Both the position numbers and the translations under genes were made by a program. A stretch of 64,000 nucleotides of DNA, taken from assembly GCF_964019385.1 (NCBI RefSeq), contig NC_088645.1, positions 19,731,380 through 19,795,379 on the forward strand, in the 5' to 3' direction. The notes under the pieces are model-generated. The model ran no database searches, was not told the DNA's origin, and was given only the letters and a program-made list of their open reading frames with translations. Shown here piece by piece: positions 1 through 64,000 of this stretch (within the stretch, counting starts at the first letter, position 1; each line of letters begins with the position of its first letter). Source of the stretch: Sycon ciliatum (lineage: Eukaryota > Porifera > Calcarea > Leucosolenida > Sycettidae).

Positions 1-98
1 CAACATATTGTAAAACAATCAATGAATCATCTTTCCCTGATTGCATCTTTCCCTCAAACCAGTGGAATAGTTCATGTGTGCTCTTTGCCATTGTGCAG

Positions 99-533
99 GG
101 TTGTGTGCTGTTTCAGGCAACAGCATATGCGCCCCTGAATCTGGACATATTTGGGCGGAAGAGCGAAGCACGTCAAAACCAATCGTATTTCCACCACCAC
201 CTAAGTCCACGGGGTCAACAGCCCCAGATTTAATGTGGACGTTCAACTTCAGCCACGAATGCACGCTCTTCTTAGAGAATATAGAGTTTTCCTTCAATGG
301 TGCTTGCACATTCCAACTTCATAATCCAGAATACGGCTGGGTGGGACTGAATACCACGTCCGTGCAAATTTCAGGGTCGTTGAAATCAACTACCATCGAT
401 GTGAATGAACGCACCGCCACTGTGATGGGTCAACCCAAGGACACAGATGATGGCAGTCGATACTTTACAGTCACTGCCAAAGGTACTGAAAATATTGCAT
501 GTGACGTTGAACGACTCGTGTTGCGCACTGAAG
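99..533 (+). CDS. Receptor copy 1, ectodomain exon
   Basis: Internal exon of 435 bases (145 codons). It follows an AG acceptor (bases 97-98) and ends at a GTAAGC donor beginning at 534. Both boundaries are phase 1, so the exon is a symmetric module of the kind used for exon shuffling. It encodes a cysteine-containing, mostly beta-like extracellular domain (cysteines near the start, in HEC, GAC and IAC contexts; N-glycosylation sites such as NFS and NTT) that I do not recognise. The next exon begins with the remaining two bases of a GAT codon and gives the calcium-binding EGF start D-V-D-E-C, which supports this splice. The signal-peptide exon must lie left of the window. A paralogue with identical boundaries and length is at 17633-18067. 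Alternative: an unannotated immunoglobulin-like or lectin-like fold; no diagnostic motif is visible. Confidence 0.75.
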
Positions 534-585
534 GTAAGCAGCAGTGGACTAGCGTAGATTGCATAAAGGAGTGACAATGCTCAAC

Positions 586-590
586 AGTGG

Positions 591-625
<35 letters not shown>

Positions 626-687
626 GCTGCTGCTGCTGCTGTTGTTGTTTTTGTTATTGTTGTTCTTTTAATTCTTTATTCTCAGGA

Positions 688-727
<40 letters not shown>

Positions 728-1005
728 GCTGTTGTGGTGGTGGTGGTGGTGGTGGTGGTGGTGGTGGTGGTGGTGGTGGTGGTGGTGGTGGTGGTGGTGG
801 TGGTTGTGGTGGTGGTGGTGGTGGTGGTGGTGGTGGTGGTGGTGGTGGTGGTGGTGGTGGTGGTGGTGGTGGTGGTGGTGGTGGTGGTGGTGGTGGTGGT
901 GGTGGTGGTGGTGGTGGTGGTGGTGGTGGTGGTGGTGGTGGTGGTGGTGGTGGTGGTGGTGGTGGTGGTGGTGGTGGTGGTGGTGGTGGTGGTGGTGGTG
1001 GTGGT
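586..1005. repeat. Expanded TTG then GGT microsatellite in intron
   Basis: A (TTG)n/(TGC)n stretch passes into about 90 almost uninterrupted GGT units (about 734-1005). It lies in the intron between the ectodomain and EGF exons. All six frames are open but give only homopolymers, so nothing here is coding. Copy 2 of the gene has only a short (TTG)n run at 18178-18274, so the GGT expansion is specific to copy 1. Confidence 0.95.
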
Positions 1006-1263
1006 TGTAGTATGAACTCTTTTACGCACTTTACTTGTATGCATGCACGTGCCGTTGCGACACGTGTTCACGCCCGCCATGTGGTCTTTACACTCCGAGC
1101 ATGCGGGCCCCTCAGGTACGCATGCAAGGAACTGATCATGCTTATTCTGGTTTTCATTAGTTAGGAGTTTTGTTGGCACGAAATGAAGTAGAAGCCTTTT
1201 CGGTGTGTGTGTAGTTCTGTTGTTGTCGGACCTGGATGGTTGCTGTGCGATACACCCAAAACA
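1006..1263. other. Spacer between two GGT arrays
   Basis: Non-repetitive stretch absent from the paralogous intron of copy 2. No gene or element ends recognised. Confidence 0.5.
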
Positions 1264-1473
1264 GTGGTGGTGGTGGTGGTGGTGGTGGTGGTGGTGGTGG
1301 TGGTGGTGGTGGTGGTGGTGGTGGTGGTGGTGGTGGTGGTGGTGGTGGTGGTGGTGGTGGTGGTGGTGGTGGTGGTGGTGGTGGTGTGTGGTGGTGGTGG
1401 TGGTGGTGGTGGTGGTGGTGGTGGTGGTGGTGGTGGTGGTGGTGGTGGTGGTGGTGGTGGTGGTGGTGGTGGT
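1264..1473. repeat. Second GGT microsatellite
   Basis: About 68 GGT units with one break (GTGTGG) near 1384. The sequence after it (from about 1474) matches copy 2 from about 18275. Confidence 0.95.
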
Positions 1474-2450
1474 TCTTGTTGGTAAGGAAATGCTCTAGCC
1501 CGCACGAAGTCTCGAACAAAATTGGAATCGATCGCCGGAATATTAAATTTGTGCATTCTTCCTACTCAATTTGTCGCGGCTAAGTCATACTTTGTCCAAT
1601 TGCCCAAGACTGCTCATCCCACCATAGCCTCATTTCGAGAAATGTGAGATACTAGTAGTTTGAGGGAGGTATGACAGTGTTTATTCTCGTCTATAACTTG
1701 CGATGTACAGTGTTCATTGTGCAGTGCAGCCAAGGTAGAACGCGTAAACGTGCCCATGGCCCATCTTCTCATACTAAGAAAAAACGCGGTAACGCGTCCA
1801 AGGCAGGGAAAAGGGCTTTTATAAGAAAGAAAGAAGGTCAAATCAGACACCGATACTGTGCTGAGGGCGAAAATCGTGACATGGACAGTGAGATTAAAGA
1901 GAAGGATAAGAAATGTAAATGAAAATGAAGAGTTTTTGTCTTGAATTGAGGAGTGCATTGCAGCTTTACTTATGGTTAACTCATATGGTGACATTAGGTT
2001 ACCTTACAGACACCTTGCGAAACAGGATATACACAAAAATAACGGGTTTAGCATAATGTGCTGAATAAAAGAGTAGTATTCGACCTAAGCAGGGCGCTTT
2101 AGTGACTTGATAAGCGGAAGTAAAAACAAGAGTAGAAATGTACCCAATATGTGCTGGAGCTGATTGCCAGTGAGCTGTAGAACGTCATAACTGTCAGTCA
2201 GTGGCGTTCCTTTCTCCTTTTCTTTACTACTAGTATAAGTAGAAAAGTGTCAATGTGTTACCGTCTCCCCAATGTCATCGAATTCATACAACTACAGTAA
2301 AACCTGTGTTTGTCGGACCCTTTACCAAACGGAATCCTGCGGTGACCTGACACATTTTCCTTGCACCAAAGTGTTGTGGATCGAATGTGTATACCTGAAT
2401 CAAGCAGAATCCTGTCCTAGGATAGTTTCTGCTGCACCAGCTAAACCCTA
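1474..2450. other. Intron sequence shared with copy 2
   Basis: Non-coding intron DNA that aligns along its length with about 18275-19440. Copy 2 differs by a small tandem repeat at 18650-18735 and by a foldback fragment near 19050-19090. No gene recognised. Confidence 0.6.
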
Positions 2451-2451
2451 G

Positions 2452-2715
2452 CGGCAGATGCAACGCCTAATGCAACGCCTAATGGTGGGGGTGAGTGGAT
2501 GAGTCTTACAACCACTGGCACAAGTGCCGAGAAACCCCATTAGCTGCATCCATGTACCCCTTGTGCCTGGCCACAAGTTCCCAGTGGACTGTGGGTTGCA
2601 GCGCTGCTGGAAAACCGCTCCCAGGCAGGACTTGACCCAGGTTATTCTTGTGTCTCAATCATGGTCTTTGACCAACCCACGGTGCCTGCCCGGTCACGGT
2701 CTGTTTGGTTGAATA
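2452..2715 (-). mobile_element. tRNA-derived SINE (intron of copy 1)
   Basis: Read on the minus strand, this begins with a tRNA-like head. An A-box-like GGCACCGTGGG is followed about 35 bases later by a B-box position, degraded here to GGGTCAAGTCC. The better-preserved copy at 19732-19988 sits at the same place in the second gene, so the insertion predates the gene duplication. It has no cloverleaf of a working tRNA gene. Confidence 0.6.
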
Positions 2716-3030
2716 TGCTCTACAAATCACAACACTGCTACTAAATCCCAGCATACCAAACAAAGTCAGAGTTGTTTGATTTACAACCTACTGTAAAACC
2801 GGAAAATCTAACGAGTCACAAAGTCTAACGTTTTAACGACCAAATATTTTCGTTATTGGAAAAAACTTTATCGCGATGTGAAGATGCGCGTACATATGGG
2901 TGACCAGTTAGCCACCGTTAAACTTTCTGCACGTAATCATGCCAAAATTACAAAAACGTTAAACTTTCCAGTTTTACAGTACGTTGCTGCATAACACCTA
3001 GATGTTTCTCTGCGTCATCTCATTTTATAG

Positions 3031-3467
3031 ATGTGGATGAATGCAATTCCACGCCTCAAAGTGGTACACTGTGTCCATCGAACAAGAAATGTGTCAACAC
3101 TATTGGGACTTATGGTTGTTGCAGTAGAGACGGAGATCGTGAGGACCGGAATACGTCGCCTTTAGCCAGGGATAACCGACATTACCGTCCGTGCGTTTCG
3201 CAGACCATTGCATTCATCACAGGAGCAGGACCTACAATCAGAGCTCGAACAATCGGTAAGAATGACATAATTGGGACAATCGGTACGAATAACACACATG
3301 TATCTAGCGCGGTTGCGCTGCCAACGATGGACACCATTGCGTTCTGGCACCAGCATACCATAGCTGCTGTTGCCATATCTTGCTCTTCCGTTGCACTGTT
3401 CGTAATTGTGCTTTTAGCTATATGGCAGAGGGGTTATCTTAGAAGCTCTGCCATGGGATTTGTCTAA
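3031..3467 (+). CDS. Receptor copy 1, EGF-like plus transmembrane exon
   Basis: Acceptor TTATAG precedes 3031. The phase-1 join to 533 creates D-V-D-E-C-N, the N-terminal signature of calcium-binding EGF domains. It continues with two cysteines, then N-T-I-G-T-Y-G-C, as in cbEGF modules. The second half is atypical: adjacent cysteines (CC) replace the usual C-x-C, and a distant R-P-C may supply the sixth. A Ser/Thr-rich stalk follows, containing two 27-base repeats, then a hydrophobic helix (about codons 109-131 from 3033) and a short tail ending W-Q-R-G-Y...F-V before the stop at 3465-3467. An internal donor CG|GTAAGAATG at 3255/3256 is also phase 1 and would splice in frame to 5368. The exon may therefore end either in its own membrane anchor or at 3255 to give a long-tailed receptor. 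Paralogue: 20092-20591. Confidence 0.75.
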
Positions 3468-3549
3468 ACCGATTCGTGAGGATGGCCGTACCAGGGATGC
3501 ATGTCCTATAAGTAGAGGAATTTGTGCATATTTCTTTCTCTTTCTCAGT
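3468..3549. other. Sequence between stop codon and ribozyme
   Basis: 82 bases of non-coding DNA, conserved in copy 2 (20592-20673). Confidence 0.4.
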
Positions 3550-3593
3550 CTGGGGACAGCACTGTTTCGTCCTTTATGAACTCATCAGCGCAG
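3550..3593 (-). ncRNA. Hammerhead ribozyme, family 1, one stem-I mismatch
   Basis: On the minus strand: stem I CUGCG, core CUGAUGA, stem II GUUC-loop-GGAC (one U-G wobble), GAAA, stem III ACAG-UG-CUGU, cleavage triplet GUC, then CCCAG as the returning stem-I strand. One of five stem-I pairs (C-C) is broken; the paralogue at 20674-20717 has CGCAG and pairs perfectly. Predicted cleavage lies between plus-strand positions 3555 and 3554. The motif is antisense to the receptor gene and starts 83 bases after its short-form stop codon. Hammerheads are known from Penelope-like elements, retrozymes and satellite DNAs. Confidence 0.75.
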
Positions 3594-3639
3594 CAGGTCT
3601 TGTTTCTATACATTGGGGTGCTATTTTTGTGTTGCTCTT

Positions 3640-3785
3640 GCTGTTTCGAATCTTTATTCTCACAATAGCCAGTAGCCCATATGAGATACATGTAGCTGTT
3701 GTTTTTTTGAATTTGAATTCTTTATTCTCACGATGGCACCATCACCAATAAGAGTGGTTGTTGTTGTTGTTGTTGTTGCTGCTGC
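3640..3785 (-). mobile_element. Retroelement 3' tails ending in (CAA)n
   Basis: On the minus strand there are two tail-like segments, each with TGAGAATAAAG then TTCAAATTCAAA or TTCGAAAC and CAA-type repeats. The same tail recurs near 660, 18130-18150, 20790-20960 and 55440-55615. This marks one non-LTR or SINE-like family whose (CAA)n tails appear to seed the local TTG/GGT microsatellites. Confidence 0.5.
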
Positions 3786-4347
3786 CATTGATATTGTTGC
3801 GCTTTTCATCGTCATGCATGTAATTCACCCAGCCACCGGACATTTACTGCCTTTTCGTTGTCTTTTTTGAAATAGCTCTGACAGATTTTGAAACCACCAT
3901 TGGTCTCGCTTGCTGGTACCATGCAATACTTATTATTATCTAACTGCAATGACGCTAATTATGTTCCTTAGCCGGTGGCCTGGCACGAGGGAAGCATGGA
4001 TGCAGCGAGCAGGATTTTCGGTCTTTGACCACTTTGTGTCGGGTCTGCTTAACGCACCTCCCGCCTCTTTAGGAGCTGCATCTTAAGCTTGATCTATACA
4101 GGGCGGTGGCGTTCTTACAGATGCGTGGAACTCAGCGTTCAGTTGAGTCGCACGCGGGCTGTGATTTTGCAGGTATTTAACTACAGCTATGCCCGTCTGT
4201 AGTTTATTAGCTTTTCAAATGACTTGGAAATTAGACAATACGCACCTCGAACGAGCACTGCCTATAGCCATCTACTCTTGATATAGCCATGCACTGCTGG
4301 AAATCAGAAGTCGTGCCTAAATGAAATAAGCTGTTTGAAAAGAGTTT
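3786..4347. other. Intron sequence shared with copy 2
   Basis: Aligns with about 21000-21558. No coding or element signature seen. The homology stops at about 4347 and 21558, where different mobile elements follow. Confidence 0.5.
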
Positions 4348-4990
4348 GCGGCAAGTGCGGACAGTGCGCCGCCTCCAACACAATTTGGAGAAATGTAACG
4401 GTATATGCAGAGAGCAGTTCGCTTATGTTAGAAATAAGTCCAACTGCGACCAGCTGATACTTCTCTTCCAGTACATGGCCAGCCTGATAGATGATCACCA
4501 TGATTTTGATGTGATCTGAACGGACTTCCGCAAAGCCTTTGATTGCATAGATCACAACACTCTTCTCTCCCAGTTCCGTGGATTCGCCACGCGGCATGCA
4601 GTAATCTGGCTTCGAACCTACCTAGATGCAAAGAGACCTGTCAGTAAGAGTGGGCGACACCCAATCGCAGCAGTACACCGACACCTGCAGTATACCGCAA
4701 GTATCCCACCTGTACCCGCTGCATTTCATCATTTTCATCAATGACCTCCCTAGCCTTATGAAGTCTGCTACACATTTCGTCTCCACCGATAATGTTACTT
4801 TGCTATGTCCCAACATAAAAGCCAGCCAGGCTACTAGGCAACTACTGATGCAGTCAGATGTTGATGCATGTCAAAGCTGGGCCCGCGTTTGCAGTGGTGA
4901 GGTTTCAGTAGGGGTCAAACGGGTGTACTTTTACCTTCTGACCATAATTCCCAGGCAGTTCCAAATGCGATATTGCAGTATCCCTGCCTG
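4348..4990 (+). pseudogene. LINE reverse-transcriptase fragment
   Basis: Conceptual translation across several frames shows reverse-transcriptase signatures: F-R-K-A-F-D-C-I-D-H near 4530-4560, F-I-I-F-I-N-D-L-P near 4725-4755 and a decayed D-D box (T-D-N-V-T-L-L) near 4785. Stops and frame changes make it dead. The same element is present at 24431-24672, continued at 25205-25241 and 36416-37000. It looks like a CR1/Jockey-like non-LTR element, 5'-truncated; I cannot assign the clade. It lies in the intron before the cytoplasmic-tail exon. Confidence 0.8.
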
Positions 4991-5367
4991 ACCAACTTTC
5001 ACAATCTTGGGCATTCTGGAAAGCTCTCCATGAGCTGCGTACAATGGGATCAAACTGGACACAACTGAGATCAAACGCCAACGCCAGGGTGCTTCAAACA
5101 CTATGTTGTCTGTTTCCACGATGGACACCAAGTGTCTCTATATGGCCATGGAAACATGAGAAAGAGTCTGGTTTTCTTTACCATATTCTCATATTCAGAA
5201 CACCAGGTGCAAGCAACGCTGCCTAGAAAAGTACCTTTGCGATGACTACTTTTTAAGAGAGATTTGTGTGGAAACAAAGCATTTGAAGTCAATTATTTTG
5301 CAGTCGCCTCATACAATTTGTTTAAACACTCCGTCTCTTCATAATGCTGGGTGTTTGTTCTCTGCAG
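4991..5367. other. LINE-downstream sequence and unique intron
   Basis: 4991-5104 matches 43931-44065, which is the end of the duplicated block. 5105-5367 has no match elsewhere in the window and runs into the acceptor TCTGCAG. Confidence 0.5.
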
Positions 5368-6551
5368 TTGTTCCAACGTTTGTTTCAGCCGGCTCGGTCA
5401 CCAATACTGCAATAACGACCAATATTACTTCTAGCCGTGCCTCTACAATACAAACTTCATTTACGACCACTCCCTTAGTTGAGTCAACAAGGAAAATTGC
5501 GCAGATTGACAGTGACTCAAGTGGATTTAGTTTAGTTACCAGCATTGTTATTCCCTTGGTTTTACTGGCCGTTCTGCTAGGCGTTTTTATTCTGCTGTTA
5601 TTAGTTAGGTCTGGAACATTTCTCTCTAAGAGCAGTCATCCGTGGATTATTGCTGTTCGTAGATCAACCGGCCCCAAAAATATGCCAGACCCGAGAAATC
5701 AGTTTTGCAATAATCACGATGGTACTGACCGCGTTGACCAGAGTCCTACGGTCGAACTGAGGAATCCCGGGCTGTATTCAGCTGTTGAACCTGGGCATGG
5801 CAATCCAACCAACCGTCTCCAGACCCCTTCTGGTATAGCTGCTGCTCTTTATGACAGTTGTACGGAGAATGAGAAGTACATGTACGCAACCTGTGATGGT
5901 GCTGCTCCGAAGAGTTATGTGAATACAGAAACGAAGCAGAAAGATGCTGGTGAGCCATACGCTAGTGTGCAGTCAAAGTTTGATCAACCAGCGCAGGACG
6001 TCCAGTCAAATCCGGTAAACAAGGAAACACAGGCATCCGGATGTGAAGAAAGCTCAGCTCCAACTGTCCGCTACTCAGTTCCTCGCAAGGGGAACACGAC
6101 AGATGTTCGCAGACATTACGAAAAGGCAGAGCAGTGCACGGCTACTAAGCGTGTCGAAACACCCAGCACTACAAATTCAATCAAACACATAGGTCGTACT
6201 ACTGATGTCACATCACTTAGCATCTTATCGAAGTCCGCAGAATCCTGCGTACAAAACCAGGAGAAGTGTATCGATCCAGATGATGTGGAGCGCAAACAAC
6301 GCCGTGGTCTGAGTGACGCAACACCAGTAGTATGCCGCGATACCACAACCACCATTACCAGCACCAACCCGCTGTCATCCAGCTTATCCCTTCCAGCCAC
6401 ATCGATACAGGCCGAGTCAGACACCCAAAGATGTATGTCTCCATCTCAGGTCCCAAAGCCTCTGCCGTTTCGAGTATTCAAAGTATTGAAGGACAGCCAG
6501 GGCGATTACATGAAATCACAGGACACAGTCTCCAACCAGCCATCTCCCTGA
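5368..6551 (+). CDS. Receptor copy 1, transmembrane and cytoplasmic-tail exon
   Basis: Opens after acceptor TCTGCAG (bases 5361-5367) with two bases of a split codon, again phase 1, so it can join either 533 or the internal donor at 3255. It encodes a Ser/Thr-rich stalk, a strong hydrophobic helix (about 5529-5606) and roughly 310 cytoplasmic residues. The tail carries repeated tyrosine motifs of the type Y-[SA]-x-[VP] (YSAV, YATC, YASV, YSVP), which resemble SH2-domain docking sites, so a phosphotyrosine-signalling receptor is inferred. The frame stops at TGA 6549-6551. From about 6425 a second frame gives M-Y-V-S-I and stays open past that stop, suggesting a frameshift near 6420-6440 (see 6941-7077). 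No equivalent exon was found in receptor copy 2. Confidence 0.7.
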
Positions 6552-6560
6552 GCGATGATA

Positions 6561-6938
6561 CCGTATTTCTCCAAATAAAAGGCTGTCCTCGTATACAACA
6601 CCTTCCTCGTATACAAGGCCGCGGCACGGGGCGATTGAAAAAATAAAGGACCGTCTCCGATTAGAAGACTTGGCCTACTAAATCCGTCTCAAATTTGTGT
6701 TAAAAAATAGAAGACCGTGCTCAAACTGTGGGTAAAAGTATAAGACCGTGCTCAAACTGTGTAGAAGAAAATGGAAGAATGGGGGTAAAACTGTGTGGCG
6801 AAAAATAGAAGACCGGGGTCAAACTGGGTCGAAAGAATATAAGACCGTCCTCGAATACAAGACCGTCCTCGATTATAAGGCCGGGTTAGGACGAGGTTGA
6901 AAAAATAGTAGACCGGCCTACTATTTGTGGAAATACGG
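6561..6938. mobile_element. MITE inserted in the receptor tail
   Basis: Terminal inverted repeats CCGTATTTCTCCAAAT and (reverse complement) CCGTATTTCCACAAAT, flanked by TA on both sides (6559-6560 and 6939-6940). The interior is built from degenerate AATAGAAGACCGTGCTCAAA-like repeats. The TA target duplication suggests Tc1/mariner-type mobilisation. Removing the element and one TA brings the alternative reading frame of the upstream exon into line with 6941-7077. Confidence 0.75.
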
Positions 6939-6940
6939 TA

Positions 6941-7077
6941 TATTGTTCAGCGCATCGACTCTGGGTAAAAGAGATGAGGTGGGTGGTAACAGCACTGTGC
7001 CGGTTGATCTTCCTGGTCCTTCTGCCATATATGCTGTGCCACAGAAAAACTGTGAAACGCGAAGTATGTTCATCTAA
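6941..7077 (+). pseudogene. Likely displaced C-terminus of the receptor tail
   Basis: After excision of the MITE, the frame that contains M-Y-V-S-I (tyrosine codon at 6434) continues without a stop through 6941-7077. It ends at TAA 7075-7077 after a further tyrosine motif, A-I-Y-A-V-P, of the same style as those upstream. Whether this piece is still used is unknown: the main frame stops at 6551 and the MITE adds stops. It could be an allele-specific break, an assembly error or a decayed tail. Confidence 0.55.
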
Positions 7078-7900
7078 GCGTTATTATTTCGGTTTTAGAT
7101 CACATCCGCTTGCTTCCCACCATTTTTCATAATTTCCTGGCCAGGACTGAAATGATTGTTGTTCGCGCCGACGACTTCCAAATTCACTCAATTTTTTCAC
7201 GCTTTGTTTCTAAATCGAGTTCGGCAAATACAACACTGGAAATTATTCACCGAATGAGCAAAAAACATATCCCCCCTAACCATGTAACGTTCTATCGGAC
7301 TATCCTTTTCGACCGCCGTACCTTGCCACACGATTCCATCTATTTTGCATGTAACGCAGGTTATTTTTCTAATTGATTATATACTATCACAACCACCCGC
7401 GCTGTCCACTCTAACAATACTGCTTGCAGGTTAGTCGTTTTGCCCATTCCTCTCCTCATCAATCCCTACTTGTCTTTGTACATACATCTACATCTACTGT
7501 TCTTTCAATCAAATGAACCCCTCGATAGGCGCATTGCCTTTGGGTCATGTCATAATAATAATAACAATAACAATAATAACAATCTCTGAATGAATTTGAA
7601 GACTTAATGTTGCCTTAAATGTTGCAATTCATACTTGTATACTTTCAGTGCTGTTGTTGCACCTCCCTAAGAGTGTGCAGGTGTTATTATCCGTGTATTT
7701 TTTATTTCACCTATATTCCAATGTCCTTTAGACTTTAGTTCAGCAACAATTCCTTTGTGGTTTCGTTGTACGACAACTTGTTTGAATCTTAACGAGAGAG
7801 GTTGGAGACGTATTGGAGCTCCGTGTATAATTGTCTTCTTCCTACATTTCTTCCATTGTTTTATTGCTGTTCGGTTCCACCGTTCAACATTACACGGATG
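7078..7900. other. Intergenic, nothing recognised
   Basis: AT-rich sequence with a short AATAAC/AATAAT run near 7550-7580. No exon with convincing splice sites and no element ends seen. Confidence 0.4.
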
Positions 7901-7904
7901 AAGG

Positions 7905-10740
<2,836 letters not shown>

Positions 10741-11790
10741 GTGGCAAGACAATTATTTCCAAATAGGGCAAAATGGGAGCTGCGGTTCTAGAGGGAGTTC
10801 GTTGCTCAGGCCCATAAGCTGTGGCAAAGGTGTTTCTGGACTTATTCCTTGAATCTTTGGGGCAGCTATGTGCTATGCAAATGCCGAGAGACGCCATTGT
10901 TTCAACTGGTTCCATTCGTCGATCATTGTATAGGGGAAGGAGGGGCGAAGGATGTTGGGTGAGCTAGCTATAAGCAGGTTGCCCTGTTTTGGTTGATGGC
11001 AGGGTGTTTTCATCAGCAAAAACTCCCATCTCGCTGGCTGCAGAGGGGCAAATCTCAGAATTGTTCACATAATTATGCAAGGCATAAGGTGTGCTCAAGA
11101 ATTGTACCTTATCCAGGAACCTGCCTAGAGGTGAAGCTATGGCCAGACAATCTGTCTACCTATACATCGCATTGTCACTAAAGACTAGATAACCTGCTTC
11201 AGGGCGGTCCCCTAAAAATGGTTTTTGCTGTCTAGTCCTGGGTCTTGCCATTACTTAGAAGCCGTTATATATCTGGCTTCGCTTCGGGGGGGGGGGGGGG
11301 GGGGCCTCTAAAAGTAAGAAATAGGCAAAGGGTCTTTCACACTTTGAACTAAACTTCACAGTAATCACACGCACACCGAACAATCTCCTAACCTGTCAAC
11401 AGGAAAGCCTACAATTATATAATATTTGGTTTCAGGCTAAAGGACTTCGCTAACCAACATTATGCAAATTGATGAAATGGGTTTCAGGAGACCTTTGGAA
11501 CTCTTTTCCATAAACTTCCGCTGGAAAATCCAATTTAAAGTTATAATCAATAGGTTACTCAATCTACTCAATGATTACTAGATTATTAAAAAATTTGAAA
11601 GGATTGGGAGAACTTCAAATTCCAAGGATCAATCGGGGAAGTGAACTGCCTGAAAAAGAGAGAAATCGCTAGACCCACCGGGGCATGAGCATTGCTCATG
11701 ACAACAAGGTCCTGGATCCTTGTGGTTCTGGCGTTTTTTTCACTTCACTTCCTCGACTGATCCTTTGAATTACTATTATAATAATGGATC
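10741..11790. other. Intergenic with a poly-G run
   Basis: No gene recognised. A run of about 18-20 G lies near 11286-11304. Confidence 0.5.
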
Positions 11791-11791
11791 A

Positions 11792-12536
11792 ACAGGAAGT
11801 GTGAGTTACGAAGTCTGAAGAAAATGTTGAATGCTCTCTGCTTGGATGACGACTACACCATAGCTTAGTGGTTAGAGCATCGCTGGCTACAAGCGAGGGT
11901 CTCTAGTTCGAGTCCTGGTGGTGAAAGTCAATTTTTTTAAGACTTTTCCCGTTTGTGGCTTTCTTTCAAACTTGTTAATATCTTATGACTTGGGGCTCCC
12001 CGCGTGCTAGTTTGTACGTGAATTGTCTGGGTACAGTGAGGACTGCGTCCCACCCGCCGCCGGTGTGGATTCACAGGAAGTGTGAGTTACGAAGTCTGAA
12101 GAAAATGCTGAACGGTCTCTGCTGGGATTACGACTACACCATAGCGTTGTGGTTAGAGCATCGCTGGCTACAAGCGAGGGCCCCTGGTTCAGGTCCTGGT
12201 GGTGACAGTCAATTTTTTCTTCCGACTTTTCCCGTTTGTGTCTTTCCCTCAACCATGTGAATATCTTATGACTTGGGGCTCACCGCGTGCTCGTTTGTAC
12301 GTGAAATGTGTGGGGTTGAGGGCTGCGTCCCACCCGCCTGTGTGAATTCAAAGGAAGTGTGAGTTACACAGTCTGAAGAAAATGTTGAACGGTATCTGCT
12401 GCGATGACGATTACACCATAGCTCAGTGGTTAGAGCATCGCTAGCTACAAGCGAGGGTCCCTAGTTCGAGTCCTGGTGGTGACAGTCAATTATATCGTCA
12501 GACTTTTTCCGTTTGTGTCTTTCCCTCAAACCTGTG
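11792..12536 (+). mobile_element. Three tandem tRNA-derived SINE units
   Basis: Three head-to-tail units start at about 11794, 12075 and 12352 (spacing 281 and 277). Each has an A-box (TAGCTTAGTGG type, e.g. 11861-11871), a five-pair anticodon-like stem TCGCT/AGCGA and a B-box (AGTTCGAGTCC type, e.g. near 11904-11915), followed by a shared body. The acceptor arm pairs poorly and position 33 is not T, so these are tRNA-derived repeats and not functional tRNA genes. A reverse-oriented relative is at 42035-42210. Confidence 0.75.
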
Positions 12537-14367
12537 ATTGTTATTAATTATATTTTTTTATTCATATTTTAATATGGCGTTCCTCACAGACTTGAGGTCG
12601 TCTTACTGGGTACCCTAAGAATGAAAGTAATGCATGGCGAAATAGGGTTGGCAATCCAGCAGTGCGGATACCAGATAGAGCGCTATTCCAACTGTCTGCA
12701 GCCAAATATGCAAGAGAAAACAGACCGTAGCGTGAATAAACTCGGGGTAGATCAAGACCATTGGAGGAGTGAAGACGGGTTCGACATTGGAAAGTGTAAG
12801 CTGATGTGTCAACCTTTGGAGGTGTTCCTCAATCAATCATAGACATCTGTACTTGGTATCTGTGTGCTTATTCATCGTACAGTAAAACCCGGACGGTGTA
12901 AGCGACCTTTAGTTCTAGTACTAATACTTGTATATTACTTTGCCTGCCAGTTCTATCATCATCTCCATTACAACACTCCGGACGTCTGGATAATGCAGAG
13001 CACTCAAATCTTATAGGATATGTCAAAAAATGACATGTTATGCCTAAAACACCTAGGTCTATGAGTGACTTAACACGACTGATCACACTTGGGCGTGCGT
13101 TCCCAAAATAAGATAAAAATTGGCAACACAAATTGAATGCAGACAAGAATCCGTAGCAACAGTGGCACAGGAGGGGGGGGAGCGAGAAATAGCAACTAAT
13201 CTCGCGATATGGGGGCTTCCGACACTGCCAGAGTGTTCGCAAACAGACGAACATAGCACCAGCTACAGGAGCAGGAAAAATATTTTTGGCTAGTAGTTGG
13301 CCTCAGCCAGACCTGACACTGGTGGTACTGAAGAATACACGAACCTGTTCTGCAGTACATGTAACAAGGCAGTACGATTCTGTTATATATCCGTTCACCG
13401 TTAACTATTACGTGTTCCGCCTAGACCGTGATTCTGTTCCTAAATTACAGTTGAACAGATGCTCACAACTGTTCTACCATATCTCATCGTCTGTCGAACA
13501 AACTTGCATTTCGATCGAAGCCAGGCCAGTTTTAGTACAGGCGATCACTTAGCGTACATGCTTTCCAGAAAATGAAGCTTAAGTATATTTCTCGTCTTCA
13601 GGTGGCACCACCGTGAAAGCAATTGTTGCCAAGTGGAGTTTGTACCGTTGGCTTGGACGAATGGTAAAGAAACTAATAAGCGGTCCCTGGGGAAAGCACT
13701 CCTATACAGGCACGATATTGGAGCCACAACGTGATCAGCCTCTGCTCAGATTATTGTCCTTATAATAGCATTTGGCTTTGTATTCGACGTAACTAACGTG
13801 AGGGGGTTGGCACAGGCCAGAATGCTACTGCATCGTCAGTCAACACATCCTGCACACTGTCTACTGGCACTGCTGCTAATGGGAGGTGAGATTCTTATCT
13901 ATCAAGTTATTTACAAGAGAGAGTTTGGAAGCTTTGTTACAACTCTGAGTTTCACGTATTACTACGATCATCAGGCAACTGATCGATCCAAAACGGGCAG
14001 CCAAAACATATGGGGGAGCAAGGTGGGAAATTCTGAGGGGTGTCATAGGCGACGCGTACCATAGCGCAAGAGTCAGGTGCAGGCGTGAAGTTGCCAAGTC
14101 TTCAGACTTGGGGCTATGCAGCAGTAGTTCCGGCGTGAATGATAATAGAATAGAGCTGGGGACAAATGCCAAATCAACACATGCCCACACCACTACACAA
14201 ACATTCACCCACACTCTCTCCCTTTTATTATTAGACACAATCTCATAGCATGTGACAAGCATAGCTAATGCAGGGACAGAATCCCCTGAGACAAGGGCGT
14301 TGAGCCAGCCACGGCTTTCTCACATACACATACACCTACACGCGCGTCCACGCACACATTCCCTAGA

Positions 14368-14375
<8 letters not shown>
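12537..14375. other. Intergenic, nothing recognised
   Basis: Short open frames only. None has recognisable domains or splice context. Confidence 0.4.
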
Positions 14376-14403
<28 letters not shown>

Positions 14404-14500
14404 GCACACACACATTCATTCTCTATATCTCACACTCACACCCACCCACACACACACACACGCACACACAATCACACACATTCTCTAAATCTTACATAAA
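14376..14500. repeat. CA microsatellite, left part
   Basis: (CA)n with interruptions. It appears split from the CA tract at 16495-16805 by the element at 14508-16471. Confidence 0.85.
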
Positions 14501-14860
14501 CACACATCAGTGGCGGGTTAAGGGGGGGGGGGGGCGCGGGGGGCACGCCCCCCCCCCTCAAAAATTTCGACCGAGGTTTCGAAAAATAAAAGGCAGGGCG
14601 CCGGGTCTAGCTAGACTAGGCTCGGGGCGCGCGCGGCCTGAAACGATTGTCCAAAAGCGGTTGCACGGTACGGTGCTCGAGCTGGTGTTGATTGTGCACG
14701 CTACAGACTAGTACAGTACTCGTACAGTCTACAGAGTAGAGTCTACGTACAGTGAGCATGCACGGCTACACGGTGACCTGACTGTGTACTGTTTGACTGT
14801 GTACTGTTGTACAGTGTGATCCCTGCTGGGACGCGCTCGACGCGTCTTCAACGGTACAAA

Positions 14861-14975
14861 CATCGAAGAAAAGTCTTCGATCGAGTCAACCAAAACACGA
14901 TTCGAATGCCGAGGGCTCAGGCGATCATCATCGTTCAAATCGTGTTTTGGTTGACTCGAAGGCTTTTCTTCGATG
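14861..14975. repeat. Inverted repeat, arms about 45 bases
   Basis: Arm beginning CATCGAAGAAAAG is repeated inverted at the right end (CTTTTCTTCGATG), both containing AACCAAAACACGATT or its complement. Short loop near 14910-14930. Confidence 0.8.
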
Positions 14976-15371
14976 TCTCAGGGACATCCCAAAAGGCCAA
15001 GCTCTAGCCAGCAGAGCCTGGAATCTTTGTAAAGCGTTCCTGTCGCGGCGCAACTCCTGCTGCCGCTCCAACAGGATACAGTGGGAGTGATGAAGTCGCT
15101 GTTATTCCAGTTGAACTTTCGGAGCGGACTGACAGTCACACTCCGCCAGACGTAGAAGAACCTGTTGTCAGCGAGCAGCCAGAACATGAAGAACAGCGCA
15201 CAGTTACAAGTACCGCTGCCTATGTAAAGGATGCTTTGAGAGCGGTGAGAAATTGTTGGACTCGCATAAATAATTGCAGTTATTCGCTCACATAACGGCA
15301 AATTTGAAGTTTTCAATGTACATTTTTGATGCGTGTACAGAAATACGGCTCGTGGTGTGTGAGATGTACGG

Positions 15372-16380
15372 CTTGTTGTTGTTGTTGTTTATTTTACTTC
15401 ACCAAATGAACAGGCAGAGATGCCTTCTCACCTGCCCATAGGACAGGTCACACAGAATGATGAAGGGATGATATGCAAGCGAAAACAAGAAATGATAATA
15501 ATAATACTTCGAAGTATAAGACAGAAAGGACCAAAAGAAGAAAAGGAAAAATTTAGATGAAGACAATTTCATGGTAAACAGTTTCCTCTCAAACAAAAAT
15601 GCGATAATACTCATAAAAAGGACACACTTCAGGCTCATTACAAACATCTTGAAGCTTTTATCTTTATACTTTCAAGCCTTCTCGTCAGGTGAAATACAGG
15701 CAAGGGAAAAGGAACAGGAACAGTGGATTAAATACATCTTTTTTTGCGCTGTTTTACCACCTTCTTACTGTATTTAATCCACTGTTCCTGTTCCTTTTCC
15801 CTTACCTGTATTTCACCTGACGAAAAGGCTTGAAAGTGTACTTGTGAAGACAACAACTTTCAAGATGTTTGTAATGAGCCTGAAGTGTGTCCTTTTATGA
15901 GTATTATTACAATTTCATGGAGTCAGAAACAGAAACACAATAATTTCATGGAGGCAAAGAATAGAAAGACAATTTCATGGAGTCAGGAACACGTGGTTGA
16001 TTTTATAGACATGCATGAACAAATGATTGATAGATGAGAAGGTTGGAATTTATGGCACATAATAAAAGTTTAACGAGGATATTCACAAAGTAAGTATATC
16101 AATGGCAGAAAGAGCTTTTCGGAAGGGACCAGGGACACGTATCACTCTAAAATCAGAGGGGAGAGCGTTCCAGAGAATGCTTCCCCGAAACATCATGGTC
16201 GATCGTCCCGCAGGCCCACGAAGAAAGGGAACTTGAAGAAAGTTCGACACTTGTCCCCGTGTGGTGCGCTGATCCTCCGGAACAGTCTCTGGGGCCGTTC
16301 GGGTGAATAACTGTTGAAGAAGGGGGCTACAGGAGGAGCTTCTTGACATCGGTTTTCAAAATGGCTGACCTGGGACAGAA
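15372..16380 (-). pseudogene. LINE 3' end with (CAA)n tail
   Basis: On the minus strand 16349-16083 encodes the typical C-terminal segment of non-LTR reverse transcriptases (V-P-F-L-R-G-P-A-G-R-S then F-R-G-S-I-L-W-N-A-L-P). A 3' untranslated region with AATAAA and a (CAA)n tail ends at 15372-15392. The element is 5'-truncated and split by a foldback at 15601-15908. A related C-terminus lies at 55798-56019. Confidence 0.7.
15601..15908. repeat. Foldback element, arms about 145 bases
   Basis: The sequence from ATAATACTCATAAAA to about 15740 returns inverted from about 15765 to TTTTATGAGTATTAT, with a small loop. A fragment of the same family occurs at about 19050-19090. Confidence 0.85.
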
Positions 16381-16494
16381 GCATGATGTCATGTACCCCC
16401 ACCCCATCCCGCCTTGATCCCCGCCGCAACCCCCCCCCCCCCCCCTCAGCCAAATCCTGGACACGCCACTGCACATTCTCCAAATCTCACACAA

Positions 16495-16521
16495 ACATTC
16501 TCTCTCTCTCTCTCACACACA

Positions 16522-16559
<38 letters not shown>

Positions 16560-16695
16560 ACTCATCCTTTCATTCTCACATCTACCGCACACATGCTTGC
16601 ACCCGCACTTATCCAGTCACCTACACGCACTCTCTTTCTCACGCATGCACACAAACACACAAACACTCACACATGCGCACGCACACTCACGTACA

Positions 16696-16768
<73 letters not shown>

Positions 16769-16805
16769 ACAAACACACACATACCCACACATACACACAC
16801 TAGGC
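16495..16805. repeat. CA microsatellite, right part
   Basis: (CA)n-rich with a pure stretch around 16697-16765. Not coding. Confidence 0.9.
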
Positions 16806-16825
16806 AGCGGGACTACCAGCTAGAT

Positions 16826-17092
16826 TCACTTGACCTTGCGGGCAAAGTTACAGAGGTAGAACTTGTTTTCATGACGACACTTGGACACAAGCTCTGACCT
16901 CTTGTTGAGGGAGCGAGTCTTGTCGGCCCAGGCGATCTCTAGCTTCTCGGCCAGACACAGGTTGCAGCACTTCGAGATGTAAGAGTATGGTGGGGCTCTC
17001 CTCACAACGGACCACCTGATACTGTAAGGTTTGTTTTCATCCTTCAGTCTCCTGATTTGTCTGGACATCAAGTTATTTATATATCTATTCAT
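16826..17092 (-). pseudogene. GIY-YIG nuclease C-terminus, probably Penelope-like element
   Basis: The 88-residue translation contains R-R-L-K-D-E-N-K-P, C-C-N-L-C-L-A-E-K and L-N-K-R-S-E-L-V-S-K-C-R-H. This is the pattern I know from the C-terminal half of GIY-YIG nuclease domains carried by animal retroelements, chiefly Penelope-like elements. The upstream GIY-YIG core and reverse transcriptase are missing. Penelope-like elements are established hosts of hammerhead ribozymes, which makes this remnant relevant to the ribozymes nearby. The family assignment is from motif memory and could be another GIY-YIG retroelement. Confidence 0.55.
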
Positions 17093-17632
17093 AGAATATG
17101 GAAGTACACGACGGTAAAGGTAGTATGGGAAGCAACCCCATAGATAAGGGGCAGTGGTAAAAGTGAAAAAAAAAGAGAAATGGAACGAATGGAAATATTA
17201 GGCAAGCTTATCGATGCATCTAGTGAGAAGCTCAGCATCTTAGCCATTTCTGGGCATAGCTGTCTTTTTCATTTCCTTTCTCGCCATTTTGAGCAGGGAG
17301 TTGTCAGAGATGGCAGACCATGCTTGATTTTAGTCACTCTACCCTAGCGTTTCCACAACTTTATGTACATTGCACCAGGCAGAGGCCATCCTGGCGAACT
17401 TGATCATGCTCAATGTGTAGTTGTGCTTGTGGCATCATTGACTTCCCTACCTGTGAACATAGATAAAATGTACAAGGAGTTTTTTGCCGACCTCTACAAG
17501 CATTCATGCCCATAATGAGGCATACTGAAGGAATAATTATATTGTATAACAGTCAATGAATCATCTTTCCCCGTTTGCATCTTTCCCTCAAACCAGTGGA
17601 ATACTTTATGTGTGCTCTTTGCCATTGTGCAG
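17093..17632. other. Intergenic, then intron of copy 2
   Basis: No gene recognised. From about 17538 it aligns with window positions 1-98, so the paralogous block begins at or before this point. Confidence 0.5.
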
Positions 17633-18067
17633 GGTTGTGTGCTGTTTCAGGCAAAAGCACATGCACTCCTGAATCTGGACGTTTTTGGGCGGAAGAGCGA
17701 AGCATGTCAAAACCAATCGTATTTCCACCACCGCCTGAGTCTACTGGGTCGACAGCCACAGATCTTGTGTGGACGTTCAACTTCAGCCACGAATGCACGC
17801 TCCTCTTAGAGAATATCGAGTTTTCCTTCAAAGGTGCTTGCACATTCCAACTTCATAATATAGACTACAGCTGGGTTGGACTGAACAACACCTTCGTACA
17901 AATTTCAGGCCCGGTGAAATCGAGTACGATCAATGTGAATGAACGCACCGCCACTGTGATGGGTCAACCAAAGGACACAAATGATGGCAGTCGATACTTT
18001 ACAGTCACTGCCAAAGGAAACGAGAATACTGAATGTGCCGTTGAAAGCCTCGTGTTGCGCACTGAAG
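17633..18067 (+). CDS. Receptor copy 2, ectodomain exon
   Basis: Same 435-base phase 1-1 exon as 99-533, with acceptor GTGCAG and donor GTAAGC at 18068. The cysteine pattern is conserved, with many scattered residue differences, so this is an older paralogue and not an assembly duplicate. No other exon lies between it and its EGF exon at 20092. Confidence 0.75.
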
Positions 18068-18177
18068 GTAAGCAGCAGTGGACTAGCGTAGATTGCATAA
18101 AGTAGTGATAATGCTCAACAGTTTTTGTTGTTTCAAATCTTTATTCTCATGATAGCCAGTGGCCGACAAGAGATGTT

Positions 18178-18179
18178 TC

Positions 18180-18222
<43 letters not shown>

Positions 18223-18274
18223 GCTGTTGTTGTTGTTGTTGTTATTGTTGTTGTTGTTGTTGTTGGTGGTGGTG
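18178..18274. repeat. (TTG)n microsatellite, unexpanded counterpart
   Basis: Position-equivalent to the huge TTG/GGT tracts at 586-1473 in copy 1, but under 100 bases here with only three or four GGT units at its end. Confidence 0.9.
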
Positions 18275-18639
18275 GTTCATGTTGGTAAGGAAGTGCTCTA
18301 GCCCGCACGAAGTCGGGAACAAAATTGGAATCGATCGCCAAAAAGTTAAATTCGTGCATTCTTCCTACTCAATTTGTTGCGGCTCAGTCATACTTTGTCC
18401 TATCGCCCAGAACTCATCCCACCATAGCCTCATTTCGAGAAATCCGAGATACTAGTAGTTTGAGGGAGTTATGAGAGTGTTTACTCTCGTCTATAACTTG
18501 CGATGTACAGTGTACATTGTGCAGTGAAGCCAAGTTAGAACGCGTAATCGCGCCCATGGTCCATCTTCTCATACTGAGAAAAAAAATGCGTTAACGCGTC
18601 CATGGCAGGGAAAGGGGCTTTTTTTTAAGAGAACACCAA

Positions 18640-18740
18640 CCTTTAAATCATGTTGAAAGACAAAAAATACATTGGACACAAAAAGTACATTAGACACAAA
18701 ATACATTGGACACAGAAAGAACATTGGACATAAGAAACAA
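18640..18740. repeat. Short tandem repeat, ACATTGGACACAAAA-type
   Basis: Five imperfect copies of a 14-20 base unit, absent from copy 1. Confidence 0.75.
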
Positions 18741-19731
18741 GGAGGGTAAATTCGGATACCGATACTGTGCTGAGGGCGAAAATCGTGACATGGACAGTGA
18801 GATTAAAGAGAAGGATAAGAAATGTAAATGAAAATGAAGAGTTTTTGTCTTGAATTGAGGAGTGCATTGCAGCTTTACTTATGGTTAACTCATATGGTGA
18901 CATTAGGTTACCTTACAGACACCTTGCGAAACAGGATATACACAAAAATAACGGGTTTAGCATAATGTGCTGTATAAAAGGGTAATATTCGACCTAAGCA
19001 GGGCGGGTTAGGGACTTGATAAGCGGAAGTAAAAACAAGAGTAGAAATAGTTTCCTCTGAGACAAAACTGCGATATTACTCATAAAAAGAGTAGAAATGT
19101 ACCCAATATGTGCTAGAGCCGATAGCCAACTAGTTGTAGAACGCCAGTACAGTCCGTCAGTGGCGTTCCATGGTCCTTTTCTTTACTACTTATATAAGTA
19201 GAAAAGCGTCAATGTGTTACCGTCTCCCCAATGTCATCGAATTCATACAACTACAGTAAAACCTGTGTTTGTCAGACCCTTTACCAAGCGGAATCCTGCG
19301 TTAACCTAACACATTTTCCATGCACCAAAGTGTTGTGGATCGAATGTGTATACATGTACCTGAATCAAGCAGAATCCTGCCATACCAGGACAGTTTCCGC
19401 TGCACCAAGGTGTGGTCGGTAGTGACAGGTTTTACTTTACCTGCATCGTCGTACTTTACAGTGGGGACTTGGTAAGACATTGACAAATGTTTTTACTCCG
19501 TTAGCAGAAGTACATCTCCTATAAATAATCAATATCCGTACTGCTAGCTGTTCCGTCCATGCTAGGTCTCATCTCTATAAAGCAACGTACATTTAGCGCT
19601 CAGCATGTCCACTGTATAACTGATGGTTATTCGAACATCTCAGGTGTACTTTGTTTGGTTGGAAAAAAGAGTTTATCATCGTGTCCGTTTCCGAAGGGAA
19701 CTCACGATGGCCGCTAACACCTGGTAAATCC

Positions 19732-19988
19732 TAGCGGCAGATTCAACGCCTAACGGTGGGGGTGAGTGGATAAGTCTCACAACCACTGGCACAAGTGCCC
19801 AGACACTCCATTAGCTGCATCCATGTACCGCTTGTGCTTGGGCACAAGTTTCCAGTTGACTTTGGGCTGGAGCGCGGCTGGAAAAGCCGCTCCCAGGCAG
19901 GACTTGAACCCGGCACCTCTCGTGTCTCAATCATGGTCTTTGACCAACCCACTGTGCCTTCCTGATCACCATCTGTTTGGTTGAATAT
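19732..19988 (-). mobile_element. tRNA-derived SINE (intron of copy 2)
   Basis: Minus-strand A-box GGCACAGTGGG (about 19945-19958) and B-box GGGTTCAAGTCC (about 19900-19911) with normal spacing, followed by a body matching 2452-2715. Orthologous to the copy-1 insertion. Confidence 0.7.
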
Positions 19989-20091
19989 GATCTACAAATC
20001 ACAACATACCAAAAAAAATCCCAGTTGGTTGATTACGTTGCTGCATAATACCTAGATGTTTTCTCTGCGTCATCTCATTCCCATTCTATAG

Positions 20092-20591
20092 ATGTGGATG
20101 AATGCAATTCCACGCAACAAAGTGGTACACTCTGTCCATCGAACAAGACATGTGTCAACATGATTGGGACTTACGGTTGCTGCAGTAGAGACAGGGATCA
20201 TGACTACCCTGATGACTCCCAACTTGTCACGCATAACGGACATTACCGTCCGTGTACTTCGCAGACCACTGCATTCAGCACAGAAACAAGACCTACAACT
20301 AGTACAAGCAGAGCGTGGACAACCGGTAAGAATGACATACACGGGACAACCGGAAAGAATGACATACACCGGACAACCCGTAAGAATGACATACACGGGA
20401 CAATCGGTACGAATGACACACATGTAACTAGCGCGATTGCGCTGACAACGAACGACGCTATTGCGTTCGGGCACCAGCATACCATAGCTGCCATTGCCAT
20501 ATCTTGCTCTTCCCTTGCACTGTTCGTAATTGTGCTTTTAGCTATATGGCAGAGGGGTTATCTTAGCAACTCTGCCACGGGATTTGTCTGA
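20092..20591 (+). CDS. Receptor copy 2, EGF-like plus transmembrane exon
   Basis: Acceptor CTATAG ends at 20091. The phase-1 join to 18067 gives D-V-D-E-C-N as in copy 1, with the same atypical C-C second half. The stalk carries four 27-base (nine-codon) repeats of the T-T-G-K-N-D-I-H-G type at 20319, 20346, 20373 and 20400, against two in copy 1. Repeats one and three preserve a GTAAGAATG donor and repeat two has GAAAGAATG. A membrane helix follows near 20481-20550, with stop at 20589-20591. No tail exon homologous to 5368-6551 was found downstream: block homology ends at about 44065, so this copy may make only short-tailed or truncated products. Confidence 0.7.
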
Positions 20592-20673
20592 ACCGATTCG
20601 TGAGGATAGCCGTACAATGGATACATGTACTATGAGTAGGGGCATTTCGTGCATATTTCTTCTCTTTCTCAGC

Positions 20674-20717
20674 CTGCGGACAGCACTGTTTCGTCCTTTG
20701 TGAACTCATCAGCGCAG
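20674..20717 (-). ncRNA. Hammerhead ribozyme, family 1, intact
   Basis: Minus strand: stem I CUGCG/CGCAG (five pairs, perfect), core CUGAUGA, stem II GUUC/GGAC with ACAAA loop, GAAA, stem III ACAG/CUGU with a two-base loop (or three pairs with a four-base loop), cleavage triplet GUC. Predicted cleavage lies between plus-strand 20679 and 20678. It begins 83 bases after the receptor stop codon, exactly as in copy 1, antisense to the gene. Very short stem III is typical of the minimal hammerheads in Penelope-like elements, which may need to dimerise. Confidence 0.85.
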
Positions 20718-20789
20718 CAGCTCTTTTTCTATACAGTGTGTTGCTATTTTTGTCGTCGTCATTGCCGTTGATGTATTTTTGTTGTTGCT

Positions 20790-20965
20790 GCTGCTGTTTC
20801 AAATCTTTATTCTCACGAAAGCAAGTAGAGATACATGACATTGTAGCTGTTTTTAGGTTGTTGTGGCTGTGTTTTTTTTTAATTTGAATTCTTCATTCTC
20901 ATGATGGCACCATCGCGAACAAGAGTGGTTGTTGGTGTTGTTGTTGTTATTGTTGTCGTTGTTGT
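20790..20965 (-). mobile_element. Retroelement 3' tails, copy-2 counterparts
   Basis: Minus-strand tails with TGAGAATAAAG/TGAGAATGAAG and TTTGAAAC or TTCAAATT, then CAA/CAG repeats, equivalent to 3640-3785. Confidence 0.5.
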
Positions 20966-21558
20966 CGCTGCTGCCATTGATATTGTTGCTTTTTTTCATC
21001 GTCATTCATAGTCATGCATATACAGTGTAATTCACCCAGCCACCGGACATTTACTGCCTTTTCATTGTCTTTTTTTAAATAGTTCTGACAGATTTTGAAA
21101 CCACCATTGGTCTCGCTTGCTGGTACCATGCAATACTTATTATTATCTAACTGCAATGACCATATGTTCCTTAGCCGGTGGCCTGGCACGAGGAAAGCAT
21201 GGATCAAAGCGAGCAGGATTTTCGGTCTTTGACCACTTTGTGTCGGGTCTGATAAACACACCTCGAGCCTCTTTAGGAGCTGCATCTTAAGCCTGATCTA
21301 TACAGGGCGGTGGCGTTCTTACAGATGCGTGGAACTCAACGTTCAGTTGAGTCGCACACGGGCTGTGATTTTGCAGGTATTTAACTGTAGCTATGCCCGT
21401 CTGTAGTTCATTAGATTTTCTAATGACTTGGAAATTAGACAATACGCACCTCGAACGAGTATTGCCTATAGCTATCTACTCTTGCTGTAGCCAAGCCCTG
21501 CTGGAAATCAGAAGTCGTCCCTAAGTTTAATAAGATATTTGAAAAGAGTTTGCGGCAA
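20966..21558. other. Sequence shared with copy 1
   Basis: Aligns with about 3800-4347. No gene recognised. Confidence 0.5.
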
Positions 21559-22201
21559 GGTGTGGAAGGTACTGGTATAGCTACAATACGTCACAGTACC
21601 TCTTCCATCTCGCCACATACGCAGTCGAACCCTTGTCGTTTTCACTATGATTGTTTGTGGCAGTCTTGTATAAAAGCGAAGAAGAGGTTGTTGCTACTTC
21701 TGCGATACACTTACTTAAATTCTCACTTGACCGAATCGCGACTGCAATCCAGAGCACACGGGAAGTCCATCGAAGCTTCCACTCCGCAAACCTGCAAGAC
21801 AGGAACACTCTCTGCTCAATTTCGGGGAATTCACCCCTCATCAGTTGGGCTTGGGTAGGCTGAGGAGGTTTGTGCCCAAAGAGTATCACTTACATAGTGC
21901 ACTCCAGGCACAAAATATCGCCAGAGATACAAACTTACAATGAAGCTCCGTTTTTAGTGCGACAAACATCTGGCTAACACCAGATAGCAGCGCGAGTCGG
22001 TGTCGCTCATTGAATTGTGTGTTGCTCCTAACGTGGGAGCTCGCGCATTTTCTACCGACTTGAATTCTCGCTTGACCGACTCACGACTGCCATCGAGTGT
22101 ACACGAGGCGTCCATCGAGCCTTCCACTCAGCAAACCTGCAAGAAAGCACCGCTTCTTGCTCAATATTTCCTTGTCCCACAACACCAGATCTCGGAGCAG
22201 C
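21559..22201 (-). mobile_element. Ribozyme-family-2 repeat with direct terminal repeats
   Basis: Two related segments of about 110 bases, 21716-21823 and 22059-22170, flank a roughly 220-base interior. All parts resemble 46920-47330. Direct repeats around a ribozyme and a non-coding core recall retrozymes or Penelope-type pseudo-LTRs. No open frame of note. Confidence 0.5.
21814..21850 (-). ncRNA. Degenerate hammerhead, family 2, stem III deleted
   Basis: Minus strand: GCCCAA, core CUGAUGA, stem II GGGG/CCCC and GAAA are present. GAAA is followed directly by UUGAGC, whereas the intact copies at 47100 and 57341 have nine more bases between (stem III and the cleavage triplet). Stem I has one mismatch. 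It cannot self-cleave as read. Confidence 0.75.
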
Positions 22202-22205
22202 TTAA

Positions 22206-24334
22206 CCCTAGAACAGCCAACGGTGTCATTTGACACCGCGCGAGTCAAACTTTTGGAATTACCGGAATATGGCTAATCAGAATAAGCTCAAATCTTGTGA
22301 CTATTCCTAATTTTGAGTCCTCTTTCGTCTGCCATAAATATTTGATTTGTAATTGACGAGGTACCATAATGGCGAGTACGTATACCTAGAACGGCCAACC
22401 AGTGTCATTTGACACCTGCACTATAAAAAGTCATTATTGCAGCTAGATGGAAAGAATATGAACACATTTCGAAGGCGTCAGCCATATCGAGTTTCTCGTA
22501 TGCCAACCAGACAAAATAAAAGGTGCATGGGCAGGAAAATCGCTGAATACAGGACAAAATATTTGATCAACATACAACCGTCGGGCGAGAATCGCGAATT
22601 TGGGGCGGGTAACTATTAGTGCACAGATTACACAAACACTCTTCAGCTAATGTCCTTGATACTGCCCAATCCCTGTCATTTTCCTGTAAATTACCCTAGA
22701 GGAGCCATCGCGGTCTGACGGCCAAGGAAATACTAGAGTAGATGTCGCCTATTACCATGCATGAATCTGATGATCATGAAAGCGAAATTGCCCACGTTAT
22801 CTTCATTTTATGGCTGTTCAAGTGTAGTGACCATTGGCAGTGGTGGATCTGTTCTGTCATATGAGGGCGAATCGCACGGTCACAACACCTGAGTACCTGT
22901 GGATTTAGAATATATTGAGGTTTACGAGCCTCCAGAGAGCGGACGAGGATTGCGGGATAGTCCAGACAAGGAATTGTCAGAAACAGTTGCAGGAGTGGTG
23001 GAGACCCCAAAATAGATAGTGTTGAGGAAGAGGAATCGCAACTCTGTAACCTGGAGATGGTACACCGCATTATCGCAAGCATGGTGCTGTGTAGATAATC
23101 CTTTCTAACCTCTTGACGAGCTAATAAGGCTCTTGAACCAAACCTCTTCCTCCCCCGCTTCAGGCTAAACGGGTAGGCAGCCGCTGGGATGCCTTCTCTC
23201 TCTCTCTCTTTAGTGGCCCCAGATGCTGCAGAAGCTGATTGCTAAGTAATAACTGATAACTTCATCATCAATGCATTACTGGTCAAGAAACTGTTGGAGA
23301 AGAAAGAGTTGCAGTATGAACCAATTTGGTAAATTGAAGTGAACTATCATCTAACCTCATTGCCAATAATCGCGGATTGCATTTAGTTTTCAAGATTACA
23401 GTGTAGGATGCAAAGACGGTAGACGTAGAAGGTAGAAGTAGCAAGAATTATCAATGGTCCGCCTAGTGTAGACCACCTAGAGCCATATGTTTTACATGGT
23501 GAGAGTAGGAAGCCCCACATAATCCAATTCTAGCAAAAGACGAGATATGTCCTTAACTATTTCGATCGAATGTGGTGGATCTACTCAACAAAGACTATTC
23601 CAGAAGATGTCCCCTGCAAGGCGGTTACATAAATGAATAGATGTGACAGGCATCAACCCCTTCACAATATCCCAGACCTTTGCTAGTTCATGCACATCCA
23701 GAAAACGCTCATTCCTGCACTGGTCAATAAGCTTGTAGATAGTCATGGCATCTGGTTGCTAAGTGCCAGCCAAGGAGAAGAGAAGGGCATACCTCTTTGA
23801 AATAGTCTAAAATGCAGTCGTTACTAGCCTAATCTTGAAACCATGTCTAGCAGCATATGTGTCAGTTTGGAGAAAAAATGATGCTCATACTTCGAAGTGG
23901 TCAGTCCATGTTTGTACTTGTTACTGTGTGTTATTCATCGTGACGGTCGAGTAATCCGATTATGCCAAAGCACATATTCCCGAAAAGCAGTTCCCCATGT
24001 GCTCAGTGACGTTGACACATTGCTTGTTATTGTAACTCTGTGATTATAAGAAATTCCTATGCAAGTAATTGAAGTTTTGCCAGTAATTGAGTTCATCCTT
24101 CGCAATTGCCGTTACGCGTACATCGTATTTTAGTTGCGTACGGCCGACAATAGTGTCTGGGTGAATCCTAAAGTGTTGTTGTGTACATCATAAATGCCGC
24201 TAGTGATAGCCAGCACTGAAAACAACAAAGTATAATAACCTATATCATAGGTCTTAGACATGGAAATGTATGCAGGTGTCAAATGACACGGTTTGGCCGT
24301 TCTAGGAGTACTGAAAGTGGTGGCCGTCCTAGGG
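22206..24334. mobile_element. piggyBac-like non-autonomous element
   Basis: Termini CCCTAG...CTAGGG are bounded by TTAA on both sides (22202-22205 and 24335-24338), the hallmark of piggyBac insertion. Both ends carry a GTGTCA-TTTGACAC palindrome and a GGCCGTTCTAG-type subterminal motif (right end) or its relative (left end, and again near 22385). No piggyBac transposase domain is visible in the 2.1 kb interior. Confidence 0.8.
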
Positions 24335-24338
24335 TTAA

Positions 24339-24430
24339 GACCCATTGGATGGGTTGGTGAGTTCCTGTTTCAACCCTGGTCGTACTGGCAACTCCCAAGA
24401 GTGCCACAGCAGACCGGTACATAACGAGCT
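24339..24430. other. Sequence between piggyBac-like element and LINE
   Basis: No independent signature; may belong to either neighbour. Confidence 0.3.
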
Positions 24431-24672
24431 TGGACATTTCTCAATGCGCAGACCTGCTCTGCGACTCCTTAACAACATTGTTCAACTATAGTGTAGATGA
24501 AGGCACTTTTCCGCCTTCCTGGAAATCAGCAACAGTTATTCCTGTGTTCAAGAACAAAGGCAGCCTCGCGGAGTCCACGAAATACAGGCCTATTTCACCC
24601 TTACCCGGCCTGGCCAAACTGTTCGAAAACATCACAGTGCGCCGCCTTCAACGCAATTTGGAGAAATATGTA
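24431..24672 (+). pseudogene. LINE reverse transcriptase, N-terminal segment
   Basis: Encodes F-P-P-S-W-K-S-A-T-V-I-P-V-F-K-N-K-G and Y-R-P-I-S-P-L, the conserved beginning of non-LTR reverse transcriptases, ending at R-N-L-E-K-Y. The element is the one at 4348-4990. Here it is cut by the insertion 24673-25204 and again by the 11.2 kb array, and resumes at 36416. Confidence 0.85.
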
Positions 24673-25204
24673 TAGGATATTGACCAAGACGAGGTCTATA
24701 TGGGAAATATAGGCCGAGTAAAAGACCGAGGTCCGCCGAGGTCTTTTACGAGGCCTATATTTCCCATATAGACCGAAGTCGAGGTCAATATCCTATTTAT
24801 CACGATTCCTTTGCCATAACCCCAAAATTTGAACCTTTAGGAGCTATTTTAACCTTTTTAGTATAGCATTTGTACTATAGTGTACATGGGATGTTGCCTA
24901 TTTTGGGTACAAGACTGTAAGAACAACAGAGTTCAGCATCTGCAGCACAGTGGCTGGGTGGTATAAGGGGTTGCTTGAGATTCATACTGTTGTGAGTTCG
25001 AATCCTGCTTGTTCTCTTCCTTTGTCTTCTTTCTTTCAATTTTTCTTTTTGAAGTGGAGAGAAAAATTCTAAGTCCCTCCAAAGTCGAAAGATTACAATG
25101 CCTAAGTGGTCGATACAAGCGGTCGATATTGCGGCGATATGGGTAATATAGGACCAGTCAAGGATCACGAGAATTAGTGGAGGTCGATATAGAAGAGTGA
25201 TAAA
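24673..25204 (+). mobile_element. Hairpin plus tRNA-like insertion in LINE
   Basis: Starts with a near-perfect hairpin (arms about 24674-24727 and 24740-24794). It also contains an A-box (TGGCTGGGTGG, 24951-24961) and a B-box (GTTCGAATCC, 24996-25005) with tRNA-like spacing. Comparison with the uninterrupted LINE at about 4390-4400 defines the insertion limits. Confidence 0.6.
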
Positions 25205-25241
25205 ACGTTATATGCAGAGAGCAGTTCGCGTATGTTAGAAA
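25205..25241 (+). pseudogene. LINE fragment between two insertions
   Basis: Matches copy 1 around 4400-4433 (TATGCAGAGAGCAGTTCG) and breaks at GTTAGAAA. Confidence 0.8.
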
Positions 25242-25334
25242 CGAGAGAGCTTGGAAGCTCAGGGCCCTACGCTATGCAGTTTTGCCTTGATGACCTAGAC
25301 AAAAAAAAAGCATAGGTATTTTATGTTACCCAAT

Positions 25335-25382
25335 GCTGTAGACAGCAAGCTGTTTCGGCCATAAAGGCCTCATCAGTACAGC
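25335..25382 (-). ncRNA. Hammerhead ribozyme, family 3, intact
   Basis: Minus strand: stem I GCUGUA/UACAGC (six perfect pairs), core CUGAUGA, stem II GGCC-UUUAU-GGCC (four perfect pairs), GAAA, stem III ACAG/CUGU closing a CUUG loop (five pairs if the loop is UU), cleavage triplet GUC. Predicted cleavage lies between plus-strand 25341 and 25340. It sits in an extra segment of about 130 bases inside the first array module, between AAGCATAGG and TTATAAATTC; the other modules lack it. All invariant hammerhead positions are satisfied. Confidence 0.92.
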
Positions 25383-25545
25383 TACGAGCTAAATAGGCCG
25401 AGCTACCAGCCATGGTGCAAAGGAGGCACCCAAGACATTAAGGTAGTATTGTTATAAATTCTTCAAAAAATTCCTTTTTTTTAAGGCATAACCTGGGATT
25501 CGAACCCGCACTATCGCGCCCTGCATGCATCCCCCGGTCTTTAAA

Positions 25546-25965
25546 AAATTCCTTTTTTTTAAGACATAACCTGGGATTCGAACCTGCACAATCGCGCCCT
25601 ACATGCATTCCCCCATACACTTCGCATTCATACCCATTCTTCCATGTTGCTTCACGTTATGATCTTGCATTTGAAAGCCCTATTTGAATATGCGTTGTGG
25701 CCATGCCAGCCGTCTTTGATGGTACGGTACGGTAGGGATAGGTTCGGGACAGGTACGATCGAGGGTAATACGACACCGTCTCCCGAACCGTACCATCGAC
25801 CACAGCTGGCCACATACAGCTGCCCGCAATATTCAAATAGGGCTTTCAAACGCAAGTAAATAACGTGAAGCAACTTGGAAGTATGGGTATGAATGCGAAG
25901 TGCATGGGGGAATGCATGTAGGGCGCGATAGTACGGGTTCGAATCCCAGGATATGCCTGAAAAAA
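25546..25965. mobile_element. Foldback unit 1 with tRNA-like outer ends
   Basis: The left arm (ACCTGGGATTCGAACC..., about 25567-25730) returns inverted at about 25800-25955 (...GGTTCGAATCCCAGG). The loop has GGTACGG-type repeats. Each outer end carries a B-box-like GGTTCGAATCC preceded at tRNA-like distance by GCGAAGTG(T/C)ATGG, reading outward. An extra end fragment lies at 25460-25545. Confidence 0.7.
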
Positions 25966-26225
25966 TAGGAGAATTGAAAAATTTATAACATACGTATGAT
26001 TTTTTGCCGTCAGATACGGGACAGCGCCAGGCGTGACACAAACAAACAAACACACAAACAAATACCAAACGAGAGAGCTTGGAAGCTCAGGGCCCTACGC
26101 TATGCTTTTTTGCTTGCTCATCATGCATGTGACGTGCCAAAGCCGTGTGAACCCTGGCTAGCGCCAAACGATACTGAAGTAACGTCTGTTGCATTACTAC
26201 GGGATTAATATGATTTGTTTATTTT

Positions 26226-26884
26226 TAGAAGAGAAAAGGACATATGGATACGAGTTAAGAGTAACTCTCCATCACTGTAACATGATACTTTATACAGTCA
26301 GAAAGTGCAATAACTAGGCACAAAACTGACAGAGTACTGAAACATTCGACGTCCTGACACCTAGCTTCAACACATCTCCGTAGCGCTAACCGACAGCCTT
26401 CCAACTTGGAAGGTTCAAGGTTATGGAAAGACCAAAGAGGGGAAGGCAAGCGCAACGTAAACGAGCAAAAGCTACAGTCCCAACGGAACAATTTATCTTT
26501 GATATTTATGACCCACCCAAGTTGGGTGGTGTGCTGCTTTGCTGCTTCGAATTGTAGTTAGACCGCTTTGTCAAATATCGTACTGGTCTCGTCATCGTCC
26601 AGTAACAATCGACATTCTTTGTTCCGTTGGGACTGTAGCTTTTGCTCGTTTTCGTGGCGCTTGCCTTCCCCTCTTTGGTCTTTCCATAACCTTGAACCTT
26701 CCAAGTTGGAAGGCTGTCGGTTAGCGCTACGGAGATGTGTTGAAGCTAGGTGTCAGGACGTCGAATGTTTCAGTACTCTGTCAGTTTTGTGCCTAGTTAT
26801 TGCACTTTCTGACTGTATAAAGTATCATGTTACAGTGATGGAGAGTTACTCTTAACTCGTATCCATATGTCCTTTTCTCTTCTA
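26226..26884. repeat. Long palindrome, arms about 268 bases
   Basis: 26226-26493 is the nearly perfect inverse of 26617-26884 (ends AGAAGAGAAAAGGACAT and its complement), with a spacer of about 120 bases. Identical translated frames appear on both arms and are shadows. Confidence 0.9.
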
Positions 26885-27072
26885 CATTTATTTATGGCTC
26901 AACATCCGAGTTTCATGTTTATTTTTAATTTTTAATTTTTCTGTGTCACGCCCGGCGCTATCCCGTATTTGTCCCGTGCCGTACCATCAAAGGCAGCTGG
27001 CCACAAACAGCTGGCCACAACATTTTTTGTTTGTTTGTGCCATCGGCATGCCTGGCGCTACCCCGTACCTGT

Positions 27073-27645
27073 CTCGTTTCTGCCGATCACGGGCGTTCTG
27101 GAGTCGACAGGATGTCTGTACTGACGTTTCCTGTGAACGGTAGGCATATGCGGATAATGCCGGCAGAAAAATTGGCAAATTCAGTACTTTTTTGGTAAGT
27201 TTCATGCATGTTTGGTATGTGGATAAAGAAATGGAGCAGAATTGGAATTGCCCGCTATAGGTTTGTATGGTTCTGCCAATTTCTCTGCTTTTCGAGCAGA
27301 ATCTGCCCCCTTTTCGAGCATAATCCGCACCCCCCTAGTGACCGGCGCTGACTCTGCCGATCACGGGCGTTCTGGAGTCGACGCGATGTCTGTTCTGCCG
27401 TTTCCTGTGACCGGCGCTGACTCTGCCGATCACAAATGTTCTGGAGTCGACGGGATCTCTCTTCCGACGTTTCCTGTTACCGGCGCTGACTCTGCCGATC
27501 ACGGACGTTCTGGAAACGACGGGATCTCTCTTCCGACGTTTCCTGTGACCGGCGCTGACTCGCTCGTTCACGATTATTTTGGAGACGACGGGATCTCTCT
27601 TCCAAAGGTTGTTTTTGCTGACGCATCCTGTCACCTATTCGGCAA
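27073..27645. repeat. 69-bp repeat family B, first block
   Basis: Units start with ACCGGCGCTGACTCTGCC at 27341, 27410, 27479 and 27548: exactly 69 bases, 23 codons, open on both strands. One partial unit lies near 27073. The plus frame repeats V-T-G-A-D-S-A-D-H-G-R-S-G. No flanking splice sites or known domain. Confidence 0.85.
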
Positions 27646-28260
27646 CTAACGTCCATTCTAATTGCATTTCCTCATCTCCCTACTTCGTATTTCTTTCCAG
27701 AAAATCTCCCTATACAGCAGGGAGTCGTTTACATAATACGACTCCCTGCTATACATCTATATACGTTATAATTATTATGCTATCAGCCTACATGCGATTC
27801 CCGGGCTGGTCGACAGGCGGCCCAGCCAGCCTGCTAGAGGGATCTCGGCCTCGCACACAAATCCCCACAAAATGTTACTTCACTGAATGCATTCCCCCGA
27901 TACACTTCGTATATATACTCATTCTCTTGATTGTACCGTATTCTTGATGGTTCGGGACAGGTACGGGATAGCGCCAGGCATGCCGATGGCACAAATATTG
28001 TGGCCAGCTGTCTTGACTGGTACGGTACGGTACAGGACAGGTACGGGATAGCGCCAGGCGTGACACAAACAAACAAACATGCAAACAAACACCAAACGAG
28101 AGAGCTTGGAAGCTCAGAGCCCTGCGCTATGCTTTGTTGCCTAGCTCATCGTGTATGTTGTTAGAACTGATGGAAATGCTTTTTCCTTTGATTAGCTACA
28201 TCATTGTATTGCAAAAACGTTTCACTGAGATACTGAAGTCACGTCTTCTGCATAGCTATG

Positions 28261-28385
28261 GGACCGGCGCTGACTCTGCCGATCACGGGCGTTCTGGAGT
28301 CAACGGGATGTCTGTCCTGACGTCTCCTGGGACCGGCGCTGACTCTGCCGATCACGGGCGTTCTTCTTCTTCTTATTATTATACT
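28261..28385. repeat. 69-bp repeat family B, second block
   Basis: About one and a half units, ending in a (CTT)n-like run. Confidence 0.75.
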
Positions 28386-28863
28386 GACGGCAACTAACAT
28401 CCATTCTGATTGCATTTACTCGTCTCCCTACTTCGTATTTCTTTCCAGAAAATCTCCCCATACAGCAGGGAGTCGTTTACAGAATATGACACCCTGCTAT
28501 ACATCTACATGACTGTATATACGTTATAATTATTATGCTATCGGCCTATATGCGATTCCCGGGCTGGTCGACAGGCGGCCCAGCCAGCCAGCTAGTGGGA
28601 TCTCGGCCTCGCACACAAATCCACACAAAATGTTACTGCACTGAATGCATTCCCCCGATACACTTCGCATATATACTCATTCTCTTGATGGTACCGTACT
28701 CTTGATGGTACGGGACAGGTAAGGGATAGCGCCAGGCATGTCGATGGCACAAACAAACAAAAATATTGTGGCCAGCTGTCTTTGCTGGTACGGTACAGTA
28801 CGGGACAGATACGGGATAGCGCCAGGCGTGACACAAACAAACAAACAAACAAACACACACCAA

Positions 28864-29002
28864 ATTAAAGCTGTGTGGACCCTGGCTAGCGCCAGACGTT
28901 ACTGAAGTAACGTCTTCTGCATAGCTACGGGAATTAAAGCTGTGTGGACCCTGGCTAGCGCCAGACGTTACTGAAGTAACGTCTTCTGCATAGCTACGTG
29001 AA
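28864..29002. repeat. 69-bp repeat family A, two units
   Basis: Units at 28864 and 28933. Each contains the palindrome GACGTTAC-TGAA-GTAACGTC and ends GCTACG(G/T)GA. Confidence 0.9.
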
Positions 29003-29384
29003 CGAGAGAGCTTGGAAGCTCAGGGCCCTATGCTATGCTTTTTTGCCTTGATGACCTAGACAAAAAAAAGCATAGGGATGTTTTTTTTTTTTTTTTTACT
29101 ACAAAGCACTGGCCAGCAACATAAAAGGGGAGATAGACAAAAGTGGACAAGCGAACTTTGACAACACAGAGGAGCGTGGCATGCGTGCCGATGAGGTAGG
29201 TCAACCTCCCCCGACCTAGTGGTCTCGGATTCAACAGTTGGTCTACGCATCAGGAAGGGGAAATGGACAGAGAAAGGGAGAATGAGCATGAGGAGCTTCC
29301 CAGGAGAGGAAGAGTGAGAGAGAGACAGAAAATGATAATAATAGAGACAACCAGTTATAAATTCTTTAAAAAATTCCTTTTTTT

Positions 29385-29775
29385 TATGACATAACCTGGG
29401 ATTCGAACCCGCACTATCGCACCCTACATGCATTCCCCCATACACTTCGCATTCATACCCATTCTTCCAAGTTGCTTCCCGTTATGATCTTGCATTTGAA
29501 AGCCCTATTTGAATATGCATTGTGGCCAGCCGTATTTGATGGTACGGTAGGGATAGGTACGGGGCAGGTACGATCGAGGGTAATACGACACCGTCTCCCG
29601 TACCGTACCATCAAACACAGGTGGCCACATCCAGCTGCCCGCAATATTCAAATAGGGCTTTCAAACGCAAGATCATAACGTGAAGCAACTTGGAACAATG
29701 GGTATGAATGCGAAGTGTATGGGGGAATGCATGTAGGGCGATAGTGCGGGTTCGAATCCCAGGATATGCCTGAAA
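29385..29775. mobile_element. Foldback unit 2
   Basis: Same structure as 25546-25965, with arms meeting around a GGTACGG-rich loop. Confidence 0.75.
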
Positions 29776-30319
29776 AAATAGGAGAATTCAAAAATTTATA
29801 ACATCCCTATGATTTTTTGCCGTCAGATACGGGATAGCGCCAGGCGTGACACAAACAAACAAACAAACAAATACCAAACGAGAGAGCTTGGAAGCTCAGG
29901 GCCCTACGCTATGCTTTTATGCTTTTTTGCCTAGCTCATCGTACAAGTTATAAGAACTGAGGCAAAAGTATTTGCAGAATTTATTGCGGATTGTTATTTC
30001 TCTAATAATTATCTTCTTTTGGTTTGCTCCTTCTTTTCTTTTTATCTCCTTACACTGTAAATCAACAAATTTTGGCTGATGAGAAAATTAGAAACCTCTC
30101 TATTAGAGAGGTTAAGATGCACGTTATTTCCGACGTGACGCGCAATTTTACGTCAAATTTGAAATCGATAGGTATTTTTGCTCTCACATGCATCCATTGC
30201 TCAATAATGCATCAATTTCCTATATGACAAACTTTGGCCTGTGATTTACTTTGGCCGGTTGGTACCAAGCGGCGAAATCAGCGAAATGAAATCGCCAGCG
30301 AAAATTAGTTGATTTTAAT

Positions 30320-31120
30320 ACAGTTTATTAATGCGATTAATAGTATCAAGAGTACATAACCCAAGAGTGTGCAACTGCCTGCACAACCTCTATGCCGTGC
30401 TGCGACGGCAGAACTTCACATCACGTGACATGGTTCAAAAGGTTCTGCTGGCAAACAGTGCAAATTGACCACAAGAGAGTTGTACCCAAAGCTGGGCTGC
30501 GTACAACCCAGTATCTATCATGCACTAGAGTGCACGGGTTCATCACGTGATGTGAAGTTCTGCCGTCGCAGACCCCATAGCTGGAGTTGCACACTCTTGT
30601 TTATCTACTCTTGATAGTATTAGTGAAGCTGACATTACAAAATGATGAATGAGAATACATGTATCTAAAATGGTTGTTCCTAATCGATTTTCTTGAGACT
30701 ATCATCAGGGAAAATCGTCTCACAATAGAGGCTATACGGAGAAACAAACTACTTATAGGTTATCGGATAGTGGGAAGTATACAAGGTGAGGTGTGAAAAA
30801 AAAACTAAAGTGGGAGAGAAGACGAAAGAAATTAGAAGAAAAGATGTGAGAGTGTTCTGACGGTGTGAGCTACTACATAAGGTGAGTGAAATGAAGGCGT
30901 GGAAGCAGGTGAATGTGATAGAGTGAGGAACTGTGAGGTGTAGGTGTATGCGAATGTATGCGAATGAATACGTGTGCGAATGCTCTGTATTGTGAGACGA
31001 TTTTCCCTGATGATAGTCTCAAGAAAATCGATTAGGAACAACCATTTTAGATACATGTATTCTCATTCATCATTTTGTAATGTCCGCTTCACTAATACTA
31101 TTAATCGCATTAATAAAATT
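30320..31120. repeat. Nested inverted repeats (palindrome inside a palindrome arm)
   Basis: Outer arms: about 30324-30346 plus 30614-30729 on the left and 30987-31118 on the right. The left arm is split by a separate inverted repeat at 30362-30600 whose ends are CAAGAGTGTGCAACT and its complement and which carries CATCACGTGA-like inner sequence. Confidence 0.8.
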
Positions 31121-31244
31121 ATTGTCTCCTCGTCGCCTTTTCTTTTAATACAGTAATCGGATTTTCTGGCCTTTTTGTAGTAAGACATGTACATTGACCT
31201 GTTGAGCCAATGACGACGCCGAATGCATGGTTGCCTGTAGAGCA

Positions 31245-31525
31245 CATTACATAACTTAGCAGTCTCCTAAAATACGTATCCTGTCCGACGGCAAAAGAGT
31301 CTGCAGATTTAGTTTTTCTGCGCGTCGACGGGATGTCTGCGACGCGAAAGTTCAGCTCGCGTTATTTGGCTCGCACGTCGAAAAATCAACTCGAGTGACC
31401 TGCTGCTCACGTGGAAACTTGGACATTACATAACTTTACAGTCTCCTATAATACGTATCCTGTCCGACGGCAAAAGAGGCTGCAGATTTGGTTTTTCTGC
31501 GCGTCGACGGGATGTCTGTCCTGAC
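31245..31525. repeat. Direct duplication of about 186 bases
   Basis: The segment beginning ACATTACATAACTT near 31245 recurs near 31431 and continues through TTTTTCTGCGCGTCGACGGG in both. Confidence 0.75.
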
Positions 31526-31800
31526 GTTCACTGGGACCGGCGCTGACTCTGCCGAACACGGGCGTTCTGGACTCCACAGGATGTCTGTCCTGACGTTTCC
31601 TGGGACCGGCTTAGACTCTGCCGATCACGGGCGTTCTGGACTCAACGGGATGTCTGTCCTGACGTTGCCTGGGACCAGCGGACTCTGCCGATTACGGGCG
31701 TTCTGGAGTCGACGGGATCTCTCTTCCGACGTTTCCTGTGACCGGCGCTGAATCGCTCGTTCACGCTTATTTTGGAGACGACGCGATCTCTCTTCCAAAG
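31526..31800. repeat. 69-bp repeat family B, third block
   Basis: About four imperfect units; the fourth is shortened near 31676. Confidence 0.8.
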
Positions 31801-32114
31801 TACATGTATGTTTATGCTGACGCTGTTTGTGCTGACGCATCCTATCACCTATTCGGCGTCTATTCTAATTTATTTTCCTCCTCTCTCCCTATTTCATTCC
31901 AAATCTCCCTCTACATCAGGGAGTCGTATACATAATACGACGAATATTGGTACGGTACGGGACAGATACAGGAGCCCGCAAAAATTGTGGACAGCTGTTA
32001 TGTACAATCCTGTAGAACCTTTGTAGTCACAGATACGGGACAGATACGGAACAGATACGGGATAGCGCCAGGCGTGACACAAACAAACAAACACACAAAC
32101 AAACAAATACCAAA

Positions 32115-32321
32115 TTAAAGCTGTGTGGACCCTGGCTAGCGCCAGACGTTACTGAAGTAACGTCTTCTGCCTAGCTACGGGAATTAAAGCTGTGTGTACC
32201 CTGGCTACGGCCAGACGTTACTGAAGTAACGTCTTCTGCATAGCTACGGGAATTAAAGCTGTGTGGACCCTGGCTAGCGCCAGACGTTACTGAAGTAACA
32301 TCTTCTGCATAGCTACGGGAA
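32115..32321. repeat. 69-bp repeat family A, three units
   Basis: Units at 32115, 32184 and 32253, spacing exactly 69. Confidence 0.9.
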
Positions 32322-32429
32322 CGAAAGAGCTTGGAAGCTCAGGGCCCTACGCTATGCTTTTTGTCTTGATGACCTAGACAAAAAAACCCATAGGGACGTT
32401 ATAAATTCTTTAAAAAAATCCTTTATTTT

Positions 32430-32830
32430 AGGACATAACCTGGGATTCGAACCCGCACTATCGCGCGCCCTGCATGCATCCCCCGATACACTTCGCATAC
32501 ATACTAATTCTTCCAAGTTGTTTCACATTGTGATCTTGCTTCTGAAAGCCCTATTTGAATATACATTGTGGCCAGCCGTCATTGATGGCACGGTACGGTA
32601 GGGGATAGGTACGGGACAGGTACGATCGAGGGTAATACGACACCGTTTCCCGTACCGTACCGTACCATCAAACACAGCTGGCCACCACCAGCTGCCCGCA
32701 ATATTCAGATAGGGCTTTCAAACGCAAGATAATAACGTGAACCAACTTGGAAGAATGGGTATGAATGCGAAGTGTATGGGGGAATGCATGTAGGGCGATA
32801 GTGTGGGTTCGAATCCCAGGATATCCCTTA
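32430..32830. mobile_element. Foldback unit 3
   Basis: Same family; the loop contains a GGTACGGGACAGG-type motif. Confidence 0.75.
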
Positions 32831-33054
32831 AAAAATACCAGAATTGAAAAATCTATAACATCCTATGCTTTTTTGCAGTCAGATACGGATAGCGCCAGGC
32901 GTGACACAAACAAACAAACACACAAACAAACAAATACCAAACGAGAGAGCTTGGAAGCTCAGGGCCCTACGCTATGCTTTTTTGCCTTGATGACCTAGAC
33001 AAAAAAAGAATAGGGATGTTATAAATTCTTATAAGTTTCTACTTTATGTGTTTA

Positions 33055-33451
33055 CAGTCCATTCAGAAAAAAATGAACTTCTAGCTTTTGGCCATAAGTG
33101 GGTCAAACGTTGAGTTTTTTTAGAATTTTTTTCTGCAATCCCATATGGAATCCTCTTCCAATTATGTTTCTGAAGTTTTTATGTCCAAAAAGCAAGCCAT
33201 AGCAAGAATAGGATTTCGGCCAGGTTTTGCCCCAAAAGCACTGAATTGGGAAAAACCATCAAAATCCAGGCCGTTTGACCCCCGCCTGCAACAGTGCATT
33301 CTGCGGTTCGAACCCCAGTTCAGGCACCCTTTTTGGACCCTTTTTCAAATTTCAAAGTTCGCAGCACTGCACTGTGTACGATGAAATCACGAAAAATCGC
33401 CAAATACGGGAGCTCGCCAGAGCCAGGACCCATCTTTTTATGAATGGACTG
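33055..33451. mobile_element. MITE with CAGTCCATTCA ends and TA duplication
   Basis: Ends CAGTCCATTCA and TGAATGGACTG, flanked by TA (33053-33054 and 33452-33453). It is inserted at a TA of the TTTAAGACATAACC target seen intact in other foldback units. About 397 bases, no coding. Confidence 0.85.
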
Positions 33452-33470
33452 TAGACATATTTAGGCCACA

Positions 33471-33962
33471 CCAAGTTATTTCATTGTTTCTCGTCACCTG
33501 AAAATCTCAAAAGGAACGCGGGCGGGCGAAAAAAAAACAAAATAGGGTTTGAAAAACAAAAACTGCTATTTACACTACAAAGGCCCAATTTATGACCTAA
33601 AATCAGACTATACACCACGCGTGACAGTTTACAAGTTTACCGATGCCCGGAACACTGTCAGTCCAAAACGGTGCACTGTCATGCACTGTCTTGACTTGTA
33701 CCGGAACTGTGTGTAGCAAAGAAGACGACCAGGTCGTGTGGTGGTGTGGTACTTGAACTACCGGTATGCGTACATACACGGTGCAAAAGTCGTCCTTCGG
33801 TTCGTGCACTAGCACTGCACTCCAGATTTGACGCCGCGCGTACTTTTACAACGCCTTTTTATGCGTGTTTACCGGGACGCGAGATTTTTTTTTTTGGTCC
33901 AATCCTCAAGAAAGGTACGCGCGCGGTGACGAGAAACAATGAAAAAACTTGGTGTGGCCTAA
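33471..33962. mobile_element. Inverted-repeat element with 37-base ends
   Basis: TTAGGCCACACCAAGTTATT at the left end is mirrored by AACTTGGTGTGGCCTAA at the right. The repeats extend about 37 bases, into CATTGTTTCTCGTCAC. It sits directly beside the preceding MITE within the same foldback arm. Confidence 0.85.
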
Positions 33963-34420
33963 TCTGGGATTCGAACCCGCACTATCGCCCTGCATGCATC
34001 CCCCGATACACTTCGCATACATACTAATTCTTCCCAGTTGCTTCACGTTATGATCTTGTATTTGAAAGCCCTATTTGAACATGCATTGTAGCCAGCCGTC
34101 TTTGATTTTACGGTACGGTACGGGATAGGTACGGGACATGTACGGGACAGGTACGGGCCAGGTACGGGACATGTACGGAACAGGTACGGTCGAGGGTAAT
34201 ACGCACCGTTTACCGCCTTGATGACGGCAAAAAAAGAAAAGGGATGTTATACATTTTTCAATTCTCCTATTTTTTCAGGCATTACCTGGGATTCGTACTC
34301 GCACTATCGCCTTACATGCATTCCCCCATACACTTCGCATTCATACTCATTCTTCCAAGTTGCTTCACGTTATGATCTTGCGTTTGAAAACCCTATTTGA
34401 ATTTTGCGGCCAGCTGTATG
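33963..34420. mobile_element. Foldback unit 4, rearranged
   Basis: Two left-type arms in direct order, with about six GGTACGGGACA-like 11-base repeats between them (34100-34195); no proper right arm. Confidence 0.6.
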
Positions 34421-34610
34421 TGGCCAGCTGTGTTTGATGGTACGGTACGGTACGGGACAGATACGGCATAGCGCCAGGCGTGACACAAACACACAAACAA
34501 ACAAACAAACACCAAACGAGAGAGCTTGGAAGCTCAGGGCCCTACGCTATGCTTTTTTGCTTGCTCATCATGCATGTAACGTGTCAAAGCTGTGTTGACC
34601 CTGACTAGCG

Positions 34611-35095
34611 TTCTGGAGTCGACGGGATGTCTGTCCTGACGTTTCCTGTGACCGGTAGGCATATGCGGATAATTCCGGCAGAAAAATTGGCAGAATTCGG
34701 TACTTTTTCTGGTAAGTTTCATGCATGTCTGGTATGTGGATAAAGAAATGGAGCAGAATTCGAGGAATTGCCCGCCATAAGGTTTGTATGGTTCTGCCAA
34801 TTTCACTGCTTTTCGAGCAGAATCTGCCACCTTTTCGAGCATTATCCGCACACCCCTAGTGACCGGCGCTGACTCTGCCGATCACGGGCGTTCGGGAGTC
34901 GACGGGATGTCTGTCCTGCCGTTTCCTGTGACCGACGCTGACTCTGCCGATCACGGACGTTCTGGAGTCGACGGGATCTCTCTTCCGACGTTTCCTGTGA
35001 CCGGCGCTGACTCGCCCTTTCAGGATTATTTTGGAGATGACGGGATCTCTCTTCCAAAGTATGTTTTTGGTGACGCATCCTGTCTTATATTCGGC
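34611..35095. repeat. 69-bp repeat family B, fourth block
   Basis: A partial unit near 34611-34665, then three units from 34861. The flanks match the 27073-27650 block closely. Confidence 0.8.
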
Positions 35096-35664
35096 AACTA
35101 ACGTCCATTCTAATAGCATTTCCTCGTCTCCCTACTTCGTATTTCTTTCCAGAAAATCTCCCTATACAGCAGGGAGTCGTTTACATAATACGACTCCCTG
35201 CTATACATCTATATACGTTATAATTATTATGCTATCGGCCTACATGCGATTCCCGGGCTGGTCGACAGGCGGCCCAGCCAGCCTGCCAGTGGGATCTCGG
35301 CCTCGCACACAAATCCACACAAAATGCTACTGCACTATCGGCTTGAATGCATTCCCCCGATACACTTCGCATATATATACTCATCCTCTTGATGGTACCG
35401 TACTCTTGATGGTACGGGACAGGTACGGGATAGCGCCGGGCATGCTGATGGCACAAACAAACAAAAATATTGTGGCCAGCTGTCTTTGCTGGTACGGTAC
35501 GGGACAGATACGGGATAGCGCCAGGCGTGACACAAACAAACAAACAAACAAACAAACACCAAACGAGAGAGCTTGGAAGCTCAGGGCCCTGCGCTATGCT
35601 TTTTTGCCTTGATGACCTAGACAAAAAAAAGCATAGGGATGTTTTCTTTAAAAAATCCTTTTTT

Positions 35665-36015
35665 TTAAACCTGGGATTCGAACCCGCACTATCGCGCGCC
35701 CTGCATGCAGCCCCCGATACATTTCGCATACATACTAATTCTTCCTAGTTGTTTCACATTGTGATCTTGCATTTGAAAGCCCTATTTGAATATGCATTGT
35801 GGCCAGCCATCTTTGATGGCACAGTACGGTAGGGAATAGGTACGGGACAGGTACGATCGAGGGTAATACGACACCGTCTAGCTGCCCGCAATATTCAAAT
35901 AGGGCTTTCAAACGCAAGATTAACGTGAAGCAACTTGGAAGAATGGGTATGAATGCGAAGTGTATGGGGGAATGCATGTAGGGCGATAGTGCGGGTTCGA
36001 ATCCCAGGATATGCC
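35665..36015. mobile_element. Foldback unit 5
   Basis: Same family with a shortened loop. Confidence 0.7.
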
Positions 36016-36140
36016 TGAAAAAAAGGAGAATTGAAAAATTTATAACATCCTATGCTTTTTTGCCGTCAGATACGGATGGCGCCAGGCGTGACACAAACAA
36101 ACAAACAAACAAACAAACACACAAACAAACAAATACCAAA

Positions 36141-36415
36141 TTAAAGCTGTGTGGACCCTGGCTAGCGCCAGACGTTACTGAAGTAACGTCTTCTGCATAG
36201 CTACGGGAATTAAAGCTGTGTGGACCCTGGCTAGCGCCAGACGTTACTGAAGTAACGTCTTCTGCATAGCTACGGGAATTAAAGCTGTGTAGACCCTGGC
36301 TAGCGCCAGACGTTACTGAAGTAACGTCTTCTGCATAGCTACGGGAATTAAAGCTGTGTGGACCCTGGCTAGCGCCAGACGATACTGAAGTAACGTCTTC
36401 TGCATAGCTACGGGA
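36141..36415. repeat. 69-bp repeat family A, four units, end of array
   Basis: Units at 36141, 36210, 36279 and 36348. The last ends at the array boundary, after which the LINE resumes. Confidence 0.9.
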
Positions 36416-37000
36416 ATAAGTCCACTTGCGACCAGCTGATACTTCTCTCCCAGTACATGGCCAGCCGGATAGATGACCACCATGATTTCGATGTGATTTT
36501 TACGGATTTCGGCAAAGCCTTTGGTCGCATAGATCACAACACTCTTTTCTCCAAGTTCCGCCGATTCGGGACGCCGCATGCAGTTGCCTGGCTTCGAAGC
36601 TACCTAGATGCAAAGAGACCTGTCAGTAAGAGTGGGCGACACCCGATCGCAGCAGCACACCGTCACCTGCAGCGTACCGCAAGGACCCCACCTATCTCCG
36701 CTGCTTTTCATCATTTTCATCAATGACCTCCCTAGCCTTATGAAGTCTACTACACATTTCGTCTCCGCCGATGATGTTACCTTGCTATGTCCCAACACAA
36801 CAGCCAGCAAGGCTACTAGGCAACTATTGATGCAGACAGATGTTGATGAATGTCAAAGCTGGACCCGCATTTGCAGTGGTGAGTTTTTAGTAGGGGTCAA
36901 ACGGGTGTACCTTAAAATTAAGTTAACCCTTTACCCTCTGACCATAATTCCCATGCAGTTCCAAATGCGATATGTCTCACCTCATTCTGAGAATATCTTT
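36416..37000 (+). pseudogene. LINE reverse transcriptase, catalytic segment
   Basis: Continuation of 24431-24672 and 25205-25241. Shows F-D-V-I-F-T-D-F-G-K-A-F, L-L-F-I-I-F-I-N-D-L-P and A-D-D-V-T-L-L (catalytic D-D retained here, unlike copy 1). A frame change lies near 36680-36700. Interrupted at 37000 by the Ty3/Gypsy element. Confidence 0.85.
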
Positions 37001-37321
37001 TGTGAGCGCTGTGGGTTTCCCAGATTAGTTGTTTCTTATTTTGTCGAAATCATTTGGTGTTATAATATTATTACTCTGTTCTGGTGTACTACCATGCCAA
37101 TGCTTGAAATGCATGGACGGACTGATCTGAGTCGAGCTGCTCGCGGATGTTGATTTGGGGCGAAGCTTCTTGAGGACTTGGAGTAGAGAGAGCGTTTGGC
37201 TCAAGCTGATCCGACTTCCACTTTGTTTTACCTGTCTTCTCGCGTTACCTGTGAATCCCTTGTTACCATAACTGTATTGCTGGAACTAGTGTGTGTGACC
37301 TCGGCCGGTAGACAGTAACAT
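37001..37321 (+). mobile_element. 5' LTR of Ty3/Gypsy element
   Basis: 321 bases beginning TGTGAGCGCT and ending GACAGTAACA (TG...CA). Differs from the 3' LTR by about 11 substitutions and one single-base indel. Target duplication TCTTT at 36996-37000 and 43931-43935. Confidence 0.95.
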
Positions 37322-37324
37322 AAT

Positions 37325-37345
37325 TGGCGCAGTGAACAGGATATG
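37325..37345 (+). other. Probable primer-binding site
   Basis: TTGGCGCAGTGAACAGG starts four bases after the 5' LTR, similar to tRNA-primed sites of Gypsy elements. The primer tRNA was not determined. Confidence 0.6.
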
Positions 37346-37390
37346 TAGAACGATTTTGGAAGCGCGGAACGTCGTAGAACTGAAAGAGAA

Positions 37391-38029
37391 ATGGCGGAAA
37401 AGGTGAAGGTCCATGTGAAGCTCGACCTTGACCGTTTCCGGACATGGCTGAGTCAATTAGAGATAGGGTTCATGTTGAACGAAGTGACGGATAAGAAAAA
37501 CAATACTTGGCAGCCGCAGGAAATTTGGATCAGAGCGCAGCGTACTATCTGTGGCAGAAGTATCCTTCGGTGCCAACAGGTGATAATCCCTACGAGGATT
37601 TGAAGAAAGTATTTACAGAGTACTTCGGCGCGACGCGGAGTGACTCCGCACGGGTTGCAGCTCTGTTTACGATCGCTCAGAATCTTGGCGAGTCTATACA
37701 AGCATACCGGCACAGACTTCAGAAGGAGATACGAACCTGTAACAACTACGTCAGCGAAGCTGGAAGACGTTGTGGAAACTGTTGCTGTTCATTTGTTTGC
37801 GCGTGGCCTCCAATCCACCTCAGCGCGACAACGTGTGCTGGAGATGGGAGATGACTCTCTGGACAAAGCTAGTGAACGAGCTCGGGCTGTGATTCTGTCA
37901 GAGGAACCGTCAGGCCAGGCAAGGCCAGGTGATGTATGTTTTGCACACACACAATATGGACGCAAACCTGCCGCAGTTCAATGTAGTTGCTGTGGACGGC
38001 AGCACGAAACGGGACGGTGGTATTGCTAA
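37391..38029 (+). pseudogene. gag region, frameshifted
   Basis: Gag-like protein spread over three frames (37391-37603, about 37500-37770, then about 37740-38029) with capsid-like helices. It ends in a cysteine/histidine cluster resembling a degenerate zinc knuckle (CSCCGRQH...C). At least two frame breaks make it non-functional as read. Confidence 0.7.
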
Positions 38030-38098
38030 GCAGCGGACCAGCGGTGCAAACGGTGTGGAAGGCGTGGAAATTTTCAAACAGTCTGCTGCTCTTCAAAC

Positions 38099-39199
38099 AT
38101 GATGAGTGCTGAGGAGGAGCAACAAAGAGCAACCAGGTCCACTGGACCCAGTGCCGCAGTTACCCAACCGGACCCTGACGCTCAACGACAGGAGGCTCCA
38201 TTGGTGGAGGACAGCTGGACCGAATCGTTTACCGTTTCCACTGGGAAGACTGGATTTCGCATACCGTTGCGCCAGGTATATCTGGCCGCCAAGCATCTAG
38301 TTCCAATGCGCGTGGACAGTGGCAGTTGTGTATCTGTCTTACCGAGATCCAAGGTCCCACCTGGCTATTCTCTGCGGCCTGCTCCGTTTGAATTACGACC
38401 ACTAGGAGCACAGAACCTGAAGGCCGCCGGGGTTTTTGAGTGCACATTGCACTATGGCTTGAAACAAACTACGGAGACTATGTTTGTTGTGGAGGACTCC
38501 GCAGTACGCATGCCGTCACTGTTGAGCGAGAGTGCCTTCATTGAACTGGGTCTCTTTTCTCTGCCAGAAGCCTTTGTGAATGCCGCCACATTGGAGGAGA
38601 CGTCCTCACTTCCGGCTATGCGTAGACCCATCACGATACAGATGGCCGATGATCACCGCCCACGGCAACAGTCAGCACGCCGGGTGGCACTGGCCCTAAT
38701 GCCTAGTCTCCTGGACCAACTTGAGTCATGGCTGAGCCAAGGAGTGGTGGAGATGGTCGAAGAAATCCTGCCAGGCGATTATGTCTCACCTTTGGTGGCA
38801 GTACCAAAGCCAGATAAGTCGATGCGCTGGTGTGTGGATTTGCGCTGTGTAAACCAAGCAGTCAAGCGAGCAGGAGTACAGCTACCAAGTACAGACGACC
38901 TGCTAGCACAACTTGGGAATGCAGAGTATTTCTCGAAGCTAGACCTCAAGTCAGGGTATTCCCAGCTGGAAATCACACCGGAGTGTCGTCATGCGTTTGT
39001 GGTAGCGTCACACTCAGTTACTTTTCTTTCTGCCGGCTTCCGTTTGGTGTCTCCAGTGGCCCTGAGCTATACCAACGGAAAATGGAACAGATTCTGGCTG
39101 GCATCGACGGCGTCGTCATCTACCTGGACGATATCTTGGTCTTTGCTCCTACCCATTACGAGCATGACCGTCGTCTCAAGATGGTCAGAGAAGCATTGA
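38099..39199 (+). pseudogene. Protease and reverse-transcriptase part of pol
   Basis: The aspartic-protease signature V-D-S-G lies near 38312-38323. Reverse-transcriptase motifs follow (V-S-P-L-V-A-V-P-K-P-D, then F-S-K-L-D-L-K-S-G-Y near 38934-38965). The frame is lost near 39005-39040, where the neighbouring frame takes over. Confidence 0.85.
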
Positions 39200-39449
39200 C
39201 CAGGTATTGTGTCACTCTCAATGAAAAGAAGTGCGCATAGAATGTCACCGAGCTCACGTTTCTAGGTCATGAAGTCTCTGCCGCAGGTGTTCGCCCAAGC
39301 CATGCTAAGGTAGCCGCACTTCAGGATACACAGGATCCTACCAATGTGTCGGAGTTGCGCTCGTTCATGGGCCTCCCGACATTTCTTCAGAGGTTTGTGC
39401 CCAACCTGTCGGTGATTATGGCACCACTCACTCATCTCCTTTGCAATGA
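39030..39449 (+). pseudogene. Reverse-transcriptase palm and connection, shifted frame
   Basis: Contains the Y-L-D-D active site (39121-39132) and the following L-T-F-L-G-H-E and S-F-M-G-L segments. An in-frame TAG at 39238-39240 and a TGA near 39450 interrupt it. Confidence 0.85.
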
Positions 39450-39915
39450 ATGACCTGGTCTAGCGAGTGTGCCGAGGCAGCCGCAGCTATTCGCAGCTAT
39501 TTGCAAACTGAGCCAGTCCTCACCCTGTTTGACCCGTCTCGGCCCACTCGTATCGAAGTAGATGCCTCAGGGTACGGTCTCGGTGCTTTTTTTATGCAGC
39601 AGGTCAGTACAAGCCCCACTGGAGTTGCCTGTTGGAAGCCAGTGTATTATGTCAGTCGAAAGTTCAGCGATCCAGAATCTCGCTACGCCACCATCGAGCG
39701 AGAAGCACTAGCCATCGTCTGGGGAGTCTCCTAAATGTTTTCAAACCAGAGGCAGAGTACAACCTGAGCAGCGCTAGTCTTCGGGTACAGCGTCTTCTGC
39801 TAAAGGTTCAGGATTTGTCATTTGCTGTACACTATCGTTCTGGCAAACAGAATGGCTTGGCTGATTTCTTGTCTCGTGCGCCTGTTGAGGACGCGGACAT
39901 CCATAATAATAGGTT
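39450..39915 (+). pseudogene. RNase H domain
   Basis: V-D-A-S (catalytic Asp) and T-I-E-R-E-A-L (catalytic Glu) are visible. After a frame change the coding continues as V-H-Y-R-S-G-K-Q-N-G-L-A-D-F-L-S-R until a foreign insertion at about 39918. Confidence 0.8.
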
Positions 39916-40045
39916 ACTGCATGGCAGGGAGGGCCTTATGGCTTGTTAGTGTCCGACTGGTTAGCCTGAGGGCCGTAGGCCCGAGGGCTACCCTGAAGGG
40001 CACAAACAAGCCATAAGACCCTCCCTGCCATGCACTAACTATTTT
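39916..40045. mobile_element. Hairpin element in Gypsy
   Basis: Inverted repeat with outer arms GCATGGCAGGGAGGG (about 39918-39932) and CCCTCCCTGCCATGC (about 40019-40034) and more inner pairing (TTATGGCTTGTT). First of several insertions separating RNase H from integrase. Confidence 0.75.
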
Positions 40046-40057
40046 AGAACGAGGTTA

Positions 40058-41385
40058 CAGTCAACTTCGCTAATAACGACTGCGGATATAACGACAATTC
40101 GCGAATAACGACCGAATTTCCATGCCCAGAGCAAAGTCCCATCTAACTGTATACATTTAGCTTCGGATATAACGACTATCTGAATAACGACAATTCGCGT
40201 ATAGCGACATGCTTTTAGTGCCCCGTGGTCATATTCACTGCTTGAATAACGACTTTCTGGGCTTTTGACAGCTATTTCAAGTACCTGTCAGTCAAGTACA
40301 TGTACCTGTCATGCAGAAGTACCAGAACCTATGGTGCACTGGTGATGGATATTATTGCACACATGCAAGAAAATGCAGCCAAGGGGGGGGGGGGGGGTAG
40401 GCCTTGACGGATTATGCTAATATTTTCGTGAAATTATGCTTTTCGCATTGCTGAAAAAATTGCAGAATTATGCTATTTTTATGCTAAAAGTTATCATTAT
40501 TATGCCGCATTATGCTCACATACATGTATGTACATGTACATATGCTGCTAATGCATTAATGGTTCTGGGCAAAATAACAGGCGAATTTTTTGTAGGGGTA
40601 CTGTAGTAGTAAAAGTTCAACGGGGTCAACGCTCCGTCCGACCTAGCAGTCCCAGCTACGACCATCACTGATTGTACATTTTTTTGTAGTGGACTGGACA
40701 TTTATTTATTATTATTATTAACTTTTATTTTACTAGGGTGTTTCCCACAGACCTACATGTATATGGTCTTCTTACGGCATGTTATCAAGGGGGTCGTAAA
40801 CCTACAACTTCCTAGTGCATCTACATGTACTTGTAGAACATGTACAACTGTATGGAATTTGATGCGAACAGGCGGATTATTACAATTTTATGCGATTCGT
40901 ATGCAATTTGCCTCGAATTATGCGATTATTCGATTTTGGTAGGAATTATGCGAAAAATTATGCTAGCATAATCCGTCAAGGCCTAGGGGGGGGGCTTTTT
41001 CTTCCTTTTTTATGTTGGCTTCAAAATTGTTGGATTTACCAGCACACCTATATGTATGCAATGTACATGTAGCTGTACATGATTGCACAGTAATCATCAT
41101 ACATGTACAATGTACATGTCTCTGGCCCTGTAGATGGCTCAAAAAGGCATATTTTTCAATTGATTTCCCTTGCATATTGAATTTTTAGTTCCTTTCAACT
41201 GCAATATGAAAATAAAGTACACATTGACATAGAGCAAGAAAAGAGCTTGATTTTGATATGCATATCATACTATACAAAATATGAGTTCACATACATTCAA
41301 ATGGGACTTCGGTTATAAGGACACTTCGCGAATAAGGACACTTTTCTGATGCCCCGCCGAATGTCGTTATTGGCGAAGTTGACTG
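40058..41385. mobile_element. pogo/Tc1-like non-autonomous element
   Basis: TIRs CAGTCAACTTCGC and GCGAAGTTGACTG with inner TAATAACGAC/GTCGTTATT, flanked by TA at 40056-40057 and 41386-41387. Subterminal tandem TAACGAC motifs. No transposase. It carries a nested element at 40383-40994. Confidence 0.8.
40383..40994. mobile_element. Nested MITE with poly-G outer ends
   Basis: GGGGGGTAGGCCTTGACGG at the left mirrors CCGTCAAGGCCTAGGGGG-type sequence at the right, with repeated GAATTATGC inside. A related GGATTATGCC segment occurs at 52690-52730 and 62925-62965. Confidence 0.65.
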
Positions 41386-41387
41386 TA

Positions 41388-42034
41388 CATGCATTATCTC
41401 ACTTCCATTATGCTTGTTTAGCACTATATTGGGTAGTTTTGTGGTTTGTATGAGGAGAGACTTGGAGTAGTATGAAATAATATTTTCTTCTGGTAAGTTA
41501 TGGTAGCTCCGCACCACTTAGGACTACTAAAAATAGAATGGAAGCAAATGAAATGCTGGGCTCTTATTGCTAGCTTCATTCTTATTCATACATGTAGCTT
41601 GTGGAGCTATTTAGGGGCTTTGAGAGCCCCTTGTCGATAAGTCTAATGACTTTGATCTTCGGTTTTTGTACAGGTTTCCGCAAACTGTTGACAAAGAAAA
41701 TTCGTACTGATGAAAGAATACGGGAGGCAAAAACCGTACACACTACTGAATTGCGTAGCTTTTAGTAGTACACCGTACACGTAATGCAGGGTTCATTATC
41801 TGCACCGTACTATAATGCATACAGGGAGCTGCACGCACCAGTTTAGAGTATATTCAGCGGACTTTAAACTAATCCAAGGCCCTCGACGCGTCATCAAGAG
41901 CAGTAAAATAACGATTGAACGGGCTTTAAACTCTGATAAGGCCCTTGGCGGGAATGTCGCTGATTGGACGTTTCCTGGACAACAAGACAGACCTCGTTCT
42001 AAATACAAATACAAATACAAATACAAAATATTAA
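41388..42034. other. Insert sequence of unknown origin
   Basis: No coding or repeat ends recognised; ends in an (AAATAC)n run at about 42000-42025. Confidence 0.4.
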
Positions 42035-42210
42035 CTGGTTTGAGTGAAAGAGACAAACGGGAAAAGTCTGAAGAAAAAATTGACTGTCACCACCAGGACT
42101 CGAACCAGGGACCTTCGCTTGAAGCCAGCGATGCTCTAACCGCTGAGCTATGGTGTAGTCGTCATCCCAGCAGAGGCCGTTCAACATTCTCTTCAGACTT
42201 CAATACAAAA
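42035..42210 (-). mobile_element. tRNA-derived SINE inside Gypsy
   Basis: Minus-strand A-box (CATAGCTCAGCGG, about 42139-42151) and B-box (CTGGTTCGAGTCC, about 42096-42108) with the same body as 11792-12536. The neighbouring ATACAAAT repeats are probably its tail. Confidence 0.75.
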
Positions 42211-42912
42211 TACATCAACTTTCTAGTTGTGCAGCACGTGACAACGGTATTGGTATGCCCACAGATGACCGTCGACGTATTGCCAAACAGACAGCAGCTG
42301 ACCCAACGCTGTGTGTAGTGCGAGATGCTTTGCGCAGCCCTCACTGGCCAAAACAGCCAATCCTGGGACCCTACGAAGCCATCCGCCATAAGTTGAGTGT
42401 GTGGCAATTTCCCGGGGTGGGATGGGTTTCTCATTCTCCGCGGAGAGAGTTGTCATACCAACAGCAGCCACGCAACGAGTCATTGAGCTAGCACATTCAG
42501 GCCACCCCGGAGTCGACAAAACTCTCCAACGTCTGAGAGAAGCCGTGTGGTGGCCAGGGTTCACCAAAGAAGTCAAACGGGTGTTGACTAACTGCAGTCC
42601 GTGTGTGATTGAGTCTAAAGTGAGGCGCGTGCCACTACAGCCGCGGAGGCTGCCATCTCGACCGTGGCACACTGTGTTGGTCGACATATTCTACAACCAA
42701 TCGAAGCCCTTTCTCAGCTTCCTGGATGTATCTTCCCGCTCCCCAACCGTGGTTCCGTTACGTGCCGAGTATGCTGCAGCAGTAACTCAGGCCTGTGAGC
42801 AAGTCTTCAGCTTGTTCGGCACCCCAACCAATGTCATCTCCGACAAAGGACCGCAGTTCCTGTCAGCAGTGTTTGCGGCCAAGTGTAAAGAGTGGCAGTG
42901 CAATCATGAGTG
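42211..42912 (+). pseudogene. Integrase zinc-binding and first catalytic part
   Basis: An H-x-G-H-x-G...C-x-x-C zinc-binding motif (about 42490-42605), the catalytic Asp in L-V-D-I-F and the second Asp in V-I-S-D-K-G are visible. A TGA at 42911-42913 interrupts the frame. Confidence 0.85.
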
Positions 42913-42916
42913 AACG

Positions 42917-43588
42917 GTGCCCTATCAGCCAAGACAGAATCCAGTGGAGCGGCTACACCAGACGTTAAAACGCCTCATGCGAAAGTCTGGACAATCTTCC
43001 ATTCAGGCAGTGCTTCAATCGGCATTGCAGGTGATTCGCTCAACCGTGTGCGATGCTACTGGTCGAACTCCAGGGAATGTGCTTCTTCGTGAAGGATATA
43101 AAACGCCGTTACGCAACATCCAACCATCGACACCGGATGCCGAGAGTGACAGTGAGATGGATGACGAGATCCGGGCACAAGATGCCACAATGAAGGAAGC
43201 TGCAAAGACACCGCATGACTTGCGATATCGCTGCCAAGACCGGACAGTAGACGCAGGTGATCACGTGTATGTCAAGGAAACATCCGGAGACACACGACAA
43301 GCCACTGTGGTGTCTGCAACGCCCCATGATGTGGTGTTAGAAGGTGATGATGGATCCATGCGCCGCCGCCATCTGGACACCATACGACAAGCACGGAGGA
43401 ACCTTGAACCATCGCCCGATTCAGCGGCTACCCCTACGCCCCACACATCGGCTGAGCACACTACAGACCAGACCGTTTGCAGGCCTGCCAGATCCCAACA
43501 CTCCCGGCCTACACCCCCTTTGTCTGCATCCAGTACGATACGGAAGTCGACAAGTACTCACAAGCCCAGAACTGTTATGGACCTGTGA
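42917..43588 (+). pseudogene. Integrase C-terminal part
   Basis: Starts just after the stop with N-P-V-E-R-L-H-Q-T-L, which supplies the catalytic Glu. It continues to a beta-rich C-terminal domain (Y-V-K-E-T-S-G ... R-R-H-L-D-T-I) and a Pro/Ser/Thr tail. No chromodomain and no envelope frame follow. Confidence 0.8.
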
Positions 43589-43595
43589 CCTCTCT

Positions 43596-43610
43596 AAAGA
43601 CGGGGAGAGA
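43596..43610 (+). other. Polypurine tract
   Basis: Purine-rich AAAGACGGGGAGAGA directly precedes the 3' LTR. Confidence 0.75.
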
Positions 43611-43930
43611 TGTGAGCGCTGTGGGTTTCCCAGATTAGTTGTTTCTTATTTTGTCGAAGTCATTTGGTGTTATAGTATTATTACTCTGTTCTGGTGTACT
43701 ACCATGCCAATGCTTGAAATGCATGGACGGACTGATCTGAGTCGAGCTGCCAGTGGATGTTGATTTGGGGCGAAGCTTCTTGAGGACTTTGAGTAGATAG
43801 AGCGTTTGGCTCAAGCTTATCCGACTTCCACTTTGTTTTACCTGTATTCTCGTGTTACCTGTGAATCCCTTGTTACCATAACTGTATTGCTGGAACTAGT
43901 GTGTGTGACCTCGGCCGGGAGACAGTAACA
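43611..43930 (+). mobile_element. 3' LTR of Ty3/Gypsy element
   Basis: 320 bases, about 96.5% identical to the 5' LTR by eye. Followed by TCTTT target duplication. Confidence 0.95.
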
Positions 43931-44065
43931 TCTTTGGTTCTAATCAACCAATTTTCACAATCTTGGGAATTCTGGAAAGCTCTCCACGCGCTCCGTACAA
44001 TGCACTCAAACTGGACACAACTGAGATCACATATCCAACGCCAGGGTGCTTCAAACACTCCCCAT
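43931..44065. other. End of duplicated block after Gypsy
   Basis: Matches about 4990-5104 of copy 1 (e.g. TTCACAATCTTGGG). Homology ends abruptly at about 44065, before any tail exon. Confidence 0.7.
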
Positions 44066-44594
44066 CGCTGGGTTATCCGAGAAAATTCTCTCCTAGTCAG
44101 CCATTTCTCCCTCCATCATCGTAAACATTTCCAATTTGTTTGCCTGAGTTTCTTTTTATGCTGCCCACGCGCTCAAAGCATGCCCAGGTGACTCAGCATT
44201 TCTGGAGAGGGAAAATCCGCAGCTCAAGGCCAGTTGCTCAGAAAAAAATCGACTTTTGCCGTGGCTGAAATGTCGAGCGCGATATCTTTGGAGTTCGGCA
44301 TCACAGTTCTTCGCCGATTGTTGCAATGAAAGACTGGGCTCTTTGGCTTCTTCCTACATATTATTTTGTGAGATTACCTCACAAATTGATCCAGTTACGA
44401 ATGTTTTAGTGCCTGCATGTCCATCGACCTCGATTCATGCACAAACACAAGGTAAGGGTTGTTTACGTCTATATACACACGAGTATGCCCATCGAACCAT
44501 TGGCAAGAAAGAAAAGCGGCAATAAAGGAACTTTCTCTCGTGCACAACTGGAGATCAGAACAGCTCTTCTGCTCGGCTCTCTTGTTGCTGCAGT
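44066..44594. other. Unique sequence, nothing certain
   Basis: No tail exon like 5368-6551 here. A short exon-like stretch (44381-44452) ahead of GTAAGG is not strong enough to call. Confidence 0.4.
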
Positions 44595-46033
44595 TTTAGG
44601 CTGCGTTTACACGACAACGATTGAAAACGATTTGTGTTTACACGACAACGAAATACGACCTAAATGGAACGAAATTGTTGCGTTTACTACTATCGTTTAC
44701 ACGACAATACCCGAAAATGATACTAAACGGAACGAAATGGAAACGCACTTCAAAGTGTTTTGAAACGTTTTCAAAACGTTTCCGTTCCCGTGTAAGGGCG
44801 CGCTCACACTGCGACCAAAACCAGCGTCCATGCGGCCATGCGGCCAAGTTGCATGGCAACGGCATGAACTTGACCAAAACGTCGCGGCCACGTTTCAAAT
44901 CGTGACCGCGACCTCCGGAGGGGGGGTGCCACGACTTGGCGGCAACATGATCGTAGACGTGCAGCGTATTTGTGTACAACCTGGCCTGAAGTATGTTCAA
45001 TTTCTCAAATTCCGGTGTGTTGATTCAGGAAAATCGGCGGTTGTCGATGTCACCTCGACATTTGCACATTTTTAACATTAATTTTTGTAGGTGTGGTCCT
45101 GCACGCACGCACCGCCATAATATGCATTCTTTGCCCTTTTTGGACGATGTCGATTTTGTTTTTGTTTTTGTAGTTGCTTCGTTGTGATCGGGTCAGTGAC
45201 CAATTTCTACAGTGTACTCGTTCAATACGATGGCAGCTTGGTCTGGCTTTTCCGTTTCGGAAATCATCTTTCTCTACTTCTCTGCGATGATGGAATGCCA
45301 TACCTCAAGACATTTCAGTTACATATCACCGGAAAATACAGTTCTCATCTCGGCAACAGACGAAAGAAACCACTACCGGAATTTCCACTGCACTGGCACT
45401 TGCTCTGACCACGAGGTCAGGAAAGCGAAAGCGCTCGGATGTCAGCGGCAGTCCCTCAAGAGTCCAAACCTACCTGATTGTATGAATTATTTTCGTCGAC
45501 TTCAAGAATACGAGCCAGGAGCCACGAGGCACTTCCTCCAACATGCAACATGCGAAAAATTACATCCAAAACGGGCCACAACTTTATTAGGAAACGCACG
45601 AACTCTTTTGGATACGAACTGCAATTCGTAAAGTTTGTGTGACAACTTCACGTCTACGCGTGTACGAGGCCTAGTGTGAGCACGACTCCCACGTTTCTGC
45701 GTTTTGCTGACGCATGGACGCGTGCTCATGGTCGCAGTGTGAGCGCGCCCTAAACGGCGAAAACAGTGAAAACGATTGGAAACGGAGCGCGGTCATGGAA
45801 ACCATTCCGCGCTGGAGTATATTTCGCGGGAATTACCCAACCCTGGCGGCCACCAGCACGTACCAACTCGAACTGACGGGTTACTTCCCGCCCTTGCGCC
45901 AAGCCAGCACGTGCTAACTCCTGCCTGATCACCCGTTTTCCGTTTTCGTGTAAACGGTTTGAAAACGGTGCGAGGACAGACCATTTTCGTTCTTTTCCGT
46001 TTCGTTTCGTTTCATTTCGTCTCCGTGTAGACG
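44595..46033. mobile_element. Outer element with ACACGACAACG / GTGTAAACG ends
   Basis: GGCTGCGTTTACACGACAAC at the left end is roughly mirrored by CGTGTAGACGCATC-type sequence at the right. GAAAACG-rich flanks resume on both sides of the inner element, which suggests nesting. Confidence 0.4.
44798..45751. mobile_element. PIF/Harbinger-like MITE
   Basis: TIRs GGGCGCGCTCACACTGCGACC, mirrored as GGTCGCAGTGTGAGCGCGCCC, flanked by TAA on both sides. A three-base TWA duplication and GGG-starting TIRs fit PIF/Harbinger. Internal frames, including 45212-45631 on the plus strand, show no known transposase. Confidence 0.7.
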
Positions 46034-46150
46034 CATCATTTGAAATCAGAAATCAGTTGTTGTATAGAAATGAGTAAAGCGCAACAGCTTTTATAGGGTT
46101 CGCTCACATATCGCCCGTACGCGCCGGGAGTCACTGGGAGTGGGCCTCTT
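46034..46150. other. Left flank of tandem duplication
   Basis: Sequence not shared with the second unit. It includes a TAGGGTTCGCTCACATA motif that partly mirrors TGTGTGAACC near 46840, so a transposon end is possible. Confidence 0.35.
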
Positions 46151-46919
46151 GCAACGTCTCCCGGCGCATTACGATTATGTGAACCAGTGCAGTCGCAACA
46201 AAATGATACGGTAAAATGTCGCCGGCAAAGTGACCGCCGGCAAAGTTGGACAGTGCCCAACTCTTGCGATCTGCCTCGGCGCCGATCCCGTAGAATTTTG
46301 ACCGAAATGGTTTGTGAACTGTTTTCGCTGGTGATCGCCAGTGCCGGGAGCCAGACTTTGTCAAAATTTCAAACCAAGCCTCATCCAAAATTTCCCTACA
46401 TTGAAGCTAAAGATGAGGTCCGTTCGCCATTCTTGTAGTCGGTTTTAAAGGTGGCAAATTAAGTCAGCGTACCAATCCGTCCTTCTCGGATGATCTGCTT
46501 GACTGTTGTGCAACGTATGAGACAAATACAATTGAAATGAATGAAAAATACGAATGATACATAAACAAGTTCGCGTGACTTCATCAACGTTTGCACTCAT
46601 AATTTCGACACCACCGCTTACTAGACTGCAATAGAAGTAGTTTCATCTCCAGTGAGAGGTAGGACGAAGTGGACATCACCGAAAGACTCTCAATTACTAA
46701 GAAAAGAAGAATTGAAGCGTAGCATTTGGGCACATTCTGTACTACTTTGTAGTGGATTTGGTACTCCAACCGTATGAGCAAGGGATCAGGAGCTGGCTGA
46801 CCGCCGATGTCTTGCGGCGCCGATTTTGCTTGTGTGAACCAACTATTTTTTTTTTTTTTTGGAGAATCAAAGATTATTTTTACCATGGCCTAAAACGAAA
46901 AAGTTCCAAGTATCAGTTT

Positions 46920-47590
46920 AGTTTACGAACTTAGAAGTTACGACTTCGGCGGTAATAGTCATGAAGTTGATTGTTCCAACTAGGAACACACGCTTCTGGC
47001 CGAACTTGACACTTGACTGACTCACGACTGCCATCCGGAGCACACGAGGAGCACGTCGCACCTTCCACTCGGCAAACCTGCAAGAAAGCACCACTCCCTG
47101 CTCAATACACGGTGTTTCGGGGAATTCACCCCTCATCAGTTGAGCTTGAGTAGGCTGAGGAAGATTGTGCCTGAAAAGCACCACTTATAACCTGCTCTCC
47201 AGGCCAAACCATCACCAGGGATACAAACTTACAGAGACGCTTTGTTTCCAGCGCGACAAACGCCTCGTGAAGCTCCAGCTAGCAGCGTGAGTCAGAGTCG
47301 CTCATGGAGTTGTGATAAACAGACGTTGAGAGCCAGTATAGCTATTCGCAACGCTGTCACCTCCAACAACTAGTCGCACGTCCGCGTGAGGGACAACAAT
47401 ACGAACTTAGAAGTTACGACTTCAGCGGTAATAGTCATGAAGTTGTGTGGTGCTTTCTTGCAGGTTTGCCGATAGGAAGGTGCGACGTGCTCCTCGTGTG
47501 CTCCGGATGGCAGTCGTGAGTCAGTCAAGTGTCAAGTTAGGCAAGAAGCGTGTGTTCCTAGTTGGAACAATCAACTTCAGTTTAGTTTAG
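46920..47590 (-). mobile_element. Ribozyme-family-2 repeat in unit A
   Basis: Ends ACGAACTTAGAAGTTACGAC recur in direct order near 47400, and CTTGACTGACTCACGACTGC (about 47010-47035) returns inverted near 47510. The element carries an intact hammerhead and a non-coding core like 21559-22201. Followed by an AATAAA-type tail and (CTA)n at 47580-47730. Confidence 0.6.
47100..47145 (-). ncRNA. Hammerhead ribozyme, family 2, intact (unit A)
   Basis: Minus strand: stem I GCUCAA/UUGAGC (six perfect pairs), core CUGAUGA, stem II GGGG-UGAAUU-CCCC, GAAA, stem III ACA-CCG-UGU (three pairs), cleavage triplet GUA. Predicted cleavage lies between plus-strand 47106 and 47105. GUA satisfies the NUH rule but is less common than GUC. 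The very short stem III suggests cleavage as a dimer. Confidence 0.85.
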
Positions 47591-47730
47591 TTTAAATATC
47601 TCTTATTATTATTTTTTTCTCACCCCACACCCCTCTACTCTGTTATCGGCCCTCTTAAGAGTTGTGTTCATCACTGTTGAGGCTTCCGATGGAAAATAAA
47701 AGAAGACTACTACTACTACTACTACTACTA
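47580..47730 (+). mobile_element. Retroelement 3' end with (CTA)n tail
   Basis: GGAAAATAAAAGAAGA is followed by nine CTA units. Unit B has five at 57945-57961, so the tail is length-variable between the two units. Confidence 0.6.
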
Positions 47731-48067
47731 AAAAACCAACTCATTGGGCGGCAGACTCCGTACGCTATCGTACAGGGATACGCTAAATATACGCTATACG
47801 CTATACACTATACGCTATACGCTACAATAGTAGTCAGCTACAGTTCAGTGCCCTCCGTGGTCAACGCAGGCCGCGGTCTCAAGATGCCCGCCAGAGAGTC
47901 TGATGCTTCTGTGGTCCTTGCTGCTGCAGGGTGCTTTCGGTAACTATCCGTGGTGTATTTGGCTACTGTTCGGCTTCATTCCCCCTCATTTTTCATGATT
48001 TTTGATGGTACTATTTTCTCGGATTCCGGTTTTCCACTCTGTTATGTTCGAATCCATAGTCTGTCTG
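47731..48067. other. Spacer with TACGCTATA repeats
   Basis: Nine-base TACGCTATA-like repeats at about 47760-47825; otherwise nothing recognised. Confidence 0.5.
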
Positions 48068-48414
48068 TACGCAAGAGGTACACAAAAGGAAGTATATAGG
48101 GCTGTTTTTTTTGTTGTAACTCAGAGTTTCATGGCAAAAACCAATCATCAGACAACATAAGGAGATTAGAAAAACGCAGGTATATGAAGGCAAGCAGAGG
48201 AGATAGAATAATTCAGTGCAGACAATATGATAATCATTCAACACCTCCCATCATATTGTCTGCACTGAATTATTCTATCTCCTCTGCTTGCCTTCATATA
48301 CCTGCGTTTTTCTAATCTCCTTTTTATGTTGTCTGATGATTGGTTTTTGCCATGAAACTCTGAGTTACAACAAAAAACAGCCCTATATACTTCCTTTTGT
48401 GTACCTCTTGCGTA
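48068..48414. repeat. Foldback element, arms about 165 bases (unit A)
   Basis: The arm from GTACGCAAGAGGTACAC to about 48233 returns inverted from about 48253 to GTGTACCTCTTGCGTAC, nearly perfect. Counterpart at 58299-58643. Confidence 0.9.
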
Positions 48415-48732
48415 CTACGCTCTGCCCATTCCGGGCATTTGAGCACTATTGCAGGTTAAGGCGCACACCCTCTGTGTAGTCTGTCTGTACAACGTGATTC
48501 GCGATTTTTCGATATGTCGCAATTTTTGGACAAATCAGTTAAATATGGAAGTAGAGTCCTCCTGGGTCGTTGTCCTTTCCTTGGTGGACAAACTTTTGAC
48601 AAGAGTGTCTTCGTGTGGTCCTCAAGTTTCTTCGTAGCTATTTTTCCGGCGAAATGCGTTTCTTTCGGGACGTTTTCTTTACTCTTCTTAGGTAATGTTA
48701 TGAGTAATTTTGACAATTTCGATTAAACATGA

Positions 48733-48894
48733 ATGATGGACGATTCCGTCGACTCTACGTCGCATGACGGAGAGAATGGCGACATGGGCGATGTTGTATC
48801 TCTTCATTCAACCCCAGGGACTACGTCTTCCACCTCGAATCCGCCTGGAAGAGACTCCCTGCCTTCACAGCTGGTGCATTTGTCGAGGGGTTAA
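48733..48894 (+). other. 53-codon ORF, intact only in unit A
   Basis: Starts M-M-D-D-S-V-D and is acidic then Ser/Pro-rich. In unit B (from 58961) one A is missing within CATTCA(A)CCCC and the frame shifts. Probably a transposon remnant or chance frame; no family recognised. Confidence 0.3.
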
Positions 48895-49719
48895 AACAAC
48901 ATAACAATTAAATGTTCAGGGATATCTCACTACAGTCAAAGTTGAAACTTTTCACGTGCAAGCGAAATTGCTGCAAAAATTTAGAAAGTGGATCTTGAGA
49001 TGTCAGCCTTGGTGGAAGGCAGTTCCACAGCCTTTTTGGTGGAAGGCAGTTACACAGCCTTCCGATGTTATGCAGTCAGAGAGAAGAAGAGATGTTGTCA
49101 TGAGAATTAAAGAGCAGTTTATTTGGTTGGGGGGGGGGGGGAGGTTGGCTATGGATAATGCTCTAGTAATTTTAAAAAAAAGTTTTAGTTGATGTTCGTT
49201 GACTATGGAAGGAGATATGGAGCAACGGGGAAGATGAGCTGATTATCCGCAGAATGAGGTTGACATTGGTTGGACGAGTATAACGAATCCGAAGACAGTT
49301 GAATATGAAAACAATATTTTCAAAGGTAACTCAAACTAATTGTTTTGGCAATGAAAAAAATGGTTTACAGAAGAAGTGAACTAATATATAGAATAAGTAA
49401 TGTCTTCTCTTTTCCATGTTGATCTCTACTGCAGTATGCTGGAACACCTTGGTATGGAGATACTCGTTTAACATTTTGTTGAACATAAGGCCACTTGCAA
49501 GTACGAAAAGGCACAATTTTCCGACTTTTGAGGCTCCATAAGTACAACAAAGTGTGCATCTACCCCCGTACCAAAGCATATTATGAGGATTTTGCAAGCA
49601 TAATGCAAGAATCCATTAAAGCATAATTCCATGCTTTCGCGAGAATAATCCTGCGAAGCCTACATCGTACGTGACGCATTCCTTGACTCCATGGCATTTT
49701 CAACCTGCTGAAACGCGCG
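48895..49719. other. Downstream flank of the 575-codon gene
   Basis: A short direct repeat (TTGGTGGAAGGCAGTT twice near 49010-49050), a G run at about 49129-49142 and AT-rich sequence. No gene. Confidence 0.4.
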
Positions 49720-51447
49720 TCAACTGCAGCTAGGGCATATGCGTTGAAGACAATTGATATGTTCCCCTGCCTTCAATTGCTTAAATCCAACGTATTGTCT
49801 GTCCAGAGGAATATCTGTACACTTACCGGGCTGATGTAATACTCCGTTGAAAAGAGGAATCAGAGACAATGACGTCAGTCCAATGTGCTTCCTAGTGCAC
49901 AAGAACATCTCCATGGTAACTCGGTCCTTTAGATCTCCCTTGGTGCTTAAGAAACGAGTGACGAGGGGAATCATTTGGAAGAGATTCATGCCATAGTCCA
50001 CTGGCGCCTCCTGGCACCAGATTAAACTATGTTGATGATGTGGTCTGAACGCTGAGGTATCATAAAGCGCCAGAATCCCACAAAGGGAATTTTCGCCTCT
50101 TTGTTTCAGAAAGATTTTCATCATCTCAATATGCTTAGGTGCAAAGCCTTCCAGAACTGCACCGGCTTCCATAAATGCTTGTAGATGACACATATCGAAT
50201 TTCTTGTTCTCATAAGCCCTCATTGAGCGCAAGGGCGAGATGCACGAGTTACTATTCCCTGTGTACAAGCCTTCTCCATTGTCGTCGTATATATTAAACG
50301 GTAAAACAGTATCGCCGTTGTTGCTCACCTGTAGCGCGAATCTTAACAGTATATCCAGCAGCAGCTGCTTAGCTATTCGATCCACCTTTGTTTCGGCTGG
50401 AATGCTCATCGCCCTTTTGAATAAATTCAAGTCTGTAAAGAGAATATACAGCCAGTCGCCGAACCAGCATGCCGCGTTTCTCCACTGCACTTCATCATCC
50501 GCCTCGAACCTATTTAAAATATATATACTTTTCGAATGCACATATTTCCAGTGCCCGTCCTCCACTTGTAGTCGTCCCTCGTATCGGGCTATGGCAGCGA
50601 GAGTACCTTCAACAGGCCGTTTTGGCATCAGACAATCAAGGCCCACGAAATTACCACCAGGTGGTAGATGGTTGCACAAGTGCGGCACATGAAATAATCC
50701 GTCGGCAGCGATGGGAATTACAGATAGTGATGTCAGCTTCGGGTGTACCTTGGTGCGTTGCAGCATCTTGATGGCGATGGGGTCTGCGCAGTTTCCATTT
50801 TTGAATGCGAGACGTATGACGAGGGGAAGCATTTTGTCTGAGTTCCAGTTACACCCTTCAGACTCGCCCATTTCGAAATAAGACTGCGGGCACAGGGTGG
50901 CGGGTTCTGATGGCCAGCAGATGAAAGCTTCGGGAGTTCCACTATTCAGAATACTATTTGTCGGATCCAAGCCTGCGTCAACCAATTTTTTTCTCATCAG
51001 TTTTTCCTCTACGTCCTCAACTCCTTCCAGTCTGGCACCGGCATTGACCAAGGCATCTAAATGGTCCTCTTGAAATCCATCATTTGCCATGCTTACCATG
51101 TAATTCAACGGTGAGACGCACGGATACTCAGGACCATAAATGATGAAATGCCTGAACCTTTCATCCTTCGTCGTAAATAGGTCCTCCTTAGCTGGAATGG
51201 TTATTGCCAATTTCAGCAGTTTCTGGAGCAAAAGTTGCTTGGCCATCTTGTCAACCAATGTTTTGGGACGAATGGTCATCGCCCCCCTGAATAACTCTAA
51301 GTCCATGAACAAAATGTAGAGCCAGTCCCCATACCAAGAAGCAGCGTCTCTCCACCGGACCTCGTCATCTATGTTGAACCGCCTAAGCAAGTATTTGCTC
51401 TCCTCCCAAACATCATTCCACGTCCAAGCTTCTTCACTATAGGCCAT
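49720..51447 (-). CDS. Unrecognised two-repeat 575-residue protein (unit A)
   Basis: Uninterrupted minus-strand frame, 575 residues, ATG at 51445-51447. I do not recognise the family. The protein is an internal duplication: residues about 16-275 resemble 304-560. Shared blocks are D-D-E-V-x-W-R-x-A-A-x-W-x-G-D-W-L-Y-I-L-F, then I-A-K-Q-L-L-L-type helices, a C-x-S-P-L...A-G-A-x-L-E-G stretch reminiscent of an ankyrin turn, and L-T-S-L-S-x-I-P near each end. There is no signal peptide or membrane helix, so it is probably cytoplasmic. The lack of introns could mean a retrogene or a single-exon gene. Silent and replacement differences from unit B (59946-61673) are strongly skewed to replacements. 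A tyrosine/tryptophan-rich, helix-rich scaffold is inferred only from composition. Confidence 0.75.
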   Translation of the reverse strand: MAYSEEAWTWNDVWEESKYLLRRFNIDDEVRWRDAASWYGDWLYILFMDLELFRGAMTIRPKTLVDKMAKQLLLQKLLKLAITIPAKEDLFTTKDERFRHFIIYGPEYPCVSPLNYMVSMANDGFQEDHLDALVNAGARLEGVEDVEEKLMRKKLVDAGLDPTNSILNSGTPEAFICWPSEPATLCPQSYFEMGESEGCNWNSDKMLPLVIRLAFKNGNCADPIAIKMLQRTKVHPKLTSLSVIPIAADGLFHVPHLCNHLPPGGNFVGLDCLMPKRPVEGTLAAIARYEGRLQVEDGHWKYVHSKSIYILNRFEADDEVQWRNAACWFGDWLYILFTDLNLFKRAMSIPAETKVDRIAKQLLLDILLRFALQVSNNGDTVLPFNIYDDNGEGLYTGNSNSCISPLRSMRAYENKKFDMCHLQAFMEAGAVLEGFAPKHIEMMKIFLKQRGENSLCGILALYDTSAFRPHHQHSLIWCQEAPVDYGMNLFQMIPLVTRFLSTKGDLKDRVTMEMFLCTRKHIGLTSLSLIPLFNGVLHQPGKCTDIPLDRQYVGFKQLKAGEHINCLQRICPSCS

Positions 51448-52211
51448 TGCAGAATCTCAAATCAAACGGTCAACACAGAGACAATGGCCGTAGCTAAATG
51501 CGACAAAGAAACTAGGCGGGCGATGCCGATAGGATGTTCATAACTTTGGCTTTGCATATACTATGGACACTGGTGCAAGTGTATCACGTACATTTAACTC
51601 TACACGTATCCATAAAGAATGGATCTGTTTGTACGGCACTGTATTACATTTGCAGTGTTATACGCAATTCTACAATACGATGATATATGCAACATCAAGC
51701 AACGGCAGAGATAACACATTCTCCTTCTATGCAAAGAGTTCCGGATATTGTTCACGAATGCATAGAGGTTCTTACAGCGAATATGAAACTTCGATCTAAC
51801 ACGTGTGACTATCAACAATATCTGTGTACGACTCACAACAGCTATTCTCCATCAGCACTCGGCCGAAGCCCGGAGATAGGTACCCACCGAGCTAGCATCC
51901 GGCAAATAAAGAGTGGACAATGATTTAAATGATGCTAGACTGGGACTAAGGTAGAAAAAAAGAGAAACACATAACTATCTTTCTAATTAATCAAATGAAA
52001 CACGAGAGGGTTTGGAGGAAAACATTGGAGCAATAGACTCCCACCACCTACCCCAGACTGAGAGGCATTACGAATCAAGGACGTTGCGCAGGATCACTGT
52101 CGAGCCATGGCGATCACTCCTTTGCAATTCCGTCAAAGAACAGTATGTGGCGATACTGCTGGTGTAAGGTAGCCTCCTGGCACTTTTTTGAAACGGTGCC
52201 TAACGGTCCAA
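51448..52211. other. Upstream region of the 575-codon gene
   Basis: 764 bases between two minus-strand frames. Almost identical in both units. No obvious TATA box; a promoter should lie here. Confidence 0.4.
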
Positions 52212-52658
52212 CTACCCCCGAAACAACCCTAATCTGCCACATTCGATAGATCTCGTGAGGAAGAAGTTGATACTTGGTACGATTACCAACTTCCTTTTAG
52301 CAACGCTTGGATCAACGGGTACAGCAAGGTCAGTTGCAGGTCTTGAAGGCTCATCAACCAGAAAAATATCAGCCCGTCGGTGCTCAATGAATCGATCGCA
52401 TAAGATGGTGAAATCTACAAGATCTTGATCTTCTCGTCCTGTGGAGGGATGTTTACGTCTGAAATACATGACTGTATCTCTAGCAGCAGATACATTGCTC
52501 CCGGGTGAAGGGTGCTCTTCTACCGATTCATTGCCGTTGATATGCTCAATCACAGGATCACGACGATGCGTGTAGGACTTATTCTCACTTGTATGGTATT
52601 CCATGTACACGACAGAGCGACTAGTGGACAAAAAGGCGAGCCGATTGTGACAATCCAT
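52212..52658 (-). CDS. Unrecognised 148-residue ORF (unit A)
   Basis: Minus-strand frame starting M-D-C-H-N-R-L, upstream of the 575-codon gene on the same strand and preserved in unit B. It has a charged middle (V-M-Y-F-R-R-K-H-P) and an F-L-V-D-E-P segment. By eye it shows about five replacement and three silent differences between units. A separate gene, an upstream exon, or a fragment of an old element are all possible. Confidence 0.4.
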   Translation of the reverse strand: MDCHNRLAFLSTSRSVVYMEYHTSENKSYTHRRDPVIEHINGNESVEEHPSPGSNVSAARDTVMYFRRKHPSTGREDQDLVDFTILCDRFIEHRRADIFLVDEPSRPATDLAVPVDPSVAKRKLVIVPSINFFLTRSIECGRLGLFRG

Positions 52659-53094
52659 GTAAGGTAGGGGGGGGGGGAGGAGAGGGGAGTAGGCACCGGC
52701 GGATTATGCCGGCATAATTCTTGGCATAGCTTGGTGGTTGAATATTTGGAGCATAATGTGGCATCCTTTCCGAGGTAGAAGCATAACTACATGATTGTAC
52801 CACCGTTCTAGTATGTAGGCTACACAATTGTGTACATTGCACCTGATCAGTGATGGTGAGCTGCATGGTAAAGGGTTCAGAGGTTATGCATATAGAGTTT
52901 TCAATGAAAAACAGGGTAGAAATCATGGCAATACATTATTGTACGCTCGAACTCGTCTTCTTCAAGGTTCTTTCTCACGTTGATACAGTACATTAAGCAG
53001 GCTCGGAAGATGCGAGTGAATCAGCCTTACTAGGAATCCTGGGGCGGACGAGATAGTGACCGGTAGTCCGCAAAACTCCACGTACATGTACATG
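52659..53094. other. Spacer with GGATTATGC repeat fragment
   Basis: Contains a G-rich run (52664-52685) and GGATTATGCCGGCATAATT (about 52700), related to the nested MITE at 40383-40994. Confidence 0.5.
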
Positions 53095-53800
53095 TACATT
53101 ATGAATGTCCTAGAAATCGAATTTTCATAATGAATAATAATAATAATATTTAAATAACCGACGAAGAGACAACAGTCGTAAAATAGCAATGAAAAATATC
53201 AATTGTGCACTCATAACCATGTATAAACAATAAAAATGAAACAATTCCAGAACGTTTTCTTGTGACAATTATCAGGGGAACATCGTCACATAGTAAGAAT
53301 CACTAAAAGAACCAGTTATATAGCTAGAGTAATATGAAAAGAAGCGTGCTAATGCAGCACAGCTAGCGGTTATGCATAACGCGTGTAGTGTGAACCTTTG
53401 CAGTGTATCTGAGAGTGGTAGCAGTAGATGAATGTGGCAGCTGTGAGTGCGTGTGATAATATTTCAAATTTTTGAAGGACGTTTCACGCAGCTTCATTAT
53501 ACTTGAATCGTTTGCAGGCAACCTGTCTACACTCAAGAGAGCACTGCATTTCACACAAATCCATTATAGGTATCGTTTCAACGTTTCGGTCTTCATGTTC
53601 AACGTTTCGGTCTTCAGGACCATCATCAGGAAATGATTCCTGATGATGGTCATGAAGACCAAAACGTTGAAACGATACCTCTGATGGATTTATGTGAAAT
53701 GCTGTGCTCTCTTGAGTGCAGGCAGGTTGCCTGCAAATGATTCAAGAATAAAAATATTATTTATTATGAAAATTCGATTTCTAGGACATTCATAATGTAC
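53095..53800. mobile_element. Inverted-repeat element with nested foldback (unit A)
   Basis: Outer ends GTACATTATGAATGTCC and GGACATTCATAATGTAC, with TIRs of about 50 bases. An inner foldback at 53497-53755 has arms meeting at CCATCATCAGG/CCTGATGATGG. A third partial arm lies at 53801-53831. Confidence 0.8.
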
Positions 53801-53831
53801 ATTATGAATGTCCTAGAAATCGAATTTTCAT

Positions 53832-55020
53832 CACGAGCTGAATTTCAAAATACCCTCCTTGCCAGGTCGATGGAGTCGCGCTGAGACCAAATGCTGCGTG
53901 GTCAACCAGCCCTGTATTGTCACTGATTAGAGTGTCGACATTTGGAGACAAAATAGTTGTTCGACAAGTAAACTACAACAAGCAGAATTATGCTCCCTCC
54001 TCACCGAACCTGAGGAAAACCCACACCTCGCTGCGTGCTGCGAACTCCGGCAACTCGGGTTAATGTACGCAAACATCGTGTTGCTGATCAGCTTTCGATG
54101 TCCAGATTTTGATTCTGATTTTGATTGTCGATCATCGATCAAATCCGTCGATCTGCTATGTCACGCGGTAGTCGGCACACGGCCGGTTTCAGGACGCAAA
54201 AATATCATGGTTCGATCGCACAAATCGAGATTTGTTAAACATTTTTTGCACTTCTGCAGAGCTTTGCTGCTAGTGAAATTCGAGTCGTTCAGGGAAGGAA
54301 ATTGTTGTTGTTTGGAGTGACAAGGGTTGTCAGTTCAAATTTCTTTTCAGACTCGTTAGAGGTGACCACGCTGCAGTGTTTGGCGTGTTGGCGTCTGGAG
54401 CGTATCTGGTGTTGGAGCTTGGGGAGGCGCTTTCCGTCGTCGGGTAGGAAATTGGCAATGTTGCAATGTGGTGAAGTGGAAATATTCAAATTTGTATATT
54501 TCCAGAAAACGTTGAACACAATCTACGAGACATGTCTTGGGTGGTAGTGGAGATAGTCCCCTGTCCTGCAGTGCATGGTGCAGAAAAATAGACGCCGTAA
54601 ATGGGTCCCGCTATGGCCCTTAAATTTTGGCTATTTTAGCGATGCAATTTAGTGATATTTGGAGATGATGGCCAATGCTTTCCTGGATGTAGCCATGGCT
54701 CTATGTGGTGGTGATGTGAAGACTACTCAGGTGAGGTAATGTGGGCATGGTGGTGGTTTGTTCTCAGCTCAATCGAGTAAGCTGTACCAGCGCTCGTTTT
54801 TGGACCCATTATCCAGTCCTGTTTTGGGCCTATTTGGAGGTGGTCCCCAGCTCCAAGGTGTTCTTAATTATGCAACGAGCCCTTTTGAATGGTTGTTGTA
54901 GACGCCAAAGCAAACCTACTTGCCAAATTTGACTGAAATCGGAGAGATGGCCCAACCAAGCTATTCTGGTTTTCTCAGACATCTTCGGGGAGTACTGCTG
55001 TTGTGTGTGAAGAAAATATA
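53832..55020. other. Unique part of unit A, nothing recognised
   Basis: Short frames only. The unit-B counterpart would be outside the window. Confidence 0.4.
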
Positions 55021-55026
55021 GTATGG

Positions 55027-55102
<76 letters not shown>

Positions 55103-55135
55103 GAGAGACAGAGAGAGAAAGAGAGAAAGACGGCT
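55021..55135. repeat. (GA)n microsatellite
   Basis: About 110 bases of nearly pure GA. Confidence 0.95.
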
Positions 55136-55174
55136 TTACTACCTGGACAAGGAAATTGTACAAGCTGTCACAAA

Positions 55175-55620
<446 letters not shown>

Positions 55621-55797
55621 AGAGAGATAGATAGAGAGAGAGAGTGTGTGTGTGTGTGTTTGTGTGTCAGAGACAGAGATACAGTGAGAGAGCGGGGGGG
55701 GGGGAGAGATATGTGGATTGTTAAAATGGATTTCGACATGAAGTTAGGTACACAAAATGTTAATATGGGTAAAGGCTGGGCAAGTCGAGAGCCGTGG

Positions 55798-56019
55798 CTA
55801 GAGCTTAAAATGTCCGCCAATCGCGTTCCGTAAGGACTGCAACTGGGAGAGCATTGAACGACGTCCAGCGGGACCAGGGAGGAATGGAACTCTCATCAGG
55901 CTTGACACTTGACCCCGTGTCGTCATTTGTGCGGAATCGTTTGTGCGGAATGGTGTGTTAGCTCTCCTGCTCTCCCAGATGTGTTTGCCACGTCTTGTCC
56001 TCTCTGCTAGCGCAAGCAA
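55798..56019 (-). pseudogene. LINE reverse-transcriptase C-terminal fragment
   Basis: T-R-G-Q-V-S-S-L-M-R-V-P-F-L-P-G-P-A-G-R matches the segment at 16083-16349 but lacks the downstream L-W-N-A-L-P in frame. Dead fragment. Confidence 0.6.
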
Positions 56020-56391
56020 TTCCAGCTTCCTCTGTTCCAGGGCGTATCCAATCTAGGATGTGATAGATACTCCATACTGAGCAAAGAACGGTTGGTGCTT
56101 GCCGGCAGGGTTTTCAACATCATTATAAGTCGAGATCTATCTGCCCGTAATGTCTTAGCTTTGTTGCGCGACTTTACTAATCAAGTTGGTTCCGGTGGTC
56201 TCGAGCTTGCCGGCTTGCCACTGGCGTTTTCACTGTGCGTCTCAGACAAGGAAATGCCACATCTGGTCAAGGAACATCGAGCAGCAGCATATACTAAGCA
56301 ATTGAGATCTTCCATTTGAAGATCTTTGTGTTTACTAGTGGTGTTGATCACTCCAGGGATTGCTTTGTTCACAAGTGATGTCACCTGATCT
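56020..56391 (-). other. End of unit A, possible LINE remnant
   Basis: A minus-strand frame with N-C-L-V-Y-A-A-A-like sequence (about 56240-56300) could belong to the LINE of 55798-56019. The duplication junction follows GATCT at 56391. Confidence 0.35.
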
Positions 56392-57159
56392 GCAACGTCT
56401 CCCGGCGCATTACGATTATGTGAACCAGTGCAGTCGTAACAAAATGATACGGTAAAATGTCGCCGGCAAAGTGACCGCCGGCAAAGTTGGACAGTGCCCA
56501 ACTCTTGCGATCTGCCTCGGCGCCGATCCCGTAGAATTTTGACCGAAATGGTTTGTGAACTGTTTTCGCTGGTGATCGCCAGTGCCGGGAGCCAGACTTT
56601 GTCAAAATTTCAAACCAAGCCTCATCCAAAATTTCCCTACATTGAAGCTAAAGATGAGGTCCGTTCGCCATTCTTGTAGTGGCTTTTTAAGGTGGCAAAT
56701 TAAGTCAGCGTACCAATCCGTCCTTCTCGGATGATCTGCTTGACTGTTGTGCAACGTATGAGACAAATACAATTGAAATGAATGAAAAATACGAATGATA
56801 CATAAACAAGTTCGCGTGACTTCATCAACGTTTGCACTCATAATTTCGACACCACCGCTTACTAGACTGCAATAGAAGTAGTTTCATCTCCAGTGAGAGG
56901 TAGGACGAAGTGGACATCACCGAAAGACTCTCAATTACTAAGAAAAGAAGAATTGAAGCGTAGCATTTGGGCACATTCTGTACTACTTTGTAGTGGATTT
57001 GGTACTCCAACCGTATGAGCAAGGGATCAGGAGCTGGCTGACCGCCGATGTCTTGCGGCGCCGATTTTGCTTGTGTGAACCAACTATTTTTTTTTTTTTT
57101 TGGAGAATCAAAGATTATTTTTACCATGGCCTAAAACGAAAAAGTTCCAAGTATCAGTT

Positions 57160-57830
57160 TAGTTTACGAACTTAGAAGTTACGACTTCGGCGGTAATAGT
57201 CATGAAGTTGATTGTTCCAACTAGGAACACACGCTTCTGGCCGAACTTGACACTTGACTGACTCACGACTGCCATCCGGAGCACACGAGGAGCACGTCGC
57301 ACCTTCCACTCGGCAAACCTGCAAGAAAGCACCACTCCCTGCTCAATACACGGTGTTTCGGGGAATTCACCCCTCATCAGTTGAGCTTGAGTAGGCTGAG
57401 GAAGATTGTGCCTGAAAAGCACCACTTATAACCTGCTCTCCAGGCCAAACCATCACCAGGGATACAAACTTACAGAGACGCTTTGTTTCCAGCGCGACAA
57501 ACACCTCGTGAAGCTCCAGCTAGCAGCGTGCGTCAGAGTCGCTCATGGAGTTGTGATAAACAGACGTTGAGAGCCAGTATAGCTATTCGCAACGCTGTCA
57601 CCTCCAACAACTAGTCGCACGTCCGCGTGAGGGACAACAATACGAACTTAGAAGTTACGACTTCAGCGGTAATAGTCATGAAGTTGTGTGGTGCTTTCTT
57701 GCAGGTTTGCCGAGTGGAAGGTGCGACGTGCTCCTCGTGTGCTCCGGATGGCAGTCGTGAGTCAGTCAAGTGTCAAGTTAGGCAAGAAGCGTGTGCTCCT
57801 AGTTGGAACAATCAACTTCAGTTTAGTTTA
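57160..57830 (-). mobile_element. Ribozyme-family-2 repeat in unit B
   Basis: Counterpart of 46920-47590. Confidence 0.6.
57341..57386 (-). ncRNA. Hammerhead ribozyme, family 2, intact (unit B)
   Basis: Identical in all stems and core bases to 47100-47145. Predicted cleavage lies between 57347 and 57346. Confidence 0.85.
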
Positions 57831-58298
57831 GTTTAAATATCTCTTATTATTATTTTTTTCTCACCCCACACCCCTCTACTCTGTTATCGGCCCTCTTAAG
57901 AGTTGTGTTCATCACTGTTGAGGCTTCCGATGGAAAATAAAAGAAGACTACTACTACTACTAAAAAACCAACTCATTGGGCGGCAGACTCCGTACGCTAT
58001 CGTACAGGGATACGCTAAATATACGCTATACGCTATACACTATACGCTATACGCTACAATAGTAGTCAGCTACAGTTCAGTGCCCTCCGTGGTCAACGCA
58101 GGCCACGGTCTCAAGATGCCCGCCAGAGAGTCTGATGCTTCTGTGGTCCTTGCTGCTGCAGGGTGCTTTCGTTAACTATCCGTGGTGTATTTGGCTACTG
58201 TTCGGCTTCATTCCCCCTCATTTTTCATGATTTTTGATGGTACTATTTTCTCGGATTCCGGTTTTCCACTCTGTTATGTTCGAATCCATAGTCTGTCT

Positions 58299-58643
58299 GT
58301 ACGCAAGAGGTACACAAAAGGAAGTATATAGGGCTGTTTTTTTGTTGTAACTCAGAGTTTCATGGCAAAAACCAATCATCAGACAACATAAGGAGATTAG
58401 AAAAACGCAGGTATATGAAGGCAAGCAGAGGAGATAGAATAATTCAGTGCAGACAATATGATAATCATTCAACACCTCCCATCATATTGTCTGCACTGAA
58501 TTATTCTATCTCCTCTGCTTGCCTTCATATACCTGCGTTTTTCTAATCTCCTTATGTTGTCTGATGATTGGTTTTTGCCATGAAACTCTGAGTTACAACA
58601 AAAAACAGCCCTATATACTTCCTTTTGTGTACCTCTTGCGTAC
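58299..58643. repeat. Foldback element (unit B)
   Basis: Counterpart of 48068-48414, differing by a few bases and small indels. Confidence 0.9.
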
Positions 58644-58960
58644 TACGCTCTGCCCATTCCGGGCATTTGAGCACTATTGCAGGTTAAGGCGCACACCCTC
58701 TGTGTAGTCTGTCTGTACAACGTGATTCGCGATTTTTCGATATGTCGCAATTTTTGGACAAATCAGTTAAATATGGAAGTAGAGTCCTCCTGGGTCGTTG
58801 TCCTTTCCTTGGTGGACAAACTTTTGACAAGAGTGTCTTCGTGTGGTCCTCAAGTTTCTTCGTAGCTATTTTTCCGGCGAAATGCGTTTCTTTCGGGACG
58901 TTTTCTTTACTCTTCTTAGGTAATGTTATGAGTAATTTTGACAATTTCGATTAAACATGA

Positions 58961-59130
58961 ATGATGGACGATTCCGTCGACTCTACGTCGCATGACGGAG
59001 AGAATGGCGACATGGGCGATGTTGTATCTCTTCATTCACCCCAGGGACTACGTCTTCCACCTCGAATCCGCCTGGAAGAGACTCCCTGCCTTCACAGCTG
59101 GTGCATTTGTCGAGGGGTTAAAACAACATA
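58961..59130 (+). pseudogene. Frameshifted counterpart of the 53-codon ORF
   Basis: A one-base loss near 59035 shifts the frame relative to 48733-48894. Confidence 0.3.
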
Positions 59131-59945
59131 ACAATTAAATGTTCAGGAATATCTCACTACAGTCAAAGTTGAAACTTTTCACGTGCAAGCGAAATTGCTG
59201 CAAAAATTTAGAAAGTGGATCTTGAGATGTCAGCCTTGGTGGAAGGCAGTTCCACAGCCTTTTTGGTGGAAGGCAGTTACACAGCCTTCCGATGTTATGC
59301 AGTCAGAGAGAAGAAGAGATGTTGTCATGAGAATTAAAGAGCAGTTTATTTGGTTGGGGGGGGGGGGAGGTTGGCTATGGATAATGCTGTAGTAATTTTT
59401 AAAAAAAGTTTTAGTTGATGTTCGTTGACTATGGAAGGAGATATGGAGCAACGGGGAAGATGAGCTGATTATCCGCAGAATGAGGTTGACATTGGTTGGA
59501 CGAGTATAACGAATCCGAAGACAGTTGAATATGAAAACAATATTTTCAAAGGTAACTCAAACTAATTGTTTTGGCAATGAAAAAAATGGTTTACAGAAGA
59601 AGTGAACTAATATATAGAATAAGTAATGTCTTCTCTTTTCCATGTTGATCTCTACTGCAGTATGCTGGAACACCTTGGTATGGAGATACTCGTTTAACAT
59701 TTTGTTGAACATAAGGCCACTTGCAAGTACGAAAAGGCACAATTTTCCGACTTTTGAGGCTCCATAAGTACAACAAAGTGTGCATCTACCCCCGTACCAA
59801 AGCATATTATGAGGATTTTGCAAGCATAATGCAAGAATCCATTAAAGCATAATTCCATGCTTTCGCGAGAATAATCCTGCGAAGCCTACATCGTACGTGA
59901 CGCATTCCTTGACTCCATGGCATTTTCAACCTGCTGAAACGCGCG

Positions 59946-61673
59946 TCAACTGCAGCTAGGGCATATGCGTTGAAGACAATTGATATGTTCCCCTGCCTTC
60001 AATTGCTTAAATCCAACGTATTGTCTGTCCAGAGGAATATCTGTACACTTACCGGGCTGATGTAATACTCCGTTGAAAAGAGGAATCAGAGACAATGACG
60101 TCAGTCCAATGTGCTTCCTAGTGCACAAGAACATCTCCATGGTAACTCGGTCCTTTAGATCTCCCTTGGTGCTTAAGAAACGAGTGACGAGGGGAATCAT
60201 TTGGAAGAGATTCATGCCATAGTCAACTGGCGCCTCCTGGCACCAGATTAAACTATGTTGATGATGTGGTCTGAACGCTGAGGTATCATAAAGCGCCAGA
60301 ATCCCACAAAGGGAATTTTCGCCTCTTTGTTTCAGAAAGATTTTCATCATCTCAATATGCTTAGGTGCAAAGCCTTCCAGAACTGCACCGGCTTCCATAA
60401 ATGCTTGTAGATGACACATATCGAATGTTTTGTTCCCATAAGCCCAGATTGAGCGCAAGGGCGAGATGCACGAGTTACTATTCCCTGTGTGCATGCCTTC
60501 TCCATTGTCGTCGTATATATTAAACGGTAAAACAGTATCGCCGTTGTTGCTCACCTGTAGCGCGAATCTTAACAGTATATCCAGCAGCAGCTGCTTAGCT
60601 ATTCGATCCACCTTTGTTTCGGCTGGAATGCTCATCGCCCTTTTGAATAAATTCAAGTCTGTAAAGAGAATATACAGCCAGTCGCCGAACCAGCATGCCG
60701 CGTTTCTCCACTGCACTTCATCATCCGCCTCGAACCTATTTAAAATATATATACTTTTCGAATGCACATATTTCCAGTGCCCGTCCTCCACTTGTAGTCG
60801 TCCCTCGTATCGGGCTATGGCAGCGAGAGTACCTTCAACAGGCCGTTTTGGCATCAGACAATCAAGGCCCACGAAATTACCACCAGGTGGTAGATGGTTG
60901 CACAAGTGCGGCACATGAAATACTCCGTCGTCAGCGATGGGAATTACAGATAGTGATGTCAGCTTCGGGTGTACCTTGGTGCGTTGCAGCATCTTGATGG
61001 CGATGGGGTCTGCGCAGTTTCCATTTTTGAATGCGAGACGTATGACGAGGGGAAGCATTTTGTATGAGTTCCAGTTACTCCCTTCAGACTCGCCCATTTC
61101 GAAATAAGACTGCCAGCACAGGCTGGCGGGTTCTGATCGCCAGGAGATGAAAGCTTCGGGAGTTCCACTATTCAGAATACTATTTGTCGGATCCAAGCCT
61201 GCGTCAACCAATTTTTTTCTCATCAGTTTTTCCTCTACGTCCTCAACTCCTTCCAGTCTGGCACCGGCATTGACCAAGGCATCTAAATGGTCCTCTTGAA
61301 ATCCATCATTTGCCATGCTTACCATGTAATTCAACGGTGAGACGCACGGATACTCAGGACCATAAATGATGAAATGCCTGAACCTTTCATCCTCCGTCGT
61401 ATATAGGTCCTCCTTAGCTGGAATGGTTATTGCCAATTTCAGCAGTTTCTGGAGCAAAAGTTGCTTGGCCATCTTGTCAACCAATGTTTTGGGACGAATG
61501 GTCATCGCCCCCCTGAATAACTCTAAGTCCATGAACAAAATGTAGAGCCAGTCCCCATACCAAGAAGCAGCGTCTCTCCACCGGACCTGGTCATCTATGT
61601 TGAACCGCCTAAGCAAGTATTTGCTCTCCTCCCAAACATCATTCCACGTCCAATCTTCTTCACTATAGGCCAT
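59946..61673 (-). CDS. Unrecognised two-repeat 575-residue protein (unit B)
   Basis: Full-length paralogue of 49720-51447, same start, stop and length, ATG at 61671-61673. Eighteen residues differ: 7, 29, 91, 94, 177, 179, 184, 187, 199, 204, 248, 251, 394, 395, 409, 410, 413 and 416. They cluster at 177-204 and 394-416. I count 19 replacement nucleotide changes and only 2 silent ones. Several are radical (P to W, R to W, C to S, K to E). Both copies stay open, so both are probably maintained. Confidence 0.75.
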   Translation of the reverse strand: MAYSEEDWTWNDVWEESKYLLRRFNIDDQVRWRDAASWYGDWLYILFMDLELFRGAMTIRPKTLVDKMAKQLLLQKLLKLAITIPAKEDLYTTEDERFRHFIIYGPEYPCVSPLNYMVSMANDGFQEDHLDALVNAGARLEGVEDVEEKLMRKKLVDAGLDPTNSILNSGTPEAFISWRSEPASLCWQSYFEMGESEGSNWNSYKMLPLVIRLAFKNGNCADPIAIKMLQRTKVHPKLTSLSVIPIADDGVFHVPHLCNHLPPGGNFVGLDCLMPKRPVEGTLAAIARYEGRLQVEDGHWKYVHSKSIYILNRFEADDEVQWRNAACWFGDWLYILFTDLNLFKRAMSIPAETKVDRIAKQLLLDILLRFALQVSNNGDTVLPFNIYDDNGEGMHTGNSNSCISPLRSIWAYGNKTFDMCHLQAFMEAGAVLEGFAPKHIEMMKIFLKQRGENSLCGILALYDTSAFRPHHQHSLIWCQEAPVDYGMNLFQMIPLVTRFLSTKGDLKDRVTMEMFLCTRKHIGLTSLSLIPLFNGVLHQPGKCTDIPLDRQYVGFKQLKAGEHINCLQRICPSCS

Positions 61674-62437
61674 TGCAGAATCTCAAATCAAACGGTCAAC
61701 ACAGAGACAATGGCCGTAGCTAAATGCGACAAAGAAACTAGGCGGGCGATGCCGATAGGATGTTCATAACTTTGGCTTTGCATATACTATGGACACTGGT
61801 GCAAGTGTATCACGTACATTTAACTCTACACGTATCCATAAAGAATGGATCTGTTTGTACGGCACTGTATTACATTTGCAGTGTTATACGCAATTCTACA
61901 ATACGATGATATATGCAACATCAAGCAACGGCAGAGATAACACATTCTCCTTCTATGCAAAGAGTTCCGGATATTGTTCACGAATGCATAGAGGTTCTTA
62001 CAGCGAATATGAAACTTCGATCTAACACGTGTGACTATCAACAATATCTGTGTACGACTCACAACAGCTATTCTCCATCAGCACTCGGCCGAAGCCCGGA
62101 GATAGGTACCCACCGAGCTAGCATCCGGCAAATAAAGAGTGGACAATGATTTAAATGATGCTAGACTGGGACTAAGGTAGAAAAAAAGAGAAACACATAA
62201 CTATCTTTCTAATTAATCAAATGAAACACGAGAGGGTTTGGAGGAAAACATTGGAGCAATAGACTCCCACCACCTACCCCAGACTGAGAGGCATTACGAA
62301 TCAAGGACGTTGCGCAGGATCACTGTCGAGCCATGGCGATCACTCCTTTGCAATTCCCTCAAAGAACAGTATGGGCCGATACTGCTGGTATAAGGTAGCC
62401 TCCTGGCACTTTTTTGAAACGGTGCCTAACGGTCCAA

Positions 62438-62884
62438 CTACCCCCGAAACAACCCTAATCTGCCACATTCGATAGATCTCGTGAGGAAGAAGTTGATACT
62501 TGGTACGATTACCAACTTCCTTTTAGCAACGCTTGGATCAACGGGTACAGCAAGGTCAGTTGCAGGTCTTGAAGGCTCATCAACCAGAACAATATCAGCC
62601 TGTCGGTGCTCAATGAAGCGATCGCATAAGATGGTGAAATCTACAACATCTTGATCTTCTCGTCCTGTGGAGGGATGTTTACGTCTGAAATACATGACTG
62701 TATCTCTAGCAGCAGACACATTGCTCCCGGGTGAAGGGTGCTCTGCTACCGATTCATTGGCGTTGATATGCTCAATCACAGGATCACGACGATGCGTGTA
62801 GGACTTATTCTCACTTGTATGGTATTCCATGTACACGACAGAGCGACTAGTGGACAAAAAGGCCAGCCGATTGTGACAATCCAT
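62438..62884 (-). CDS. Unrecognised 148-residue ORF (unit B)
   Basis: Paralogue of 52212-52658, with the start chosen at the same M-D-C-H-N. The frame is open further upstream to 62989, but that extension is proline-rich repeat sequence (GGATTATGC element) and is unlikely to be coding. Confidence 0.4.
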   Translation of the reverse strand: MDCHNRLAFLSTSRSVVYMEYHTSENKSYTHRRDPVIEHINANESVAEHPSPGSNVSAARDTVMYFRRKHPSTGREDQDVVDFTILCDRFIEHRQADIVLVDEPSRPATDLAVPVDPSVAKRKLVIVPSINFFLTRSIECGRLGLFRG

Positions 62885-63324
62885 GTAAGGTAGGGGGGGG
62901 GGAGGAGAGGGGAGTAGGCACCGGCGGATTATGCCGGCATAATTCTTGGCATAGCTTGGTGGTTGAATATTTGGAGCATAATGTGGCATCCTTTCCGAGG
63001 TAGAAGCATAACTAAAATTAATGATTGTACCACCGTTCTAGTATGTAGGCTACACAATTGTGTACATTGCACCTGATCAGTGATGGTGGTCTGCATGGTA
63101 AAGGGTTCGGAGGTCATGCATGTAGAGTTTTCAATGAAAAACAGGGTAGAAACCATGGCAATACATTATTGTACGCTCGAACTCGTCTTCTTCAAGGTTC
63201 TTTCTCACGTTGATACAGTACATTAAGCAGGCTCGGAAGATGCGAGTGAATCAGCCTTACTATGAATCCCGGGGCGGACGAGATAGTGACGGGTAGTCCC
63301 CAAAACTCCACGTACATGTACATG

Positions 63325-64000
63325 TACATTATGAATGTCCTAGAAATCGAATTTTCATAATGAATAATAATAATAATATTTAAATAACCGACGAAGAGAC
63401 AACAGTCGTAAAATAGCAATGAAAAATATCAATTGTGCACTCATAACCATGTATAAACAATAAAAATGAAACAATTCCAGAACGTTTTCTTGCTACAATT
63501 ATCAGTGGAACATCGTCACATAGTAAGAATCACTAAAAGAACCAGTTATATAGCTAGAGTAATATGAAAAGAAGCGTGCTAATGCAGCACAGCTAGCGGT
63601 TATGCATAACGCGTGTAGTGTGAACCTTTGCAGTGTATCTGAGAATCTGAGAGTGGTAGCAGTAGATGAATGTGGCAGCTGTGAGTGCGTGTGATAATAT
63701 TTCAGATTTTTGAAGGACGTTTCACGCAGCTTCATTATACTTGAATCGTTTGCAGGCAACCTGCCTACACCCAAGAGAGCACTGCATTTCACATAAATCC
63801 ATTATACGTATCGTTTCAACGTTTCGGTCTTCATGTTCAACGTTTCGGCCTTCAGGACCATCATCAGGAAATGATTCCTGATGATGGTCATGAAGACCGA
63901 AACGTTGAAACGATACCTCTGATGGATTTGTGTGAAATGCTGTGCTCTCTTGAGTGCAGGCAGGTTGCCTGCAAACGATTCAAGAATAAACATATTATTT
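63325..64000. mobile_element. Inverted-repeat element (unit B), truncated by window end
   Basis: Counterpart of 53095-53800. The right terminal repeat lies beyond the window. Confidence 0.75.

Follow-up and report, generated by a model that had tools for sequence, protein, structure and literature searches.

The 64,000-nt stretch of the Sycon ciliatum genome analysed here (hereafter, the window), at G000:C3:19731380-19795379 of the 538-Mb assembly, carries a type-I hammerhead ribozyme motif at positions 25335–25382 on the minus strand. The motif lies in a 5'-truncated copy, at 25329–25446 on the same strand, of a small, non-coding and non-autonomous element of the retrozyme type with a 237-bp unit, which we call family C. 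We assign a probability of roughly 0.8 to the view that this copy and its relatives arose by a full retrozyme insertion cycle, in which tandem units would be transcribed, cut by the ribozyme, closed into circles and copied from a fixed start by target-primed reverse transcription.

Read directly on the minus strand from 25382 to 25335, the motif has a stem I of six pairs (GCUGUA/UACAGC), a stem II of GGCC-UUUAU-GGCC and a stem III of ACAG-CUUG-CUGU, arranged around a core of CUGAUGA, GAA and C17 with a GUC triplet. The features that define the type-I class, i.e. CUGANGA, GAA, a cleavable H17, three helices and an open-ended stem I, are all present. The original prediction had stated that every invariant position occurs on the minus strand, which was borne out by this reading and by a type-I descriptor, and had placed the cut between 25341 and 25340, where the direct reading also predicts it. 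The descriptor identified four motifs in the window, whereas 200 dinucleotide shuffles averaged 0.005 motifs each, and a relaxed descriptor returned the identical four motifs in the window and none in 100 shuffles. Across the 538-Mb genome, the 34-nt core of the family C ribozyme had 776 matches with at most three mismatches, against zero for the reversed control. The earlier judgement that a chance match was very unlikely hence holds with respect to the shuffles, but not in the sense that the motif is rare in the genome.

Three Rfam covariance models (RF00008, RF00163 and RF03152) share the core residues and three helices with the motif, but none of them scored it at its gathering cut-off. 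Hammerhead_3 gave 25.9 bits against a cut-off of 48.5 (E-value of 0.0016 for 301 bases and 0.33 for the window), in an alignment that used the wrong closing helix by pairing stem I with stem III. RAGATH-1 recovered the right topology with 17.2 bits against a cut-off of 56.3. The original prediction had proposed that a sub-threshold covariance score would speak against the motif, and this is what was obtained. The gathering cut-off is a detection threshold, which stands outside the structural definition of a type-I hammerhead, and we overrule the low scores because of the shuffle controls and the 776 genomic core matches. The competing pairing of stem I with stem III is nonetheless real, because the hammerhead is not the minimum-energy fold of the motif (−14.6 versus −15.5 kcal/mol). 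The same order was found for the 121-nt insert (−34.5 versus −38.9 kcal/mol) and for the circular unit (−79.3 versus −82.2 kcal/mol). The motif itself is genuine; its cleavage is a prediction from the sequence.

The copy in the window is 118 nt long (0.5 unit). With the cut site as the origin of unit numbering, it comprises positions 132 to 237 and then 1 to 12, and it differs from the 237-bp unit at 2 of the 118 positions. It is flanked by an imperfect target duplication, which on the minus strand reads TAACATAAAATAC on the 3' side of the element (25316–25328) and TAACAATA, plus a C common to the element, on the 5' side (25447–25454). The two copies of this duplication differ by a 4-nt indel, and its automated score was only 5. 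The element interrupts a host module (25239–25536, plus strand) of a repeat array. The module motif occurs in nine copies, at 25240, 26068, 28095, 29001, 29877, 32320, 32940, 34515 and 35562, and only the first carries the hammerhead segment. The module alignment spans the insertion site in four other modules, none of which has the segment: three are uninterrupted (32320–32485, 32939–33030 and 35561–35716, all on the plus strand) and one, at 29001, has a different insert.

These results uphold the earlier statements that the segment is present in one of nine modules and that it arrived separately. Its estimated length of about 130 bases also agrees with the 131 bp taken up by the element and one copy of the target duplication. 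The carrier, which the original prediction had left unnamed, can now be given with good confidence as a tandem 237-bp element of the retrozyme type.

Other features of the array were also noted. The different insert in module 29001 occupies 29083–29353, has a T-run at its end and sits at the equivalent AT-rich site. The array as a whole is seemingly nested in LINE-like reverse transcriptase sequence (24370–24667 and from 36430 onward; also near 4394), and a related stretch near 4361–4434 lacks the insert of 24668–25203.

A query of 174 bases around the motif yielded at least 84 matches in the 538-Mb genome (40 of the 1491 candidates were scored), most of them confined to the insert and many at a spacing of about 237 bp. 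The units of family C are joined head to tail and abut directly with nothing between them, and they contain neither an open reading frame nor long terminal repeats. Loci were picked, not at random, through their ribozyme matches (the best scores, the first 30 exact matches listed and 20 stretches from that list). After removal of overlaps, 77 distinct elements of 0.40 to 5.84 units were extracted from 90 loci. At L018 and L021, a second short inverted copy lies behind the 3' end. Diversity was 0.0097 in the ribozyme and 0.049 in the rest of the unit, a difference that we discount as evidence because the loci had been chosen by ribozyme matches. Nothing was found in phage or plasmid DNA by sequence search, or in viral contigs by pattern scan.

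The 3' ends of the elements were largely uniform. In 63 of the 77 elements the sequence ended 12 nt past the cut, with CATTGGG or close variants, and was followed by TA (59 elements), TG (three) or TT (one). The remaining 14 elements failed the automated 3'-end test; inspected by eye, six of them have an identical or near-identical end next to a substitution (L029, L044, L055, L073, L079 and L085), three stop slightly short of it (L054, L061 and L080) and five have their end elsewhere (L012, L047, L066, L070 and L077). The shared end at +12 therefore points to reverse transcription that begins at one constant position inside the unit, downstream of the cut. Because a cut unit ends at position 237 and lacks positions 1–12, insertions with the +12 end must have been copied from RNA that continues across the cut site, i.e. 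an uncut multimer or a resealed circle. Target duplications scored at least 9 in 29 of the 63 elements, compared with 3.2% when flanks were swapped between loci, although several of these duplications sit in TA-rich repeats; they exceed the 4 bp given for metazoan non-LTR retrozymes.

The 5' ends, in turn, were variable, ranging from 1 to 219, and not quite uniform in their distribution (Kolmogorov–Smirnov p = 0.01). About five of the 63 lie at +1 to +3 where 0.8 were expected, a count made by eye after L010, L036 and L083 were dropped, in which the flank continues the unit. Such an excess would likewise result from processed linear 5' ends or from a stall at the ligation junction.

The insertion cycle that we favour would run as follows. 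Tandem genomic units would be transcribed, the ribozyme is predicted to cut between them, and the cut units would be resealed into circles. Target-primed reverse transcription, most probably by an enzyme supplied by a Penelope-like element, would then begin 12 nt beyond the cut junction, at the fixed site that appears in the genome as the common 3' end. Copying would proceed for 0.4 to 5.8 units before stopping at variable points, seen as the variable 5' ends, and insertion would leave the observed target duplication, which usually starts with TA. The copy in the window would represent one of these insertions, 0.5 unit in length, in a module that belongs to a repeat array unrelated to the element.

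Variants within the arrays bear on the nature of the template. In the 36 arrays with two or more units, 48 variants were common to all units that cover the position. When full units were shuffled between arrays (300 trials), the mean was 5.3 such fixed variants and the maximum 14. A further 217 within-array variants were not fixed, of which 210 were confined to a single unit and seven were partial, and the six-unit array L009 had no fixed variants at all. Searches with exact 27-mers, which would overlook any donor that carries a further change close by, showed that private variants were restricted to their own arrays: all five genome-wide matches for L010 were the five units of that array, all three for L071 lay within L071, and all three for L012 lay within the main L012 array. 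The simplest reading of private variants in every covering unit would be several laps round one molecule. If reverse transcription starts at +12, a linear unit released by cleavage could not be copied from that point, leaving only resealed or never-cut RNA; the combination of ribozyme and start site would then act as a selector for circular templates. That each multi-unit array is the product of a Penelope-type reverse transcriptase travelling several times round a single circle made by the ribozyme, with ribozyme and start acting as such a selector, is a tentative proposal to which we give slightly less than even odds.

A possible though less probable alternative is that the same element is copied from uncut linear multimeric RNA transcribed from a parent array, in which case the ribozyme would be dispensable for insertion. 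Such a template accounts equally well for a 3' end beyond the cut and sits well with a unit whose best fold is not the hammerhead. Moreover, RNA with a dead ribozyme still inserts, with no reduction, in the in vitro system of the Anolis Penelope element, and the authors of that study caution that the ribozyme may be dispensable (PMC11167929). Against a linear template stand the private variants, which in the three arrays searched with exact 27-mers occur in all covering units and were absent elsewhere in the genome. No parent array is therefore visible for these three, and their donor may be lost, polymorphic or missed.

It is rather unlikely that arrays instead grew in place after insertion, with unequal crossing-over or slippage homogenising their units. 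This process would likewise yield units with common private variants, and the many single-unit variants in L009, L072, L083 and L090 indicate ageing after insertion. In contrast, the three identical units of L071 and its exact 15-bp target duplication fit the insertion of a whole array, even if the number of units may have changed later. We consider it highly improbable that the segment is a MITE, a short DNA transposon with terminal inverted repeats that carries the motif by chance: its ends show a weak inverted similarity, with scores as high reached by 126 of 5000 shuffled sequences and by 186 of 5000 segments of the window, but its relatives have only the 3' end in common and vary in their 5' ends and unit numbers. 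A chance or decayed motif without function, as the low Rfam scores might suggest, is equally implausible and was rejected on the basis of the shuffle controls and the genomic matches against the reversed control.

The window contains two more families of hammerheads, A and B, both of which the original prediction had missed. Family A is represented at 20674–20717 (minus strand), found by the descriptor, in a copy that looks severely truncated relative to the 226-bp unit elsewhere in the genome. A second family A motif, with one mismatch in stem I, occurs at 3550–3593 (minus strand) in a segmental duplicate of the copy at 20 kb. Family B was detected by the descriptor at 47100–47145 and again at 57341–57386 (both minus strand), the second copy being part of a tandem duplication of about 10.2 kb, and has a 476-bp tandem unit; a further family B motif, at approximately 21811–21850 (minus strand), lacks exactly the 9 nt of stem III. 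Family A had 1543 genomic matches, and family B had 4368 at no more than three mismatches. Pairs in stems I and II change on both sides across the three families while pairing is kept, with the sole exception of one outer G-G of stem I in family A. Furthermore, families A and C have in common ATTG(A/G)GTAT just after the cut, as well as TTGAGCACTCTGGC, and five family A loci diverge from the unit at a comparable distance past the cut. In family B, inspection by eye revealed two alternative 3' ends about 30–37 nt apart, and head-to-head copies in which both outer ends are 3' ends (L097–L099). The G+C content of one unit each was 48.7% for A, 50.6% for B and 52.7% for C. The family A copies in the window look like short remnants in a duplication of about 1.4 kb beside an EGF-like open reading frame. 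A decayed hammerhead considered at 19540–19573 (minus strand) was rejected, as it has no core.

Family C resembles the non-LTR retrozymes of metazoans (PMC7229834): these have a type-I hammerhead, tandem non-coding units of about 150–450 bp, target duplications of more than 4 bp and Penelope-like elements in the same genome. The same study discusses a model in which animal retrozymes are copied from circular RNA. Family C differs in its G+C content, which lies below 50% in the retrozymes described there (a trend, not part of the definition), and in its host, a calcareous sponge. The Penelope element PAc of Anolis is cut at +26 of its open reading frame and starts reverse transcription at +111–118, so that in vitro work on a Penelope-like element has already reported a fixed internal start beyond the cut; its targets are AT-rich and both strands are extended (PMC11167929). 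Family C shares with PAc the cut upstream of the start, the AT-rich targets and the tandem arrangement, but the distance between cut and start is 12 nt in family C and about 85–92 nt in PAc, as computed from the positions in PMC11167929. The two 3' ends and head-to-head copies of family B recall the two start sites and both-strand extension of PAc, and the spacing of those ends recalls its optional tail of 30–40 bp (PMC11167929).

Penelope-like elements carry an open reading frame for a reverse transcriptase and a GIY-YIG domain, whereas the 237-bp unit has none, and we infer that a Penelope-type enzyme moves the retrozyme. Penelope-type genes are present in the genome, as indicated by at least 13 GIY-YIG matches (150 of the 944 candidates were scored) and by L106, where a GIY-YIG match accompanies a reverse transcriptase match of 26.9 bits (cut-off of 29.6). 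L105, which like L106 has a long frame, shows GIY-YIG only. Comparison of the L105 and L106 loci with the retrozyme units found no sequence link between them. Another GIY-YIG match, L103 (G000:C291:5914-6141), is on a contig that perhaps stems from a symbiont or contaminant, and its frame presumably resembles bacterial UvrC. At L104:2026 (plus strand), a hammerhead-like CTGATGA...GAAA string in a locus with a GIY-YIG match could be a minimal Penelope-type hammerhead.

The window contains several other features. The tandem duplication of about 10.2 kb extends over about 46000–64000, with an open reading frame of 575 amino acids in each copy; the 575-aa protein is 99% identical to EukProt entry scpid68605/scgid13813. 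At about 22208–24338, inverted CCCTAGAAC ends adjoin TTAA (by eye), and we take this element to be possibly piggyBac-like. Long hairpins at 48184–48296, 58415–58527, 15698–15807 and 53764–53833 matched microRNA models below the cut-off and are probably inverted-repeat elements.

A limited search of the literature brought up no hammerhead or retrozyme from a sponge genome. Family C belongs to a recognised type of element, of which we found no earlier description from this host, and it may add a sponge to the hosts of retrozymes. Its insertion footprint is clear and can be tested. Moreover, the genome itself provides a test of the circle model, through the combination of one fixed start just beyond the cut and private variants that run through all covering units.
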